Below, in pieces: positions 1 to 64,000 of a stretch of 64,000 nt of DNA. Origin of the DNA: a virus. The notes beneath the pieces were generated by a model. It was not told the origin of the DNA, did not search any database, and saw only the letters and a program-made list of their open reading frames with translations. The position numbers and the translations under genes are program-made. How positions within the stretch are numbered: position 1 is the first letter of the stretch; each line of letters opens with the position of its first letter. Where the stretch lies: the IMG/VR virus record IMGVR_UViG_3300007512_002337, positions 1 to 64,000 of that record. One strand, given 5' to 3'.

Positions 1-1596
1 AATTTCTTTTCTTTTTGTTGAACCTTCGTTTACAAAAGTTAGTGAATTTAATTGGCTAGCCATAGATGTTAACAAGAAATCATCCAAAGAACCAAAATAT
101 TTACGAATGTTTTTATCAGTATCTTGCCTGGATGTTCCATTTAGCTCTACGGTTTCCCCTGAAAAATCATCTTCATAAAAATCTAAATCGGTTTTAGCTT
201 CTATGGTTTCTACACCATGTAGCCTTTTTGTATATTTTTTTGATTCGCGCTCGATGATATAGTCTGTCTCGTTTATCCTAATCGTCGCGGTACCATTACA
301 CTCTGAGTGGTTTTGATTGATAATGTTGAGGTTTTTTCTTATTGACTTCGAAGTCGAATTGTACATGGTGTACAGCAAAGAGTCCACAATAGAAGATTTT
401 CCAGAATAATTCTTGCCAAAAATACCCACAATGCCCTCTAACTTTGAAAAATCAACCATGTTGCCTTCTCCATAATTAAAAAGATTGTCCCACTCTAATT
501 TCTGAAGTGACCAGTGCACATTTCTAAATGTATCTTCTGTTCCTTCGATGTGGGAGTTATATTTTTTGTTAAGCTCGAAGACTCTTTTTAAGACCTCTTC
601 TGATGCATCATATTCTTTCAGATATTCTTGTATCAGCTGTTCTTGAGTCTTGAGGTCTCTTAGGTCCTTTTTTGTCGAAGAGTCTGGAACGTCGATTGTA
701 ATCTGCTTGCCTGCAGCTCTATTAAGATAGGTTACTGATTCTGGATTATATTTAAATTTTGCCGTGTCGACGGCCTTTCTCACTTTATCTAGCGATACAT
801 TGTTCTCTGAAACTATTCTCAACCTTGCCCCTTCTGGGGGCTTACTTCTCGGAAGGTTTCCTTTTCTTGTTAGATTTAATGTAATGAAAGGCTTTGGGTT
901 TTCAAAGGTTATATGGTCGACGGTGAAATCTTCTTTGTCTTTAATATCCCAAAGCAAATAACCTTTGTCGAGTGATTCCCCAAAATTTTGCTGAACTGTC
1001 GATCCCGCGTATCTGATTCTTCCCTCTTTATCTAATTGCTGAGTCTTATGTATATCCCCAAGGAACGAAAAGTCGAATTCCCCGAAAATGCCAATATCGT
1101 GATCTCCCCCCAGTGTCCAATTGGTGTCGGTTTTTGATTTACTAATCGCGCCGTGATACAGGGCTATGTTAATAGATTCTCTGTTGGAGGGTTTAACCCA
1201 GTTATCTTCATCAAATACCGATAAAACATTGAGAACAAACCCCGATGATAACGGGGTTTCGCCGGCGTGTTTAAGCAGGATCAAATTAGGAGAATTGATT
1301 GCTTTTACTATTGGCGATATAGCGTCTTGTCGACTGCCATTACGAAGGTTGCCATCATGGTTACCAAGAATAATATATGTTGGGGCAATTGCTGAAAGGT
1401 TTTCAAAAAACTCTCTACACATATCCACAAATTCTGGGGAAATTTGTGTCTTAGTGTGTGCAATATCACCACAGTGGATGATATAGTCTACTTTGTTGTT
1501 TTTTAGTGATTTATATAGTTGCCTAAAGACCTCGCGATATTCAAAGTGATACTTTAAATTTCGAATGTGGGTGTCGGCTATGTGTGCAAATTTCAT
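1..1596 (-). CDS. Mre11/SbcD nuclease fused to Rad50/SbcC ATPase (3' end outside window)
   Basis: A single open frame of at least 532 codons joins what T4 encodes as two genes, 47 and 46: a Mn-dependent nuclease and an SMC-type ATPase that process DNA ends. I translated it codon by codon and found no stop. Residues 1-220 carry the phosphoesterase motifs D8-x-H10, G43-D44, N79-H80-D81, H148 and D181-I-H183. The first His of the usual GHxH motif is replaced by Asp. Residues 393-402 hold a Walker A motif (GKNYSGKSS) followed by a Rad50-like N-terminal lobe with a candidate Q-loop near residue 514. Both halves are in the same frame. The coiled coil, signature motif and Walker B would lie beyond base 1. 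The ATG at 1596 has a good ribosome site (GGAGAGAAC). The fusion itself is seen directly; activity is inferred. Confidence 0.9.
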   Translation of the reverse strand, partial: MKFAHIADTHIRNLKYHFEYREVFRQLYKSLKNNKVDYIIHCGDIAHTKTQISPEFVDMCREFFENLSAIAPTYIILGNHDGNLRNGSRQDAISPIVKAINSPNLILLKHAGETPLSSGFVLNVLSVFDEDNWVKPSNRESINIALYHGAISKSKTDTNWTLGGDHDIGIFGEFDFSFLGDIHKTQQLDKEGRIRYAGSTVQQNFGESLDKGYLLWDIKDKEDFTVDHITFENPKPFITLNLTRKGNLPRSKPPEGARLRIVSENNVSLDKVRKAVDTAKFKYNPESVTYLNRAAGKQITIDVPDSSTKKDLRDLKTQEQLIQEYLKEYDASEEVLKRVFELNKKYNSHIEGTEDTFRNVHWSLQKLEWDNLFNYGEGNMVDFSKLEGIVGIFGKNYSGKSSIVDSLLYTMYNSTSKSIRKNLNIINQNHSECNGTATIRINETDYIIERESKKYTKRLHGVETIEAKTDLDFYEDDFSGETVELNGTSRQDTDKNIRKYFGSLDDFLLTSMASQLNSLTFVNEGSTKRKEI

Positions 1597-1642
1597 GTTC
1601 TCTCCATACTAATAATAAGTATAGCAGAACTGCTTCCAAAAA

Positions 1643-1825
1643 TCAAGAACTCTGTTGCGTTTTTTTAATACCAAACTCAGCTAAATTTTGTGGTGAAAGC
1701 CTCTCTAGGAGTTCTTTAAAAAACCTTCTTTCTACCTCTGTTAGAGAATCTATATCACCTGTTCGGGACAATATTTCCATCTCTTCCTTAATAATATTCT
1801 TAAGTTGTTTTTTGGTAATTTCCAT
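1643..1825 (-). CDS. small hypothetical protein, 60 aa
   Basis: This is a short charged protein lying between the primase and the Mre11-Rad50 fusion. Its N-terminus (ITKKQLKNIIKEE) resembles short helical segments I recall from small proteins of marine phages, but I cannot assign a function. The start at 1825 is supported by GGAG seven bases upstream. It ends 46 bases before the fusion gene and begins 12 bases after the primase stop, so it is likely co-transcribed with both. No membrane segment or cysteine pair is present. It is predicted to be mostly helical. Confidence 0.65.
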   Translation of the reverse strand: MEITKKQLKNIIKEEMEILSRTGDIDSLTEVERRFFKELLERLSPQNLAEFGIKKTQQSS

Positions 1826-1837
1826 GAATAGTCTCCT

Positions 1838-2758
1838 TTAGAAATTTAATTTATACATTAAATAGTCACCAGAAGCTATAAAAGAAGCATTTGATTTCCT
1901 ATTTAAAAATTCTTTCTTTGTCATTTCTCCAACATCTGCAAACCCCGAAATATCAACTTTAAATGTATTTATCCCATATTGGCCCAAAAGAGCTGAAATT
2001 TCATATGCCTTGTCGTCCGCGTCGGGATCCAAAGCCAAATAAACATCTGGGCGATGAAGCACGATCTTCTTAAAAAGTCTGGATCCTTCTTTCAGAGTAG
2101 AGCCAAGTAGTGGTACTGCATTCTTTGCCTTTATAGCGTCAAAGACCCCTTCCACCAAAACCAAGTCAGATTTCCAATCTAATAAAATATCGTTAAATAT
2201 AACATCCTTGCTGTGTTTCGGGTTTTTATACTTGTAGGAGTTTTCATAATAAGATCTCCCAATATAATAACTCAGTGCGCCTTGAGCGTCGAACGAGGGC
2301 ACAATAATACGGCCAGCATACTCTCCATAATCACAAAATCCAACCTTCCACTGCAGTATGTCTGCTGTGGTAAGGCCTCTGTTCTGAAGGTAGGTCAGAG
2401 GTTTTATAAACTCTTTTTTATATTTTGCAGAAAGAGATTTATAGTGTCTGGGGAGGGTTACCTCTTCTCTAGAATCTACGTTCTGATGTTCTTGGAATAT
2501 TTCTTCATATTTAGACAAGTCTATTTCTGATGACACCTCTGACCACTTTGAATATTCCGCATATGGAAAATAGTCTTTTAGCATCTTGCCTATTGATTTT
2601 CCTGAATAACTGCAGACCCAACACTTAAAGAGCCCTTTTTCTAAATTTACAGAAAGTTTCCTTTTGGGATGTTCACATTTTGGGCAACGAAACAAATATT
2701 CTTGATTATTTTGATAGTAGTTTCCTAAGTTTGAAACTAAGATGTTGAGTTTTTCCAA
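1838..2758 (-). CDS. DnaG-type DNA primase (zinc finger plus Toprim)
   Basis: A 306-residue primase that would make RNA primers for lagging-strand synthesis. An N-terminal zinc-binding site is formed by C25-x2-C28 (with H30 close behind) and C46-x2-C49. A Toprim catalytic core follows, with E203 in LVEGVFDAI and the acidic DPDAD motif at 244-248. No helicase domain follows, so it resembles stand-alone phage primases rather than T7 gp4. The start appears to be TTG at 2758: there is no ATG between it and the zinc site, and AGG lies six bases upstream. It overlaps the upstream resolvase gene by 22 bases, which suggests translational coupling. The helicase partner is not in the window. Confidence 0.9.
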   Translation of the reverse strand: MEKLNILVSNLGNYYQNNQEYLFRCPKCEHPKRKLSVNLEKGLFKCWVCSYSGKSIGKMLKDYFPYAEYSKWSEVSSEIDLSKYEEIFQEHQNVDSREEVTLPRHYKSLSAKYKKEFIKPLTYLQNRGLTTADILQWKVGFCDYGEYAGRIIVPSFDAQGALSYYIGRSYYENSYKYKNPKHSKDVIFNDILLDWKSDLVLVEGVFDAIKAKNAVPLLGSTLKEGSRLFKKIVLHRPDVYLALDPDADDKAYEISALLGQYGINTFKVDISGFADVGEMTKKEFLNRKSNASFIASGDYLMYKLNF

Positions 2759-3270
2759 TTTAAGCCTGCTTTCGCGATGACATAACTATCCGCCCTGTCA
2801 TATGTCCCAGGGCGGGGATTTCCATGTTTAGTATATTCTATCAGAAAACTAGGCTCGTTGTCAATAACAAACTTAAGAACCTTTTCTTTTGAATTTTCCC
2901 CTCTCCTGATCGTTAGTCCAGACTGCTTTCTTGCAGTTGTGGCAGCAATAAGGTGAGGTTCTATTCCAAAAATATCACAACACATCCAAGAAACTATACC
3001 ATTAAATCTGGATAGTGTCGAAAGAGTCTGAGCCGAAGAAAAACCAGATCTAAACGAATGTAATGATTGTTCTATGAGAACGTTTTCAATATAATATTGA
3101 TGCTTAATATCTTGCAACTTGTCCCTGATCTGGCGCGCCTTGTGGTAGATCGATGGGAAATATTTCTTATTTCTTGTATCCCAAGACTCATTGTAAAGCA
3201 TTGCACCAGCAGAATCAAGTACGGTCGCGCCCGAGATACTAGTAGAAATGTCCAAGCCAAGTACTAACAT
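2737..3270 (-). CDS. RuvC-like Holliday junction resolvase
   Basis: A 177-residue RNase H-fold nuclease of the RuvC type, expected to cut branched DNA during recombination or before packaging. Acidic residues fall in the usual pattern: D7 in the first strand (LGLDIS), E67 in VLIEQ, and D158/D161 in YDRADSY. The length is close to E. coli RuvC (about 173). It sits directly upstream of the primase, which it overlaps by 22 bases, and close to the Mre11-Rad50 fusion, so these genes form a replication-recombination group. AT-rich DNA containing TATAATA lies just before its ATG and could be a promoter, but this is weak. Many phages use T4 endonuclease VII for this step; here a RuvC-type enzyme may replace it. 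Confidence 0.85.
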   Translation of the reverse strand: MLVLGLDISTSISGATVLDSAGAMLYNESWDTRNKKYFPSIYHKARQIRDKLQDIKHQYYIENVLIEQSLHSFRSGFSSAQTLSTLSRFNGIVSWMCCDIFGIEPHLIAATTARKQSGLTIRRGENSKEKVLKFVIDNEPSFLIEYTKHGNPRPGTYDRADSYVIAKAGLNWKNSTS

Positions 3271-3296
3271 ATTAAATATTATATCAGAATAATATA

Positions 3297-4517
3297 TTAA
3301 AAGTCAAGCTTTAATTTAAATGTATAGTCTCTATTCATCTTCTTTTTTACAGGGTTTGCTAGCTTTGCAACACCAATTAGATTATAGTTTTCATCATAAA
3401 TTCCAACCGAAGATATAAATGTTCTTGGCTCATAGGACTCTTCATGCTTTGAGTAAACGGAATCTACAATATTTTTAATTGTCGCGGGCTTCTCTAAGTA
3501 TTTTTTTAAGGTCAAATTGTGTTCTGCGGCACTTCCGGATTTAATGTATGTCGGGTTATTTGAAAAACTATGTTCCCCTTTTTCTGAATGGGCGAACAGA
3601 GTTAATGTGGGTATCTTGCTTACACCTTCAAATTGAAGCCCAAAACTAGAAGAAGGTATTCCAGTAAACTCATAAGTGTCCCCAACCATGGGCATACCTG
3701 CACCAAAGTTGTTCCATCTAGGTGAGAGATTACCGGCTGTGGCTCCTTCATATTTTTCTGTATGTGTTGCGTGTACTTTCCAAGACCCTGTAAGCAACAT
3801 TAAACCGTGGTTATACAATACAACCCCTGCGACAGAGCCCTTGTTTGATCCGGTGGTTTCTATTAATTCTCCATTTAAATTTTTATCATTTACTTCCGCA
3901 ACTAGACTACCAGAAATATAATACTTCATTTTTAAAGAGCCGGGTTTGATTTTAGAACCATACAAAATAGATGGCACACAAATCATATTAATCTTTTGGG
4001 AAGACTTGTCCCCATACGAAGAAGAATAAGAATAATGCTGACTAAAGCGAGCGTTGTCATTTAAGACAGTTTTTAAAGAGCGAATATATTTCTTATTACC
4101 GGAAGGAGAAACGTAAGTATCTTTAGTTTCAAAATTCAACAAACCTATATCTATCCCATCTTTTATTAAAATTCTATTAATGCCGGCAGAAAGAGGGTAG
4201 GATCCTGTAATTTTATCTCCGTAGTTAAACTGAGATGAATCAGAAAAGTTTGAAACAGAAATCGTTTTAAACGATGTCCTTGCCCCCTCTTTTGTAATAA
4301 AAGGATAAATTAACTGAGTTGAAGGTCTATTAACGTTTATTTCATATAGACTAACTTTGCCCTGATCCACGTGCTTCTCAAGATTCTGAAAGGATCCTGT
4401 ATTTAATATCTCCTCATTCTTGTACACCCTGTTTTGATATACAAAAAAATCATATTTTGGATGGGTAAGAATCGTGTTATGAATGACATCTGTTGATTCA
4501 AATTCTTTGAACAACAT
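3297..4517 (-). CDS. virion structural protein, paralogue of the next upstream gene
   Basis: A 406-residue protein at the downstream end of the virion module. It is related to the adjacent 404-residue protein. Both have a central IKxGS segment, a glycine-rich 'VxxxxY...G...L.GS' strand region, and a matching C-terminal domain (VGIYDENYNLIGVAKL here, VGLYSTDNELLAVAKL there) ending in a basic strand and a final LDF/LDY. The composition is rich in Gly, Ser, Asn and aromatics, consistent with beta-structure. It has no signal peptide, membrane segment or catalytic motif. One base separates it from the upstream gene. Its exact place in the particle (tail, neck or fibre) is unknown. Confidence 0.75.
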   Translation of the reverse strand: MLFKEFESTDVIHNTILTHPKYDFFVYQNRVYKNEEILNTGSFQNLEKHVDQGKVSLYEINVNRPSTQLIYPFITKEGARTSFKTISVSNFSDSSQFNYGDKITGSYPLSAGINRILIKDGIDIGLLNFETKDTYVSPSGNKKYIRSLKTVLNDNARFSQHYSYSSSYGDKSSQKINMICVPSILYGSKIKPGSLKMKYYISGSLVAEVNDKNLNGELIETTGSNKGSVAGVVLYNHGLMLLTGSWKVHATHTEKYEGATAGNLSPRWNNFGAGMPMVGDTYEFTGIPSSSFGLQFEGVSKIPTLTLFAHSEKGEHSFSNNPTYIKSGSAAEHNLTLKKYLEKPATIKNIVDSVYSKHEESYEPRTFISSVGIYDENYNLIGVAKLANPVKKKMNRDYTFKLKLDF

Positions 4518-4518
4518 C

Positions 4519-5733
4519 TTAGTAATCCAGACGGACCCTCAGCGTCACTTCATTTGTTGGGTCTTTTCTGATTGGTTCAGATAATTTGGCCACTGCTAAA
4601 AGTTCGTTATCAGTAGAATAAAGCCCAACGGTAGTTACATAACTTCTAGGCGGATCCTGTATGTTTTTCTTGACTCTGAGCTGGCTTCCGTTCAAATATG
4701 TAGGATTCGAACTATAATTGAATTCATTGTGGTGCGCTCTACAAAAATAAACTGCAGAATTCAACTCTGTAGTGTTATTAAACGAAACGTCTTGAATCCT
4801 TCTTCTGACAGCATCGGCCATTTGATCAATCGTGCCACTGGCAAAAATATGAGTGTGGGTCTTACCACCTCCAACATTAGCATGATGCATGTGAGGAGAG
4901 TTGGAACCCACAAGAATACCATCAGCATCCAGTATGGGGTTCGAACCAGCACCGGGGGTGGTGGCAACGCGGAATAGCTTTGAGCCATCCAAAATAACCA
5001 CCCCTGCTTGATAATATATCAATCCTACAGCTAAATTGACATTGGCAGCAATTGCTACTGGATCTGTGCCGTCCGAAGCATACAGTAAAGCATATTCTCC
5101 GGCGGGTGAATTAACTCTGTAGTTTGACGCGGCGCCCGTGTCCTTCACAACTACCACCTTAGTAAATGGTGTATCAAAGGACTGATCTGTGCCGAGCCTA
5201 AGAGAAAACGACCCTTTCTTTATTTCGTCCTTTACCAATAATCTAGAAAAGGTAAGAAAAATCGGATCTAATATTTTATCTGCTTTGGTTCCATAGTCCC
5301 CATCACTATCAAACAGCCTCACAGAGCCGCTTATATCATAGCCAGCTAAAATTTGAGCCATTTGTATGTAGATATTCTTCTTCTTATCCATCTGTGTCTT
5401 TACGACACCAGGAAGCATGGCCGACGAGGTGTAAAGACCTTGGTAATCTGATGTGCCTCCTGATCCACTAAATGGTACATAGGGTGCCACACCCGTAGAA
5501 ATATCAAAAATGTGATTTGCTGAGGAGCTAAGATGCGGATAGTCATACACGCTTTGAAACATTCCGTGCGAATACTTCTTTATATGAGGCTCTGCCCCAT
5601 AATCTGACCCGTCAGCTTTCCCGTAGGTTCCCGAAACCAGAGATCCCGTTATTGGTATTGCCTCGTGAAGCAGTGTCTTCGTGGTTGTTACGTCTGAGTT
5701 TAAAAAAGTTTTAAATACTGTAGATTGCGCCAT
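4519..5733 (-). CDS. virion structural protein, paralogue of the downstream gene
   Basis: A 404-residue beta-rich structural protein. The C-terminal 50 residues align with those of the 406-residue neighbour (TTVGLYSTDNELLAVAKL against SSVGIYDENYNLIGVAKL), and the middle shares the 'IKKGS' and 'VGLIYYQAGVVILDGS' patterns, so the pair arose by tandem duplication. A histidine-rich patch (HMHHANVGGGKTHTH) near residue 285 is not matched in the paralogue and might bind a metal or lie in a trimeric fibre; this is speculative. The gene follows the 314-residue structural gene after nine bases. Confidence 0.75.
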   Translation of the reverse strand: MAQSTVFKTFLNSDVTTTKTLLHEAIPITGSLVSGTYGKADGSDYGAEPHIKKYSHGMFQSVYDYPHLSSSANHIFDISTGVAPYVPFSGSGGTSDYQGLYTSSAMLPGVVKTQMDKKKNIYIQMAQILAGYDISGSVRLFDSDGDYGTKADKILDPIFLTFSRLLVKDEIKKGSFSLRLGTDQSFDTPFTKVVVVKDTGAASNYRVNSPAGEYALLYASDGTDPVAIAANVNLAVGLIYYQAGVVILDGSKLFRVATTPGAGSNPILDADGILVGSNSPHMHHANVGGGKTHTHIFASGTIDQMADAVRRRIQDVSFNNTTELNSAVYFCRAHHNEFNYSSNPTYLNGSQLRVKKNIQDPPRSYVTTVGLYSTDNELLAVAKLSEPIRKDPTNEVTLRVRLDY

Positions 5734-5742
5734 TGTTTACTC

Positions 5743-6687
5743 CTAAGCTTTTCTTATTATTCTTATTGGGATATCTACCGAATACCCAGTCGTCACGCCG
5801 GTAACTCTGATAATTGTGTCCAAATACTGGAGGCCAGTTACTGTACCTACCTCAAAAGTTGTGGTGCCCGGGCCCAACTTATCAAAAAGGGCCGTGCTTT
5901 CTCTGATATTCAACGCTGCCGAGAGCTTGAATTTAAACCTTGTCCCCAAGGGGCCCTTAAAAACCTGCTTTGCTGCCTTGTTTTGCTGGTCTCCATCCGG
6001 GATGACTCCTATGCTTTCAATCATAGTTGCGTTTTTACCTATAGAGAAATAATATGTCGCTATATTATCGTCGTCGACAAAAGAATATTTTTGCGTGGAA
6101 CCTGCGGCTGGCTCGGCCACCCTAAGAAGGCGATGGTCAACCTGTATAAGATATTGGTTTTCTTGCAAATCATCGTCTATTGGCTGAGTGTAAGAAGGGT
6201 CCCCATTAGAATCAATTCCTTGATCTACTATGATCAAGCTTTGAGAATTATTTGGGTTTACTCCGTACAAAACACCATTTACATTAGCGAGAGCATTGCT
6301 TGTGTCAGTTTCAGCTGATTGATTCGCAGTAAGTATATAACCTCCCGAGAACTCAGAAGGCTGTCCATTATCTTCTTGCAAAGATGCCTGAGTGTTTATC
6401 TTTAAAATAGGCATATGCAAAACATTATTTCTCGTAATCGTCATCAGTCGCGACTTCATTGTCGAAGTGTTGTTTGTGAAAGCTTCTAGAATCGGAGTTT
6501 GCATTATCTCCAAGTCATAAAAGGCGGAACCACTAACGTGATCTTTGTTAAATAGTTCGTAATTTATCTCTTCATCACCTAAAGAAAACTTAGTTATCTT
6601 AAATTCCCCGCGGGCCATGCGTTGGCGGCCGGCGTCGGTCAACACTGCATCTAGCAAAATATCGCCAGAATTATCTAAAAATGCCAT
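5743..6687 (-). CDS. virion structural protein with conserved N-terminal domain
   Basis: A 314-residue protein starting MAFLDNSGDILLDAVLTDAG. I recognise this N-terminus as recurring in structural proteins of marine phages, where it is followed, as here, by GR-x-RMARGEFKITKFSLGDEEI. The 273-residue protein at 13384 begins in a similar way (MAFINKKEEVIQIKLTQFG), so this may be a shared attachment domain. The remainder is Gly/Thr/Asp-rich and looks like beta-structure. The ATG at 6687 has a strong AGGAG site, and a T4-type late promoter match lies 33 bases upstream, making it the probable first gene of a late transcript that also covers the two paralogous genes downstream. Confidence 0.75.
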   Translation of the reverse strand: MAFLDNSGDILLDAVLTDAGRQRMARGEFKITKFSLGDEEINYELFNKDHVSGSAFYDLEIMQTPILEAFTNNTSTMKSRLMTITRNNVLHMPILKINTQASLQEDNGQPSEFSGGYILTANQSAETDTSNALANVNGVLYGVNPNNSQSLIIVDQGIDSNGDPSYTQPIDDDLQENQYLIQVDHRLLRVAEPAAGSTQKYSFVDDDNIATYYFSIGKNATMIESIGVIPDGDQQNKAAKQVFKGPLGTRFKFKLSAALNIRESTALFDKLGPGTTTFEVGTVTGLQYLDTIIRVTGVTTGYSVDIPIRIIRKA

Positions 6688-6719
6688 TAATCATTCTCCT
6701 TAACAAAATAAAATACAAC

Positions 6720-6727
6720 TATTTATA
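6720..6727 (-). promoter_or_regulatory. candidate T4-type late promoter (TATAAATA)
   Basis: The minus strand reads TATAAATA here, an exact match to the T4 late-promoter -10 element recognised by gp55. It lies in the largest intergenic gap of the window (6688-6823, 136 bases), 33 bases before the ATG of the structural gene at 6687. A gp55-like sigma factor is encoded at 44427-45128. The octamer also turns up by chance inside genes in this AT-rich DNA, so the position is the main support. The rest of the gap is AT-rich; I saw no convincing hairpin terminator or RNA gene in it. Confidence 0.5.
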
Positions 6728-6823
6728 GTAAATAGTTCGGACTTTTAATACAACGCAATAAAAAAACCCAACACCAACACATTTAAATAGTATCAAACAA
6801 AAAATGTTTCAACCCAAGACTGA

Positions 6824-9800
6824 TCACTTGTAGCCCTTTGGGGGTCGCGGATCGAAATCGATACCTTGATATCTGTCCCCTTTTGGTTTCGCTTTGCTAG
6901 TGCTTTTTCCTTGCCAAATCCCCCACCCAGAATGACCTGTATAACTTTTTGCAGAATCCGCCCCCTTGTTGGGAAGTCCCGAAGACGAATTCGATACCTT
7001 AGACCTAGGAGGGCAGGGCTCGTCCTCAGGTGTATAACCATCAGGCTCAGCTGTTTCAAGATTTTCGTGGATCTTGTAATTAAATTTAAAATTAACGTCC
7101 AAAACCTTTCCAGTAACCTTTGACCTTATTCTAAGTTTGTAATACTTCCCCCATATTGAACTTTCGCTCAAGCCAAGCCTGATCTCTCCTGCAGGGGGGC
7201 AGCTCTTGTAAGCTTCCCTAGGGTCTGAATTAAGATTAAGTGCATAAGAGCTTTGCATTGCTGATGGCTCTATTTCTAAAAATTGCGACAAGTCTCCCTT
7301 TATCATTTTCTTTCTTTTACTGAATGAGTGGGGCTTTACATCTAGATAGACCCCATCTTCATAGGATATCAGCCTTATTTTAAATACCCTAGAAGGGTTT
7401 GAAATGCCGGCGGGATCAGATGAGCGAAACATATAATAATAATCTTTATTTGGTTCTATCTGGTTATCGTGTATCAACCCCTTACCCTTTATGTATGTCT
7501 CTTGTGGTAAGTTAAAAATTCTCTCATTCCTTATGTTCCTAGGATAAGTTACATTATATATCTTTGCTCGAGCGAAATCAGAATACGAATCAGGCGGATC
7601 TTCCAGTCTAAAAATCTGATATGCAGATGGTGGACTGTCTCCTTTGTATAGAATCCGTCCGTCAATATCAGGATTTGAGGCCAAAACCATTCTCTCGATA
7701 ATCTGCTCATCAGTGTCCAGCACTTTTACAGGGACCGAATTATACTCTCCATAATTCGTAGTCAAAACAATGCCTACCTCGGTATCTATCCCCTTGTAAG
7801 GCAGAAAAGAAACGTCTGGAAACATCGGTGGCCTGTCGCGAGTTTCTAAAGTTTTCTCAAAATAAGGCACTTGAACTAATACTATTTTTGGTTTTGTGGT
7901 CACTGTGACGTTTGTTCTTCTATCCCTGAATCCGTCTATCTCATACTTGCCATGATTTTTATTATACGACCCTTCATACTTATATTCCGAACCTATCACG
8001 ATATTGTAGGCAAATATTCTATAGTGGTATTTCTCGCCGTAAAGAACCTGGTTGTCTATAAACTTAAAATTAGTTATATTCTCATTATCAAAAAAAACAA
8101 ACTCCTGCAAAGGTGTTGAGTTTGGGAGACCATCTTCATGAAAATCATACTTACAAACCTTATAAGCCACAGTCTCAGAATAAGCTAACTCTCCATTCCA
8201 GATGTCTTTAAATCTCCTAATCTTTTCTGGCGTTATAAACTTATATAATTTTGAAACGAAAACATTCTTATTAATAAGATCCCAAAAACCATCCAACGTT
8301 GCGTTCTCTTCCTCTTCTTCTCCTAAAGAGAACTCACTTCTTCGAGGAGGATTAAGGCCCATAGGAAACATATCTTTTCTTTCATATACCTGCTCAATCA
8401 CGTCTTTATCCATTTCTGATATAAAGGATATTATATCATAAGTGTCCAGCATCTTAGGGTCTGAAATAAATCTATCATTCAGGCTTGCCTTCTCTGAATT
8501 CTGAGTTTCTTCGTCCATGGTTTCGCGATATGGTTCTCTTATTCTGTGTTTGTCGTATATCCCTCTTGGGTTTGCTATGAGATCAAGAAAGTATTTATCC
8601 ATTCTTGTTAGCGAAGCCATGGCAGCAAATGCGGAACCCTGTTGGGTGTGTATGTCAAACTCAACGTGTTGTGGAAAATACATTGATGTCTTTTTCGCCA
8701 CCTCTTCAAAACTCTCTACCTGCGCTGATGGGAAAAGTAATATATTGTCCTCCACGTTACACGGTTCTTTGTTTCTAAATTCCAGTTTAGAGTTTTCAGA
8801 TTTTCTCAGCTGTTCGTGGGTGCGATAAATATTCTTGTATGTGGCCCAATGAGATTCTCTCTTATAAAAGGTCGAATTTGTCACCACCCTTATATCAATT
8901 GTGGAAAACTGATTGTACCCAAGCAAACTAGCCTCGTTCTGATAAAATGGTATTTCCGTACTATGAACAAAATCATAATAAATATTACTCAGACCAAGAA
9001 CAGGAAAAAGCCCCAACTTATCAACAAAGGGTTTTACCGGGACTCCGCCTGGTATTTCTGCTAGAGGGCCAGTAAACTCTGAGGAAGGTACCGAAAAATT
9101 ACTTACTGGCTTTTTACCATAAAAATATAGAGCATATAGCTTGTGTTCTGGCACCATCTTTCTAAGTTTATCGGAAATGTCGATTGTCGCAAGATTGGCG
9201 ATTCTTGCTGGCTTGAATGCGGACGGATCACCAAGAACACCCTCAAACCCATTTAAATTTATAAGAAGCCTTTCGCTGTATTGCTGATTCGGTGCGTCAT
9301 AGCCTTGAAAAGTAGCATCTAAAAAACTTACAACAAAGTTAATTTCATGCTCTAATGTCGGCTGCGATAAAATATACTCAGAAAACAACAGCTCGTGACC
9401 CTCTCTACTTGGCCCTGGATTGCGATAGGTCCAGTGACGGCCGCAGCAAATACGAAAAATGTCAGCACGAAGGGGTGCCGAATCTTCTTCCATATCATTT
9501 CTTAGTCTTCCCAAGTGTTGAACTATTGCTAGTGGGTCTCTGCGGCGGACAACGTCGCCATCGAGAGAACTGACAAACTCCTTTATGTTGTTTTCGTCTG
9601 GAAGTGGGCAGAAAAGACCTTCATTAATTAGTAGCTTGTTTCTCGTGCTTGAAGTCTGGGGGGAATCAATCGTCTCCAAAGGATACAAATATACAGGAAG
9701 ATGTTGACGCTGGACAGAGAGATCTGGCTGATTTGGATCACTATATATACTTAGTCCGTGACTAGCATCTTCAGATTTATGTTTCTTGCGTATATTACTA

Positions 9801-9988
9801 CCATCTGGGGGTGCTGGGCGTGGTGGATACCCTTCACAAAAAGGCCCTGACGAAGGCGGCAACAAAAGATTCTCCACATTCTTACCAACTGTTAAAGCAC
9901 CTTCAGATGCGCCTAGAGTTGTTGGAGAGTTTTTTATTATTTCTGCCTTCTCCTTCTCTTTTTTTAATAATTCATAAATATTAGCCAT
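6824..9988 (-). CDS. large virion structural protein, 1054 aa
   Basis: A virion protein of unknown role, part of an unbroken run of structural genes. It begins with a charged helical segment (MANIYELLKKEKEKAEII) and then a Pro-rich linker. The middle contains stretches that resemble fibronectin-III-like strands (YHYRIFAYNIVIGSEY; later YYYMFRSSDPAGISN), a pattern used in phage proteins for display or host contact. The C-terminus is Gly/Pro/Lys-rich and probably disordered. No enzymatic motif was found. Its ATG at 9988 directly abuts the stop of the upstream gene at 9989. It is followed by the 136-base gap that carries the late-promoter match, so a transcription boundary may lie after it. Confidence 0.75.
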   Translation of the reverse strand: MANIYELLKKEKEKAEIIKNSPTTLGASEGALTVGKNVENLLLPPSSGPFCEGYPPRPAPPDGSNIRKKHKSEDASHGLSIYSDPNQPDLSVQRQHLPVYLYPLETIDSPQTSSTRNKLLINEGLFCPLPDENNIKEFVSSLDGDVVRRRDPLAIVQHLGRLRNDMEEDSAPLRADIFRICCGRHWTYRNPGPSREGHELLFSEYILSQPTLEHEINFVVSFLDATFQGYDAPNQQYSERLLINLNGFEGVLGDPSAFKPARIANLATIDISDKLRKMVPEHKLYALYFYGKKPVSNFSVPSSEFTGPLAEIPGGVPVKPFVDKLGLFPVLGLSNIYYDFVHSTEIPFYQNEASLLGYNQFSTIDIRVVTNSTFYKRESHWATYKNIYRTHEQLRKSENSKLEFRNKEPCNVEDNILLFPSAQVESFEEVAKKTSMYFPQHVEFDIHTQQGSAFAAMASLTRMDKYFLDLIANPRGIYDKHRIREPYRETMDEETQNSEKASLNDRFISDPKMLDTYDIISFISEMDKDVIEQVYERKDMFPMGLNPPRRSEFSLGEEEEENATLDGFWDLINKNVFVSKLYKFITPEKIRRFKDIWNGELAYSETVAYKVCKYDFHEDGLPNSTPLQEFVFFDNENITNFKFIDNQVLYGEKYHYRIFAYNIVIGSEYKYEGSYNKNHGKYEIDGFRDRRTNVTVTTKPKIVLVQVPYFEKTLETRDRPPMFPDVSFLPYKGIDTEVGIVLTTNYGEYNSVPVKVLDTDEQIIERMVLASNPDIDGRILYKGDSPPSAYQIFRLEDPPDSYSDFARAKIYNVTYPRNIRNERIFNLPQETYIKGKGLIHDNQIEPNKDYYYMFRSSDPAGISNPSRVFKIRLISYEDGVYLDVKPHSFSKRKKMIKGDLSQFLEIEPSAMQSSYALNLNSDPREAYKSCPPAGEIRLGLSESSIWGKYYKLRIRSKVTGKVLDVNFKFNYKIHENLETAEPDGYTPEDEPCPPRSKVSNSSSGLPNKGADSAKSYTGHSGWGIWQGKSTSKAKPKGDRYQGIDFDPRPPKGYK

Positions 9989-12900
9989 TTAAAATTCCAC
10001 CAACATTGTTGTATCTGCCGTATCAAAATCATTCTCTTCAAAAGTTTTACCAACTGATGATGTGGGTGAGATTACCGGCTCTAGGGTGAGAACCTTTATT
10101 CGGCGGACAGTTTGCCCTGAGCGGGACCTTCTAGAAGCTCGATTCAACATAGAGAGTGCCGACTCTGCCGGCTCAGAGGGTCTCGAATTTTGCAAAAACG
10201 CCCTAAACCCGGTTGCAGAAGACTTGTTGCTCGAACGGGGACCGCCCGTATTTAAGGAAGATATCCTTGTCCTCATCACTAATTCCATAGGAGAGCCCAA
10301 GAGATATTTGCTTTTTATATCAAAAGCGTTTGGGTCACGTATGCCAGCTGCTTCTAGTTCTTCGAACTTTTCTTTAAACTTGTTTGCCTCTTTGTGCTCA
10401 GCCATAGAAGAAGATTCTAAATATCTTTTAGAGGTGTCGTACGGACCTTTTGTAACATTTCCGGCAAACGTTCTATAGTTTTTTAAAACATCAATATACT
10501 TCATTAGTCCATCATTTTTAACCAAATAATTTCTTTCTTTAATTATGTTTCTTATAAATTTTCTATAATCTTTTGCCGAGTCCAAAACGTACAAAGCCCC
10601 ACACAACAATTTATTGAAATTTTCATGCGTAAGTGTGTTCTTCGGAGAAGGGTCGACAAGATTTTGGAACACCATACCAGTACCAAAACCCAGCGCCCCG
10701 ACACTTAGACCCTCTATATAGCCAACAAAACCAGTAGCGTCAAAAGTTTTTGTATAAATGCCCGACATGCCACCAATTGAGGACGCGGCGGCGCGCTTTG
10801 TGAGCCTATCAAGACCAAACTTTATAGGAGCCAGTTCTTCTATGGGCTTGCTGTACAGCATCCTTGACGCAAGGATCGTATTTTTCTTATAGTATTCTTT
10901 TGCTCCCTGGTTGTATTTGCTGCCGCGGCGAGGATCATCAAAATAACTTTCCGAAGCGGGCATTGTGGTGGAGCTCGATGATGTCGATGGGCCGGAAAGC
11001 AAATATGCATCCGGGAATACTATGGTTCCTGGTCCGTCGTAAAAACTTAGCGGCAGAGAGTATATATTCCTATCTAGCTGTAGTTTTTCAACAATGTCAG
11101 CTAAAGCTGTGAACATAGTGAGGGGCCCAAAATAAGAACGAGTAACTGGGCGTTTTACAGCATTTATGTAAGCCTTATAGTCCTTGCAAACCTCAATGTG
11201 TGCTGGGGGTTTATAGGAATTCAACCTTGCATTAAAGGCCGCGGTCGGGTTCTCCGAAATGGTCGAGTTTGGTTCAAGTTTTTCTCCCAACGTAGAAGAT
11301 AAGAAGGCGACAATATCTCGAAATCTCTGGTAAAATATTTCACAAGATTCTAAAGTACCATTCATAAGAGGACTTGTGTTAACCTCTATATGATGCGACA
11401 CCAAGTTCCAATCCAAAGATTCTCCAGTACCAGAAATATAAGCGAAAATAGTTCTTATCAAAGTATATATATCTATTGCATTTTCCAACTTTGAGATAAC
11501 ATCATCCTGTTCTCTAAACTCCTCAGTAAAAACTTTCTTCTCATAATCGTAATGACCAGAAGACTCCCCAACTCTTGAGTCACTAAGCCTATAAACATCA
11601 AAAGCGCCACCCCTATCGACATGATAGTCATAATATCGATCCTCGGAATTCTTATATTTTATTTTTGGTATTCTTGCAATCTGTATAAAATCCGACAATT
11701 CGTTTGCTGCTTTCCGGGCGTTGGAAAGCAGTTCTCTTAGGGTCTCCTCTATCCCGTCTTTTATGATTAAGTGAATCTGGTAAGTATAAACCCCTGCATT
11801 AACTCTAGAAAAGTCATAGTCCCTCAGGACAAAGTGCCTAAAAGTCTCCGGGGTTGGCTCGTCTGGCAAGCTTATGGCGCACTCCTCAATCTTTGCTATT
11901 ACTCTTTCTTGTCTCTTATCTCGTTGTGCTTTTGTGATCAATTTGTGATTCCAAACCGGGTCGCTTGAGTCTGCAGTTTCGACAACCAAATGAGGCACAT
12001 CATCAGTATCCATAGGTTTATAGTCGTTTTCTCCAAAATACCCTATTCCAGTAGGATAATTGCTCACCCTTTTCCTCACAACCTTAAGGCTAAGTATTTG
12101 ACTGCTAGTTAACATAGCCGCTTTAACGCCAGGGGGAACAAAATCTAAAAAATAACCATATTTTGAATTCTGCTTTATCACATTGAGATAGTCAAACGAA
12201 AAAACCATTTTTGCTGATCCCTGAAGGTCTCTACTTATTTCCATAAAACCATCTATCACGTTGTCTCCTCTGTGTTTTTCTAGGATCTCCTCAAATTTTT
12301 GTCTTATAGAGCTATCGTTTGTATCTCTCGTCATGCGAGAAATCATATCAATTGATCTCTCAATTGTCGAAAAGTCATAATTACCAACACTTATAGGATA
12401 ATTTGCGATTGGTGCACCATAGCCCGGGTCGCCGCCGAAATAATCAATCGAAACCGGGTCAGCATCGTATTTAACTTTCGTATTTCTGACTCCTATCTGC
12501 TTTAACTTCGGTTTAGGTCCCGGAGATACATGAGAAACTCCACCCATCCACCCAACGTATCCATCCGGAGAGGGGCTGTTTGGGGGGTGATAGTGAGTGG
12601 GGCCATTCCAAATCTTTGTTTCATCCTCGCGGTGGACATATATAAGGCTTTGTGTGGGGACTTTTCCCTCTTCAAAGACTACATCCATAGTTGTTATCCC
12701 ACCAACTTGATGAATTTCATCTATCGCAGATGGATAAATCGTTGGATCTATTGAGAAGTCTTCTAACATTTGTTCGACATCCACGTGGGAAAAACATATA
12801 AATGATAAATTTTGAATGTCTTTACTGATTTTGTATTCTTTACTAAAAAGATAATCAAACGGTTCTGCTCCCGAAACCCCCGTACCTGAATTTAGATCTA

Positions 12901-13366
12901 GGTCACTCTGAGCTTGCATAGTTAGCGTTGTAGAGTGTTGGTCTATGACATCGTTCAGGCTGTATGTGTGGCACGTAACCCCCAACCTTTCATCGCTATA
13001 GGCCATAAGAGATTGAAATATTCCTTCAATAGAGTGTTGAGACTCTGCCACCTCTCTTGGAATGTGGTGGGTTGTTATCAGCCAATCCTTTAAAGCACCC
13101 CATCTTCGTGATGTGTCGTAAAGCATACTATAAAGATTCTGAGCATATCCTGTTGAACCACGGACCTCTAAGACATAAAGGTTTATGTATTTTTTAAACT
13201 CCGGTATCCTAAACCACGAATAATCTCTAGCCTCTCTTATTAAAAAGTCTACGTCTATTGCTAGGTTTCGAGCGGGTTCAGCGCCTAGCGGATCAACAGG
13301 GACGCTTCTTGGCGTAACTATTATTCTTTTTGTCAAAATGGTGGGTGTTTTTGCGTATTCTAACAT
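9989..13366 (-). CDS. large virion structural protein, 1125 aa
   Basis: A 1125-residue protein of unknown function in the virion run. It opens with a basic strand region (LTKRIIVTPRSVP) and continues with mixed alpha/beta composition and many aromatic and charged residues. The C-terminal 80 residues are Arg/Ser-rich (NRASRRSRSGQTVRRI) and finish with an acidic tail. There is no signal peptide, catalytic motif or clear repeat. It abuts the downstream 1054-residue gene with no gap and follows the 273-residue gene after 17 bases, so the three are probably made together. By position it could belong to the baseplate periphery or tail fibre network, but I cannot place it more closely. Confidence 0.75.
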   Translation of the reverse strand: MLEYAKTPTILTKRIIVTPRSVPVDPLGAEPARNLAIDVDFLIREARDYSWFRIPEFKKYINLYVLEVRGSTGYAQNLYSMLYDTSRRWGALKDWLITTHHIPREVAESQHSIEGIFQSLMAYSDERLGVTCHTYSLNDVIDQHSTTLTMQAQSDLDLNSGTGVSGAEPFDYLFSKEYKISKDIQNLSFICFSHVDVEQMLEDFSIDPTIYPSAIDEIHQVGGITTMDVVFEEGKVPTQSLIYVHREDETKIWNGPTHYHPPNSPSPDGYVGWMGGVSHVSPGPKPKLKQIGVRNTKVKYDADPVSIDYFGGDPGYGAPIANYPISVGNYDFSTIERSIDMISRMTRDTNDSSIRQKFEEILEKHRGDNVIDGFMEISRDLQGSAKMVFSFDYLNVIKQNSKYGYFLDFVPPGVKAAMLTSSQILSLKVVRKRVSNYPTGIGYFGENDYKPMDTDDVPHLVVETADSSDPVWNHKLITKAQRDKRQERVIAKIEECAISLPDEPTPETFRHFVLRDYDFSRVNAGVYTYQIHLIIKDGIEETLRELLSNARKAANELSDFIQIARIPKIKYKNSEDRYYDYHVDRGGAFDVYRLSDSRVGESSGHYDYEKKVFTEEFREQDDVISKLENAIDIYTLIRTIFAYISGTGESLDWNLVSHHIEVNTSPLMNGTLESCEIFYQRFRDIVAFLSSTLGEKLEPNSTISENPTAAFNARLNSYKPPAHIEVCKDYKAYINAVKRPVTRSYFGPLTMFTALADIVEKLQLDRNIYSLPLSFYDGPGTIVFPDAYLLSGPSTSSSSTTMPASESYFDDPRRGSKYNQGAKEYYKKNTILASRMLYSKPIEELAPIKFGLDRLTKRAAASSIGGMSGIYTKTFDATGFVGYIEGLSVGALGFGTGMVFQNLVDPSPKNTLTHENFNKLLCGALYVLDSAKDYRKFIRNIIKERNYLVKNDGLMKYIDVLKNYRTFAGNVTKGPYDTSKRYLESSSMAEHKEANKFKEKFEELEAAGIRDPNAFDIKSKYLLGSPMELVMRTRISSLNTGGPRSSNKSSATGFRAFLQNSRPSEPAESALSMLNRASRRSRSGQTVRRIKVLTLEPVISPTSSVGKTFEENDFDTADTTMLVEF

Positions 13367-13383
13367 AAAATCAGTTATTTCTC

Positions 13384-14205
13384 CTATGTGTTGAAAAAGC
13401 CCTTAACAAGCCCTTTTTTATGCTTTTCATAGTTAGATATTTTTTTGTCTTTCCTTATCTCGAAAAGCTGACCGTCGTCCTCAATTGGGACTAACTTTTC
13501 TTCACCCTGCTCTTTGTTTATTTCATAAAGCTGATATTCAAAAGTATCCTTTATGAAAGGTGCGTTACTTTCTGTTAGACCAAGAACAAGATCTTCCTTT
13601 TCTATGTGAAGTGTCGTTCCGTCTAAAAATTCTATATTTTCAGATAAAAGGTCTACAAAGGTTTCAAGATCCTGAATCGGATCCCTCTTTCTTCTATTAT
13701 CGCTAAATATCACATACTCTGGCCTAAATTCTATTTGTGGTATTTTAGACTCTCCCGAACCTGTACTAAAAGTTACTTGCAAGTTTTCGTTTTTTATAAT
13801 CGCCCCCCCCAGAGCGTCTAGAGTATAATAGGGCGCCTCTTGGGTGCCATGATGAGAGGATCCCAATATTCTATTTAGAATTCTATCCCTCTCTTCAGTC
13901 TCTTGAAATTCATCTAGCGGCTCGTAAAGGTCTCTCTCTCCCTTTTCTATTAAATCTGACCCAGTCAAGTAATTAAGCTCTACTCCCTTTGTTACGTGTT
14001 GTAGGTCAAGTCTAGGAGACTCTTTAATTCTCGTTATTATATCGTTCTGATCCTCCACAACTCCGGCGTGGGAAGCATCATAAATAATGTCGTCATCAAA
14101 AAAAGCATAATAGTGTGGGCGGAATCGACCCTTTGCTAGCTGCGTTTTTCCAAACTGTGTTAACTTTATCTGTATTACTTCTTCTTTTTTGTTAATAAAA
14201 GCCAT
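13384..14205 (-). CDS. virion structural protein, 273 aa
   Basis: A 273-residue acidic protein starting MAFINKKEEVIQIKLTQFG. This opening, followed by GKTQLAKGRFRPHYYAFFDDD, resembles a family I recall next to very long structural proteins in marine phages. The start is similar in style to the 314-residue protein at 5743 (MAFLDNSGDILLDAVLTDAG), with both showing 'LT..G...la.G.f.p'. The stop-to-start junction with the giant gene is immediate (14205/14206), and stoichiometric coupling with it is likely. It may be an adaptor that attaches the giant protein to the particle; this is inference from adjacency only. Confidence 0.75.
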   Translation of the reverse strand: MAFINKKEEVIQIKLTQFGKTQLAKGRFRPHYYAFFDDDIIYDASHAGVVEDQNDIITRIKESPRLDLQHVTKGVELNYLTGSDLIEKGERDLYEPLDEFQETEERDRILNRILGSSHHGTQEAPYYTLDALGGAIIKNENLQVTFSTGSGESKIPQIEFRPEYVIFSDNRRKRDPIQDLETFVDLLSENIEFLDGTTLHIEKEDLVLGLTESNAPFIKDTFEYQLYEINKEQGEEKLVPIEDDGQLFEIRKDKKISNYEKHKKGLVKGFFNT

Positions 14206-17200
14206 TTATGGTTTACCTGGATCTCTAGCCGTTACAAAATCTACCTTTGCCTCTACTTTAACTAGCTCTACTAAAGAAAAGAAGTCATACGGCCAATTGT
14301 AAGAATAGTGGATATCTTGCAAATCTCTCGTTAAGTTATAAGTTGACAAGTCTGACAAAGCGTCCATAGAAATCAAGTCCATATTTTCCATGCCACGATA
14401 TAATGAATTAAGTTTTACTTGTGCATAGTCTTTTTCTGCTCGGTATTTGACTTTAAAAACAAGCCATCGCACCTCCTCTTTCAAAAACCTAGGATCTAAT
14501 GGGTTTTCCAAAGAAGAATGCAGTGTATGTGAAACATATTGGGTATCCATTGTGGATCCCGCGCGTAGACCCGAATTGGAATGCTGGGGCATCGCTGTTG
14601 ATTCTGCGGAGGTCGGGGACGTATTCTCCCAAATATTCTTAAGATCTTCCTTTGTTAGCTTCGCGTTGAATTCAAAAACGTACATAGCTACTGCTTCCTT
14701 TTTTCTGACCTTTTTTGGAAATTGCACAAAATCAAACTGAGGAGGAAAAATATATTTTTTCATCATTCTCATCTGAAATGCTATCGGATTTCGCACTTCT
14801 TTCAATCTTCTCTCTCTTCCCTCTCCTTCCGGCATTTCAAAAATTTTTCTATTTTCTTCTTCAGCTACTTGAATTTGCTTTTCCTGGAGTTTGAAAAATT
14901 GCACATTTTCGTGTATATCACAATAATACGGTATTGCAACCACCGCTTCACTTATTTCTTTTTCTTCAGCGATGGCTCCCATACGAAGTGTGCTTGTTTT
15001 TTGATCTTCTGGTAAAAATCCTACAGCTTTCGCTAAAGAGGGGTGATATTCTCCGTCAGATCTTTTAACATCTGCGATCGACAAGAAATATCCCTTCTTG
15101 TTTTCACCTGGTAGTTTGCCCCTTTGGTGCCACATTCCTCTAGAAGCGGTCAAATAGGTTGTTGCCGTATTTACAGAGTGCGTCAAATACGTTAACCAAT
15201 TTTCTGTTTTCCATGGAGAGTCTGTAACTGCAGTATTTACTGTTGAATTTGATAAATCCAAAACAGACATCGGCACATTTTCAAAATCCAGCAGCGGGGT
15301 CTCCCACTTTGATTGTATTACCCAGCGCTTTGAAGAAGAATCTTTGGGTATAACAACCCTAAGATTACCAGGAATTCTTGTTAAGTTGTTACCTGATTCA
15401 TACTCTCTTTCGAATGTTGGCTCCAAATAGCCCGACTTAAGGTCGAGACTTGCACTTAGGCACATCGCGTGCTGAAAGTTTGTCGCAGAAGAAGTCTGGG
15501 CCTCTATGTTGTAAAAGTTCCTATATTCTAAAGTCATGCCGCTCATGAGATCATCATAAGAGTATGTTTGATTTTCTCCTTCTTTGGTGGTATTAAAAGT
15601 GAACTCAACATAAGGATCTGCGCCAGGGTCCAAAAATGGCGGCACATAAGGGGCAAAACCATGAGACCCCTCAAAAAGCTGCTTGCCAGAAGTAAAATAC
15701 TCCACTCCGGATGCGGAGGACCCCCCTTGAGGGTTTGACCAGCCGGCGGCGATAACATAGCCCTCGTGACTCCCTCCATCATTCAGGCCCTTCACCACAC
15801 CATCTGCCTCTACATTGCTAGCAATGCCGCCATCAACAGAGACCAAAGTCGCGTTGCCGCCTGAGCCTTGCACAGGTTGTGTAAATATTATTTTTGCAGC
15901 GTCAGAATTAGTAACCAAAAAACCTGCAGAAGATAGCGCTATTCTCAGTTCTTTTGCGACTTCGATATTTGTCTTTAGGCCGCTGCCATCTTCCAAGTTA
16001 ATAAAATATTTAACACTAGTGTTGTTACTTGCCATACTATTGGCAGCGTCATGATAAAACAAAAAGCTTATATTGGTCGATGAAGAGCCGCTGTATAGCG
16101 GTATCGTAATACCCGGATACTTGCCCTCGTTGCCACCGTTGCTAGTTGAATTTAATTGCGCGTCCAGAGTCCAATGGTTACTGCCGCCTGAATCTGTAAT
16201 ACTTACTGTAAAATTACCAGAGGCTTTGTTGCCAACTTGAGCATTTGTCGCGGTTCGCACCTCTTTAACAACATCTCCGGCATCGACGGGTGGCCCAAAA
16301 GCGGAATGACGATCATACATCACCAAGTCCTGATTGTGAAGGTAGACTCTCATCTTATAACTAACTCCAGGTGGAGATATGAAATTTATTTTTTTAGATT
16401 TAAAAGATGTTAGCTTTTGATCTTTTAGGAAAAAGTTTACAGTTTCTGCTGTAAAATTATTAATTGCCATCTTATATGTTGTATAGTCGCTTAAACTACT
16501 AAAAGCGCCCAACCCTAAAGACTCTCTTGAGTGCTCAACATTAGCGGTACCAAACTTAAAAGGGTAATCAAAAGTCTTATACCAGTACTGGTTTCCGTAT
16601 ATAAAACTTGCCGAAGGATGGGGCTCGTTATCTGGCAAATCAATACCCAACAAACCTTCCACGTCTAGTAAATCCTCGAAAGAAACTCTTTTTATGGCTT
16701 TTGCTTTAATTCTTGGAATGCCTTTATCTTTTGTATTGTTTACAAAAGATCCAGTAACACCTCCTGCAAAATACTGACCCAAAGAGCTGCGTAAATTAGA
16801 ATTGGAAGTTGGCGATGTAGATAATTCTCTTAGAAACCCGGGCCCAACGCCAGAGGAGCCTCCAGCCCCTAGGCGCATATTGATAGAATGACCTCCCGAT
16901 ATAGTGACGCCGCGCCCGGGATTAGCAGAAAAATGAATTTTACTTGCTTCTTGACCAGAGCCATCTCGCACACCATCAGACACACTCAGCGCAACGTTAC
17001 CAGAAGAACCAACATAAGGCTGCCGAAAAACAATACAAGCTCCCCCTACTCCCGGCACTGAAACCAGCCCAACACCAGGAATGTACATGGCCTTCGCGCG
17101 GCCGGAACTATCTTCACCGGGGTCGGGGATGACGCCTATGTTAAAGTCAGGATCTCCAGTTGACCACAAGGCAGTGGGCATTCGGTCTGGTGGATTGGTT

Positions 17201-20200
17201 CCTGATGAGATCGACCCATCGGTGTTGATAACAGAATAATCCGTCTCAACTAAATAATTTAAATCCACCACTTCAAAGCCGGCGGCGACCAGCTTAGCAG
17301 AAAGCTGTCGAGCAACCTGAGTGTTTCTAGATGCAGACCTGCGGTCAAGCGAAGCTGCAAGTTCTGGAGGTTGACCAACATCAACATATTTAACGTGAGT
17401 TGACTCACTCGCGTTGTCTACTGCATCCGAAAAGAAGTGGAATGTCTTTGTTGTTGTTGTACCATCCGCCTCTAATAGTCCCATTTGTATCTTTGGGTAT
17501 GTCCCTGCAGAGGAAATTGAATTTGCGGTCCACGCTGTCTTTGAAGCATCCAAAAGATTGATGTTTATGAACCCTATTGCCTTAGTTCCCCTTATATCAT
17601 TCTCAAACAAAGGATAATCAACTGCAACCCCAGATTTGATCGAATTATACAAAACCCCAGGAGCCATGAGAGGTTTTATAGCATGATGCAAAGACCCTGA
17701 CATCTTTTTATCTAAATGATCACTCACGTCTGAGCCGTTTAAAGATTTATATCTATAGTCTTGCAAGTAACATTTAGTAAAAATTTCACCTATCTGCGCT
17801 GTTCTCTCGACCGGATAAAAGCCCCTATAGGGCAAAAATTTCATAACACCCTTGCACTTTAGTGTGAGGCGCCCGGGGGCAAAAGGGGCATTTGATTCTT
17901 CGAAAGAGTCTTGAATTGTTCCGAAATACTTTAAGAAATCTGATGTCGAATATGTTTTATAAAAATTAGAACCGACTGCCAAAGTTCCATGAGAAGTATT
18001 GTAGACGCCTCCTGTCAAGCTTAACAAAGTTTCTAGCGGCGTGTTAAAGTCTTCTCGAGATGTGCTTTGGTCAGATAATTTGACGATGGTCTCTATGTGG
18101 TCACTTATCTTGAATTCAGGGACCAGAGAATAGTTCTGCCCTACTAATCTTATCTCTTCGTTGTAATCTGTGTATTTATCGTAAAATGGAGAACTACTAT
18201 CCTTGTTCACCTCCCACTTGCTTTCCCCTGCTAAATACTCCTCATAGCCGTCGGCGCCATATGTGCCGTACGGCTGTGGAATGCGACGATTATACACCAA
18301 AGCAGGAGGAGGGGTTCCATGAATTCTATTATAACCTAGGCCAAATATACTATAATCATTTTGTAGCTCCCCTTCGCCTCTGACTCCCTGGTCTCTATTT
18401 GCTAAAAAGCTAGCATTAGTGGATGTATATGATGCGGTAAGAGAAAGGGGCTCTTTAGAAAAGTCTTTACGACTATCAAGCAGCCACGCACTTGATGTAA
18501 TGTATTGAACTATCGTCGCTCCGGAGTTCTTGTAATCTAAGGTGTCCACAAAAAGAGAATTTGTTTCCGTATAGTTTTCTATAACTGGTCTAATTTTTGG
18601 AAAAATTACAGAATTATCTGAATATGCCGATATTGCACTTCCGATTAAAATGTTTTCTCTCTTAGATCTATCAGAATTCCAAGAGTGAAAAACAAAATTC
18701 TCTCTATTTCTGGCATTCTTTGTATATGTGTTGATCTCTCTTGGGTATATTGCTTCAAGGTAGTTAATCTGATGAAAAGCGTCTGGCTTGTCTGCCCTGC
18801 TATCATCCTGATAAGCGGCCATCATTGATTCCATGGGCTGGTGTGTCACCTCATCTATCTTGAGAGCACTAATAATTTCAGGATTTGAAAAAGTAGATAT
18901 CGCATTTGTGTATGTGTCTCGAACTGCAAAATACATATTCTCAAACATTTGAGAATCAGGCTGAAAGACTGTGCTAACATCAGTAAGCCACCAAAGAACG
19001 TTTTCCATCACCTGATCACCGGTGCCCGAACCCATGTCTTCTATGAACCGAAGAGTTGAGTCCGAAAAATTCATCATTACAAATGGATCAAACTTGGATG
19101 TAACAGGAATATCAAAATAATTCTTTGCAACCCTACTAGAATATCTTGCTGATTTGTCCTTTATTTTAGAACCGCGGGGTGATATATCGTATTCGTAGTC
19201 CACTATCGGCGAAGTACTAGGAACCCCTTCTCGAAAATGTATAGAATATTGGTTATTTTTTCTATGACTTCTCATAATTGGATGAGATGCTCCGCGGAGC
19301 TGTTTCCATGATGGCCAACCATAAGGGCCCTGTCGATGTTGTATTAGTGCGTTAAGGATCATATTGCCCCAAGCATATCCGTGGCTGCCTACCCCATAGA
19401 CTCTTGATTCTTCGCCGGGTGAGGTTTGGCCGCCATAAACAAAATTACCATCAAGAAAAGTCTGATTTGTGTAATTTATACTCACAAAGAGGCCCGTGTG
19501 GCCGGCCTTGGCGGTGTCACTAAATTCCAAAGATGAATAACCTAAGGTATTTATAGAAGAAGACACCGGTTCATATATATTTGCATTCATTCCCACAAAA
19601 TCAGTATAAACGGGTTGCTGATAGCCCGGGGGGTTCTCACCCTCGGCGGAGGCATATCCGGGGGCAATACCCCAAATGCGAGAGTATGTGCTCGGCTCCA
19701 TCCACCAGTAGCTTGCATGGTCGCTCTTTTGCAAAAATTGAATCTCTGCAGGGTATTGGTGGCCGGAAGATGACGGGATAGTAAAATTAGAAGTGTGTCC
19801 TCTGAAAGTTTTTATAGTATCCGTAGAGGATGCTGTTATCCAAGTGTACTGGATATCATTTTGTGGGATCTGGTGATACACCACAAAGTTGTCATAATCA
19901 TAAGAGCCAGGGTTGGCACCGCCAGTAAAAAATAACTCACCATGTGATCCACCAGCAGTTATATTATTTATGATGAGCTTGTTACTGCTAACCAAAGATC
20001 CCGCAACCTCTGTGTTGCCAGTAGTGCCGGGGTGGTTTTGGGTTAAAGTAATGACTCGAGGGTCTCCTGCAGAGTTGTTCGTGACCGCCGACACTATCAT
20101 ATCTATGCTGCCTGCTGTCGCAGCGGCCGCTAGCGATGCCCTGATTTGTGTTGCTGCATCGTTGGCGTTACCAACAATATCTGTATTTACTTGTGTCGCC

Positions 20201-23200
20201 GTAGAGGGGTTCCCGCCGCCTAAGGCTGCAGCACTAATGGTGTGCGTCGTTCCGTCAGAATTCTTAAGCGTCAAGGAGTTTGTACTCAGAGTGCCAGTGT
20301 CCGTCATAATCGTCATAGTTGCTCTGACGGGAAGATCCAGGTAGTAGTGAGGGTTTCTGTTTTGCATATGAACAGAAGTCGCCATAGACGGCCTGATTTC
20401 AGTTGGGCCATCCAAACTACTTGTTAGAGTATAATCAAGCAAAGTGTTCAAGGAGCCTGATCGGAGACCAAATTGCTCTGACTTTTCAATATGAAGCCTG
20501 CTTAGGATCCTTCTCGCATTCATGTTTTTATAATTAATTGTATTATAGGCTGAGAACTCTCCTGACTCCACATCTACAGAATAACCTCCGTTAGAGTCTG
20601 CTGCCGTTTCTGGGCCTGCATTGCTAAACCTATTAACTATTACATGTTCCGTCTTTGTTCTCGCTGGCTTAGATGTATCTATAATTTCGTTTATAAAGGT
20701 TGATGCAGAGCCAGAAAAAGAAAAACCCTCATTATCAACAAAATCATTGTTGTTCAAAGAGCGCCCGTTAGTAAGCACTACTTGATAGTCGCGGTCGTAA
20801 TTTCCCAATATTGCTGACCCTGTTGTATATTTAATGTTTGCAATATTTACAGGCCTTTTTGCTAGACCATCTCTAAAATAATAAGATCTAGGATCAGAAG
20901 CTGGTACCGGATGGATGGTAATAGAGTTCGCATCCGACCTTACTTCATAGGCTTCTAACCTCTCTATGCGATTCCCCCCAGTGAAAAATAATTCACCATG
21001 GGCGCTGTCGGGGTCCAAACTATTAACAAGAACCTTGTTTCCAGACACCATGGTACCCGCGATCGGTGTGTTCCCATGACCACCAGTATCAAATTGAGTT
21101 AAAGTTATTATTCTAGGGTTCCCGTCCGAATTATTAGTAATAGTGGAAACATTCATCTTAATGTTGCCGGCCGCGTTGGCGGCGTCCAAAGACACCTTCA
21201 TTTGTACAGTAGCGTCATTAGCGTTTCCAATGAGGTCAGTGTTTATCTTTGTTGCAGTTGATGGATTACTCGCACCTAGAGCTGCAGCAGTAATCGTATG
21301 AGTAGTTCCTCCAGAGTTTTTAAGAATCAACGTTGTTGTTCCAAGTTCTCCAGTGTCAACCTGAATTGTTGCGCGAGCCTGGCTAAGTGTACCTGCTAAA
21401 GATTCATGGCGGTGAGGCATACCTCCAACGTGAGCCTCAGTAAAGGGCCCCTGTAATGGAATCTCGTGATCATCGCCGTAATGATCATGATGGTTGTTCG
21501 TCACGATCAAGCCGGCCTTGGTGCTCGGAAAAGATGAACCAGCCGACGATGAAAACAGACTAAACGGCAAACTATAATCCGAGTCCCTATCATAATATCC
21601 ATCAACTCCCACCGTATAAGATTTAATTCTAAATCTTTCTTTGTAGTTCGGATCTATAATATCATTACAATAAGTGTCCTCTATTATATCTACCGCTGGA
21701 AGGGTTATATTTGCTGTGCTGCCAAATTTTGATACTGACTTGTAGAACTCATCATTTTTGTTTGTTTTTCTATTTTGCCCTGATCTAAAACCTGTCTGCA
21801 TGGTGACCCCAAATTTATAGGGTCTTGATAGTTTTCGCAATACATAAGTTGAGCCAGATGCGTGGGTGTTTCTTGCAACTCTTTGCCTCTCTCTGTCTTT
21901 GTCTACAGAGGCGGCCGCTGGAATATCATGCCTCCTGTCTGCTCGATCTTTCCACCACAAGCATTTATCTTTCTCGGATCTGCTAGAAGTTGAACCTCCC
22001 GTGCCGCCGCTAAAACCTTCCGGGTCGAAATATCCACTACTGACAGTGCTTGTGATCGTTACGTTTCCGGCTGACCCGGCTGTGGCTTGGGTAAAATTTA
22101 ATATTCCGTCATCGGACCACTCTAGGCCTGGTCCCGTAATAGTAATCGTATCTCCGTGACCATTGTCGTGATTAATTGCATTCTTCAACTGGGTGGCCAT
22201 GGCGTCTTTACTAAAACCACTAATCTGAACTCTCACTCTTCCGGAACCATCTACCGTTCCGGTGGCACCGTCGCCGTCATCGTCAAATATATACACCTTC
22301 TCTAGGCCTGCAGTATTTGTTATTGTCACAGTTCCCCCGTCCAACAAAGAAGCGGAACTGCCCATAATCGTAATCTTTCCAGTGGCCGCGGCTAAAGTAC
22401 CAGAAGAAACTGTTGTTGTTAATGGCGCATGGCCGTGTTCCCAATCATACAATAATTCGTTTATGCCCAAAATAGGTGCAATTGGGTCATTCAATTTCAT
22501 CTCTATCGTTGGAAATTTGTGGTCATATTTGTTTCTTTCTAGTGTGTGGCTTTCGACCACATTTAAAATTTTCTTCGAAAACCGGGCCGAATATGGCTTA
22601 ATTTGATCTATAAATTTAGAAATTGAGTCATCCACCCATCTATAAAATTCAACAAACCTATCATAATCTAGGTCTCCTTGAGATTTTTCAAAAAACCTTT
22701 GAGCTAACACTCTCAAGCCCTTATAATCTGACCTATATTTGTTTACCGGTTCGCCAATCAGGTTGTTGAACTCGATTAGGCCAGCAAAATACTTCAATAT
22801 CTCTTCTGAAATGGCAGCATACATACTCTTCTCAAAAGAATAAAAGAAAGTTATTGGTTTTTCATTTCTTTTAAAGGTCGTCCTGTCTAAATCTAAAATT
22901 TGAACCTGATCGCTTGAATGGATGTTTTCCAAATATGAAAATTTAGAAACTGATAAGAACTCTTGCATAATAGCCTTTGAAGGAATGTTTGCAAATTGTA
23001 CTTTTCCTGGATGCTGGTACCCTACTATGTTTCCATAGTGACCGAACGCACCAATAGTGTCCAAGGAGCCGCTGGAAATATCCAAAATGTCCATAACACC
23101 AGTATCTGAAGATGCTGTATGCATTTCGAAATTCCAATGAAGTGCAAGAGCGTCATTTTTCCGAATGTCGTAATTATCCAGCGCTCCGGCATTGACATCT

Positions 23201-25887
23201 ATATTTTTATACAAACCTAGGCGGCCAATGTTTCCGAAGTCTCGCGCGTGGGCTTGCAGCTCGGCAGACTCTAAATAATCCTGCCAATAAGACAGAGAAA
23301 CAAATCTAAGATCAGTCTTCTCTCTCGTTGACCCAGTCATGTTATTTCGGTGGGCGCCCATATATACGCGCTTGTTGGCTGCCAAGACAGCGTTAGCTAC
23401 AGCGGAAGAGAGAGAAGCAGTAAGTTGAAAAGTTTCGCTCAAAGAGTCCAAATCGTAATTGTACCCTGAAAACTCCAAAGTGTAGTTCTTGTCTACAGAT
23501 CCTGTCAAAGTTCCGAACAAGGACTCTGAATTTGGCTTTATCCTGATAGACAGGTTCCACGGCTTATTGTCATAAATCTCCTGATATACACTGCTTGTTA
23601 GTTCTGTTATCAACCCCGCAGAACTTGTTAACCTAAAATGCACATCATTTGGCCTAACTATGTCTCTGACTGCCTGAACCTGAAAGCTTGCTGGATTTGA
23701 GTAATCAACTTTAAGATTTTCTGTAAGCAACTCTGCTTTGTGCATTCCGAAAATTGAAATTGTTTCAAAATCTTTTGAAACATAATAGGGACTAGCCTCT
23801 GAATCTACCTTTGGAAAGATCACATTTCCCTCTAGAGTGATCCCTTGTCCTGAGTTTGTTGGCGTGGAACCGGCGATATAGTTTCTAGTGTACGAAGCGC
23901 TCCCAGTGTTGTGGTGCACGGTTGCGTTAAAGTGATCGGTGACCCCACAATTTAGCGATTTCTGCTTAGAAACAGTGTGTAATTGACTTTCATCTACTTT
24001 ATATTCAAAGTTGTCTGCATATATGTTTAGTTTTATTATTTTGTCATCTATGCCAAAACATCTTATAAGATTTCTAAACGAATCCTCTGTCCCTTTCCTT
24101 TTGTTAATTTCTGTTGCGGTATTGTAGAGGTTTTGTATAAAAAAGTCCCTTATCTGCAAAAGACTGTAATCGTACTGCTCTCTGTCATCACGATCCAAGA
24201 AAGAAGAAAAAAGGTCTGCTCCCCCAAATATACCTCTACCGTCTGGTATTAGTTTTACTTTTGTTGGGTCTTCAAATCGGCCACCGGTGTTCTCTGTCTG
24301 ATAATCTGGGTCGCAATATGTTTTATTGTGAACTTCTGAATTTGCTTTTGTTCTTATTGACGCACTGCCAGAAACGTTTACGTCTTTAAAACCTTTTCTT
24401 TTTAATTTTGGCAAATGCTCTATAAGTGTATATATTTCATCGAACTGGCTCGACATAATTTGAATTAATTCATAAAGCCTTCCCCTATCCTCTTCTAACA
24501 TAAATGAAGGAAAAGTATTAAAAAGATTGTTCGTGTTCTCTATATCCCAGGCCTGACCCTTTGTTTTAAAAGTCGACAACATGTTGTCGACTTTTGGATG
24601 TATCGGCAACATGATTGGATCACCCTTTTCTGTCCACTTTGTTGCCCCTGATTCATGAATGGCACTCTCTTCCGTTCTAAAGCCTGAAGTGTACCCAACC
24701 ACCGCACCGTTTTTTGCCCATCCGGAATAATCTAATATCGTACTGTCCTGTGAGTAGTCTCCAGTTATACCCTCGTTGAACTTAAAGTAGATTCCCAAAC
24801 TAGAATTAGTGTGATCATTTTTAGTGCCACCGTTTACAGAATCGTGATAAAACCGGCCGACATCTTTTGGATTCCTATATTTTTTCCAAAACCTGAAATC
24901 ATCCAAGGAGCCTGACAGCTTACCCCAGCCTAGACCAGCTTGCGAGGAAACTGTCGTAACCAGGGATCCAAGTGTAGCTATCATGTTTCGATTGCTATCT
25001 CCCATGGGTGCGATAGAACTTGTCCCCTGTTCGTTTATCACTCCGTCAACATAAAAATCATGCTTAAGTACCGACCCAGAGGCAACCAATGAAAATGCAT
25101 AATGATGCCACTTGTTATCCACCAATGCGGATTTTGAAACCGTTCCTACCGAAACGTGGTTTAAACCTACATTACCAGACATATAAGTTAGCTTAAAGGG
25201 GCTGGCACTTGAACCTACTGTAGAATCTAATTCTATTTTAAAGCGAGCAGTGTCAGCTGCGCCTGCGGCGTTTTTGCTGTAGCAGTCGAATATTACTTCT
25301 TTTTCTGTCAAAGAATTGACATATTCTCCTTTCTTAAGCCAGAACTCTACAGTGTTGCCCGCAGTTGGGGTAAATTTTAAGCAACTCTCTCTCCCCAAAG
25401 AAGTATCGTATAAATCTCCCTTTGTCGGACCACCGTAAAACAATATGTACTGCTTATCTGCCGGTTGTCCATAAGATTGTTGTGACGCACCAGTTTTAGA
25501 ACCCCAGCCAGAATGAGAAAATTTCACGGCGCCGGTGGCGTGAGGATACTCTTTCTTAAAGAGATATAAATCTAAATGAGAAGATGACAAGAACCACTCT
25601 TCTTGTTCGTGCTTTGATCCATCATATGGATAGGTTTTGTAGATCCTCTCAATAGAGTCTTTGTAGTATCTCTCCGCGGAGCCGAAGCGCGCAAAATTAG
25701 ATGGCTGAGAATAGTCTATATCCGGCAAAAACCTACTTCTAGACTGTGATTTTGATTTAATAAACTTTGGCGACTCGGCGTCGCGCGAGATGTCTTCCAG
25801 GCTCTTGTTTAGGATAGACTTTTCCTTATTAAGGAAGTCTCCCAACTTTGAGCCGCCTGTTTTACCGCCTTGATCTTTTCCGCTCAT
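14206..25887 (-). CDS. giant virion protein with LamG-like domains and inserted beta modules, 3893 aa
   Basis: One of two giant proteins in the window. Residues about 178-348 look like a LamG/concanavalin-type lectin domain (EFWLKKG, KWHHYAFS at 259-266, SGSLDDFRFW at 325-334). A second, weaker LamG-like stretch lies around 780-920. Beta-rich modules of about 130-220 residues are inserted at least five times (see the repeat entries). The first 60 residues are basic and probably disordered. The C-terminal 200 residues are mixed alpha/beta and may anchor the protein. The size, lectin-like domains and repeated modules suggest a long surface-exposed tail or baseplate fibre that contacts host glycans. 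It overlaps the upstream gene by four bases. No enzyme motif or stop interrupts 11.7 kb of frame, which argues for strong selection. Confidence 0.8.
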   Translation of the reverse strand: MSGKDQGGKTGGSKLGDFLNKEKSILNKSLEDISRDAESPKFIKSKSQSRSRFLPDIDYSQPSNFARFGSAERYYKDSIERIYKTYPYDGSKHEQEEWFLSSSHLDLYLFKKEYPHATGAVKFSHSGWGSKTGASQQSYGQPADKQYILFYGGPTKGDLYDTSLGRESCLKFTPTAGNTVEFWLKKGEYVNSLTEKEVIFDCYSKNAAGAADTARFKIELDSTVGSSASPFKLTYMSGNVGLNHVSVGTVSKSALVDNKWHHYAFSLVASGSVLKHDFYVDGVINEQGTSSIAPMGDSNRNMIATLGSLVTTVSSQAGLGWGKLSGSLDDFRFWKKYRNPKDVGRFYHDSVNGGTKNDHTNSSLGIYFKFNEGITGDYSQDSTILDYSGWAKNGAVVGYTSGFRTEESAIHESGATKWTEKGDPIMLPIHPKVDNMLSTFKTKGQAWDIENTNNLFNTFPSFMLEEDRGRLYELIQIMSSQFDEIYTLIEHLPKLKRKGFKDVNVSGSASIRTKANSEVHNKTYCDPDYQTENTGGRFEDPTKVKLIPDGRGIFGGADLFSSFLDRDDREQYDYSLLQIRDFFIQNLYNTATEINKRKGTEDSFRNLIRCFGIDDKIIKLNIYADNFEYKVDESQLHTVSKQKSLNCGVTDHFNATVHHNTGSASYTRNYIAGSTPTNSGQGITLEGNVIFPKVDSEASPYYVSKDFETISIFGMHKAELLTENLKVDYSNPASFQVQAVRDIVRPNDVHFRLTSSAGLITELTSSVYQEIYDNKPWNLSIRIKPNSESLFGTLTGSVDKNYTLEFSGYNYDLDSLSETFQLTASLSSAVANAVLAANKRVYMGAHRNNMTGSTREKTDLRFVSLSYWQDYLESAELQAHARDFGNIGRLGLYKNIDVNAGALDNYDIRKNDALALHWNFEMHTASSDTGVMDILDISSGSLDTIGAFGHYGNIVGYQHPGKVQFANIPSKAIMQEFLSVSKFSYLENIHSSDQVQILDLDRTTFKRNEKPITFFYSFEKSMYAAISEEILKYFAGLIEFNNLIGEPVNKYRSDYKGLRVLAQRFFEKSQGDLDYDRFVEFYRWVDDSISKFIDQIKPYSARFSKKILNVVESHTLERNKYDHKFPTIEMKLNDPIAPILGINELLYDWEHGHAPLTTTVSSGTLAAATGKITIMGSSASLLDGGTVTITNTAGLEKVYIFDDDGDGATGTVDGSGRVRVQISGFSKDAMATQLKNAINHDNGHGDTITITGPGLEWSDDGILNFTQATAGSAGNVTITSTVSSGYFDPEGFSGGTGGSTSSRSEKDKCLWWKDRADRRHDIPAAASVDKDRERQRVARNTHASGSTYVLRKLSRPYKFGVTMQTGFRSGQNRKTNKNDEFYKSVSKFGSTANITLPAVDIIEDTYCNDIIDPNYKERFRIKSYTVGVDGYYDRDSDYSLPFSLFSSSAGSSFPSTKAGLIVTNNHHDHYGDDHEIPLQGPFTEAHVGGMPHRHESLAGTLSQARATIQVDTGELGTTTLILKNSGGTTHTITAAALGASNPSTATKINTDLIGNANDATVQMKVSLDAANAAGNIKMNVSTITNNSDGNPRIITLTQFDTGGHGNTPIAGTMVSGNKVLVNSLDPDSAHGELFFTGGNRIERLEAYEVRSDANSITIHPVPASDPRSYYFRDGLAKRPVNIANIKYTTGSAILGNYDRDYQVVLTNGRSLNNNDFVDNEGFSFSGSASTFINEIIDTSKPARTKTEHVIVNRFSNAGPETAADSNGGYSVDVESGEFSAYNTINYKNMNARRILSRLHIEKSEQFGLRSGSLNTLLDYTLTSSLDGPTEIRPSMATSVHMQNRNPHYYLDLPVRATMTIMTDTGTLSTNSLTLKNSDGTTHTISAAALGGGNPSTATQVNTDIVGNANDAATQIRASLAAAATAGSIDMIVSAVTNNSAGDPRVITLTQNHPGTTGNTEVAGSLVSSNKLIINNITAGGSHGELFFTGGANPGSYDYDNFVVYHQIPQNDIQYTWITASSTDTIKTFRGHTSNFTIPSSSGHQYPAEIQFLQKSDHASYWWMEPSTYSRIWGIAPGYASAEGENPPGYQQPVYTDFVGMNANIYEPVSSSINTLGYSSLEFSDTAKAGHTGLFVSINYTNQTFLDGNFVYGGQTSPGEESRVYGVGSHGYAWGNMILNALIQHRQGPYGWPSWKQLRGASHPIMRSHRKNNQYSIHFREGVPSTSPIVDYEYDISPRGSKIKDKSARYSSRVAKNYFDIPVTSKFDPFVMMNFSDSTLRFIEDMGSGTGDQVMENVLWWLTDVSTVFQPDSQMFENMYFAVRDTYTNAISTFSNPEIISALKIDEVTHQPMESMMAAYQDDSRADKPDAFHQINYLEAIYPREINTYTKNARNRENFVFHSWNSDRSKRENILIGSAISAYSDNSVIFPKIRPVIENYTETNSLFVDTLDYKNSGATIVQYITSSAWLLDSRKDFSKEPLSLTASYTSTNASFLANRDQGVRGEGELQNDYSIFGLGYNRIHGTPPPALVYNRRIPQPYGTYGADGYEEYLAGESKWEVNKDSSSPFYDKYTDYNEEIRLVGQNYSLVPEFKISDHIETIVKLSDQSTSREDFNTPLETLLSLTGGVYNTSHGTLAVGSNFYKTYSTSDFLKYFGTIQDSFEESNAPFAPGRLTLKCKGVMKFLPYRGFYPVERTAQIGEIFTKCYLQDYRYKSLNGSDVSDHLDKKMSGSLHHAIKPLMAPGVLYNSIKSGVAVDYPLFENDIRGTKAIGFININLLDASKTAWTANSISSAGTYPKIQMGLLEADGTTTTKTFHFFSDAVDNASESTHVKYVDVGQPPELAASLDRRSASRNTQVARQLSAKLVAAGFEVVDLNYLVETDYSVINTDGSISSGTNPPDRMPTALWSTGDPDFNIGVIPDPGEDSSGRAKAMYIPGVGLVSVPGVGGACIVFRQPYVGSSGNVALSVSDGVRDGSGQEASKIHFSANPGRGVTISGGHSINMRLGAGGSSGVGPGFLRELSTSPTSNSNLRSSLGQYFAGGVTGSFVNNTKDKGIPRIKAKAIKRVSFEDLLDVEGLLGIDLPDNEPHPSASFIYGNQYWYKTFDYPFKFGTANVEHSRESLGLGAFSSLSDYTTYKMAINNFTAETVNFFLKDQKLTSFKSKKINFISPPGVSYKMRVYLHNQDLVMYDRHSAFGPPVDAGDVVKEVRTATNAQVGNKASGNFTVSITDSGGSNHWTLDAQLNSTSNGGNEGKYPGITIPLYSGSSSTNISFLFYHDAANSMASNNTSVKYFINLEDGSGLKTNIEVAKELRIALSSAGFLVTNSDAAKIIFTQPVQGSGGNATLVSVDGGIASNVEADGVVKGLNDGGSHEGYVIAAGWSNPQGGSSASGVEYFTSGKQLFEGSHGFAPYVPPFLDPGADPYVEFTFNTTKEGENQTYSYDDLMSGMTLEYRNFYNIEAQTSSATNFQHAMCLSASLDLKSGYLEPTFEREYESGNNLTRIPGNLRVVIPKDSSSKRWVIQSKWETPLLDFENVPMSVLDLSNSTVNTAVTDSPWKTENWLTYLTHSVNTATTYLTASRGMWHQRGKLPGENKKGYFLSIADVKRSDGEYHPSLAKAVGFLPEDQKTSTLRMGAIAEEKEISEAVVAIPYYCDIHENVQFFKLQEKQIQVAEEENRKIFEMPEGEGRERRLKEVRNPIAFQMRMMKKYIFPPQFDFVQFPKKVRKKEAVAMYVFEFNAKLTKEDLKNIWENTSPTSAESTAMPQHSNSGLRAGSTMDTQYVSHTLHSSLENPLDPRFLKEEVRWLVFKVKYRAEKDYAQVKLNSLYRGMENMDLISMDALSDLSTYNLTRDLQDIHYSYNWPYDFFSLVELVKVEAKVDFVTARDPGKP
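15776..16215 (-). repeat. beta module copy E within the giant protein
   Basis: Residues about 3225-3371 of the 3893-residue protein. It follows the module pattern: a strand region ending in 'FLFYHDAAN', a helix with 'KELRIALSSAGF', then 'IIFTQPVQGSGGNATL'. Similarity to copies A-C is at the level of pattern rather than long identities. Boundaries are approximate. Confidence 0.5.
16893..17545 (-). repeat. beta module copy D within the giant protein
   Basis: Residues about 2782-2998. It has 'TKTFHFFSDAVDN', a helix 'ARQLSAKLVAAGFEV' and 'IVFRQPYVGSSGNVAL', which match copy E most closely. It is longer than the other copies because of an extra Pro/Gly-rich segment in the middle. Boundaries are approximate. 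Confidence 0.5.
19918..20325 (-). repeat. beta module copy C, close paralogue of copy B
   Basis: Residues 1855-1990. It shares RAT, LKNS-GTTHTI, AAALG-NPSTAT, NTD, GNANDA, TNNS, ITLTQ, GNT and HGELFFTGG with copy B in the same order and spacing. The DNA sequences have clearly diverged, so the duplication is not recent. Confidence 0.85.
20974..21375 (-). repeat. beta module copy B, close paralogue of copy C
   Basis: Residues 1505-1638. It is the same length as copy C to within a few residues and ends in the identical HGELFFTGG. The Thr/Ala/Asn/Gly-rich composition differs from the flanking protein, which is richer in Tyr, Phe and charged residues, as expected for an inserted domain. Confidence 0.85.
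21994..22383 (-). repeat. beta module copy A within the giant protein
   Basis: Residues 1169-1298. It contains 'YIFDDDGDGATGTVDGSGR', a helix 'MATQLKNAINHDNGHG' and 'LNFTQATAGSAGNVTI'. I recall this type of module as recurrent in large secreted or virion proteins. It is a more distant relative of copies B and C. Confidence 0.65.
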
Positions 25888-27773
25888 ACTTCAACTCTAA
25901 ATTTAAATTTGTCTTTTTGTTCCTTGTAGGTGTTGTTTAGTTTGAACAAAAACCCTATTTCATATGAATAATTAGGCTCGAGCAAAGATAAATCTAGATC
26001 AAAATAACTTCCACTGGTGTCATAAGAAAGTGCCGTATATCTTACTGACCCCGTAGAAAACGGGAGAACAATTAAATTATCCGAAATTCGCTTTACTTGA
26101 TAATAGGCCTCTCTAATGTTGCTTGTCTGTATTTTGTTTGTCGCCTTTGTGTAAATGTTTGGCTTCCAATTCTTTTCTCTTACGTGGGCCCTCAAAGTTA
26201 CCTTTTCATTGTTTTTATATGAATCTTGCAAATTTACAATCTTTACAACATGCCTTAACTCTTCATAGTAGTCTTCTGGAGAGTTGGTCTTCACCACTAT
26301 TGCAGACCCCGTGTGATATTCCGTGTATATGTCGTCTCCAGCATTTGCGGTTCCCTTGTCTTCCCTGTTTGACCAAACATCATAAAAAGTTCCCGAACCT
26401 GTTACACAAAATTCCACACTGTAGACCCCTACTGATGGGTTTGAGGCAGAGACGTGAGTCTTTCCATCATGAAGAACTATCTTTGGACCTCCTAAAGATT
26501 GATAAAGGCTACAGGAAAGCTGGGTGGTCGGATTGATGATTCCAGCATGCGGAGGTGTCGGATTTGGCAAATCATATAGGTTTCCCCGAAATCTATTATA
26601 GAAATATATCTTATATACATTTTCCACAGGAGGCACCATACTGCTAGACACGTAAGAAGAAGAGCGATCGTCTGTTTTGCTATCGTCCCACCGGGCCTCA
26701 ATTGAAGGCCTCTTAAAAAAGTGATGGCTGCCGCGGGCAAAGAGTTTTTTAGTATAAAACGATTTTTCCAGAGAGCCATCTTCGTATGCTCCAGAAAGAA
26801 AAAGTACCATACCAGAATTCGACAGACCAGCGCCGGAAGAAAAACTGGAAGCTGCTATGTTTGTTACGCCTTCCAGGTTTACAAAAGTATTTCCAGAAGC
26901 ACCAGATAAAGACTGAGTCAGCGATAGCCATGGCTGAGACTTGTCAAAAACAAAGCCCTGATTGCTGGATGTCAAAAATCCGCTATTTGGATCTTGTAGT
27001 GCGGTTACAAAGTTGTCTATTGTTCCAGAAACGTTTGCACCCCTTAGAACTATATTATAACTTCCGGAAGTGTCTCCCGTCACTTGTGGTTGATCGTTGT
27101 TTTTGAAATAAAATATTTTAGAAGTGCCGAAGGCATCTGTAAGCCTAACGCTGCTACTTACTGCTGGAATGTCATTAAATTTTAAATTTGTTTTTGAAAC
27201 AACTAGTGCCGATGGGCTTTCTGAAACCTTCAGCCACTCTTCAACTGCTGGCGTTATATCTATTTCTATATTTTCTAAACCGTTTTCTAAATACTGCGCA
27301 TAAGTAAAGTTTTTCGCAACATTAAAGTCTTGCTTAAAATAACTTGAACCCGGGTGTGGCCAAGGGGTATCCTTCGAGGAAGAAATCCAATTACTTGCCC
27401 CTTTGTCTAGATAAGTCTCCATGTCTAGTCCGTACCCCTCGTCCCACGAAGATAATAGAGGACTAGCTTCAACGTAATAATCGCTAGGTGTTGACTGGCC
27501 ATGGGGAGCATTAAATAATCTTAAAACAAAGTTAACGCTCCCAGAAGCAGGAATCTCTTTGTTTGCTCTATCTTTTAAAATTTCACTAATCGGAAAATCT
27601 ATTAAAATTCTAGACTTCTCTAAAGAGCCCGTACTGGCTTGGGCATAGATAGAAAACATTTCTAAAATATCAGACTGGCCCGTATTGCCAGAGGAACCGC
27701 GGTCTGATAAGTTTTCTAAAAAAAGATTCGATATGGTGTTGTCCTTGGATGCAATATATTTTTTTACAGACAT
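25884..27773 (-). CDS. virion structural protein, 629 aa, possible DNRLRE-like domain plus inserted module
   Basis: A 629-residue structural protein between the gp6-like wedge gene and the first giant gene. The first 190 residues have the order seen in DNRLRE-type carbohydrate-binding domains: an Arg-containing strand (SRILIDFPIS), a hydrophobic strand with LRLF, a 'SSWDEGYGLDM' segment, a Trp loop, and 'IDITPAVEEWL'. Residues about 203-316 are a copy of the beta module found in the giant protein (LTQSLSGASGNT). The C-terminal part is further beta-structure with Tyr-rich strands. It overlaps the giant gene by four bases, and one base separates it from the wedge gene. It may link the baseplate to the giant fibre. 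The domain assignment is by pattern only. Confidence 0.75.
   Translation of the reverse strand: MSVKKYIASKDNTISNLFLENLSDRGSSGNTGQSDILEMFSIYAQASTGSLEKSRILIDFPISEILKDRANKEIPASGSVNFVLRLFNAPHGQSTPSDYYVEASPLLSSWDEGYGLDMETYLDKGASNWISSSKDTPWPHPGSSYFKQDFNVAKNFTYAQYLENGLENIEIDITPAVEEWLKVSESPSALVVSKTNLKFNDIPAVSSSVRLTDAFGTSKIFYFKNNDQPQVTGDTSGSYNIVLRGANVSGTIDNFVTALQDPNSGFLTSSNQGFVFDKSQPWLSLTQSLSGASGNTFVNLEGVTNIAASSFSSGAGLSNSGMVLFLSGAYEDGSLEKSFYTKKLFARGSHHFFKRPSIEARWDDSKTDDRSSSYVSSSMVPPVENVYKIYFYNRFRGNLYDLPNPTPPHAGIINPTTQLSCSLYQSLGGPKIVLHDGKTHVSASNPSVGVYSVEFCVTGSGTFYDVWSNREDKGTANAGDDIYTEYHTGSAIVVKTNSPEDYYEELRHVVKIVNLQDSYKNNEKVTLRAHVREKNWKPNIYTKATNKIQTSNIREAYYQVKRISDNLIVLPFSTGSVRYTALSYDTSGSYFDLDLSLLEPNYSYEIGFLFKLNNTYKEQKDKFKFRVEV
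26825..27166 (-). repeat. beta module copy F in the 629-residue protein
   Basis: Residues about 203-316 of the 629-residue protein. It has 'KIFYFKNNDQ', a helix 'TIDNFVTALQD', and 'LSLTQSLSGASGNTFV'. It is the same module type as in the giant protein and shows that the module has spread between neighbouring genes. Boundaries are approximate. Confidence 0.55.
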
Positions 27774-27774
27774 T

Positions 27775-29586
27775 TTAGCTTCTTCCCTCGCGTGATGTGC
27801 CTCTTATATCAGAAGTTGGGTTCTTTATTTCCCATATACAGTGCCCAGGAATCTCTACCCTTCTTCCGTCTAGTGATATATTGTCTTCTATAGAGTACTC
27901 AAAATCCGAGTACACTCCTTTGCTTTTATTGTATATCCTGACATCTGACACATCTAGAACGCCTGGGACATCTTTTAGTGCCTTAAACACATCTGTTATG
28001 TAAAAAGGTTCTCCAATTTCTGGATAGATTGTTGTGAGCGCTTCTTCTATTTCTGCCACGGCTGCATTCATAACATCAAATCGATTCTTCTCCTCTTCGA
28101 AAAGTAGTTCAAATTCTATGCCTAGATTAATAACCGTTGCATCTAAAATATCAACAGTATCCGAAATCATTCTCACCTTGTTTAGCCAAGTTCTTAAATT
28201 TTCTTTTATTGCTGAGTTTGTCTTTTCAAGCGTACCGCTTGCTGACTCGGAAACAACATACATATTTATGTTTCTTCTAAGATCATCTGTATCTCTCTGT
28301 ATCGATACTCTCTTTATTGATCCAAATTTTGAGGGCATCGCGTATACTGCCGTAACATAATCTTGTTTTGTTACCGCCCTTCCTTGCATGGCATACATGT
28401 CTTTTGCTTTTCTTTTGATCTCTTCTGTCGTTAATGTTGAAGTGTGTCCGTTTATTGGTTCATTGTTGATAACTGATATATTATCTTTTATATAAGAAAC
28501 TTTCCCTTCGTCTAGAGAGGCCTCGTTTGAAAAATAAGTTTTTGCATCGATGACCTTATTGAGTGTTCCGGCTGCGGCATTAACATTTTTAAAACTATTG
28601 ACTCTATATTTTATATTGAGAGTGGTGTTCGACGGCGCGATTCCAAATTTTTCTGTTGAAACTAGTTTGCTTGGATCAAAAGACATTCCCGGTTCGTGGG
28701 GCCGGCCATGCAGATTTATTGCCACTTCTGAGGGTTCTGCGATATTGTTCTTTTTTATGTCCTCTTCTGATCCATAACCAAACACCAAAAAGCTCTTGCC
28801 ACGTTCTCGCTCAATAATAAAGCGTCGGGGGACGGGGAAAGCCTTTAACAAATTTGGCACTGAGTTGCTATATTTTCCAGTATTCTTCACTGCTTTGAAA
28901 ACAGTATTTTGACTCAAAAAGTCAACTTCTTGATATTGATGTCCTTCAGACGTCACAACTTCTATTATTTCTCCAATATTCTCCCCTGGAAGTTCCGCTT
29001 TTTGAAATCTTTTAAAATCTCCAAATTCTATATTTGTTTCGTATTCTCTTCCCGAAACGACTTTGCCAGTAGTTTGCAGCACATACCAGTCTGTTCTCGT
29101 CTTGTCCGCTGAAAGAATCGCTCCGACAACATCAGTATTTTCATTTAAAAAGTCTATATCCTCGGTCAAAGTAAAGACATTGCCCCCCTGTGTCTTGCAA
29201 GTGGTTCCTGCTCGGAGCTTGCCAACATAAGACAAATCCGGCTCATTGTCTGATGCCTTTGAGGGAATAAGCATGCTGAATGTTGCATTTGAATATGATT
29301 GTATTGTCTCGCTATATTTAAACCCCATCTCGTTTGCAAGACCGATAACGTTGTCGTATTCTAGTGCTGTTTCGAGAAAAGATTCGTTTGCATTATAATC
29401 TAAATAAAAAGATAACATGTCCCCAACGTACGCAACGGTGTCCAACATAAGAGAACCAAAAGAGGCTTCGTTAAAATCTTGATAAGTATCTGGGTAATAT
29501 CTTTTTGCATAAGTTAAAAGATCCCTCTTTATTGAATTGAAATCTCTACTTGTATAGTCTACTGGGATTACTTTATTCTTTGACAT
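27775..29586 (-). CDS. baseplate wedge protein, T4 gp6 / P2 gpJ-like
   Basis: A 603-residue homologue of the T4 gp6 wedge subunit (660 residues), which forms the inner ring of the contractile baseplate. The N-terminus is characteristic: VDYTSRDFNSIKRDLLTYA, then FNEASFGSLMLDTVAYVGD and FYLDYNANESFLETA, as in gp6-like proteins of marine myoviruses. A central baseplate-J-like region follows (LTTEEIKRKAKDMYAMQGRA, VTKQDYVTAVYAMP). The gene comes directly after the gp25-like gene (13-base gap), the same 25-then-6 order used by many contractile systems. With gp25 it is the firmest evidence that this phage has a contractile tail. Confidence 0.92.
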   Translation of the reverse strand: MSKNKVIPVDYTSRDFNSIKRDLLTYAKRYYPDTYQDFNEASFGSLMLDTVAYVGDMLSFYLDYNANESFLETALEYDNVIGLANEMGFKYSETIQSYSNATFSMLIPSKASDNEPDLSYVGKLRAGTTCKTQGGNVFTLTEDIDFLNENTDVVGAILSADKTRTDWYVLQTTGKVVSGREYETNIEFGDFKRFQKAELPGENIGEIIEVVTSEGHQYQEVDFLSQNTVFKAVKNTGKYSNSVPNLLKAFPVPRRFIIERERGKSFLVFGYGSEEDIKKNNIAEPSEVAINLHGRPHEPGMSFDPSKLVSTEKFGIAPSNTTLNIKYRVNSFKNVNAAAGTLNKVIDAKTYFSNEASLDEGKVSYIKDNISVINNEPINGHTSTLTTEEIKRKAKDMYAMQGRAVTKQDYVTAVYAMPSKFGSIKRVSIQRDTDDLRRNINMYVVSESASGTLEKTNSAIKENLRTWLNKVRMISDTVDILDATVINLGIEFELLFEEEKNRFDVMNAAVAEIEEALTTIYPEIGEPFYITDVFKALKDVPGVLDVSDVRIYNKSKGVYSDFEYSIEDNISLDGRRVEIPGHCIWEIKNPTSDIRGTSREGRS

Positions 29587-29599
29587 TTTCTTTTTTCAA

Positions 29600-30025
29600 T
29601 TACCCCCTTCTGTTTGCTAGGTTATCTACTATTATGACACTCTTCTCTAGAGCGTTATATTCTAGTTGTAATATTTCGAATACGGAAAGCGGCTTTATCA
29701 AATATTCGATTTTTATTTTTAACACTTCTTCTGTTTGGCCGCCAGAGGTTAAAATAATAGCATTGATGTCTAAAAACGGCATGTATCGCTTAAATTGAGA
29801 CTTTATTTTATCTGTTATTGCTTCTTTCAACTCCTCTGTTGGAAATTCAAATAAAAAATTTCTCAAACCAACACCAAATGTTGGCATCCAGATCCTCTCG
29901 CCAGGACACGTAAGAAGAATCGTTTTTACGTTTTGCCTAATAAGATCTGTAATTTCATCTAAATACTGATATGTGTCATCACTGCTTCCCATAGATAAGG
30001 GTAGTGATGGTGAATATCCGGACAT
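29600..30025 (-). CDS. baseplate wedge protein, T4 gp25-like (GPW/gp25 family)
   Basis: A 141-residue protein, close in length to T4 gp25 (132). It has the family pattern: an N-terminal helix region (VKTILLTCPGERIWMPTFG), the 'FGVGLRNFLFEF' segment, then a two-strand C-terminus. In contractile systems gp25 joins the sheath to the baseplate wedge and nucleates sheath assembly. The ATG at 30025 has a strong TAGGAGG site. The 57-base gap upstream separates it from the second giant gene, so translation here starts afresh. It is a structural homologue only; no cell-wall hydrolase motif is present. Confidence 0.92.
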   Translation of the reverse strand: MSGYSPSLPLSMGSSDDTYQYLDEITDLIRQNVKTILLTCPGERIWMPTFGVGLRNFLFEFPTEELKEAITDKIKSQFKRYMPFLDINAIILTSGGQTEEVLKIKIEYLIKPLSVFEILQLEYNALEKSVIIVDNLANRRG

Positions 30026-30082
30026 ACAGCGGCCTCCTACTTTAAATAGTGTATATTCCCGAATCTATCTCGATAATATAGT

Positions 30083-33000
30083 TTAGTCTTCTCCAAGACC
30101 GATAGCGTCGGCGGCCGCCTGGGCGGAGATAGCCGCAGAATCATCAGGCGATTCTAGTTCTGGGCACCCTTCAGTTGCATCTCTTTCCTCTTTTGTGGAA
30201 ATAATCGGCGGATCATCACACGAGGGTCCGCACTTTGTATTCTTCTCCGTTGGAAGCTCTGGAGTTGATAACGCAAGGACAGTAATCGGAGATAGAAAGT
30301 GCCCATACCTACCATGAGAGCCAAGAGTCGGCGCTTCGTATTCTTTTTCATAAGGCTCATCCATTAAGCATGGAATATCAAATTCAAAATCAAACTTAAA
30401 AAATGGCAGATCTGCATCATATAAATATGTGGCAAACTTATCAAGCGTTCGACCGAGAGGGCGACCATCAAACGATAGCAGGCTTGCTATCGATGTCATC
30501 ATGTCTATCGCAAAACCAGGAAACACAGGGGCATATTTATTGCTGTCACACCCTGTTGTGCCCTCTCCCAAGCTTTTGTGTTTCTTTTCAGTGTACATCG
30601 TGGTGCCGCTCCACTTGAGGTTTTTAACGTGCTCAGATCCTGGCTCGCATGTGTTGTGCTTCTGTTTCATGTCCATATACATTGGATCGATCGCGCTAGC
30701 TATTCCTCTTAAAATAATAGAAGGAGTGTAATATATTATATTTTTAATTTGATCAATCAACGCTTCTAAGAATTGACCCATATCTGGAAACTCAATACAC
30801 TTCATATCTGGACCTTCGGACGTAGCATACTTGTTAAATTGATTAAACAGTTCTGAATTGCTCAGTGCTGCGGCGCCAAGGTGATCAAACGGTCCTTTAC
30901 GGCCAAAGTCATTTCTGTTTATCATTGTCTTAAAGATTTCCATTAAAGTAACCTTAGTTGTGTCTAAAATCTCTTGTGTACTCGCCCTAGAAGATAAAAT
31001 TTGTGTTGAAAATATGTTGGTCATTGTTGCAAATTTATCTAATGGATAAATGAATTCAGTCAACGCTCTAAATTCTGGAGTGTCAAAAAGCTTTGATCTT
31101 AAATATTTCCTGCCTTCTTCGTTTACATATCTACGATAAACATTGTGGTAATTCACACAATCTGCTGGAAATTCCTCTTCAAATGATATCAACGGATTGC
31201 AAAAAACAAAATCGTTGGGACTATTTGTCAACATACTATATTCTCCGCTGCTTCGATCATCCTCTGGTGATCTTGGCTTAAGAAAATAACTCCTCTCTTC
31301 TTTCGGGATTAAAGAAACTAATTTTGGATCTGCATCTCTATAGGCTCGCATTATTTTATCTGTAAGGGTACTCTTTACAACTTGAACCAATCTAACTCCG
31401 AATTTTATTTCAGTGTTATTAAACAGCATTCTCATTCTATTTAGGACTTCTTCTATCACCGCTCTTCTGGTTTCTTCCATTTCTTCAAGCATTGTTGAGT
31501 CATTTTCTAAAAAGGTCCAAAAAATGTTGTTAATAGCCTCGACAAACTCATGCTGCCTAGCAAAAACCTCAATTGAATATAGAAGAACTTTTGGCTTTCG
31601 AGTTACCAGCCTGTTTATAAGATTGTGTCTAGTGTGAGTGTATCGCACGTGCTGGTCGAGTGACAGCCCAAAATAACGACGATATTTAGCATACAAATTT
31701 AAATACTTTTGGTTCTTATTGAATGCTGATCTTGGATTTATTTGTTCCCCCACTTGTCGAATATATGAACTTTCCCCTTCTAGTATAGTTTGGGCGCGCT
31801 CGGCCATGGCCCAATCAGAATCAGACGCGGCGGTGCCGATATTTGTCGAGCCGCCAACCCACTCCTCTCCAATCATTACCCCCAGGCTCTTCAGCTCTGC
31901 TGCTACAAGAAAATTTAAATATCCCCGAACACCTAAAACCGTCATAGGGCCTCCAGTTCCGGCGGTTGCAACCACTCCCCTAGTGGATGAAAGTTCGTAC
32001 TGCGATGTGCGAGAGGATTTCAAATACCAAATCATATCAGATACCCACGGGTTGTTCTGTTCAGAATCCATAAGTATAGTGTCTATCATCCAATTGATGC
32101 TTCCTATATCATCACCAAGCATCATATTTCTTGTGAAATAGCCAAGCTCTCCTCTTTCTTCTAGAGTGTAACGAGTTTCTTTCCGGGTTGTCGTACCTCT
32201 TCTCACTTCCACTTCGTAAGGTTGATTCCCCCAGCCGCGGCCTTGATTCCAATGAGCATTAAGTCTTTGTCGTACTTGCCCATGTGGGCCCACATGAATA
32301 AGAGACAACAAAGCTTTATTAGGGTGACGAGCAAGAAGTTCTTCTGCTGACATGTCTTGTATTTCCGATCTATTAAGAACTTCCCACTCAAAAAGCTCCC
32401 CGTCCAAGCGATCTGCTGTTATACTAAAAGCGTCAATAATCGACGACGTCGGCGATTGTCCCCACAGTTCCTTCATATATTGTAGCTCCGTTATTGTCCA
32501 GCGTCCATCTGCGACAAACGGCGATAAACCACATTTAGGACCATTTGGCCATTCATGAGGGCATTGCCAATTTTTATGTATTGAGCGAACCAGCTCGACG
32601 TCTGAAATATCTCTTGCATAAGAGTACGTGCGATAAAGGTCGTCCCAAGTTGGTGGACGTCCCGCGCGTGCGTTGGCCCTCCGAATGGATTCTTCTTGAG
32701 ATAAATCCGGTTGGCCGGGGCGACGATATATTGAATCTGTTATCCCCTCAAGGCTTAGTTGGTTTCCAAACAACCAACTCCTGCTTGATGTTTTTCCCCA
32801 AAAACTATCATACCTCTTTGCTCCAAACCATTTTCGAACTATAGTGTCGATTGTCGCTACCATATCGTCACCAAAAGTTGGCTTTATACTATCGTCAATC
32901 AATTGATCTAGATTCTTGGGCATGCCGCTCTTGAATTGCCTATTGTAAGCAAGAAGGTCCTTATCGTACGTATCAATATCTTCTGATTCTATCTTTGAAA

Positions 33001-36000
33001 AGAAAGGAAACCTAAACCCAAAACCACAATTATGATACACTCGGCCGCCGATGGAGAGCGAGTCCTGATCTTTTGAGACCCCATCTAGGGCAAGTCTTAT
33101 GGGTGTTTTTGGAGTAAAGTCCCTAATAGGCATGTTTAAGGTGTTAAAATCTACCCAATCTTTTAACAACAATCCGGGATTATTTAAAAACTGTTCATCA
33201 ATTTTTGATGAATCAGAAGTAAACGTACCAATTTGTTTTTCTGCCTCTAGTTCGCATGCCCTGCTATATAATTTTGACACAGAAAAGAATGCTGGAAAAT
33301 TTATAGATTTACTGGTTGCGGCTGCCTGTGTCAATCCTGCGTTGAAATCATTATTATAAGCCGATTTTGCAAAAGTAGGCAAATTCGAAATATATGCACG
33401 GGTTTGGGAATTGTGGTTCCAGCGGGCTTGATCTGATGTTTCATTGTCTCCAAAATTAGCATCACCCTCTTCAAGAATCTGATTAGGGGGACTGAATCCT
33501 AAATTTGCCTGATGATGCAAGTTGTGTCGTGAATCGTTCCTAACTGTAATTAATATATCTAGATATTCCTTATATATATTATTCATGGCTTCCTGCAAAA
33601 GATCTTTTCTAAAGTCATTCACAGGAGGGGGATCTAAACTTGGATTAGGAAAGTCATGAGGCTTTAGCAGTTCCGGTATCAAGACTCTTGCAAATGTATC
33701 TCCACGAGATGAGTGATCTCTATAGTGAGCCAATTGGTGGCCGGGGCCACCGCGGCGCACAACTTGTGTAAGCAAAAGTCGAATTGGAATATAGTAAGTG
33801 TTCGGCCCATATACTCTTTCGTTAAATTCTATTTTATAAACTGGATCTAGATTTGTATTGGGGTAATTTTGAGTCGCCTCGTCTGAAGAGACTCTCCAAA
33901 TCCTTGTTACCTTGTCTACTATTTTGCTCTCATAACTCATAGGCGTATGACCAAATGGTCTAGAGACTCTGATAGCGTCCCAATATAGAGGTCGCCATAT
34001 TTCGCGATTATAGTGTCCGCCGTTAATGTGTGGATCCTCTTCATATTTTGCCCAACTATCAGGAGCCGAAATAACATTTGAGTTTCTTCTTATCGTTCTC
34101 GAGGAGCCTAAAATCGGCTTCATCTTATTCGTTGTGTAGTTGCCGTCCGTGTCGACGTCGAGGCCGGTCGCTGTCAGGTTTCCCAAAACTGGCATATGTT
34201 CTGTAGCTATAATCTCCGGTATACCTTGTTTCCACCCCCCTGTGTTCCCAGAGAAACGAAAAGGCGAAGCGTAGGCTCCATATTGATTAAGTTGTTGCCC
34301 GGTGTTCTCATATTCGACATTTCCCACTCCCAAATTCGATATGTCGAAAGCGGACAACCGATTTATAAACTTTTCCGTATCAGGGATACTCATTTCGCCA
34401 ATCGTTTGCGGAACTGTCGAAAGATAGTTTACTTTTGTATAATTTGGAGATCGGGTATTGCTGTTGGTAGTGTTCCAGTAGGGTAAAAGAAAATCATGAT
34501 ATTCAACTTCGCGCCAAGTCAGTATTGGAAGCTCATCAGTAAGATGAAAACTTTCACCTGGAATATGATATGGGACACTCGACTCTCCGTACAAGTCTAT
34601 AACTATCTCATCCCAATCTTCAAACTCCACCTCTTGGGTATCAGTATTTGTACAAGTAGTATTCTCCTTAAACATGTCAACCACATATTGAAACTCTTCT
34701 TTTTCCAGAAGCCCAAAATGGTTTGAATAAGCCGGCTCAATCTGATCTGAAGCTTGCTTAGTCTCCGAAAACCATGGTGCCGCTGGGTCAAAAGGATGAT
34801 AAGGTGTATCAAGAGTGTCATATATAACCCCAACCGAAGTAACATGAGGGTGGTGAACAACCCCTCTCTTTACCCCAGAAGAAGGAAGATCGTCACTGTC
34901 TCCTGAGTCTAGAGGGCCAAACATCACTGGGGCGGGACCGTCTGCCACCAAAGGCTGACCGGGTTCGCTTTGCAGCTTTTTATAAGCATCACGTGGAGCG
35001 TCGATTTCCTCTATCTTATATTGGGGTCCGCCAAAGTTTGTATAATGGTAATTTTCCCCTCTTAGTTCCTCTGGGTTTACATCAGAATCAATATTTGTCA
35101 TATTTAGATTATAGAAATCCAACATTTCACCCGTCACTTCTGGGTCATCGTGATTTAGTTCCCAAAAGCGGGTACGTTCGTAATGGTAACAAGCGTCCAT
35201 CGGAATAGCATAATACCTTGTCTCTTCTGATGCCCTGGAGTCGAAATTGACCGACCCCTTAAAAAGATCTTTAATGTATTTCTCATTTAAATTGCCATCC
35301 GAAGCCCTAACAAAAGATTCCCTATCAGGTTCCGTCTTGCCCCACAAAAAATCTGAAATCTTGAAATGTGTCCTGTTTCTCTTTATAAGTCGTGACGGAA
35401 GCCTTCTTACCACTCTAGGGTGGTCAACTAAATCGTTTCTTCTTCTTCGAATATCCTCAGAACTTTCACTATAATTAAAATCGAAATCAACAATCCCGCA
35501 CTCGTCGCGGCGGAGGACATTTAGTGTAGATGTGAATTCCTCTCTCAGTTCTCTTTCTAATTCCGTCTCGGCCTCATCTGAAAACAATTTGGCCTCAACA
35601 TAGTCTGATAATAGGGTTTGAAGTTCTCTTCCTGAAATGACCTCTGTTTCTCTGAATTCATCGTCATTTGCATGCAGTTCAATATTTGCCCTCATTTCGT
35701 CAACATTTATTTCTAAATCGTCCGGGCTGTCTGGAGGAGATGCGAATGACTGAGTTTCTGCAAAGTCTCTCAAATTTTGAAAGATTTTCTCTCTTAGTAT
35801 TTCTCCGGTCTCTACTCTGAAATTAGTTAGGGATTCGGCTGCTCCTGGCTTTTGATTTAATCGAAGATAATGTTCCAAATAAAAGCCGCCATTGATTGTC
35901 ATATCTTGCGGTATATCTTGTATGAAAAAAATATCAGCGTCCGAATTTCCCCTCTGATACATCTTTATGTTTAGTGCGTCGTTGACGCCGCCATGATGTG

Positions 36001-39000
36001 GTTCGGTATATTGAATATAAGATTTTACATCCAAAATTGGCAACTGCTTTACAAAAGTTTCTACATAATCTTTTGTGGTAGAAGTTTGATAAAGATGGTT
36101 CGACAAGTTTGGAATCTTTTCTTTTTCTTTCTGTATTAGTGATCTTAGTGCTAATTTTCTATTTGATTCACTATAGCTTGTTTGGCTAACCCCAGAAACT
36201 CTAATCAAGACCTTATAAAACTCATTCATTGTCTCTTCCGCATTAGATGTCGCGCCGCCAAAAGCCCTCTTGTTTGCTAGCTGTGACAAAACAAATTCTT
36301 CAAAATATTTGTCCAAAAGCCTGTTGTCTTTGTAGTAAGACGGAGAGTATGTAGAGTTTGTCAGTGCTCCGCGAAGCATAAACTCAATATGAAAAATCTT
36401 TATTATTGCACGAACAATAACATTTTGGAACGCCTTCTCTACTGGTCCAGGTTGAGAGAAGTCCATATTTTGCGGATAATTCTCTGGTTTGGCGTACTCA
36501 TTTTGTACCTCTGTGATCATATCACTAATAAGGTCTCCAAATTTTAATATATTGCCTTCCGATAGACCGGTTGGATTCTGTATGCAATCTGTCCTTGGAT
36601 CATAATATTTCGTGCCTGTGATTCTTTTTTCTAAAAGGTTCACATAACTTTCATCAAAAAGATTGGAGTTTGACAGTCGAAACAAGACAAATTCAAACAT
36701 CGATTCAAGTGTTGATCTATAGATTGATTCCTTTATTAGTTCATTTTTTATTTTTGAGTCATCTGCTAAAAGCTTTTGGTTCATGTTTCTGTCAATGCGT
36801 ATCTTGTATCTATCTAGAACCGTTTGATAATCTTTGAGAAACAGCTTAGCATAAGAATCTCTTCTAATAAACTTGCTATCATTGTTGGGTACAAAAACCT
36901 TTAATTCGTCCGGCACTATCAAACATTCTTCAAACTCTATCTTCTTTTTTATCAAATAAGGGTCATTGATGTTTACGGTATAGGAATAAGTATCCGAAGA
37001 CAGAGACCAGGGGTTTTCAATAAACTCAATCGATGGCGGATTATCCAAGGCAAATCTCTTGTATCTCTCGCGGCCATCAAAAGTTCTTATATATGTCGAA
37101 GGCTCAAAAACCAACGAAACCAGTGGGCGGCCTTGGTCATCCAAACTAGCATCAACAGCTTCAATCCCAACTGGTATCTCTTCAAGCTCCGGGGTTAATT
37201 GCGGCTCTCCAAAAATACCATCCCTAAGGTTCTCTTCTACGTCTTGCGTTCTTCTGTTCTTGATGGTTTCTGTAATTTTATCAAAATATGGCTTTATCTC
37301 TGGCAGGAGTTCCGTATTGTTTGTGACTCTCAGTGTACCCTGTTGCATCACATCGCTTATTTTACCAGATAGGGCCTCTAATCTTTTCCCTATGTCTTCT
37401 ATTAAGGAAAGCCTTAAGATGGACATGTGAGCATGGTCGTTACTCTCTGGGTCTACCGGGTGTTCACCTTTCCACAAGGCTTCGTCATCACTATGGCCGC
37501 GTCGAGATTCGTTTTCGTCTTTGTGTTTTTTGCCCCCATCTGTGGCTTTTCTGTAAAACTTATAACAATAATAAGCCAAATCGCGATAGTTGTTGATTAT
37601 TGATTTTGGATTCTTCGGGCCATAATGATAAACCGAACCTGGGTTCATCTGCGGGCCATATAGCGGCTCACGAACGGCTCGAGATAGGTCGGCAGCGAAA
37701 TTCTTTAGCCAAAGTTGAGACGTATTCTTTTCGAATTTGTTTGCCCTCACCAAGCTTAAAACTTTAATCTTCCCACCATTTGGATTCTCCGGATCAACAG
37801 GCTTAAGAATTTCCTGCCTCCTATAAAAAGGAATTCTAGGTGACTGTTCATTGTCTTCTATATAAACTTTTCCGTCTTTTGGATCGTAATAGTCAACAAC
37901 AAAATCAACGTACAAGGATTCTCTCATCGTAAACAAATTAATCACAGGCAAATTGTTTATATTTTCAGCTTCATGAAGCGCGTAGTTTATTTCAAATTTT
38001 TCGAGATTTATAGCAATTGAACCGTCGCCACTGGAAATATAATTATTATACCTGAATCCATCCCAACCTCCCGAAGCCGTGCCATGGACATGCTTCGGAA
38101 CCGTATGTCTTCTTTCGTCGTCCAACGATAATCCGCCCAGTTGCTGTTCAAAGATTCGCAGTATCTCTGTTGTTTTCTCGAGCTCCATTCTGCCATGTGC
38201 ATTATAGTCTGGGTCACCCGGTTGTGGCAAATATTGCTTATTGTTGTATAAAGCTGGTGTAAACTTTGCCAAGTCATTTATATATGCCATCTTTGCTGTT
38301 TCAAAAATAGCCTTTGAGGCAGTCTCTAAAGTGTTTTTGAATGAATCCGGCAGGGCCGATAATAAGGCGTCATCACTGCCGGGGTTGAACAGATCTGGAA
38401 CCACAGATGCAAGACTGTCGCCACTCATAAGAGCACCCAAGGCAGCTGCGCGCTTATCCAAATTATCTTGTGCAATATCTAATAATTTTTGAATCTCGTC
38501 TTCCGCTAACTTTCCTCTGTTTTCAAGATTTCTCCTTAAAGTTGAAATCGCATCGTTCATCTCTGAGCACGTGATTTCTCCCAAGACCGTGTCAACCTTT
38601 TCCAACTCTTCGCAAAGATCCGGGCTTATGAAGACTCCAACGCTTTCAAAAAAGTATATTATATTCTCTTCTACACTGAAATGCTCTGCAAAGAAAGGAT
38701 CGTGCAAAGACTCTATCAAATTCTTAATAGCTGTAAGAACTCTTTTACTTGATTCTCCCTTGAGAAGCTTACAAATCTCCCGTGGAGTCAATATCTTAAA
38801 AATATCATCAATAATTGATTTAGCATCCTCTAGCCTATCCGGTGGCAGACCCGTGTCAGCTAGCGCCTCGGAAAGGGCCTTCACACCGATGCGGGCGTTC
38901 GTTGGCAAATCGTTAAGGCCCTCAATTGGATTTTCGCCTGCGCCTTGGACCAAGCTATCAAAGTCTAAGTTTCCAAACAAATCTTCTTCTAGTTCTCCTG

Positions 39001-41773
39001 GACAGGGATCCATCTTCAAGGCGTCTAATATCGCACTTATGATTGAGCACAACATTCTTTTCAGCATCTCGATTAACATTTCTGTCAACAATAGCCTGAG
39101 GAAATTCATAAAATCAATTGTTGGAAGTTTTGGAATTGGAGGCAATCTGAAGTCAATGTCCAAACTTATGTTAACGTTTGGTAGCTTCATACATCTTACA
39201 TAATCACAAATTAAATCCAAAAGGCTAAACTTGCTGACAAACTGATCCCATAGGTCCTCAAACTCACACAAGTCTCCAAAACTTGGCATAATATCTGCAA
39301 TATTATAATCTGGTGTCATGCCAAAATTATTGCTATTCAAGTTTTTCTGAGACGTGTTCCACCATTCTTGAACTCCACTTCTTGCAGAATTCCACGAATC
39401 TTCAAGAAAGCTAGCCGATGCTTCCTCATCGCCAGTTCCGATTTCTTGTAACTTTGGAGAAGTAAACTTAAAAACTATCTCTCGACCGGAGGGCGCTAAA
39501 AGACCACAGCCCGAGCCGCCCAACAATGGGATCCCTCCGCCTCCTTTGGCCAGCTCACCGACTTGAGCAAAGTAATTCATTGTCCTGGGGCGGTTGAGCG
39601 GACTAATATTAAACTTTTTTGTAAGAGGTGGATTAAGTGGTGTCAATATTGTGCTCTTACCCGATGTCGTAGCGCGGATGCTCTTAATCTTTAGGCCAAG
39701 CTCTTGCTGATAAGCGTCACCCATACCTTGCTCAGCTTCTGCTTGATTCTTAAAAACTGGTTCAAATTTAATCTGCAAATCGATTCTAGCCAACTTTGAA
39801 TCAATGCCATGTTGTGGTTTATTGTTCGGAGGATCATTCACTCCTAAGGGATCATAGGAGAATCCTTCTTTTTCTACTAGTTTTTGATAGTCTTTCGATG
39901 ATTTAAGCAAGTTATCAAGCGCAGGCAGGACCTGCTTTAAAAGTGTTGCCTCTTGTGAGACATTGATACTCGGATTCGTCAAGACGCCAGACATATCTTT
40001 TGCTGATTTTTTCAACATGGCAGCTGCGTCATTTACAATATTTTTTAATCTATTTTGAGGTATTGTAAGGGTTCTAGAGCTTGGGTCGTAATTCACACCA
40101 GTAGTTGTGTATCTCCGGGGAAAGCCGTTGTCCCCGGGCTGACCTGTGAGGTTATCAGTAGAAAAATCGTAAGACCCCAGTGGGCCTAAATTCAAATTAG
40201 TTGACGCCTTTTCGCGGCCGCCGTAAGAAAGAGCAGAATCTTGCCTTCTTTGGCGATACTGTGCAGTGGCTGCCTGTTCTCTCATGCGGCGAGCGATTTC
40301 CTTTTTTCTTTTCGCAGCATATGAACGATGCTCAGCAATCCGGGCGATGGCTTCCTCGGTATCAATTGCACATGTCGCTGCGGACTCTTGGAATTTCTGA
40401 GTCTCTTCTCTCACTTTTAGCGCGGCAGACTTGAATGTTGTATCTCCCTCTGGTGATATAACCAAACCCATCTCTATGGTATCTAACTTTGGCTTGTATA
40501 TTTCAAAATAAGCACGATATACATCGCCCGGGCGGCTTGTTGGTGTCCTAAAATCTACAAACTCTATTAATGGTTTTGCTGCGGTGTTTTCAATTGTTCT
40601 ATAGTTCTGATAGCTATCTGGCTTAACGAGAGTTGCATTAATCTCCCCATACCCCAAGCACCAATTAGTTAGCTCTGTGTGCTTTCCAGAGTGGCGTGGG
40701 CGATTAGAAGTAAAATGTAGGTCCCACACATCTTTAAAAAAATTATTTTCTGGATTTGCAAACCAAATGTGTGGTTTTGAAAAGTGATCTAGCACCTCTT
40801 TTAAGGCCCTTTCTTCTAGCCTTCTTATGGCTGCAGCTTCGTCTTCTGGTGTGGCAAAAATCGGAGGATTGTCAAAATCATATTGCGTTTTATAGAAAAA
40901 TCCATGCAAGTCTTTTGTCAAAACAAACGGATCTGGATCTATGAATGGGTCCGGTTCTGTTGCTGATATAACAAGATTTCTTCTCTCCTCTTCAGACAAT
41001 GAATCATCATTAGGCATCACGGGCGGTGAACGCTCGAGAGTTATAGCTACCGCCTCTGAAAGGGGACTCTTGTATCCCTCTGGATGAGGCTCTATCATCT
41101 TATAATTAAATGATGCCGGACCCGTGTCTAGGCGATCATTCAAGGGGTTTTGACTTGTCAGTCTTCCGGAAGCATAAATAAGAGCTGCTTCACCGGCTTG
41201 CCTTGCCCCTGTGGACCGATCCGGAAGATCTGAAAACTCCGCTTCAGGGTCTCTGGGTTCAATGTCTAGTTCAGGTTTTGCTAGGTTAAAAGCTTCATTT
41301 GTAAACTGATCGTGACGAGAGCGCCAACCATGAAGAACGTGCAAGGTGGCATCACCCAAAAGCCCAAGCTCAGAATCAAAAATAATGTCTTCTGCTAAAA
41401 TTTGCGAATCATCAGGCCAAGTAATTACCAGATCTTTTATCAAAAATCTAACAATCTCCTCGCGGTGTTGAAGTTGAAAGTTCATCAAATATATTTCAAA
41501 CTTTTTATCGAACTGGGTTCCAGTCTCTAAATCAATTGGAGTTGATGATTCACAATCAAACCAAACCCCCTCTTCTACTGTTTCGTTTTCTGGTGTGCCA
41601 GTTTGCAATATTGGATTTGGGCTGACCATCCCTGTGGCGATCTTAGCTGCTAATATATCTTTCCCCTGTTCGCCGGGTGTGCGTGGGCCAAAAGAAATTG
41701 CACCCTCTGAAGGTGTTCCGTCTGCCGCTTCATATGATCTGGTTATTCTAAAACTTTTCTTTACTATCGCCAT
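30083..41773 (-). CDS. giant virion protein, 3896 aa, unknown role next to the baseplate wedge
   Basis: The second giant protein, almost exactly as long as the first but unrelated in sequence as far as I can see. The start (MAIVKKSFRITRSYEAADGT) and the region to residue 160 look like a folded N-terminal domain. Around residues 850-940 there is a segment rich in 'LPxIPKLPTIDF' followed by a hydrophobic helix (FLRLLLTEMLIEMLKRML). The C-terminal 150 residues contain several Cys residues (KCGPSCDDP, ATEGCPE) and an Ala-rich end. The bulk is rich in Asp, Asn, Pro, Tyr and Arg and lacks long heptad runs, so a tape-measure role is unlikely. Position between the hub-like protein and gp25 suggests a baseplate or tail-tip scaffold. 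Start at 41773 with AGTAGG upstream. Confidence 0.8.
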   Translation of the reverse strand: MAIVKKSFRITRSYEAADGTPSEGAISFGPRTPGEQGKDILAAKIATGMVSPNPILQTGTPENETVEEGVWFDCESSTPIDLETGTQFDKKFEIYLMNFQLQHREEIVRFLIKDLVITWPDDSQILAEDIIFDSELGLLGDATLHVLHGWRSRHDQFTNEAFNLAKPELDIEPRDPEAEFSDLPDRSTGARQAGEAALIYASGRLTSQNPLNDRLDTGPASFNYKMIEPHPEGYKSPLSEAVAITLERSPPVMPNDDSLSEEERRNLVISATEPDPFIDPDPFVLTKDLHGFFYKTQYDFDNPPIFATPEDEAAAIRRLEERALKEVLDHFSKPHIWFANPENNFFKDVWDLHFTSNRPRHSGKHTELTNWCLGYGEINATLVKPDSYQNYRTIENTAAKPLIEFVDFRTPTSRPGDVYRAYFEIYKPKLDTIEMGLVISPEGDTTFKSAALKVREETQKFQESAATCAIDTEEAIARIAEHRSYAAKRKKEIARRMREQAATAQYRQRRQDSALSYGGREKASTNLNLGPLGSYDFSTDNLTGQPGDNGFPRRYTTTGVNYDPSSRTLTIPQNRLKNIVNDAAAMLKKSAKDMSGVLTNPSINVSQEATLLKQVLPALDNLLKSSKDYQKLVEKEGFSYDPLGVNDPPNNKPQHGIDSKLARIDLQIKFEPVFKNQAEAEQGMGDAYQQELGLKIKSIRATTSGKSTILTPLNPPLTKKFNISPLNRPRTMNYFAQVGELAKGGGGIPLLGGSGCGLLAPSGREIVFKFTSPKLQEIGTGDEEASASFLEDSWNSARSGVQEWWNTSQKNLNSNNFGMTPDYNIADIMPSFGDLCEFEDLWDQFVSKFSLLDLICDYVRCMKLPNVNISLDIDFRLPPIPKLPTIDFMNFLRLLLTEMLIEMLKRMLCSIISAILDALKMDPCPGELEEDLFGNLDFDSLVQGAGENPIEGLNDLPTNARIGVKALSEALADTGLPPDRLEDAKSIIDDIFKILTPREICKLLKGESSKRVLTAIKNLIESLHDPFFAEHFSVEENIIYFFESVGVFISPDLCEELEKVDTVLGEITCSEMNDAISTLRRNLENRGKLAEDEIQKLLDIAQDNLDKRAAALGALMSGDSLASVVPDLFNPGSDDALLSALPDSFKNTLETASKAIFETAKMAYINDLAKFTPALYNNKQYLPQPGDPDYNAHGRMELEKTTEILRIFEQQLGGLSLDDERRHTVPKHVHGTASGGWDGFRYNNYISSGDGSIAINLEKFEINYALHEAENINNLPVINLFTMRESLYVDFVVDYYDPKDGKVYIEDNEQSPRIPFYRRQEILKPVDPENPNGGKIKVLSLVRANKFEKNTSQLWLKNFAADLSRAVREPLYGPQMNPGSVYHYGPKNPKSIINNYRDLAYYCYKFYRKATDGGKKHKDENESRRGHSDDEALWKGEHPVDPESNDHAHMSILRLSLIEDIGKRLEALSGKISDVMQQGTLRVTNNTELLPEIKPYFDKITETIKNRRTQDVEENLRDGIFGEPQLTPELEEIPVGIEAVDASLDDQGRPLVSLVFEPSTYIRTFDGRERYKRFALDNPPSIEFIENPWSLSSDTYSYTVNINDPYLIKKKIEFEECLIVPDELKVFVPNNDSKFIRRDSYAKLFLKDYQTVLDRYKIRIDRNMNQKLLADDSKIKNELIKESIYRSTLESMFEFVLFRLSNSNLFDESYVNLLEKRITGTKYYDPRTDCIQNPTGLSEGNILKFGDLISDMITEVQNEYAKPENYPQNMDFSQPGPVEKAFQNVIVRAIIKIFHIEFMLRGALTNSTYSPSYYKDNRLLDKYFEEFVLSQLANKRAFGGATSNAEETMNEFYKVLIRVSGVSQTSYSESNRKLALRSLIQKEKEKIPNLSNHLYQTSTTKDYVETFVKQLPILDVKSYIQYTEPHHGGVNDALNIKMYQRGNSDADIFFIQDIPQDMTINGGFYLEHYLRLNQKPGAAESLTNFRVETGEILREKIFQNLRDFAETQSFASPPDSPDDLEINVDEMRANIELHANDDEFRETEVISGRELQTLLSDYVEAKLFSDEAETELERELREEFTSTLNVLRRDECGIVDFDFNYSESSEDIRRRRNDLVDHPRVVRRLPSRLIKRNRTHFKISDFLWGKTEPDRESFVRASDGNLNEKYIKDLFKGSVNFDSRASEETRYYAIPMDACYHYERTRFWELNHDDPEVTGEMLDFYNLNMTNIDSDVNPEELRGENYHYTNFGGPQYKIEEIDAPRDAYKKLQSEPGQPLVADGPAPVMFGPLDSGDSDDLPSSGVKRGVVHHPHVTSVGVIYDTLDTPYHPFDPAAPWFSETKQASDQIEPAYSNHFGLLEKEEFQYVVDMFKENTTCTNTDTQEVEFEDWDEIVIDLYGESSVPYHIPGESFHLTDELPILTWREVEYHDFLLPYWNTTNSNTRSPNYTKVNYLSTVPQTIGEMSIPDTEKFINRLSAFDISNLGVGNVEYENTGQQLNQYGAYASPFRFSGNTGGWKQGIPEIIATEHMPVLGNLTATGLDVDTDGNYTTNKMKPILGSSRTIRRNSNVISAPDSWAKYEEDPHINGGHYNREIWRPLYWDAIRVSRPFGHTPMSYESKIVDKVTRIWRVSSDEATQNYPNTNLDPVYKIEFNERVYGPNTYYIPIRLLLTQVVRRGGPGHQLAHYRDHSSRGDTFARVLIPELLKPHDFPNPSLDPPPVNDFRKDLLQEAMNNIYKEYLDILITVRNDSRHNLHHQANLGFSPPNQILEEGDANFGDNETSDQARWNHNSQTRAYISNLPTFAKSAYNNDFNAGLTQAAATSKSINFPAFFSVSKLYSRACELEAEKQIGTFTSDSSKIDEQFLNNPGLLLKDWVDFNTLNMPIRDFTPKTPIRLALDGVSKDQDSLSIGGRVYHNCGFGFRFPFFSKIESEDIDTYDKDLLAYNRQFKSGMPKNLDQLIDDSIKPTFGDDMVATIDTIVRKWFGAKRYDSFWGKTSSRSWLFGNQLSLEGITDSIYRRPGQPDLSQEESIRRANARAGRPPTWDDLYRTYSYARDISDVELVRSIHKNWQCPHEWPNGPKCGLSPFVADGRWTITELQYMKELWGQSPTSSIIDAFSITADRLDGELFEWEVLNRSEIQDMSAEELLARHPNKALLSLIHVGPHGQVRQRLNAHWNQGRGWGNQPYEVEVRRGTTTRKETRYTLEERGELGYFTRNMMLGDDIGSINWMIDTILMDSEQNNPWVSDMIWYLKSSRTSQYELSSTRGVVATAGTGGPMTVLGVRGYLNFLVAAELKSLGVMIGEEWVGGSTNIGTAASDSDWAMAERAQTILEGESSYIRQVGEQINPRSAFNKNQKYLNLYAKYRRYFGLSLDQHVRYTHTRHNLINRLVTRKPKVLLYSIEVFARQHEFVEAINNIFWTFLENDSTMLEEMEETRRAVIEEVLNRMRMLFNNTEIKFGVRLVQVVKSTLTDKIMRAYRDADPKLVSLIPKEERSYFLKPRSPEDDRSSGEYSMLTNSPNDFVFCNPLISFEEEFPADCVNYHNVYRRYVNEEGRKYLRSKLFDTPEFRALTEFIYPLDKFATMTNIFSTQILSSRASTQEILDTTKVTLMEIFKTMINRNDFGRKGPFDHLGAAALSNSELFNQFNKYATSEGPDMKCIEFPDMGQFLEALIDQIKNIIYYTPSIILRGIASAIDPMYMDMKQKHNTCEPGSEHVKNLKWSGTTMYTEKKHKSLGEGTTGCDSNKYAPVFPGFAIDMMTSIASLLSFDGRPLGRTLDKFATYLYDADLPFFKFDFEFDIPCLMDEPYEKEYEAPTLGSHGRYGHFLSPITVLALSTPELPTEKNTKCGPSCDDPPIISTKEERDATEGCPELESPDDSAAISAQAAADAIGLGED

Positions 41774-41803
41774 CTTAAAACCTACTATTAACTAGCTATC
41801 AAG

Positions 41804-43408
41804 TTAATTTGTCGTATTATATCTACTCAAAATATACTGCTTGGAGCTGGGCTTTAAATAATTTAAATCAAAGCCTCCTAGATTTACTCTTAACATTATT
41901 ATTCCTAAATAGCCGCGAACCAAATGATCAATCATAGTTTTCATTCCCGCAAAGGGTAATAAAGGTGATGGAGTAGTTGGGACACCAAACAACGGAGACA
42001 GGTGGAAGTGAGTCATAACAAAAGCATTAAATTCCATCTGCGACATCAATATGGCCTCCAATATCGCGGCTAAATCATGCAAGAGGCCCACTAAAGCATC
42101 CATAGCAGACAGCAATCTTTTTCCTTTTGGTATGGGTTCTTGGAAATTGTCCTTGCCGAATGCATCTTCTCCGTTCCCAGCAACCAAGTGAATACCCTTG
42201 ATTGAGTTTAGTTTTCCGCCCACTGAATTAAACTCCTCCTCGGGTCCGGAGGTGACTAATTTAATTTCCTCTCTCGCTATTAGCCTTATTTGATCAGCCT
42301 TCATTGCGATGGCTGAATTTGGTTTAACCTTCGCCTTGGACAGTGTGCTTTTTGCGGCGCCGTCCTTGTCGTTTAACATCTTAAGTGTTTTGATTTCGTC
42401 CATGGACTTAATATTCGCCAGAACAGGCGAGGTTAATCCAGACACTGAGTCGTTTATACCAAAATTAAAATCTACATCTGTTTTTTGTGATATATAGATT
42501 CTGGCTGCGTCCATCATATATCCAGGGTGATTGTTTCCTTCAGTTAATTTTTTTCTAGCCAGGGAGGTTTTTTTGGACCAATCGGTCATGAAAAGAGGAC
42601 CCAGCTCCATAGACCCTAAAGGATATGGAGCACCACGACCAACAACGATATCAATTGCGCCGGCGGCCTGATCTTCGCCGTACCCGGAACCTAAACCTTT
42701 TGGTTCTCCCGTTTTGGTCTTGTCCGATTTATCAGATATGCCGGTGCGGTCGCGGCCAAGGACTATGTGAGTATTGTTTTTTCCGACATACAGAGTGTCG
42801 GATCCCTTTCTATCAAGAAATTTTGGAAGAAAAGAGGACTCATCCATCTCTTGGCCGCCGGCGCCTGTCTTTGTCACACCCTCTGGCCAATCAATATACT
42901 TGCCAGCATTTTTAAACTCTAGTTGACCCGGGGCGTCGGAATCTCGATCGTCGATTCTGTCTTGGTCGTCTGGAATTCCATCTCCGTCTAAATCTTCGAC
43001 CTTTTGGTCTAGTTCGCTTTTTAGATTTTTAGTCGATTCTGACAGGGGAAGTGGAGAAATCTCGTCAGCAGATTCTATCAATTGCCTCCTTGGGTCGTTT
43101 TCTTCGAGACCCATATCATCTGCTAAAGTTTCGGCATGCTCAAGCCAGTCTTCCTTGAGACTTGATAACTCTTCTGGTGAAGTGCCCTTGTTTTTCTTAA
43201 GACCAGAAACATAATCACAAGCAACACACATGGCCTGTTCGCCGCCATTGTTAACAAAGTTGTTGTAACCCGACTCATTCAAATCTAGAGAAAGATCGTC
43301 AAATTTTTCTCCGGTCTTAGTATCAACTATACTGATACGGTAACGCTTCTCTCCTTTATGTTGATATGAGTGTTTTAAAACTTTAAGTTTTTGGTTTGGG
43401 TCTGTCAT
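41804..43408 (-). CDS. baseplate hub/spike-like protein with calcium-type Asp motif, 534 aa
   Basis: A 534-residue protein with three visible parts. Residues 1-135 are charged and include C61-x2-C64. Residues 139-156 hold DGDGIPDDQD with further Asp residues, the pattern of thrombospondin type-3 or EF-hand-like calcium loops. Residues about 361-412 read 'AIAMKADQIRLIAREEIKLV' and 'KGIHLVAGN', which resembles the repeating strands of VgrG/gp5 spike beta-helices. The C-terminal part is hydrophobic (LLHDLAAILEAILMSQMEF, with HFHLSPLFGVPT). With the OB-like protein directly upstream, it may make up the central hub and spike. This is inference from motifs and position; no lysozyme domain is present. 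Confidence 0.75.
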   Translation of the reverse strand: MTDPNQKLKVLKHSYQHKGEKRYRISIVDTKTGEKFDDLSLDLNESGYNNFVNNGGEQAMCVACDYVSGLKKNKGTSPEELSSLKEDWLEHAETLADDMGLEENDPRRQLIESADEISPLPLSESTKNLKSELDQKVEDLDGDGIPDDQDRIDDRDSDAPGQLEFKNAGKYIDWPEGVTKTGAGGQEMDESSFLPKFLDRKGSDTLYVGKNNTHIVLGRDRTGISDKSDKTKTGEPKGLGSGYGEDQAAGAIDIVVGRGAPYPLGSMELGPLFMTDWSKKTSLARKKLTEGNNHPGYMMDAARIYISQKTDVDFNFGINDSVSGLTSPVLANIKSMDEIKTLKMLNDKDGAAKSTLSKAKVKPNSAIAMKADQIRLIAREEIKLVTSGPEEEFNSVGGKLNSIKGIHLVAGNGEDAFGKDNFQEPIPKGKRLLSAMDALVGLLHDLAAILEAILMSQMEFNAFVMTHFHLSPLFGVPTTPSPLLPFAGMKTMIDHLVRGYLGIIMLRVNLGGFDLNYLKPSSKQYILSRYNTTN

Positions 43409-43415
43409 CTTTTTC

Positions 43416-44105
43416 CTATGCGGTCATCACAAGAGGCACTGGCTGCGTATAATTAACTGCAGTCTGTTTACTCTTTTTGTCTATTGTGGCCTCGACAGGT
43501 GCAGACCTAAGAAAGACGCCATACGAAAAATTATCACTATCAAGAAACTTAACCACAGCCATTGTTCCAACAGTGGGCAGATCTTGCGGCTTGCCAGAAC
43601 CAGTATTTTTGACTGGAACAAGAAAGTATGGAAACCTAGAAATCCTCTCAATAGACCATGCATCAAGTAGCAACTCTGGATACCATGCTGATCCACTTTT
43701 TCCTTTATGGAGTTCTATAAGGTCCTGCTTTCCTATTAAACTTTCTTCAGGAAAAGGCAAACAAGAAGAATAAAAATCTACATAACCATGAGCTTTGATC
43801 CACTTTTTCGTCGTACCATTCGGATCATCTTTGCCATAATACCCAAAAGCAGGATCTATCGATGCCAGGTCCTTGTTCGCAACACCAGAATTCCTTATTG
43901 ACACCTCTCTCGTATGTATTATAAAGGCATATATCTCTTTTCCTGCTTTTGGGATTACATCTAGAGACTCTAAGCGATTTAACTCTAACAGTTCATCCCA
44001 AAGCCGGATAGGATCCTTGTTGTTTGCGCTATTTTCAAGTTCGTTGTATTTTCTTAAATTCTGAGGGGCCAAAAGATTATACATTCTTTTTTCTTTTAAA
44101 TTCAC
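43416..44105 (-). CDS. probable baseplate hub protein with OB-like segment, 229 aa
   Basis: A 229-residue protein upstream of the spike-like gene. The segment PTVGTMAVVKFLDSDNFSYG near residues 178-197 follows the pattern of the OB-fold at the N-terminus of gp5/gpV/VgrG spikes ('p.vG..V.V.f.dgd'). The start is GTG at 44105, overlapping the upstream stop as GTGA and preceded by a very strong site (AGGAGGAGG, 44110-44118). The internal ATG at 44084 has no comparable site. It probably works with the 534-residue protein, giving a split version of a gp5-like spike. I am fairly sure it is structural, less sure of the OB assignment. Confidence 0.7.
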   Translation of the reverse strand: MNLKEKRMYNLLAPQNLRKYNELENSANNKDPIRLWDELLELNRLESLDVIPKAGKEIYAFIIHTREVSIRNSGVANKDLASIDPAFGYYGKDDPNGTTKKWIKAHGYVDFYSSCLPFPEESLIGKQDLIELHKGKSGSAWYPELLLDAWSIERISRFPYFLVPVKNTGSGKPQDLPTVGTMAVVKFLDSDNFSYGVFLRSAPVEATIDKKSKQTAVNYTQPVPLVMTA

Positions 44106-44398
44106 TCTTCCTCCTCCTCTGGTTCATTAATCAAATCAAATAGCTCTTCAACCTCGCTTTCTGAAATTGACTCTGTTTTCGATTCTCTCTTTTGGATTAT
44201 TCCTGCAATTTTGACCAACTGCTCGTTTGATCTCTGCAGGGTTTCCAAATACTTTGCTGCGATCAGGCCCACCTCTTTGTGTCTGTCAGCACCAGTTTGC
44301 ATATACTTCATTAGACTCATGAGAAGTACCTTGGTTGCAGCCCGGTCTTCGGTCACATTAGTTGTTGCCTGTTCAATAAATTCTTTTATCTTTTTCAT
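44102..44398 (-). CDS. small conserved-type phage protein, 98 aa
   Basis: A 98-residue helical protein with an acidic C-terminal tail of consecutive Glu residues. The sequence (DRAATKVLLMSLMKYMQTG, then HKEVGLIAAKYLETLQRSN) resembles small proteins I recall near sigma-factor and structural genes in marine phages, but no function is known to me. It overlaps the downstream 229-residue gene by four bases and follows the sigma gene after 28 bases. It could be an assembly chaperone or small regulatory partner; the size and helical character fit, but nothing decides it. Confidence 0.7.
   Translation of the reverse strand: MKKIKEFIEQATTNVTEDRAATKVLLMSLMKYMQTGADRHKEVGLIAAKYLETLQRSNEQLVKIAGIIQKRESKTESISESEVEELFDLINEPEEEEE
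44110..44118 (-). promoter_or_regulatory. strong ribosome binding site for the GTG start at 44105
   Basis: The minus strand reads AGGAGGAGG four bases before GTG. It lies inside the acidic 3' end of the upstream gene, where the Glu codons (GAG/GAA) double as the ribosome site. It decides the start of the 229-residue gene. Confidence 0.75.
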
Positions 44399-44426
44399 AA
44401 CACTATAAATAGATCAACGAAGAAGT

Positions 44427-45128
44427 TTATATCTGCCCAGTGTCCCATTTAGTCTTAAAGATTCTATATTTTTCTCTAATTTTATTAAGATTGCTAACAA
44501 CTTGTTTTGTGTTCAAGCCTGTTATTTCTCTCAAGTATAGATATACTGCTTTTTTATTCAAAATCTCTAAATCATCAACACTTGTCATCAAAATCTTCAC
44601 AGCTTGAAGAACTTTTTTTTCATTTTCTTTTAAATTTATACTATCCCACCTATCTAAATTTTGTAACAATAAAAGCCAAAATTCTTGTGTCTGTCTTTTT
44701 TCAAAATAATCTTCTTTCTTGTCAGAAGTTCCTAAAATGTCTGCTCCGCCATTTTCCACCAAATTTTCAAACGAAACCTCTTTTCTTGCTTTGGTGGCAT
44801 TCTTTTTTACCTTGTGAATAAACCAATTTTTTGTCACAACAGAGAAGTAGGAGAAAGCCTTACTTCCCTTGTTTGGATCATATTTGTCTAAAATAGTGGT
44901 TAACCAAACTTTGCACTCATCTCTCAGCGGATCTATATTCGGCAAGTTATTAAACTTATAAGTAAAGATAATCTTGTTAACCATTTCATCAAGAGCTGGG
45001 GCGATATACTCTATGTATAGTCCGGTTCTCTCTTTGATACATTCAGAATTTGAATATCTTACTATGGCATCTTCATGGATCTTTGTGAAATAGTTGTTCT
45101 TTTTCCTCTTTTTCCTCACCTGTTTCAA
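44427..45128 (-). CDS. late transcription sigma factor, T4 gp55-like
   Basis: A 233-residue protein with a sigma-70 region-2-like core: DECKVWLTTILDKYDPNKG followed by AFSYFSVVTKNWFIHKVKK, close in form to T4 gp55. It would direct host RNA polymerase to TATAAATA late promoters, and such a match lies at 6720-6727. The C-terminal half is helical and could include a sliding-clamp contact, though I see no certain motif. The start is probably TTG at 45128 (GAGG seven bases upstream); GTG at codon 4 is an alternative, and there is no ATG before residue 49. The first 56 bases overlap the upstream membrane-protein gene. The basic N-terminus (KQVRKKRKKN) is visible. Confidence 0.85.
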   Translation of the reverse strand: MKQVRKKRKKNNYFTKIHEDAIVRYSNSECIKERTGLYIEYIAPALDEMVNKIIFTYKFNNLPNIDPLRDECKVWLTTILDKYDPNKGSKAFSYFSVVTKNWFIHKVKKNATKARKEVSFENLVENGGADILGTSDKKEDYFEKRQTQEFWLLLLQNLDRWDSINLKENEKKVLQAVKILMTSVDDLEILNKKAVYLYLREITGLNTKQVVSNLNKIREKYRIFKTKWDTGQI

Positions 45129-45405
45129 GGCCCTCTTCCTCCTCTTCTTTTAAAATCGAATCAAATTTTTCTATTTTTTCCATTATCTCGTTTCCGTGTA
45201 GTATCAAATTCTGTAAATGATTATCACCATAATACATTTCTAGACCATGGATTGATTTCACGTGGGTCACATATTCCCCTATCATCATCCAAATATCGTC
45301 TGAATGCTCCTGTGCTGTTGCTATTTCTCTCAGAAGCCACCTAACATAAACAAACATATATATATTTGCAAGAGTCAACAAAGATATGATAATTATTGAT
45401 ATCAT
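45073..45405 (-). CDS. small membrane-anchored protein, 110 aa
   Basis: A 110-residue protein with one N-terminal transmembrane helix (ISIIIISLLTLANIYMFVYV) and a soluble charged domain with a Glu-rich C-terminus. The order suggests an inner-membrane anchor with the bulk on one side; topology is not decided by the sequence. The soluble segment (YVTHVKSIHGLEMYYGD) looks conserved in type among marine phages as I recall them. It starts in an ATGA overlap with the zinc-ribbon gene (45402-45405) with GGAG upstream, and its 3' end overlaps the sigma gene by 56 bases. Function unknown. Confidence 0.7.
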   Translation of the reverse strand: MISIIIISLLTLANIYMFVYVRWLLREIATAQEHSDDIWMMIGEYVTHVKSIHGLEMYYGDNHLQNLILHGNEIMEKIEKFDSILKEEEEEGLETGEEKEEKEQLFHKDP

Positions 45406-45653
45406 ATTTGCTCCTTCTTTAACCTTTCTTTTTCTTTTGCAATATCGTCTCTTGTTTGTTCGATGAATCTCTTAACTTCTGTGCCTACCTTCTTTTTAGT
45501 CTCTTCCGAAGAGGGCTTAAAAGAAATGCTTGGTATCTTTTCTAAGAAACCGCTTGTATGACATTTTATGCATCGATCTTGTACAAAAAACATACCATGT
45601 CTAACATCGAACATCTCTTTACAATGGTCACAGCGATAAGAATATATGGGCAT
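45402..45653 (-). CDS. FmdB-like zinc ribbon protein, 83 aa
   Basis: An 83-residue protein with an N-terminal zinc ribbon of the FmdB type: [11 protein letters not shown], then DRCIKCHTSGFLEKI. Four Cys are at residues 8, 11, 28 and 31. FmdB-type ribbons are small putative regulators of unclear mechanism. The C-terminal half is a charged helix (RDDIAKEKERLKKEQ). It sits just upstream of the membrane protein and the late sigma factor, all overlapping by one to four bases or more, so a role in the late switch is possible but is inferred only from position. Confidence 0.75.
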   Translation of the reverse strand: MPIYSYRCDHCKEMFDVRHGMFFVQDRCIKCHTSGFLEKIPSISFKPSSEETKKKVGTEVKRFIEQTRDDIAKEKERLKKEQI

Positions 45654-45877
45654 TAATCACTACCCACTGTTTTGTTATTCTCTGCCTCAACGTCATAATT
45701 CACCAATGGTGTGGCATGATCGAGTTTAAACTGTGGCGGGTTTGTAACTTCCAATTCCTCGTTTTCAGTGATATTAAAGTTAAATCCCTTCAACACTGGT
45801 ACTATATCTGATTGCTCTAATAGAGACTTTTGCAGGGCCATCATCAAGGCCCCCATTGCTTGATTTGATAATTTCAT
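45653..45877 (-). CDS. small hypothetical protein, 74 aa
   Basis: A 74-residue protein with an N-terminal helix ([18 protein letters not shown]) and an acidic C-terminus. It is similar in type to small proteins next to sigma and structural genes in marine phages as I recall, but no function is known to me. It starts in an ATGA overlap with the end of gmd and shares one base with the next ATG, so it connects the glycan operon to the sigma-factor group without a gap. Confidence 0.65.
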
Positions 45878-46872
45878 TTTACACTCCTTTTGTTCTTTGA
45901 CAATAAATCAAAATCACTCCTATACATCAATTCTGCTAAATCTTTAAATTTGTGTTTCGGCTCCCAGCCAAGCACTTGTTTTGCCTTTGACGGGTCGCCG
46001 AGCAATATTGGAACTTCTTGGGGACGGAAAAGTCTCTGATCAATTTCCACATACTGCTCTGCAGGTCCAAGGCCCGCTATATCAAAAACACAATCCAGAA
46101 ACTCTCTTACCGTATGTGTCTCGCCGGTTGCGATAACGTAATCGCTAGCAACAGGATGCTGCAACATGAGCCACATCGCCTCTACATAGTCACCTGCAAA
46201 TCCCCAATCTCTTTTTGCTTCTAGATTTCCTAGATGAATCTTTTTTTGCAGCCCTAATTTTATATTAGCTGCCGCCAAAGTTATTTTTCTAGTTACAAAA
46301 GTTTCCCCGCGTCGGGGCGACTCGTGATTAAACAATATGCCAGAAGAGGCATGCAGCCCATAGCTTTCTCTATAGTTGTTAACTAAATTGTGAGCAAACA
46401 ACTTAGCACAGGCATATGGCGAAGCAGGGTTGAATTTTGTTTTTTCATCTTGTGGAAACGTTTTACAGTCTCCATACATCTCTGATGAAGACGCCTGATA
46501 AAATCTACATTTAGGCGAGAGTTCTTTTATTGCGTTTAAAATCCTTAAGGTGCCCATCGCAATACCATCGACGGTATGTTCCGGAATGTCAAAAGAAACC
46601 CTAACATGAGATTGTGCTGCTAAATTATAAAATTCATCTGGCTTATATTTGTGTATTATCTTCCATATGCTTCCTGCATCATTTAGATCATAATATTCCA
46701 TATAAAACCTTGGATGGCCATATATGTGGTCAACCCTATCAGAATTGATGAGAGAGGATCTTCTTTTTAGGCCTATAACCTTATATTTCTTTTTTAACAA
46801 GAGTTCAGCCAAATAGCTTCCATCCTGTCCGGTCACACCAGTTATGATGGCGAGTTTCCTGTTTTCGTTCAT
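45874..46872 (-). CDS. gmd: GDP-mannose 4,6-dehydratase family enzyme
   Basis: A 332-residue extended SDR enzyme that removes water from GDP-mannose to give GDP-4-keto-6-deoxymannose. It has the NADP-binding [11 protein letters not shown] near the start, SSSEMYG with the Ser/Glu pair, the YxxxK pair in YACAK, and the Gmd signature [16 protein letters not shown]. The length is slightly below the bacterial average (about 345-370). It is followed upstream by an fcl-like gene (ATGA overlap), the classical order for GDP-fucose. However, the island also encodes heptose enzymes, and close Gmd relatives (DmhA type) act on GDP-heptose, so the substrate is not certain. No manC or phosphomannomutase is in the window, so GDP-mannose would come from the host. 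Confidence 0.92.
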
Positions 46873-47813
46873 AGTCCTCTTACCATGGGATAAATAGACT
46901 CAAACCACTCAATGGTCGAATCCAAACCCTGCTCCAAAGAAGTATAATTTTCCTCTCTCCACCCCAAAGATATGAGTTTAGAATTATCAGAGGGTTTTCT
47001 TTTCTGACCATCGGGTTTTTCGGTATCCCAAATAATATTTCCTTTAAAGTTTAATTTTTTGGCGATAATTTCAGCTAAGCTCTTAATGCTGTATTCTTTT
47101 GTGTTTCCAACGTTGATTGGCTCTGGGTCCGAATAATGATCCACCAAAAACAACACAATATCCACCAAGTCTTGAGCGTAAGTAAACTCTCTCACTGGAG
47201 ATCCGCTGCCCCACAAAACCACATCTCTCTTGTCCTCGCGAGCCATATATATCTTTCTTATCATGGCAGGAATTACATGAGAGTTTTCTAAATCAAAATT
47301 ATCGTGTTTACCATATAGATTGTTTGGAACAGCTGTGATAAAGTTACACCCATACTGTTTTCGATATGCTCTGGATTGAATGTCCAGCATTCTTTTAGCA
47401 TAGGCATAAGCAAAATTAGATTCATGAGGTGGGCCGGAATGAATCTGGTCTTCCGTTAAAGGATAGGAAGCTTCTGCTGGATATACACACGTACTCAAAA
47501 GAGAGACCACCTTCGCGACATGAAATTGCTTTGCTGCTTCGAGAACGTTTGTGTTTATTTGAATGTTTTTTAAATAAAATTCTCCCATATTTTCCATGTT
47601 TGCAATCAGGCCACCGACCTTTGCAGCCAAATGAATCACAATATCAGGGCGATGAAAGGCAAACAAAGAGATTGTTTGATCATAATCCGATAGATCACAC
47701 TCTTTAGATTCAACAAAAATAAACTCCATATGTCTACTGCTCTTATAAAAAGCAGACCCAACCATGCCGGAGGCGCCTGTAATTAAAATATTTGGCCTTT
47801 TAATAATTTTCAT
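46869..47813 (-). CDS. fcl: GDP-L-fucose synthase family (epimerase/reductase)
   Basis: A 314-residue SDR enzyme of the Fcl/WcaG type, which epimerises and reduces the 4-keto-6-deoxy sugar made by Gmd. Visible are [11 protein letters not shown] (cofactor binding), HLAAKVGG with IANMENM, the STCVYP strand, the YAYAKR catalytic pair, and [20 protein letters not shown], a strong family signature. It overlaps gmd by four bases and the upstream epimerase by 14 bases. With a GDP-heptose substrate the same type of enzyme acts in Campylobacter-like capsule heptose modification (established for that system); which applies here is open. Confidence 0.92.
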
Positions 47814-48714
47814 TTCCTTTTAAAACTTCTGAAATCCAGTCTAGGACATCTATCGACGGTGACCATCCGAGAAAGTCTCTTATTTTTGTAATATCTGCCA
47901 ACGTTTCTTCTGCTTCGCCCGGGCGCGGTGGAATAAACTCATATTTATTGCTAATATGTTTTGCGATATCCAGTATTGATATATTTTCGCCGCTACCAAC
48001 ATTAAAGACTTCTCCCACTACCCCGGGGGATGGAGAACATGCAGCAAGCAAGTTTGCCTCCACAACATCTCGGACGTGGGTAAAATCTCTTCTTTGTTCC
48101 CCGGTACCAACAATTGTCATGCTTTTGCCAGAAAAATGTTGCTTTAAAAACAGCCCCACAACAGGAGCGTAATGCCCCTTAAGAGGGCTCCTTTCTCCGT
48201 ATACATTAAAGTATCTTAAAATCACCGTCTCCAATCCAAATAGATTAGTATACATTTCACACATCTGCTCACCGGCACACTTGGTTACAGAATAAGGATT
48301 CAAGCAATCATTTGGCATGGTCTCCTTAAGTGGCGGCTTATTTTTAAGGCCATAGCCAGAACTAGTGCCGGAATAAATCACCCTCTTAACATTGTTGGCT
48401 CGTGAAGCTTGCAAAACATTGGTGGTGCCGACGACGTTCACTCTAGCTGCTAGAGCAGGGTTCAGTATGGCTGGCTGTATTCTTGATTCTGCAGCTAAGT
48501 GAAACACGCAGTCGGCACTGTGGAACAGCGGCTCTATTGATTCGTAATCACAGATGTCTAGCTTGTGATTCTCGGCCTTCTCATTAAAATAGAACTCTTC
48601 ATTGCACTCTGCAGAGAGATTGTCTATTACTGTTACATTGTTCCCTTCTTTTATAAGTTTGTCAACTAAATGACTTCCTATAAATCCATTCCCCCCTGTA
48701 ACTATACATTTCAT
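47800..48714 (-). CDS. NAD-dependent sugar epimerase/dehydratase (GalE/WbpP-like)
   Basis: A 304-residue extended SDR enzyme. TGGNGFIGSHLVDKL binds the cofactor; HLAAESR, the GTSSGYG strand and YSVTK provide the Ser-Tyr-Lys catalytic set. RYFNVYGERSPLKGHYAPV is typical of UDP-hexose 4-epimerases and related dehydratases. The likely reaction is 4-epimerisation of a UDP-sugar, but sequence alone does not fix the substrate. It overlaps the HAD-nucleotidyltransferase gene by four bases (ATGA). It is one of four SDR enzymes in the island, so several different sugars are probably made or altered. Confidence 0.85.
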   Translation of the reverse strand: MKCIVTGGNGFIGSHLVDKLIKEGNNVTVIDNLSAECNEEFYFNEKAENHKLDICDYESIEPLFHSADCVFHLAAESRIQPAILNPALAARVNVVGTTNVLQASRANNVKRVIYSGTSSGYGLKNKPPLKETMPNDCLNPYSVTKCAGEQMCEMYTNLFGLETVILRYFNVYGERSPLKGHYAPVVGLFLKQHFSGKSMTIVGTGEQRRDFTHVRDVVEANLLAACSPSPGVVGEVFNVGSGENISILDIAKHISNKYEFIPPRPGEAEETLADITKIRDFLGWSPSIDVLDWISEVLKGNENY

Positions 48715-49427
48715 TTTAAACTATCCTTTATCATATTTTTAAATTTTGTAGTAGACCAGCCGTGCGAACGATCAACATAACAAATAGGTATATCTAAACC
48801 CCTTCCTGTGTATTTTTCCTTCTCTCTATAATCATCTCCTAACATTCTAACACATATTTTGTTATTCTTTAAATAATCCAGTAATTCTGCTTCGGTCTCA
48901 TAAACATGAATCTCATCAACATATTTTATTGATTCAAGAATTTCTATTCTTTCCTCAAGAGACAAAATTGGTTTAATCTTATTTGGATTTTCTTGAGATG
49001 GGTCCTTGTGGAGCCCAACCACCAAATGCTTGCCCACCTCTTTGGCTCTTTTGAACACCTGTATATAACCGGGGTGAATCACATCAAAACTGCCAGCGAC
49101 AAAGGCACTTTCTCTTTTGTTTCTTATCAAGGATCTGTAATCATTTATGTTTATTGCTTTGTCATCAACAAAAATATCTGCATGGGGCTTCTTGTTCATT
49201 ATTAGTTCGTGATATTGAATTCCCCACTCTTTGAGTTGATTTGTGGTCTCCGCCGCCCAATCCTTACCAGAAACCGAGCCCCTAGCTGTCATTATTATGA
49301 TCGTATGACCCTCTAAATATAAGTTGTTAATGCTCAAGGCAACATCTACAAACAATTCTGCTTCAAGATAATTACCGTCCTCCCTCAAAGAACAAATGGT
49401 CCCATCTATGTCAAAACAGTATATCAT
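48711..49427 (-). CDS. fused HAD phosphatase and sugar-1-phosphate nucleotidyltransferase
   Basis: A 238-residue two-domain enzyme. Residues 1-100 are a HAD phosphatase: D6-I-D8-G-T, Thr47 in MTARG, a Lys in NKKPHAD (79-84), and D88-D89. Residues 107-238 are a cytidylyltransferase-fold domain: AGSFDVIHPGY, where the usual HxGH is HPGY (118-121), and a C-terminal RSHGWSTTK motif. In heptose synthesis the matching steps are 7-phosphate removal (GmhB type) and nucleotide transfer to heptose-1-phosphate (HldE C-terminal type). Its place next to the GmhA-like and kinase genes supports that role. The order fits consecutive reactions in one chain. An alternative is activation of another polyol or sugar phosphate. 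The nucleotide used cannot be read from the sequence. Confidence 0.8.
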   Translation of the reverse strand: MIYCFDIDGTICSLREDGNYLEAELFVDVALSINNLYLEGHTIIIMTARGSVSGKDWAAETTNQLKEWGIQYHELIMNKKPHADIFVDDKAININDYRSLIRNKRESAFVAGSFDVIHPGYIQVFKRAKEVGKHLVVGLHKDPSQENPNKIKPILSLEERIEILESIKYVDEIHVYETEAELLDYLKNNKICVRMLGDDYREKEKYTGRGLDIPICYVDRSHGWSTTKFKNMIKDSLK

Positions 49428-49928
49428 TCACACCGCCGTATGTAAAATTGCTTGATGGGTGCACTCAACAATACCATAATCGTCTGAATCTACCCAAAAT
49501 TCTAACTCGGAATCTTCTGCTCTAAATTCTCTTAGCCTGTTTCTTGGATCAAACCCTGTCAATATAATAAAAGAAATTTCTGTATCTCTACAAAATGTTG
49601 CTGCTTTAAAGATATTTTCACTTTCCCCAGATGAAGAGATTAAAATTACTAATGTTTTTTCTGTTTTAAAATCTTTTAAGAATTGGCTATATGCATGTTC
49701 CATGCCGTAATCGTTTATATAACAGGTAAGTCTTGATGGGTCAGAAAACGAAATGGCCCTTTTTCCCAATTGTTTCGTGTAGTCTTGCGAAATGTGGGAC
49801 GCAATACTGTTGCTTCCGCCATTTCCAAGAATTATAATATCTTCATAGTCTAGTATTATTTTCTTTAACGCCAATATCTTGTGTTTGTCTATTTTTTCCA
49901 AAGACTCTATAAAATTTGAAATATTCAT
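49428..49928 (-). CDS. gmhA: GmhA-like phosphoheptose isomerase (SIS domain)
   Basis: A 166-residue SIS-domain protein, shorter than E. coli GmhA (192). GmhA converts sedoheptulose 7-phosphate to D-glycero-manno-heptose 7-phosphate, the first step to NDP-heptose. Visible are LGNGGSNSIASH, SDPSRLTCYINDYG, the ISSSGESENI phosphate loop, and a C-terminal VECTHQAILH. By my alignment the metal-site residues H61, E65, Q172 and H180 of E. coli correspond to H45, D49, E155 and H163, so two are replaced by acidic residues. The subfamily is therefore distinct, and another ketose-phosphate substrate cannot be excluded. It abuts the phosphatase-nucleotidyltransferase and overlaps the kinase by four bases. 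Confidence 0.82.
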   Translation of the reverse strand: MNISNFIESLEKIDKHKILALKKIILDYEDIIILGNGGSNSIASHISQDYTKQLGKRAISFSDPSRLTCYINDYGMEHAYSQFLKDFKTEKTLVILISSSGESENIFKAATFCRDTEISFIILTGFDPRNRLREFRAEDSELEFWVDSDDYGIVECTHQAILHTAV

Positions 49929-50893
49929 ACAGTGTGACCCTCGACACCGGTGTCTACTATTTGTATCGGAATAACATTCGAATAAATGCTTGTTAAGAAA
50001 TTTTCATTTTGTTTGTCCCTGTCCATAAAAACCAAAAAATACCCGCCGTTGCCGGCTCCACATAAACGATGAGCCAAAATTCTATCTTCATTTTGCAACG
50101 AATCTTCTATATTTTTGAGAAACAAGTTTTCAGTAATAACTCTAGAAATCTTCTTTTTTACTTCCCAGCCCTCATTTATCGTTTTACAAAACGAAACCAT
50201 GTCTTTGGATTTAATATTTTCTTCCATCTCATCAACCAAACTTAATAAGAGGCGCCTGTTGTCTTGGGGACCCTCATCAAAAGTCTTCAGAACATCAGTG
50301 GATCTTCTGGTTACGCCGGTGTGAATAAGGAACATGTCCATTGACTCAAAAATTTCTTTAGGCAAAAAACTGATCGACGGATCAGTGTCTTTTTTAAATA
50401 TCATTTTCTTTAAAGCACCTAACCCACAGCCGTACGGGTCCTGGTGTCCCGTAAGTGGATTAAAACTTCTCTCTAGCTGAAGTGAAAGTTTACACATCTC
50501 ATGTGCTGATAAGTTCATCTCCTTTATCATTGAGATTGCCTTAATGAAAGCGATTGTGTAAGAAGAGGACGAAGCCAATCCCGAACCTCTAGAGAAAACA
50601 TCTCCTGTAAAGGTGCAAGTAACCGGTGGCGCTGCAAAATGTTGTAGCACTTCTCGGGCGACATCATTTTGTATTTCGCAGACTTTCCCCACCTCTTCTC
50701 TTGTCGTATAATTGATGATATATTTATTGGAACTCCTGTTAAACCCGAAAACATCATTATGAACAGCAATATAGGTGTAAAGATTGCACGGAAAACTTAC
50801 AACTGCCCCGTAATCGTTTTGCTCCAAAAAGCCTTCCAGGTCAGTGGAGCCCCCTGCTAAAGAAATTCTCAATGGACACTTTGCTATAATCAT
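49925..50893 (-). CDS. hddA: D-glycero-D-manno-heptose 7-phosphate kinase (HddA-like GHMP kinase)
   Basis: A 322-residue GHMP-family kinase expected to phosphorylate heptose 7-phosphate at C1. The N-terminal CPLRISLAGGSTDL is typical of HddA-like kinases. The ATP loop is GSGLASSSS near residue 106, and the C-terminal GHMP motif is LCGAGNGGYFL. HddA homologues occur with GmhA in GDP-heptose operons of capsule and S-layer systems. Here it lies directly before the GmhA-like gene (four-base overlap). The canonical HddC guanylyltransferase is missing; the fused enzyme downstream may take its place. L-fucose kinase is a related family, but the GmhA neighbour favours heptose. Confidence 0.85.
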   Translation of the reverse strand: MIIAKCPLRISLAGGSTDLEGFLEQNDYGAVVSFPCNLYTYIAVHNDVFGFNRSSNKYIINYTTREEVGKVCEIQNDVAREVLQHFAAPPVTCTFTGDVFSRGSGLASSSSYTIAFIKAISMIKEMNLSAHEMCKLSLQLERSFNPLTGHQDPYGCGLGALKKMIFKKDTDPSISFLPKEIFESMDMFLIHTGVTRRSTDVLKTFDEGPQDNRRLLLSLVDEMEENIKSKDMVSFCKTINEGWEVKKKISRVITENLFLKNIEDSLQNEDRILAHRLCGAGNGGYFLVFMDRDKQNENFLTSIYSNVIPIQIVDTGVEGHTV

Positions 50894-50896
50894 ATC

Positions 50897-51892
50897 CTAT
50901 CCTACGAATACTTCTCTAAATTGATTCATGACGTTTTCCGGCGAGTAAGTGTCTTTATAAATGTCCCACTCTTTCTTAATGATATCACTTCTATCTAAAT
51001 TTATTAAGATATTATGTAAGTCTTTGGGCCCCTTATAGTATATTCCTGCAGGTCCAAGAAGATCGATGTGGCCCGTATCATAATGCGCTGGTGGCTCATC
51101 CGGGTTCCACGTTACTACTGGTTTATTTTGAGTTGAAGCCTCGGCAACTGTTAATGGGAATATTTCGCCATCATACCTAGCGTGCATAAAAAAGTCTCCA
51201 GTATTAACAAATTTTAATATCTTACTCAGATCAGAAGTCCAATCAAGAAAAAGTACCCTAGAATGATCAATAAATTTCTTGGTATTTAAGAAGATAAACC
51301 AAAGATCTGATCTCTCCTTTAAAGACTTTTCAATTTCTTCGTGTACAAAACCCAAACTAAATGTATCATTTCCTCCGTGTCGAAACCCAACAAGTGCATC
51401 TTTTGGAATCCCAAGTTCCTCCCTATAGTTGTCTGATGGGTTTAGTTTTTCATAGTCGACTATGTGGTCAACCCACGGATGAAAGAGTCCGTGCTTTTTA
51501 CTAATATATTTACAAACTCCCGCATATACACTTCCGTGAGGCTCGTCCATCCTAAATATACAATGTGCGGCTGATGGACAGTCCAAATTTGTTAAAATCC
51601 CATCGTCCTCTCCGCCTTTTATGGCATATAGAAAATCAACATTTTCTTTGGAAATTAAATTATTAAAATACCTTACAATTTCAATATTCTTGCCATCTGG
51701 TTGCCATACATCTGGATACAAGTGAACATCAAACTCTCTTTCGAATCTAGACAGAGTTGGAGTAGGTCTTGAAGATGTTGATACGATTATGGGATCCCAA
51801 CCTAAAATCTCTCTAGCATATTTGGCATATTTATAAAGACAAATTTCAGTACCTCTAGAACCCAGTTGGTATGAGTGTAAAACTATCTTCAT
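50897..51892 (-). CDS. glycosyltransferase, GT-B fold (GT4-like)
   Basis: A 331-residue protein with a GT-B layout. The N-terminal domain opens with a strand and a Gly-rich turn (MKIVLHSYQLGSRGTEICLY). The C-terminal domain contains the donor-binding region (LGIPKDALVGFRHGGNDTF) and 'HARYDGEIFPLTVAEA', the usual 'GE.FpL...EA' motif of GT4-type enzymes. The start at 50893's upstream neighbour is not overlapped; the kinase begins three bases after this gene's stop. It would transfer a sugar to a growing glycan. Donor and acceptor are unknown. Confidence 0.78.
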   Translation of the reverse strand: MKIVLHSYQLGSRGTEICLYKYAKYAREILGWDPIIVSTSSRPTPTLSRFEREFDVHLYPDVWQPDGKNIEIVRYFNNLISKENVDFLYAIKGGEDDGILTNLDCPSAAHCIFRMDEPHGSVYAGVCKYISKKHGLFHPWVDHIVDYEKLNPSDNYREELGIPKDALVGFRHGGNDTFSLGFVHEEIEKSLKERSDLWFIFLNTKKFIDHSRVLFLDWTSDLSKILKFVNTGDFFMHARYDGEIFPLTVAEASTQNKPVVTWNPDEPPAHYDTGHIDLLGPAGIYYKGPKDLHNILINLDRSDIIKKEWDIYKDTYSPENVMNQFREVFVG

Positions 51893-52863
51893 ACTTTATC
51901 TTTCCAAAAATCTACAACTTCTTCAACCACATCATCCACAAGTTTTGTAGGTTGCCACCCTAAAAGATTCATTATTTTTTCACTATCGGGAATTTTCTCC
52001 GGAGCTTCAGCAAAAAGAGGTCCGTGTAAAATAGTTGGGTCAACATGAGTGATCTGTGAATCAGAGGCCGTTAGTTCTTTTACTTTTTCCGCTAAATATA
52101 ATATCGTTTGCTCGTTTTGTGGGTTACCCACATTCCATTCTTGGTTCCAGAATTCATCTTTTGCGGTTGAGGCTAAGAAGATTCCCTGAATAATATCTTT
52201 GACCCAAGTAAACGCTCTGATCTGACTACCTGAGTAGTATACCGTTATGTCATCTCCCTTTAGAGCCTGGTGTACAAACCTTGGTAACACGAACCCTCCG
52301 TTTGGCAGCTGGTATTCACCTGTTACATTAAATGGGCGAATTATTTGATACTTAAATTCTTTATCCACTTTTCCGACATTGGTTAGAACAATTTCTGATA
52401 GTAATTTAGCCATAGAGTACTCGTTCCTTACCGTGAACTCGCCTCTCAGCACCTTGTCTCCCTCTTCCTTTAAATAAGTTTTTCCATCTCTGTGTCCATA
52501 AATCTCAGATGTCGATATAAAAACCAAAGGACAATTGCTGTGTTTTACGGCACCAATAGCCCAATATATATCTTCTAAAATAATTTTTGCCATTTGGCCC
52601 GAGTGTTTTAGGACTCCAACTGGGCCAACTGGGGAGGCAAGATGGAGTATCATGTCAAACTTTGGCATCTCTGTGTATTTTGTTTCGAGTATATCTTTTG
52701 TTATTACGTTTTCTGCTTTTTTTGCAATCTCGTGATATTGATCAATAGCGTTTGTGGAAAGGTTATCAATAACATGTATTTCCCAACCTTCTGAATGCCA
52801 CTTTTCTATACAGTGCGTTCCTATGAATCCGAGACCTCCGGTTATTAATATCTTTTTTTTCAT
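51889..52863 (-). CDS. NAD-dependent epimerase/dehydratase (UDP-glucuronate decarboxylase-like)
   Basis: A 324-residue extended SDR enzyme. The cofactor motif is TGGLGFIGTHCIEKW, the catalytic strand is STSEIYG, and the YxxxK pair is in YSMAK. LHLASPVGPVG recalls UDP-xylose synthase-type enzymes ('LASPASP'), so UDP-glucuronate decarboxylase or a related dehydratase is a fair guess. The N-terminus is not extended. It overlaps both neighbours by four bases. It is the only SDR of the island placed among glycosyltransferases rather than with gmd and fcl, so it may supply the donor for one of them. Confidence 0.8.
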   Translation of the reverse strand: MKKKILITGGLGFIGTHCIEKWHSEGWEIHVIDNLSTNAIDQYHEIAKKAENVITKDILETKYTEMPKFDMILHLASPVGPVGVLKHSGQMAKIILEDIYWAIGAVKHSNCPLVFISTSEIYGHRDGKTYLKEEGDKVLRGEFTVRNEYSMAKLLSEIVLTNVGKVDKEFKYQIIRPFNVTGEYQLPNGGFVLPRFVHQALKGDDITVYYSGSQIRAFTWVKDIIQGIFLASTAKDEFWNQEWNVGNPQNEQTILYLAEKVKELTASDSQITHVDPTILHGPLFAEAPEKIPDSEKIMNLLGWQPTKLVDDVVEEVVDFWKDKV

Positions 52864-53591
52864 CTGTAGTTCTCCTGAATTTTTTTATTTTCGAGCCATG
52901 CTGAGCCGGGTGGACCAGAATTTGGCCTGTCGTAATCTACACCCAAGATAGAAGATGACCAAGGTAGCCAAGTTTTTTCTATGTCTTTTCGTGCGGCGCC
53001 TAAGGTCTTATCCCATTCACTATAAGTATCTTCTTTAACTTTTTTTAAAATCATATCAGACCCTATAGACCATTTCTTATTAAAGTGGGGTTCCGAGAGG
53101 GCACATTTATCGTTTTGTTGTAATGGTGACTTCCAAGAATAGTCATAAGTTCCTTCTTGACTTTCATATAAGGCCAAGTCTGCTTGTTTTATTCTAAATA
53201 CCCAATCCCTATCTTCCCAGCCACCATTAAAAAATCTTTCATCCCACCAGCCAATTTTCCTTATTAACTGCTTTGAAAAACCCATAAAACCAACGTTATA
53301 CATAAAAGAGCAGGCATATCCGTTTTCTAAATGCTCTATTATTTTCTCGACTTCTGTTACACTAGGAGAGCACCGATCATTTATTAAAATTACAAACTCT
53401 GTTGGCGAAGTTGCTATCGAATGATTTATAAGTCGAGAATAACTAGGGTAGGCAAATGGATATCTGTCTATACGATTATTCCAGGCAATATTATACTTTT
53501 GCTCTAAAGGTTCTAAGGCCTCCATCTGAGCAAAAACGATACTGCGATCGCAGCCACAATGCAGGCATATTGTTATATCTTTTAGTTTCAA
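52860..53591 (-). CDS. glycosyltransferase, GT-A fold (GT2-like)
   Basis: A GT-A type enzyme of about 243 residues. It has an N-terminal strand (DITICLHCGCDRSIVFAQ), a 'VILINDRCSP' segment where the metal-binding DxD is expected, and GGWEDRDWVFRI, the acidic 'ED' motif typical of GT2/GT27-like enzymes. I place the start at TTG 53591. It forms a TTGA overlap with the upstream methyltransferase stop and has GGAG six bases before it (53598-53601). An in-frame TTG at 53603 has no such site. Cys-rich beginning and Trp-rich end are unusual but not decisive. Substrate unknown. Confidence 0.78.
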   Translation of the reverse strand: MKLKDITICLHCGCDRSIVFAQMEALEPLEQKYNIAWNNRIDRYPFAYPSYSRLINHSIATSPTEFVILINDRCSPSVTEVEKIIEHLENGYACSFMYNVGFMGFSKQLIRKIGWWDERFFNGGWEDRDWVFRIKQADLALYESQEGTYDYSWKSPLQQNDKCALSEPHFNKKWSIGSDMILKKVKEDTYSEWDKTLGAARKDIEKTWLPWSSSILGVDYDRPNSGPPGSAWLENKKIQENYR

Positions 53592-54286
53592 GCTTTTCTC
53601 CAAAAAATACTAGAACCATCAATATAGCACATCTCCCCTTGTATGTCAAACTTATTTCGATAATCTACTACAGCTTTTTGGGCTCCGGGCAACAGCCAGT
53701 CATCAACTATCAGGTATCCCCCAGCAGAAAGACGAGGATATAAGTTTTCCAAAGCGACCCAAGTAGATTCATACATATCTCCGTCCAACCTGATTAAAGA
53801 GAAGGTTTCTTCGTGCAAAGTTGGCATAGTGTCCTGAAACCAGCCCTTCAAAAAGATAATATCTTGTGATAACAAGTCGTATGATTTGAAATTGGATATT
53901 ACTTCCTCTAAAGAAACATTTAGATCCTGATATGTCCAGTGCATGTCTCCGAGATCTGCTGGATACTTTTCAGCGTTGGGCTTTGGCAAACCGCAAAAAG
54001 AATCCGCCACATATACTTTTCTTTTTTCGCCTTGTGCTTTTACTAAACCTGCCATGAAAATTGTTGCGCCGCCGCGCCAGACGCCTGTCTCTATGAGGGC
54101 GCCTGGGATTGAGTCTTTTATTATATTTTCATAACAAAACTGTATATTGTTTAATCTTTTTAAGCCAATCATGGTATGTGCCAAAACGGGGTGAACCGTT
54201 CCGTTTATCAGGCCGTCAGTTAAAGGCTCATAAATAACATTTAAAACGCTTTTTTTTAGCAAGTCTAAATAAAGTTTGTTTTCCAT
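53588..54286 (-). CDS. TylF/MycF-type O-methyltransferase
   Basis: An SAM-dependent methyltransferase of about 232 residues in the TylF (macrocin O-methyltransferase) family, which methylates sugar hydroxyls. Motifs are GALIETGVWRGGATIFMAG (SAM site), VADSFCGLPKP, and LIRLDGDMYEST with LIVDDW (metal and SAM contacts, Asp-rich). The start is ATG 54286 with GGAG eight bases upstream; a longer reading to 54367 only runs through the upstream gene's end and lacks support. The neighbours are glycosyltransferases, so it probably methylates a sugar of the same glycan, possibly as a chain cap. Confidence 0.88.
   Translation of the reverse strand: MENKLYLDLLKKSVLNVIYEPLTDGLINGTVHPVLAHTMIGLKRLNNIQFCYENIIKDSIPGALIETGVWRGGATIFMAGLVKAQGEKRKVYVADSFCGLPKPNAEKYPADLGDMHWTYQDLNVSLEEVISNFKSYDLLSQDIIFLKGWFQDTMPTLHEETFSLIRLDGDMYESTWVALENLYPRLSAGGYLIVDDWLLPGAQKAVVDYRNKFDIQGEMCYIDGSSIFWRKA
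53598..53601 (-). promoter_or_regulatory. ribosome binding site for the TTG start at 53591
   Basis: GGAG on the minus strand, six bases before TTG, inside the last codons of the methyltransferase gene. It favours the TTG at 53591 over the TTG at 53603 and keeps the four-base overlap seen throughout the operon. Confidence 0.65.
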
Positions 54287-55269
54287 TTTTTGTTCTCCTT
54301 CTTTTTTTGTTTGTGTTCTTTTAAGCAATCTACTATTTTTCGCGCTCTCGCGATGGTCGTTCCACACTCTTTTAGCCAGCTTCTTTGAGCCTCTAGCATG
54401 TTAATATATTCTGATGTTGGTAGCCCATTGTTAAAGTTTACCAATCTAGTCACCAAAGATGTCAGCTCCTGTTTGCTAGAGTAGGAATAGCATGGCAAAT
54501 CTTGTGGAGAACACCATGCGGGTTTATCATCATAGTCCCTAAATAGTAAAAGAGCCCCAGAAGCAAGAATTTCATAGTGTCTAAGTGCATCCCAGCCGCC
54601 CCTCTTACATGTTAAACCAAACCAAGACTTTTGAAGGTCTTGCATGTATTCTTCTTCATCTTCAAATTTGTAATTTTTTCTGTTCCCAAGATCCTCTTGA
54701 GTGCGGAACAGGGCGACATCCGGAGCGGTTTTCTGAAACCACTGCTCTTTCAGTTGCAAGTCGAATTTCCTAATTCTAGATGAAGGAATGCATAAGCCTG
54801 TTGGGTACACATCTTGCTGGTTTGTTAACAGTTCTCTTTTAAAACATGGCTTCTTTTGTATTCCTATAACTTTTCCAAGTTCTGAAGGGTGTTCTATCAT
54901 TTTTGGAGCATAACCGTAAAGATCGTGACTGTCTAAATACCATATATCTTGTTTTGCAACCAAACTATTTATATACTCCAATTCACCATAATCATACTGG
55001 CCGACATTACCATATAAAACAACGTCAATGTTCTTCATGTCATGTCTTTCGACTGTAGATATGTCCTTGATTGACTCAGTCAACAAAGAAAAACCCATAC
55101 CGTGAAGATCTTCTTTTTTTGTTTCTGACCAATCATGATACATTATTTTCTTCCTTGGGTAGTCTATACAATCCTTTCCCAAGAGACTTCTAAGGCCATG
55201 CAAAATGCCAACTTCAAGTAGGTCTCCCTGTTTTTTAGCAGACATGGTAGTTACGAATAATATTCTCAT
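54265..55269 (-). CDS. putative glycosyltransferase (GT-B-like), 334 aa
   Basis: A protein of about 334 residues starting MRILFVTTMSAKKQGD. I place the start at ATG 55269, which forms an ATGA overlap with the upstream stop; a longer reading to 55308 is not supported. The C-terminal half has 'WFGLTCKRGGWDALRHYEI' and 'LASGALLLFRDYDD', the pattern seen in exostosin-like and GT1-like enzymes at the nucleotide-sugar site. The N-terminal half is less clear. The 3' end is Lys-rich and overlaps the methyltransferase start by 22 bases. Family assignment is moderate. Confidence 0.7.
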   Translation of the reverse strand: MRILFVTTMSAKKQGDLLEVGILHGLRSLLGKDCIDYPRKKIMYHDWSETKKEDLHGMGFSLLTESIKDISTVERHDMKNIDVVLYGNVGQYDYGELEYINSLVAKQDIWYLDSHDLYGYAPKMIEHPSELGKVIGIQKKPCFKRELLTNQQDVYPTGLCIPSSRIRKFDLQLKEQWFQKTAPDVALFRTQEDLGNRKNYKFEDEEEYMQDLQKSWFGLTCKRGGWDALRHYEILASGALLLFRDYDDKPAWCSPQDLPCYSYSSKQELTSLVTRLVNFNNGLPTSEYINMLEAQRSWLKECGTTIARARKIVDCLKEHKQKKKENKKWKTNFI

Positions 55270-56030
55270 TTTACTATAGAGCCCTTGCAATATTCTTGAT
55301 AATTCCAAGGCTGACGGCCTGCCCAGTGCCTAATAATTGTATCCTCCTTATTTGACTTAACAATGTTGTACTGTTGTAACCACCTGCTTACCGGGTCTGC
55401 CTGCTCTTCTGAAAGGAGAGTGGTATTCCATTCCGGGCCTCGAATTTCTACATTTTCGTACAATTCGTCTATCTCATAATATGTTTCCTTTTCATCATAA
55501 GCGCTATACCAACCGTAATTTGGCATTTCTAAAAATGAATTCCAACTATGGGGCATGATTCCGCAAAGAAAATACCACATAGCCTGTTCCCGAAAATCTG
55601 TGCCGTGAGGTGTGCTTTTTAACCTTTCCCACCTCTCGTCGTCCACGATTTGATTTATCATATTTCTAGACCAGTCATTAACTCGTAAAGAAATCCAGCC
55701 CCAGCAATGAGTATTTCCATTATCTATGGCCAAAGAGAAGCTTTTCCCTTCAGATGGAAAGATTGAGTGACGGCCGTCAACAATACACATATCTGCATCT
55801 ATATTACAGACACAGTCTCCATCTTGCAATTCTCCTTCATCAAGCATTCTTTTAATTTCATAGACTTTATGCCAAGTGTAATTCCCTCTATATTTTATAC
55901 CATTTTTTATAACCTTATATTCAAAGCCATGGTGATCACAGTACTCTTGATTTCTAGGAGACAAGTGCTTTTCAAATATTTCCTGTCTCTCATCTTTATA
56001 GTCCGCTATGGCGAACATTAATTTCTTCAT
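55266..56030 (-). CDS. glycosyltransferase, GT-A fold with DxD (GT34-like)
   Basis: A 254-residue protein. 'CNIDADMCIVD' near residue 75 is a clear DxD metal site preceded by a hydrophobic strand, and the N-terminal 'ADYKDERQEIFEKHL' with 'YCDHHGFEYKVI' follows the pattern of GT34-like galactosyl/xylosyltransferases. A C-terminal 'IIRHWAGRQPWNYQEY' contains a His that usually contacts the donor phosphates. The start at 56030 overlaps the GT47-like gene by 35 bases. A second ATG at codon 5 is possible. Donor and linkage are unknown. Confidence 0.75.
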   Translation of the reverse strand: MKKLMFAIADYKDERQEIFEKHLSPRNQEYCDHHGFEYKVIKNGIKYRGNYTWHKVYEIKRMLDEGELQDGDCVCNIDADMCIVDGRHSIFPSEGKSFSLAIDNGNTHCWGWISLRVNDWSRNMINQIVDDERWERLKSTPHGTDFREQAMWYFLCGIMPHSWNSFLEMPNYGWYSAYDEKETYYEIDELYENVEIRGPEWNTTLLSEEQADPVSRWLQQYNIVKSNKEDTIIRHWAGRQPWNYQEYCKGSIVK

Positions 56031-56898
56031 TTTCTACCTTCTTTAAGATCTTTTTTGTTGTCGAGTCTATTGTAAAATATTTATCGTAAGATTCTCTTAT
56101 ATACTGTAGCTTATCTTCGTACTCTCCCGAATACAAACAGTCTTGCAGAGTTAAATCTAGTATATCTAAATCTTCTGGTTTGCATTTTATAATCGCCTTA
56201 TCCCAGTCAAAATCTCCGATCCATGGTAACCAAAAATCATCACTGATATAAACAGGTACCGACCCCAACTGCATTATTTCATAAAGCCTATAACTCGTTT
56301 TTCCATACCCTCTAGGCGCTAAACCAAAATAACTACTCTTTGTATAATTCACAAAATTTTCAAATTGGTCTTCTGATACTTTTTCTGACCAACTTCTTTG
56401 AGAAAAATAAAAATCACTATTATTAAAAAATTGCTGATACATCTTTACTCTTAAGGGGTGGGTGTTTGCTGAACCTATAAAGGATGCTAAAATCTTCTTT
56501 TCTGCTGAGGTCCTGTATTCTTTCGGTATTTCCGAAACTATCAGAGGTATTGGCGTACCTGCAGCGTTTCCTCCCGCCGAATAGCAAACCGTATTTCTTG
56601 GTAAAGATTCCCTAGGTGCATCATCATGAGTCGAGACTGTAAAATAGGGCAGTTCTTGATCTAGAGAATCTAATGTTTTTTGTAGTGTTATCAGAGGCTG
56701 GTCTCGATTGTTAATATAACAACCACTCCAATGTATAGGAATAAAATACCTACCCTTCTCTAACGGACTATTTTTATAGTAATTTATAAAATATTGTTCG
56801 AGATATGGACCCACATGATATGGAGGATATGTTGGCCATTGTGGGTTGGGGCAAAACTCTTCAAATAATTCAAATAACTTCTTTTGATAAGGTCTCAT
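55996..56898 (-). CDS. exostosin-like glycosyltransferase (GT47-like)
   Basis: A protein of about 300 residues when started at ATG 56898 (MRPYQKKLFELFEEF). The stretch upstream of that ATG encodes the end of the neighbouring gene in another frame and has no family features. The exostosin signature is clear: SSYFGLAPRGYGKTSYRLYE followed by IMQLGSVPVYISDDFWLPW. The N-terminal half has a Pro/Tyr-rich segment and 'FIPIHWSGCYINNRD'. It overlaps the downstream gene by 35 and the upstream by 29 bases. GT47-type enzymes are common in eukaryotes and found in some phage and bacterial glycan clusters. Confidence 0.8.
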   Translation of the reverse strand: MRPYQKKLFELFEEFCPNPQWPTYPPYHVGPYLEQYFINYYKNSPLEKGRYFIPIHWSGCYINNRDQPLITLQKTLDSLDQELPYFTVSTHDDAPRESLPRNTVCYSAGGNAAGTPIPLIVSEIPKEYRTSAEKKILASFIGSANTHPLRVKMYQQFFNNSDFYFSQRSWSEKVSEDQFENFVNYTKSSYFGLAPRGYGKTSYRLYEIMQLGSVPVYISDDFWLPWIGDFDWDKAIIKCKPEDLDILDLTLQDCLYSGEYEDKLQYIRESYDKYFTIDSTTKKILKKVENEEINVRHSGL

Positions 56899-57703
56899 AA
56901 TATTCCAATATCTCTTTGTATTCTGGCAGGTCAGACTCTGATAATAAACCAAAAACCCTTTCCACAAGAAAAGAGCCCGGATTATATCCGTTGGGTGCCT
57001 TGAAGACATGAAAATGAAAATTTGTTGCGGGCAGTTGACCAAACATTATTTTTTCATTTTCTAATTTTAATTGATTAATTCTATTGCTCGTTCTAGCATT
57101 ATTAAACCTCCACCATCCAATGTTGTTATTAATTGGAAGATTTAACGATTTAAAATTACTAAGTATCAGCTCAAAAGGCTTCTGTTCATAGTAAAGCCCA
57201 AGTTTGTCGCAATTTTCAGTCAAATATTTCCATTGTTTAAGATTTTCAGGATCATGCAAGCCAAACATTCCGACATTATAAAACCCATGCTTATCTTCGT
57301 TCATAGGGTCACGAGAATAATGAGGCGAAACTATAAAATCAATTTCCTTATCATTAAGTAGATTCACAGACTTCAAATCTATTGAGCCCACGAATAACAT
57401 ATCACTGTCCAGAAAAATGGCATGCCGCTCTTTCTCCAGGCATCGCTCTAGAGTTTTAAATTTATTTAAAATAATATTCAAAAATTGTGCGCGGCGGGAT
57501 GGTATCGAGGAATTATGATCAGAAATTTCGTCATTAACTTTAAAAACAAAAATCTCTACATTTGCAAAATTTGATAAGGTTTCAGCCGAAACTTGATCAC
57601 AAGAAATATACCATTTACACTCATTGAACTTCTCACAAGAAAACTTTGTTAAAAGAAATTCATTTAGACAATTCTTGGTTACAACTGAGCATAAATTTAT
57701 CAT
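56870..57703 (-). CDS. putative GT-A glycosyltransferase with DSD motif
   Basis: A 277-residue protein. 'HAIFLDSDMLFVGSID' gives a DxD motif on the expected strand, and an N-terminal Cys/Lys-rich part precedes it. Later 'HGFYNVGMFGLHDP' and 'NNIGWWRFNNAR' fit the acceptor half of GT-A enzymes such as GT8/GT32-like types. It starts one base after the stop of the GT4-GT2 fusion, without a clear ribosome site, so reinitiation is likely. Substrate unknown. Confidence 0.7.
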   Translation of the reverse strand: MINLCSVVTKNCLNEFLLTKFSCEKFNECKWYISCDQVSAETLSNFANVEIFVFKVNDEISDHNSSIPSRRAQFLNIILNKFKTLERCLEKERHAIFLDSDMLFVGSIDLKSVNLLNDKEIDFIVSPHYSRDPMNEDKHGFYNVGMFGLHDPENLKQWKYLTENCDKLGLYYEQKPFELILSNFKSLNLPINNNIGWWRFNNARTSNRINQLKLENEKIMFGQLPATNFHFHVFKAPNGYNPGSFLVERVFGLLSESDLPEYKEILEYYETLSKEVI

Positions 57704-57704
57704 T

Positions 57705-59753
57705 CTACAGAACCAAGCCTGTTGATTCTTCTGGGGGTTTGGATCTTTCTTCTTTCATAATTGCAAAATATTTTTTAAATATTTCTCTCTCTTCTTTTCT
57801 TTTCCAGTTGTTGTTTTCGGGGTCTGTCGAAATCCCTTTCGGATTAAAATAATAAATACCCAAAGGTTCGGGATATTTAATAAATCTCTCACCCGCAAAA
57901 GTACAACGAAGCCAAAATTCCCAATCTGAAGCTGAGCCGTAATCTTCTCTAAAATATCCATGTTTTTCATGAAGATCCTTCTTCCACATGGGATTGTTGT
58001 GCGGCTGGTTACCCCTTATCATGGATTCTTTCGAGAATTCTTCAAAATTATATTTCTTGCTATCTGGTGGTAGCGTATCCCAGCTAATGTTCGGCTCGTG
58101 AACAATATAGCTGTCGTTATAAACAAGACTGGCGTCAGGATTTGCTACTAAAGTTTTTGCCTGACGCTCTAAGGCATTTGGAGCGCGGCGATCGTCACAA
58201 TTCATATTAGTAATAAATTCTCCGGTTGACATTTTTAGTGCCAAATTCCAAGTTGCATAAATGCCAGGGTCTGCCTCTAATCTTTGATAAATAATGTTTT
58301 CTGGAAATTTTTTTACATATTTTTGTATTACTTTTTCTTCCTCATCCGAACCTTCTGGGTTTGCATTCAATATTACCCATTCGCACTTTTCTTTAAATAT
58401 GGTCTGGCTTGTCACATCCTCCATGAGCTGTTCAATATGCTCTTTTGCATTAAACACAGAAGTAATTAATGAAATTTTTGGAATCTCTTCTTTCGAAACC
58501 CTGTCTGCCGGATTTTCGACAGATTCCCCGAAAAGTTTAAAACAAAATTCTTTTGCCAACAACTCTTCAGTAAAGTTTTCTAAAATGTGAGATTTCAACT
58601 TGTTTGCTTTAGCCTGATATGTCTTAAGGTTGTTATAAACCTTTCGCATTGCCCCTCTTACATCATTCCCCTTTACGGTGCACCATTTTGAGTCTTTATT
58701 TATAACAGTATCCCACACGGCCTCTTGTCCAACCTCTTCTAGAGTAAACGGTATTTCACAAAATAAAGGTTTAATCTTTTTTGAAGTCTTTGTTTTCCCA
58801 GACTTACTACGTTTCTTCTCCAGAACCGGGGCATTTAGAAAATCTCTTTGTCCACTCCAGTTTGGGGCAATGACTGGAAGGCCATTGCAGGCGGCCTCAA
58901 ACAAAGGGAGACCAAAACCCTCACCATGAGTTGTCGAAACCATCGAGCTAATCTTGTCATGCCTATATAGGGAACACATTTCTTTTTCAGACATGTCACC
59001 ATGCAGCAAATAAACTTTGCATTTTCTGTCTCCATGTTTTTCCAGAAAGACTCCAAGTTCTTTTTTGCAATAATGGCGATCATATTTTGAACAATTTGCA
59101 AAGTGACTTTTTAAAACTAATCCCACATTTGGGTTATCCTTAAACTCATCCAAGAATGACTCGAGCAATAACGGAACGTTCTTTCTGGGGCCTATTTGAG
59201 CTACAGCCAAAAAATTGAAATCAGTCTCTAGGTTTAGTTCAAATTCATCATCAGGATCCACACACCTTACACAATAGTTCACATAATCGACCGGGGACGA
59301 CAGCTCTAAATTTGCCACCTGTTGTTCGTTTTTTAAAATCTCATATCTTGTCTTCTCTAAAACTTTCTTTGAATGATCTGAAACTACTATAACTTTATCC
59401 ATTTCATTGCATTTTTGTATCCATTCTGGACTTACTCTGTCGACTTCTATCCCTGCGGTATATCCAATGTTTACCGGTGCTATTTTTTCAAATTCATTTG
59501 GAATGGTGACCTGTATTGAGACATCCACTTGTCCACCTTCTGTTAAATATTTGTGGGTTTCTTGCAGTTTTTGATCTATCCAGCTCCTATTTTCATCTGC
59601 TTCCGTTATCCACCCGCTGTGACCCCAAGAAATATTCATGATTAAAATATCGATTTTTGATTCTATTCTTCTGAGGCTTTTCAACAAAAATCTCGTCTGT
59701 TCGCCATACCCCGAACGACTAAGAGCGGGCCCTTTAACTAAAACTTTTTTCAT
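57705..59753 (-). CDS. bifunctional glycosyltransferase, GT4 fused to GT2
   Basis: A 682-residue protein when started at ATG 59753 (MKKVLVKGPALSRSGYGEQ), which forms an ATGA overlap with the upstream stop. A longer reading to 59807 adds only 18 residues from the overlapping frame. The N-terminal GT4 half has the donor site GEGFGLPLFEAACNGLPVI near residues 277-295. The C-terminal GT2 half starts near residue 427 with KISLITSVFNAKEHIEQL and has NMNCDDRRAPNAL as the probable metal site. A basic linker (KKRSKSGKTKTSKK) lies inside the GT4 half. Two transfer steps in one protein suggest a disaccharide repeat, which is inference. Confidence 0.85.
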   Translation of the reverse strand: MKKVLVKGPALSRSGYGEQTRFLLKSLRRIESKIDILIMNISWGHSGWITEADENRSWIDQKLQETHKYLTEGGQVDVSIQVTIPNEFEKIAPVNIGYTAGIEVDRVSPEWIQKCNEMDKVIVVSDHSKKVLEKTRYEILKNEQQVANLELSSPVDYVNYCVRCVDPDDEFELNLETDFNFLAVAQIGPRKNVPLLLESFLDEFKDNPNVGLVLKSHFANCSKYDRHYCKKELGVFLEKHGDRKCKVYLLHGDMSEKEMCSLYRHDKISSMVSTTHGEGFGLPLFEAACNGLPVIAPNWSGQRDFLNAPVLEKKRSKSGKTKTSKKIKPLFCEIPFTLEEVGQEAVWDTVINKDSKWCTVKGNDVRGAMRKVYNNLKTYQAKANKLKSHILENFTEELLAKEFCFKLFGESVENPADRVSKEEIPKISLITSVFNAKEHIEQLMEDVTSQTIFKEKCEWVILNANPEGSDEEEKVIQKYVKKFPENIIYQRLEADPGIYATWNLALKMSTGEFITNMNCDDRRAPNALERQAKTLVANPDASLVYNDSYIVHEPNISWDTLPPDSKKYNFEEFSKESMIRGNQPHNNPMWKKDLHEKHGYFREDYGSASDWEFWLRCTFAGERFIKYPEPLGIYYFNPKGISTDPENNNWKRKEEREIFKKYFAIMKEERSKPPEESTGLVL

Positions 59754-61003
59754 AATTTCTCCAAACTCCACGGTTTGTATCCAACCCTCGTATCCCAAGA
59801 GCCACACGAAGATGTAATTTCATTAAAAAGGGCGTTCCACATATTAACGTATCCCGACATCGAATAATTTTTTAGAACATGGTTCCTGCCGGATGTGCCC
59901 AAAGCAGCCCGCTCGTCATCAGTAAGATTTGTAAACTTTATCATAACATCCAAAAAGTCTTCTTTTGAGATCCTATCTTCATAAATATAGGGCACCGTTT
60001 GAGAACCTATAACTGCTTTAGAGGCCGGCTCTATTCCGTATCCAAAAAACTGCTCACCATCCGTAACTTGCTCTTGAAGTCCGCCTGTCATATTTACAAT
60101 TATTGGTGTTTCGCAAGATAAAGATTCTAAAGTTGAAAGACCAAAACCCTCAGCATCTGAAATGTTTATTGTGCAATCAGCTATGTTATAGAACCTTGCC
60201 AAGTCTTGTGCTGACATTTTTTTCGTAGAAAGAATCACCTCTCCGTTTGTTATTCCAAGTTCCTCTATTATTGATTCTAAATCTTGGCCATGTTCATCCT
60301 TTGGTTCTGTGTGCATCAGCAAGACTGCTTTATCTTTGCCAACAATATCTAAATATTCCTTAAACCACCATATTAAAGTTCCTGATTGTTTCCTGCGAGC
60401 ATTTCTATTATTCCAGAAAAAAACAAGCTTATCTTTTAAAGATGGGGCCTGATCATAAAACTTCTCATACTCCGGGGGCTGCATCTTGCGGAAAACATTA
60501 GTATCTACAGTGTGAGGGATCCTAACCAAAGGGACTTCTGGAGAGGTATTTCTGACTATATCCTCTGTCAATTTACTGATTGCTACAACATAATCGTTAG
60601 AATTATAATATATTGCATTATACCTGGGAAAGGGGTAGTTATCCCAAACGTGATAATATACCATAGGTACATGCGTTCTTACCTCGTTCTCCATTTGCCA
60701 TAACCATACCCAAAATCTAGGATCTGTCATAAACCACACAACATCAGGCCGGTGGACGACCAACATACTTCTAACCAATTCTGGCGAACCATACCCATCT
60801 ACTGGATACACGATAAGGTCTTCTCCGTATTCTTCTGTTTTTATAGGGGTGTAGTCCTCATGCTTTATGGCGCCGGCGAGACAAACAAAGCTATATTCCC
60901 CTGTGGCTAGAAGTCCTCTAATCATGTAGTTTGTCTGGGTCCCTATGCCGGATGGAGCAAACGGAGAGTCGGCCAATATTAGTACTTTTTTCTTTTTACT
61001 CAT
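59750..61003 (-). CDS. glycosyltransferase, GT4-like
   Basis: A 417-residue GT-B enzyme. The N-terminal glycine loop is ADSPFAPSGIGTQTNYMIR, the donor-binding region contains 'FFWNNRNARRKQSG' and 'ISDAEGFGLSTLES', the usual EGFGL...E motif. It has no membrane segment and should be cytoplasmic. It is the first glycosyltransferase in transcription order. It overlaps the PD-(D/E)XK nuclease gene by four bases, so it is translated from the same message as a DNA-processing enzyme. Confidence 0.85.
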   Translation of the reverse strand: MSKKKKVLILADSPFAPSGIGTQTNYMIRGLLATGEYSFVCLAGAIKHEDYTPIKTEEYGEDLIVYPVDGYGSPELVRSMLVVHRPDVVWFMTDPRFWVWLWQMENEVRTHVPMVYYHVWDNYPFPRYNAIYYNSNDYVVAISKLTEDIVRNTSPEVPLVRIPHTVDTNVFRKMQPPEYEKFYDQAPSLKDKLVFFWNNRNARRKQSGTLIWWFKEYLDIVGKDKAVLLMHTEPKDEHGQDLESIIEELGITNGEVILSTKKMSAQDLARFYNIADCTINISDAEGFGLSTLESLSCETPIIVNMTGGLQEQVTDGEQFFGYGIEPASKAVIGSQTVPYIYEDRISKEDFLDVMIKFTNLTDDERAALGTSGRNHVLKNYSMSGYVNMWNALFNEITSSCGSWDTRVGYKPWSLEKL

Positions 61004-61773
61004 TTACAATACTCAGTTTTATAAAACACACACCTTTCACACGAAAGCCTATTCTTAATATACACTTTATTATCTATATTTTTAATAGCTATTTCCAAAA
61101 GATTAAGGGCGTTTTTTGTTTTCTTCTTCCCGGATGTGACCCGGAATATTTCTACTTTTTTGTCACGGGCGGTGCGCTTTAATAAAGCAAAATACGTTTC
61201 TATATCTTCCGGAGGAATACTGTGCTTTTCTGAAAAGAATTTTTTGTAGAAAGTTAACTGGTAATTAACCATCGGGTCTGATTTCTTTTTCATGTTCCAG
61301 CCCCAACTACAAGATTTCCAATCAATTATGTGAATCTTGCCATCTGAAGTTCTTAAGACCAGATCAATAAAGCCCTTAAAATTTCTTCCGGAGGCTTCGA
61401 AGTCATTTATTTGCTCAAACAGCGGCTCTTCTACTGAAACAACTTCGTATTCTTTAAACTCTTCCTTCACAGCTGGTAGTATGTGTTCACACAAACCCAA
61501 CCCCTGTGTTCTAAATTCATCTATAATTGCTTGATCGGTGGGTCGAGTATCGTCTGGAAGGTTTTCCAGTTCCCTTTCGTAAGAGGCCAAGAATATTTCT
61601 TTTGAATTCTTGCGATTATCTACAATGATTTCCTCACAAACTGAATGAATTGCTGTTCCGAAGGCTGTATATATATTTCCCTGGAATAACCTATTCCCCT
61701 CTACATATGTTAGTTTGTGCTTGTAGGGGCACTCTTTCCACGTCTTAAGCTCAGAAAAGCTAATTTTTTCCAT
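61000..61773 (-). CDS. PD-(D/E)XK nuclease, Cas4/RecB-like with iron-sulfur-type cysteines
   Basis: A 257-residue nuclease. The core is H43 in FGTAIHSVCE, D137 in GFIDLVL, D151-W-K153 in HIIDWKS, and Q172 in NYQLTFY, the PD-(D/E)XK set with the RecB-type QxxxY motif. C15 (WKECPYKHK) and C245, C248, C256 at the end form the four-Cys arrangement that binds a 4Fe-4S cluster in Cas4 and AddB. It is expected to resect or trim DNA ends and could work with the Mre11-Rad50 fusion. No Cas1 or CRISPR array is in the window, so a CRISPR role is not supported. The ATG at 61773 has only a weak ribosome site; a 19-base gap separates it from the gene upstream. Confidence 0.88.
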   Translation of the reverse strand: MEKISFSELKTWKECPYKHKLTYVEGNRLFQGNIYTAFGTAIHSVCEEIIVDNRKNSKEIFLASYERELENLPDDTRPTDQAIIDEFRTQGLGLCEHILPAVKEEFKEYEVVSVEEPLFEQINDFEASGRNFKGFIDLVLRTSDGKIHIIDWKSCSWGWNMKKKSDPMVNYQLTFYKKFFSEKHSIPPEDIETYFALLKRTARDKKVEIFRVTSGKKKTKNALNLLEIAIKNIDNKVYIKNRLSCERCVFYKTEYCK

Positions 61774-61792
61774 TTTTTCTCTTTCGTATTAT

Positions 61793-62164
61793 TTATTGTT
61801 GTTTTGTTGTCTTTTTTCTTGATCTTGTTGTTGTGGGCTTGGGCTTGGATGCCACCTTCTTAATGCGTGAGCGGAAAGGTGCTTTTTTGACAACCTCTTC
61901 CTCGCGTGGGGCTATGGATGAATTTCTAGAGTTCTTTTTTCTAAAAACCCACTCTCCAGAAAATGGCCTAGAGTCTATCTCTGTGTTGGAGACAACAAGA
62001 TTGTGGCCATGTAAAATAGATTCTATTTCAATGCCCTCTTCTCTCAAAAGAAACAAACAAACATCTACATCACAATATTGTTTTTTTTGCGAAGCTGCCT
62101 GACGTTGCGGCATTTCTACCTTTATTTTTACCAATTCAGGCTCTTCGGCAATTTTATACTTCAT
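61793..62164 (-). CDS. hypothetical protein with basic tail, 123 aa
   Basis: A 123-residue protein. The first 85 residues look folded (a Cys-Asp-Val run, then EEGIEIESILHGHNLVV), and the last 35 are Lys/Arg/Thr/Pro-rich (KKVASKPKPTTTRSRKKT), like nucleic-acid-binding tails. It starts with GAGAGG upstream and lies two bases after the metallopeptidase gene. I do not recognise a family. A DNA- or RNA-binding role is possible from the tail alone. Confidence 0.65.
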   Translation of the reverse strand: MKYKIAEEPELVKIKVEMPQRQAASQKKQYCDVDVCLFLLREEGIEIESILHGHNLVVSNTEIDSRPFSGEWVFRKKNSRNSSIAPREEEVVKKAPFRSRIKKVASKPKPTTTRSRKKTTKQQ

Positions 62165-62166
62165 TT

Positions 62167-62838
62167 CTATTCCTCTCTATTAGAATACACTAATTTTGTC
62201 AGCTTGTCAAATAAATTCGGACTAATGGCGCGGATTCTTTCAACATCCCTGTGATGGAAGAGTGCCTCAAAACCATTTGCAAAATATTCCCTCAATGATG
62301 TGGCCCCATAAGGAGAATAAAACAAGTTAACGCTTAGCATTGATAATGCCGAATATCCCACCTCTTTGTACAAAAACTGATCAAACTCAGAATCATACTC
62401 TGGGTTTATAAATCTTATTAGTTCTGCTTTATACCCCTCTGTTGCTAAGATAGAATACAGTTCTCTTCTTTTGTTTAAAAATTCCCGTTCAATACTTTTG
62501 TCTGAATATATTAGCTCTTGGTGGGTTTCTTCTATCGAGTGGGCCACCTCATGAACAATATCATCTGCCAGATCTTGATTGTTATCTTGTTCGTTAGAGA
62601 CAAATATTGCCGCGTCCTTGTAGGCTGCGTTTATCTCTCTCGCTTTCAGAAATTCATAATCACCAATATATATTGAGTCAAGATTCCCAAGCAAGTGTTG
62701 CGGTATACTCTCTAATGCCTGCTCTATGCTCTCTTTCGGTGAAAAGTTGCCAGTAAATTTTCCAGTTTGTATAACCTTGACGCCTTTGACTCTAAATTGA
62801 AGTGGTTTGGAATTTTTGATGTACCCCCTAGTTGTCAT
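62167..62838 (-). CDS. putative zinc metallopeptidase (HExxH zincin)
   Basis: A 223-residue protein with HEVAH at 96-100 inside a helix (ADDIVHEVAHSIEETH) and a downstream Glu (E184) in SLREYFANGFEALF, the arrangement of gluzincins; the second motif resembles the lethal-factor-like (M34-type) pattern. There is no signal peptide or membrane segment, so it would act in the host cytoplasm or in the particle. The HExxH and the later Glu are both intact, so activity is plausible. It overlaps the upstream 89-residue gene by 11 bases. A role in head maturation or in attacking a host protein cannot be separated from sequence alone. Confidence 0.75.
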   Translation of the reverse strand: MTTRGYIKNSKPLQFRVKGVKVIQTGKFTGNFSPKESIEQALESIPQHLLGNLDSIYIGDYEFLKAREINAAYKDAAIFVSNEQDNNQDLADDIVHEVAHSIEETHQELIYSDKSIEREFLNKRRELYSILATEGYKAELIRFINPEYDSEFDQFLYKEVGYSALSMLSVNLFYSPYGATSLREYFANGFEALFHHRDVERIRAISPNLFDKLTKLVYSNREE

Positions 62839-63097
62839 CTTTTTGCATCACAATTTTATCAGCGACTCCTTGGTTGTACCCTCTTATCCAGTTTTCTTCC
62901 GCTAGGGCCAAAACAAACTCAGGAAACTCATCTGCAAATATATCTACTATATTTTCAACTGTAACTTTTTCTTCTTTTGGGTTTATCTTGCTTCCCACAT
63001 ATTGTACTATTATTTCTTTAAGTTTTGTGTCTTCCTCTACTTCTTGCGACATGGAAGGAGTGTTGTCATATTGAGTTTTTCTATATTCTACTTTCAT
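62828..63097 (-). CDS. hypothetical protein, 89 aa
   Basis: An 89-residue acidic protein. The C-terminal half reads 'FADEFPEFVLALAEENWIRG' and 'YNQGVADKIV', which looks like a small helical domain I recall in marine phages without known function. It starts with AAGGAT nine bases upstream of ATG 63097 and lies 11 bases after the PhoH gene. Its end overlaps the metallopeptidase start by 11 bases. It might be an inhibitor or partner of the peptidase, but this rests only on the overlap. Confidence 0.65.
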   Translation of the reverse strand: MKVEYRKTQYDNTPSMSQEVEEDTKLKEIIVQYVGSKINPKEEKVTVENIVDIFADEFPEFVLALAEENWIRGYNQGVADKIVMQKDDN

Positions 63098-63108
63098 TAT
63101 ATATCCTT

Positions 63109-64000
63109 TTAAAGCTTGTGTGCAGCTATTGTTGCAACCCTTGATCTTTCGCCCTTTATTAGTGTCATGTGGCCGCTAATTTCTTCATTTTTCAATTTTT
63201 CAACAACATATGTTAATCCATTATTTGTTGCATCTATATAAACATTGTCAATCTGTTCTATATCTCCTGTTAAGATTATTTTTGTACCTTCTCCGACTCG
63301 AGTCAAAACAGTTTTAATTTCGTGACGGGTCATGTTCTGGGCCTCATCAATAACAATAAATGCATTGGATATAGAGCGACCACGTATATAAGTCATGGCT
63401 TCTACTTCAATTTTTCCATCCTCTATATACATATCTAGCGTAGTTTTGTCGTTTCCCATTAAAAATTGCAAGTTATCTTGTATTGGAGCTAGCCATGGCA
63501 TCATTTTTTCTTCCATGGACCCCGGAAGAAAGCCTATGTCTTTCCCTACTGGCTCGACTGGTTTTGTAACCACTATTTTTTTATATACCGGGTCGTGTCC
63601 GAAAGTTTGCTCCAATCCTGCGGCGAGAGCTAAAAGAGTCTTTCCTGAGCCTGCTTTTCCCACCAAAGAAACTAGTGGTATATTTTTATCTAACAGGATG
63701 TCTAACGCAAACATCTGCTCTTTGTTTCGCGGCTTTAGACCCCATATATCTTTTTTGGGACTTTTCATAACCCTTACTGGCATGCCATATGACGTAAATT
63801 TAACAAGAGCTGTCTTTTTCTCGTTAGAGTTCGAAATAAGCATAATAAACTGATTTGGATTCAGTTCTATCTCGCTTCTTTCGAAATAGATTGGCTTATC
63901 TCCCGCGTACGCTTGTTCTATCAATTGGTCATCCACTAGGTATTCAGTTATTCCTTTATATAGCCCGTCTGCCTGTGCCACTACTTGCTCTACATTATAA
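63109..64000 (-). CDS. phoH: PhoH-like ATPase, 5' end outside window (probable PIN-PhoH)
   Basis: The visible part is about 297 codons of a PhoH-type P-loop ATPase: Walker A VGKAGSGKTLLALAAG, VVTKPVEPVGKDIGFLPG, Walker B FIVIDEAQNMT, and LTGDIEQID. The frame stays open to the window edge, and GTG at 63981 is not a convincing start. The visible N-terminal part (ADGLYKGITEYLVDDQ) matches the linker that follows a PIN nuclease domain in PIN-PhoH proteins, so the full protein is probably a PIN-PhoH. Such proteins are frequent in marine phages and linked to RNA or phosphate metabolism, with no settled role. It heads this transcript within the window; the promoter must lie beyond 64000. Confidence 0.85.
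   Translation of the reverse strand, partial: YNVEQVVAQADGLYKGITEYLVDDQLIEQAYAGDKPIYFERSEIELNPNQFIMLISNSNEKKTALVKFTSYGMPVRVMKSPKKDIWGLKPRNKEQMFALDILLDKNIPLVSLVGKAGSGKTLLALAAGLEQTFGHDPVYKKIVVTKPVEPVGKDIGFLPGSMEEKMMPWLAPIQDNLQFLMGNDKTTLDMYIEDGKIEVEAMTYIRGRSISNAFIVIDEAQNMTRHEIKTVLTRVGEGTKIILTGDIEQIDNVYIDATNNGLTYVVEKLKNEEISGHMTLIKGERSRVATIAAHKL

Follow-up and report, generated by a model that had tools for sequence, protein, structure and literature searches.

A viral gene cassette with a phosphatase-nucleotidyltransferase fusion that probably serves the synthesis of a nucleotide-activated heptose

The heptose pathway of Campylobacter jejuni follows the same order of chemistry that we propose here for a viral gene cassette and likewise relies on a GmhA-class isomerase and an HddA-family kinase, the product of which is the alpha anomer (PMC10680097). 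Among the HldA, HldC, and HldE enzymes and the HENases, it is HldC whose fold is shared by the nucleotidyltransferase of the cassette. HldA and HldE have a kinase of the PfkB kind, whereas the kinase of the cassette is a GHMP kinase. A commentary refers to a report of virus-encoded NDP-heptose enzymes (Science 2024), and the architectures that it lists for heptose enzymes are monodomain, kinase/transferase, and isomerase/kinase/transferase, with phosphatase/transferase absent (PMC11573728). With such didomain and tridomain enzymes described, the claim of the original prediction that these steps usually need four or more separate genes was too strong. Phage genes for heptose are already known as well, given that the 2020 description of cyanophage SynMITS9220M01 names its kinase, isomerase, and epimerase as heptose-related LPS genes (PMC7378029). 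In this phage the four genes of the cassette studied here are present in identical order, but its fusion gene is annotated as hypothetical (QJT70212.1), which left the heptose route with a gap. Relatives of single steps are the arabinose activation genes of phages RB69 and HY126, whose HAD phosphatase AfhF is homologous to that of the cassette, and CTP:glycerol-3-phosphate cytidylyltransferase (TagD), which has the closest fold to the cassette transferase and the R..STTK end motif in common with it, though the cassette transferase has a tyrosine in place of the second histidine of HxGH.

The cassette lies in the window (the whole stretch of 64,000 nucleotides of viral DNA that was analysed), where the GmhA-like isomerase, the HddA-like kinase, and the fused phosphatase-nucleotidyltransferase predicted at 48711-50893 are indeed found as a coupled trio on the minus strand (Table 1). 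The kinase and isomerase genes overlap by ATGA, the fusion starts on the very next base after the isomerase stop codon, and the fusion shares a 4-base overlap with the downstream SDR gene. The virus was also assembled in a contig of 126,975 bases (L002), whose genes are identical across the 16.7 kb compared. All three proteins score below the equivalog cut-offs of NCBIfam. Unlike in C. jejuni, the phosphatase is not GmhB-type, the transferase has a cytidylyltransferase fold, both are fused, and the zinc positions of the isomerase read H-D-E-H. Relative to the literature that we examined, the novelty lies in the joining of a phosphatase to a nucleotidyltransferase, in the mixed route, and in its distribution.

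Table 1. Positions of the cassette genes, their domains, and adjoining genes in the window
Feature	Coordinates	Strand	Remark
HddA-type GHMP kinase	49925..50893	-	first of trio in transcription order
GmhA-class SIS isomerase (proposed: sedoheptulose 7-phosphate isomerase)	49428..49928	-	GmhA models
HAD phosphatase-nucleotidyltransferase fusion, 238 aa	48711..49427	-	single open frame
HAD domain, residues 1-97 (proposed heptose 1,7-bisphosphate 7-phosphatase)	49137..49427	-	PDB 9iqw
Nucleotidyltransferase domain, residues 108-235	48723..49106	-	PF01467
SDR epimerase, UDP-glucose 4-epimerase-like (proposed C4-epimerase on activated sugar)	47800..48714	-	PDB 4zrm
GDP-fucose-synthase-like SDR	46869..47813	-	coupled downstream; NF047922
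GDP-mannose 4,6-dehydratase (GMD)	45874..46872	-	coupled downstream; TIGR01472
Probable GT-B glycosyltransferase	50897..51892	-	directly upstream of kinase; structural match

The same trio recurs in other viral loci, as anticipated. These loci were found with patterns built on the fusion and form a non-random sample, the second scan comprising the best 80 of 316 matches; since contigs with duplicates were kept, the 82 other fusion ORFs correspond to 71 distinct sequences. Of the 61 other listed viral loci that retain 2.5 kb or more of upstream sequence, 58 have kinase and isomerase upstream of the fusion, and where these two stand beside the fusion they show 36-49% and 42-58% identity, respectively. 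All four genes are present in 48 of 52 other listed fusion-bearing loci with both flanks, among which five pairs are identical around the fusion. The domains of the cassette are under purifying selection, with a median dN/dS of 0.11-0.15 per domain between related copies (the pairs are not independent). This and the recurrence of kinase and isomerase beside the fusion argue that the cassette is not a chance arrangement. For residue conservation, duplicates and ORFs beyond fixed length limits were removed and the copy from the window was included, giving 80 HAD-family rows (from 140 ORFs), 74 for the isomerase (from 88), 67 for the kinase (from 79), and 83 for the SDR (from 94). The 80 HAD rows include three long HAD proteins with a different second half (L059, L064, and L069), which are excluded from the 77 distinct fusions.

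In the Prochlorococcus family, 5 of 400 genomes also carry the fusion, next to chromosomal genes read as clpP and ilvC, which rules out that it is an invention of phages alone. A tree built on the question of the direction of phage-host transfer left 68 of 76 rows ungrouped, with long branches, unsettled bootstrap values, and four rows trimmed at their ends.

Based on its sequence, the cassette probably makes a nucleotide-activated heptose in the infected cell. What the sequences establish is which genes are present and how they are ordered, their conservation under purifying selection, and the retention of catalytic residues outside the altered sites described below, from which we infer all substrates as well as nucleotide, anomer, and the purpose of the glycan. 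The SIS isomerase would carry out the sedoheptulose 7-phosphate isomerase step, the HddA-like kinase would put a phosphate on C1, the HAD domain would take off the C7 phosphate, and the joined nucleotidyltransferase domain would couple the 1-phosphate to a nucleotide. The SDR may then epimerise the activated sugar, probably at C4, and neighbouring glycosyltransferases may add it to a glycan on the surface or the virion. The four-step route to NDP-heptose in the original prediction thus holds as the best reading, given family resemblance, gene order, and a GmhB protein in one genome of the Prochlorococcus family (see below), but it omitted the fourth gene, the SDR. For the kinase, the best family is HddA (NF049969, E 1.3e-20), 24 bits over the next family though with 74.1 bits against a cut-off of 600; it also matches PF00288 (E 3.7e-9), has HddA 3k85 as best PDB entry (E 4e-21), and shows the GHMP motifs, with Q151, D152, and the GAGxGG glycines invariant across 67 distinct copies. 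The isomerase is by profile a SIS protein of the GmhA class, albeit under the equivalog cut-off of TIGR00441 (58.6 versus 209.45 bits): its best matches are GmhA models (3e-17 and 7e-16) and, in the PDB, GmhA entries (best 2e-11), and a 15-row profile of it found GmhA entries (best 1.6e-16) and DiaA, with no arabinose-5-phosphate isomerase at E <= 0.01. The profiles of both enzymes point to a heptose route.

The phosphatase half of the fusion raises the question of a different sugar. Over residues 3-105 it matches the structure of a HAD phosphatase from a phage (PDB 9iqw, E 8e-11; 31% identity by Foldseek), the nearest solved HAD, which is titled phage HY126 D-arabinose 1,5-diphosphate phosphatase AfhF, and the catalytic residues D6, D8, T47, K80, D88, and D89 are each retained in 78-80 of 80 distinct rows. 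GmhB was absent among the 15 model families matching at E <= 0.01. The cassette could therefore be read as turning ribulose 5-phosphate via arabinose 5-phosphate, the 1,5-bisphosphate, and the 1-phosphate into an activated pentose such as NDP-D-arabinose, chemistry that formally parallels the steps required of phages whose DNA is arabinosylated. Gene 051 of RB69, in a proposed arabinose gene cluster, indeed matches 9iqw (E 9e-87), and the RB69 isomerase shows a faint BLASTP match to that of the window (27% over 85 residues, E 0.016). We nevertheless consider arabinose unlikely, since RB69 proteins 052, 053, and 055 are unmatched by the five profiles of the cassette at E <= 10, the isomerase profile matches GmhA and nothing of the KdsD/GutQ type at E <= 0.01, and the cassette is surrounded by glycosyltransferases. 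In addition, the Prochlorococcus-family genome G589 has a fusion with a degenerate HAD domain and, 2.8 kb off, a protein above the GmhB cut-off of TIGR00213 (157 versus 149.6), though under those of two other GmhB models. The four genomes with an intact HAD (G002, G003, G005, and G429; completeness not given) have no TIGR00213 match at E <= 0.001, while among 300 genomes from this family GmhB is above cut-off in 14 and matched at any level in 55. That GmhB lies near the sole degenerate HAD supports the heptose reading, though such a replacement is seen in one genome.

The nucleotidyltransferase half matches CTP_transf_like (PF01467) over residues 110-207 (E 6e-15), and the AlphaFold2 model of the fusion has a mean pLDDT of 90.1 and a pTM of 0.64. 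In a VIA-align fold list, the entries of which are matches to the transferase domain with the HAD domain barely sampled, this half resembles glycerol-3-phosphate cytidylyltransferase 1coz (Z 17.0, rmsd 1.9 across 123 residues) and HldC 5xf2 (Z 14.2), suggesting CTP as the most likely nucleotide and ATP next. The nucleotidyltransferase of HddC, by comparison, is MobA-like. Scores stay under the cut-offs of TIGR01518 (65.8 versus 165.4 bits) and TIGR02199 (58 versus 181.5 bits). Instead of HxGH, the motif of HldC and HldE heptose nucleotidyltransferases, it carries HPGY (118-121) together with R220..S225-T226-T227, and Y121 is present in 75 of 77 distinct fusions with histidine in the other 2. 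At the position of the arginine in the STTR5 motif, a hallmark of promiscuous HENases (PMC11573728), these fusions have Y in 71, W in 4, R in 1, and a gap in 1.

Similarly altered is the isomerase, in which all 74 distinct copies have H45-D49-E155-H163 at the zinc positions; the ligands of GmhA are H64/E68/Q175/H183, described as completely conserved among orthologues, with mutation reducing activity (PMC5705639). Two of four ligands (E to D and Q to E) are thus changed in every copy, which speaks against heptose. Together with HPGY, these changes could mean that the isomerase or the nucleotidyltransferase is dead and that the cassette stops at a sugar phosphate or uses host enzymes, but this is quite unlikely given that the changes are near-invariant over distant copies rather than random, that purifying selection acts on both the isomerase and the nucleotidyltransferase (median dN/dS 0.13 and 0.15), and that the same SIS class adjoins related kinases in bacteria. 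Among SIS genes within 200 bp of kinases matching the kinase profile of the cassette (sampled beside the 30 top-scoring kinases from the search of each of two phyla and at the loci already collected), H-D-E-H is found in 17 of 28, with 11 of these 17 outside this cassette and phage Cr30, and the canonical E is kept in 9 of 28.

If the heptose reading is right, the alpha anomer made by HddA would meet a transferase related to HldC/HldE-type enzymes, for which PMC11573728 describes the beta anomer, a pairing that has no precedent in the literature that we examined and that counts against this reading. We tentatively suggest a third route to activated heptose, in which an alpha-specific HddA-type kinase would feed a phosphatase-nucleotidyltransferase with an altered active site (HPGY) that yields CDP-heptose; with the cassette in phages and in a surface-glycan locus of the Prochlorococcus family, phage and host would have a rare sugar in common. 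The cassette would then supply candidates for the missing phosphatase and nucleotidyltransferase steps of the cyanophage heptose genes and link phages and picocyanobacteria through a common sugar cassette. This mixed pathway is directly testable and offers a concrete system for studying what heptose does in viruses and what functions CDP- and UDP-heptose have, questions that the commentary calls unsolved (PMC11573728).

The SDR epimerase is the fourth member of the cassette. It lies within 2.5 kb downstream of the fusion in 68 of 73 flanked viral loci listed (and upstream in 1 more) and is present also in cyanophages where the isomerase gave no match. Its best PDB entry is the UDP-glucose 4-epimerase 4zrm (1.3e-49), and it scores 159 bits for galE, 158 for LegB, and 112 for heptose 6-epimerase, all under their own cut-offs (274.6 bits for HldD, TIGR02197). 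These scores and the best PDB entry led us to reject an ADP-heptose 6-epimerase, and position 179, which we take to be the catalytic lysine of HldD, is K in just 26 of 83 distinct copies. The SDR of SynMITS9220M01 is labelled heptose 6-epimerase, a label that its homologue here does not fit. As a separate matter of annotation, a phage gene labelled "phosphoheptose isomerase" can in fact encode a HAD phosphatase.

The GDP-fucose-synthase-like SDR (NF047922, 6.6e-83, 278.7 bits against a cut-off of 500) and GMD (TIGR01472, 458 bits against 415) are coupled immediately downstream, and a GDP-heptose 4,6-dehydratase is known from Campylobacter (PMC10680097), but it is very unlikely that the transferase uses GTP and that this pair converts GDP-heptose into GDP-6-deoxyheptose, since the transferase fold is that of cytidylyltransferases and HldC and not of the HddC kind, GMD exceeds the GDP-mannose cut-off, and GMD is found at 38% identity or more in just 7 of 52 listed both-flank viral loci within the stretch compared.

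Among 32 window proteins, a Pfam scan found no flippase, polymerase, or transporter families, and PF00124 and PF00923, photosystem and transaldolase markers for a cyanobacterial host, had no match in either of two records, all of these records possibly being fragments. A megablast search with 290 bases of the fusion returned no phage record. The gene directly upstream of the kinase has no Pfam or NCBIfam match, and its low-confidence model (pLDDT 66.6) resembles both GT-B glycosyltransferases and UDP-GlcNAc 2-epimerases, too weak a basis for a guess at its substrate. The sugar may serve in virion decoration or in excluding rivals, as originally suggested. The presence of the cassette on Prochlorococcus-family chromosomes leans towards a host-type surface glycan as the destination of its sugar.

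The gene families named in the original prediction are borne out: an HddA-like kinase, a GmhA-like isomerase and a phosphatase-nucleotidyltransferase in one frame. HddA is the best match of the kinase both by profile and by PDB sequence, the isomerase matches GmhA in family profiles and the PDB, and a single frame encodes the HAD domain of the fusion followed by a cytidylyltransferase-like domain. At E ≤ 0.01, no arabinose-5-phosphate isomerase is matched by a profile from 15 viral isomerase copies; what it retrieves are GmhA entries, DiaA and, weakly, one regulator. The AlphaFold2 model of the fusion (mean pLDDT 90.1, pTM 0.64) suggests sound domains of unsure mutual placement; the transferase domain is closest in structure to glycerol-3-phosphate cytidylyltransferase (Z 17.0) and the Fom1 cytidylyltransferase (16.3); HldC scores 14.2.

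The trio also recurs in other phages, as had been proposed for checking. We found the in-frame fusion in 83 of the 97 viral loci fetched, a sample biased towards the fusion because the search patterns were built on it (the second scan covered the best 80 of 316 matches). Leaving aside the window's own virus, kinase and isomerase precede the fusion in 58/61 loci with at least 2.5 kb upstream (not both in L010, L017 and L018), an SDR lies within reach in 69/73 with at least 3.5 kb downstream (absent from L017, L018, L083 and L126), and all four genes occur in 48/52 with both flanks. Some contigs are duplicates, and the 82 other fusion ORFs represent 71 distinct sequences. Median dN/dS among copies 72-96% alike is 0.11 for the HAD domain, 0.15 for the transferase, 0.13 for the isomerase, 0.12 for the kinase and 0.13 for the SDR. 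The SDR is not tied to the proposed heptose route alone, since it also occurs at about 55% identity in cyanophages that gave no isomerase hit, e.g., P-SSM2. In L011 and L012, HAD and transferase are separate genes. Other joinings are a 458-aa ORF of megaphage LR756511 (L030:5983-7356; HddA-like kinase plus HPGY nucleotidyltransferase) and a 361-aa ORF (L003:8001-9083) combining HAD, nucleotidyltransferase and a mannose-6-phosphate-isomerase-type cupin.

Heptose genes have already been named in a cyanophage (PMC7378029), and virus enzymes are reported to make NDP-heptose (PMC11573728, summarising a Science 2024 paper). The latter source gives three architectures of heptose nucleotidyltransferases, none with a phosphatase, and no phosphatase-transferase fusion of this kind appeared in the open-access literature searched, where the fusion itself was not a query. 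Within that literature, the fusion is a new architecture beside heptose genes already known from phages.

In the window, the cassette belongs to a minus-strand glycan locus that runs from glycosyltransferases over a TylF-type methyltransferase and SDR enzymes to kinase, isomerase, fusion, SDR, a GDP-fucose-synthase-like gene and GMD; the last two and the cassette genes overlap or almost abut at their junctions. Two giant ORFs lie elsewhere, without Pfam match or mutual BLASTP similarity at E 1e-4. The IMG/VR virus record from which the window is taken has 68,106 bases, and a 126,975-base contig with another sample number carries identical genes across the 16.7 kb compared.

Features of the window outside the cassette
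Feature	Positions	Strand	Remark
Glycosyltransferase domain	59750-61003	minus	glycan locus
Glycosyltransferase domain	57705-59807	minus	glycan locus
Glycosyltransferase domain	55996-57042	minus	glycan locus
TylF-type methyltransferase	53588-54367	minus	glycan locus
PhoH-like protein	63109-63981		borders glycan locus
PD-(D/E)XK nuclease	61000-61773		borders glycan locus
Baseplate-wedge gene	27775-29586		
Giant ORF	30083-41773		3,896 aa
Giant ORF	14206-25887		3,893 aa

The closest solved HAD structure is 9iqw, AfhF of phage HY126, titled in the PDB as a phage D-arabinose 1,5-diphosphate phosphatase. The cassette might accordingly make activated arabinose instead of heptose: AfhF belongs to the same phage HAD family as the HAD domain of the fusion, RB69 gene 051, which carries a phosphoheptose isomerase label, hits the AfhF entry at 9e-87, and the isomerases of RB69 and the window share one BLASTP match (E 0.016). 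However, RB69 proteins 052, 053 and 055 received no hit from the cassette's profiles, and the RB69 isomerase is linked to KdsD/GutQ in PMC6024577, so we rank arabinose well below heptose. Genes labelled "phosphoheptose isomerase" in RB69 (NC_004928, 27708-28094) and P-SSM2 (NC_006883, 239311-239655) both match 9iqw and, judged by sequence, are HAD phosphatase relatives; likewise, phrog_1238 is matched by the HAD part of the window's fusion and not by its isomerase. Such labels may affect surveys that take "gmhA" as a viral marker. Stand-alone HAD relatives in bacterial clusters (L038, L043, L044 and L050), with neighbours read as NeuB-, NeuA- and GmhA-like, hint at another phosphatase role.

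Returning to the heptose route, the catalytic positions of HAD and kinase are conserved, and some of those of isomerase and transferase are altered. GmhA zinc ligands are H, E, Q and H (PMC5705639); the isomerase has H, D, E and H in 74/74 distinct copies. In 75 of 77 fusions, Tyr replaces the second His of HxGH, which L010 and L017 retain; the STTR5 arginine position holds Tyr in 71 and Trp in four of the same 77. The kinase profile of the cassette was used to find further kinases (the 30 top matches from each of two phyla, with loci already collected added), and 28 SIS genes lying no more than 200 bp from them were inspected. Among these 28, 17 have H-D-E-H (five cassette copies including one gene twice, one from phage Cr30 and 11 others), nine have E at the second position, and two have D there with an unaligned end, so the H-D-E-H class and canonical GmhA-like genes share a genomic place.

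HAD-part patterns scanned against bacterial and archaeal genomes yielded 45 loci, of which four (L031-L034) match the full-length fusion and the others a HAD stretch only. Prochlorococcus single-cell contigs account for three of these four, with flanks read as cellular, including clpP and ilvC in L031 and L032; the fourth, an Acidimicrobiaceae MAG contig (L033), may be phage. Upstream of its cassette (L033:4770-6207) stand a kinase read as PfkB-type and an HPGH nucleotidyltransferase, possibly placing two heptose routes side by side. The Prochlorococcus family has the full fusion in 5/400 genomes, three being those of the single-cell contigs, and a HAD-only match in three more. The remaining two fusion genomes carry all four cassette genes, which in one adjoin clpP and ilvC on a 1.94-Mb contig. 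The tree gives no direction of phage-host transfer. The product may go into a virion glycan or change the host surface, and the cassette copies on chromosomes favour a host-type surface glycan.

In one of these five genomes, G589, conserved motif residues are missing from the HAD domain of the fusion. At a distance of 2.8 kb from this fusion lies a gene whose protein exceeds the TIGR00213 GmhB cut-off, although it stays below the cut-offs of two further GmhB models. The other four retain the HAD motif residues and have no TIGR00213 match at E ≤ 0.001. Over-cut-off GmhB occurs in 14/300 family genomes including G589, and any match in 55/300. This single case of GmhB near a degenerate HAD domain supports heptose 1,7-bisphosphate as the predicted HAD substrate.
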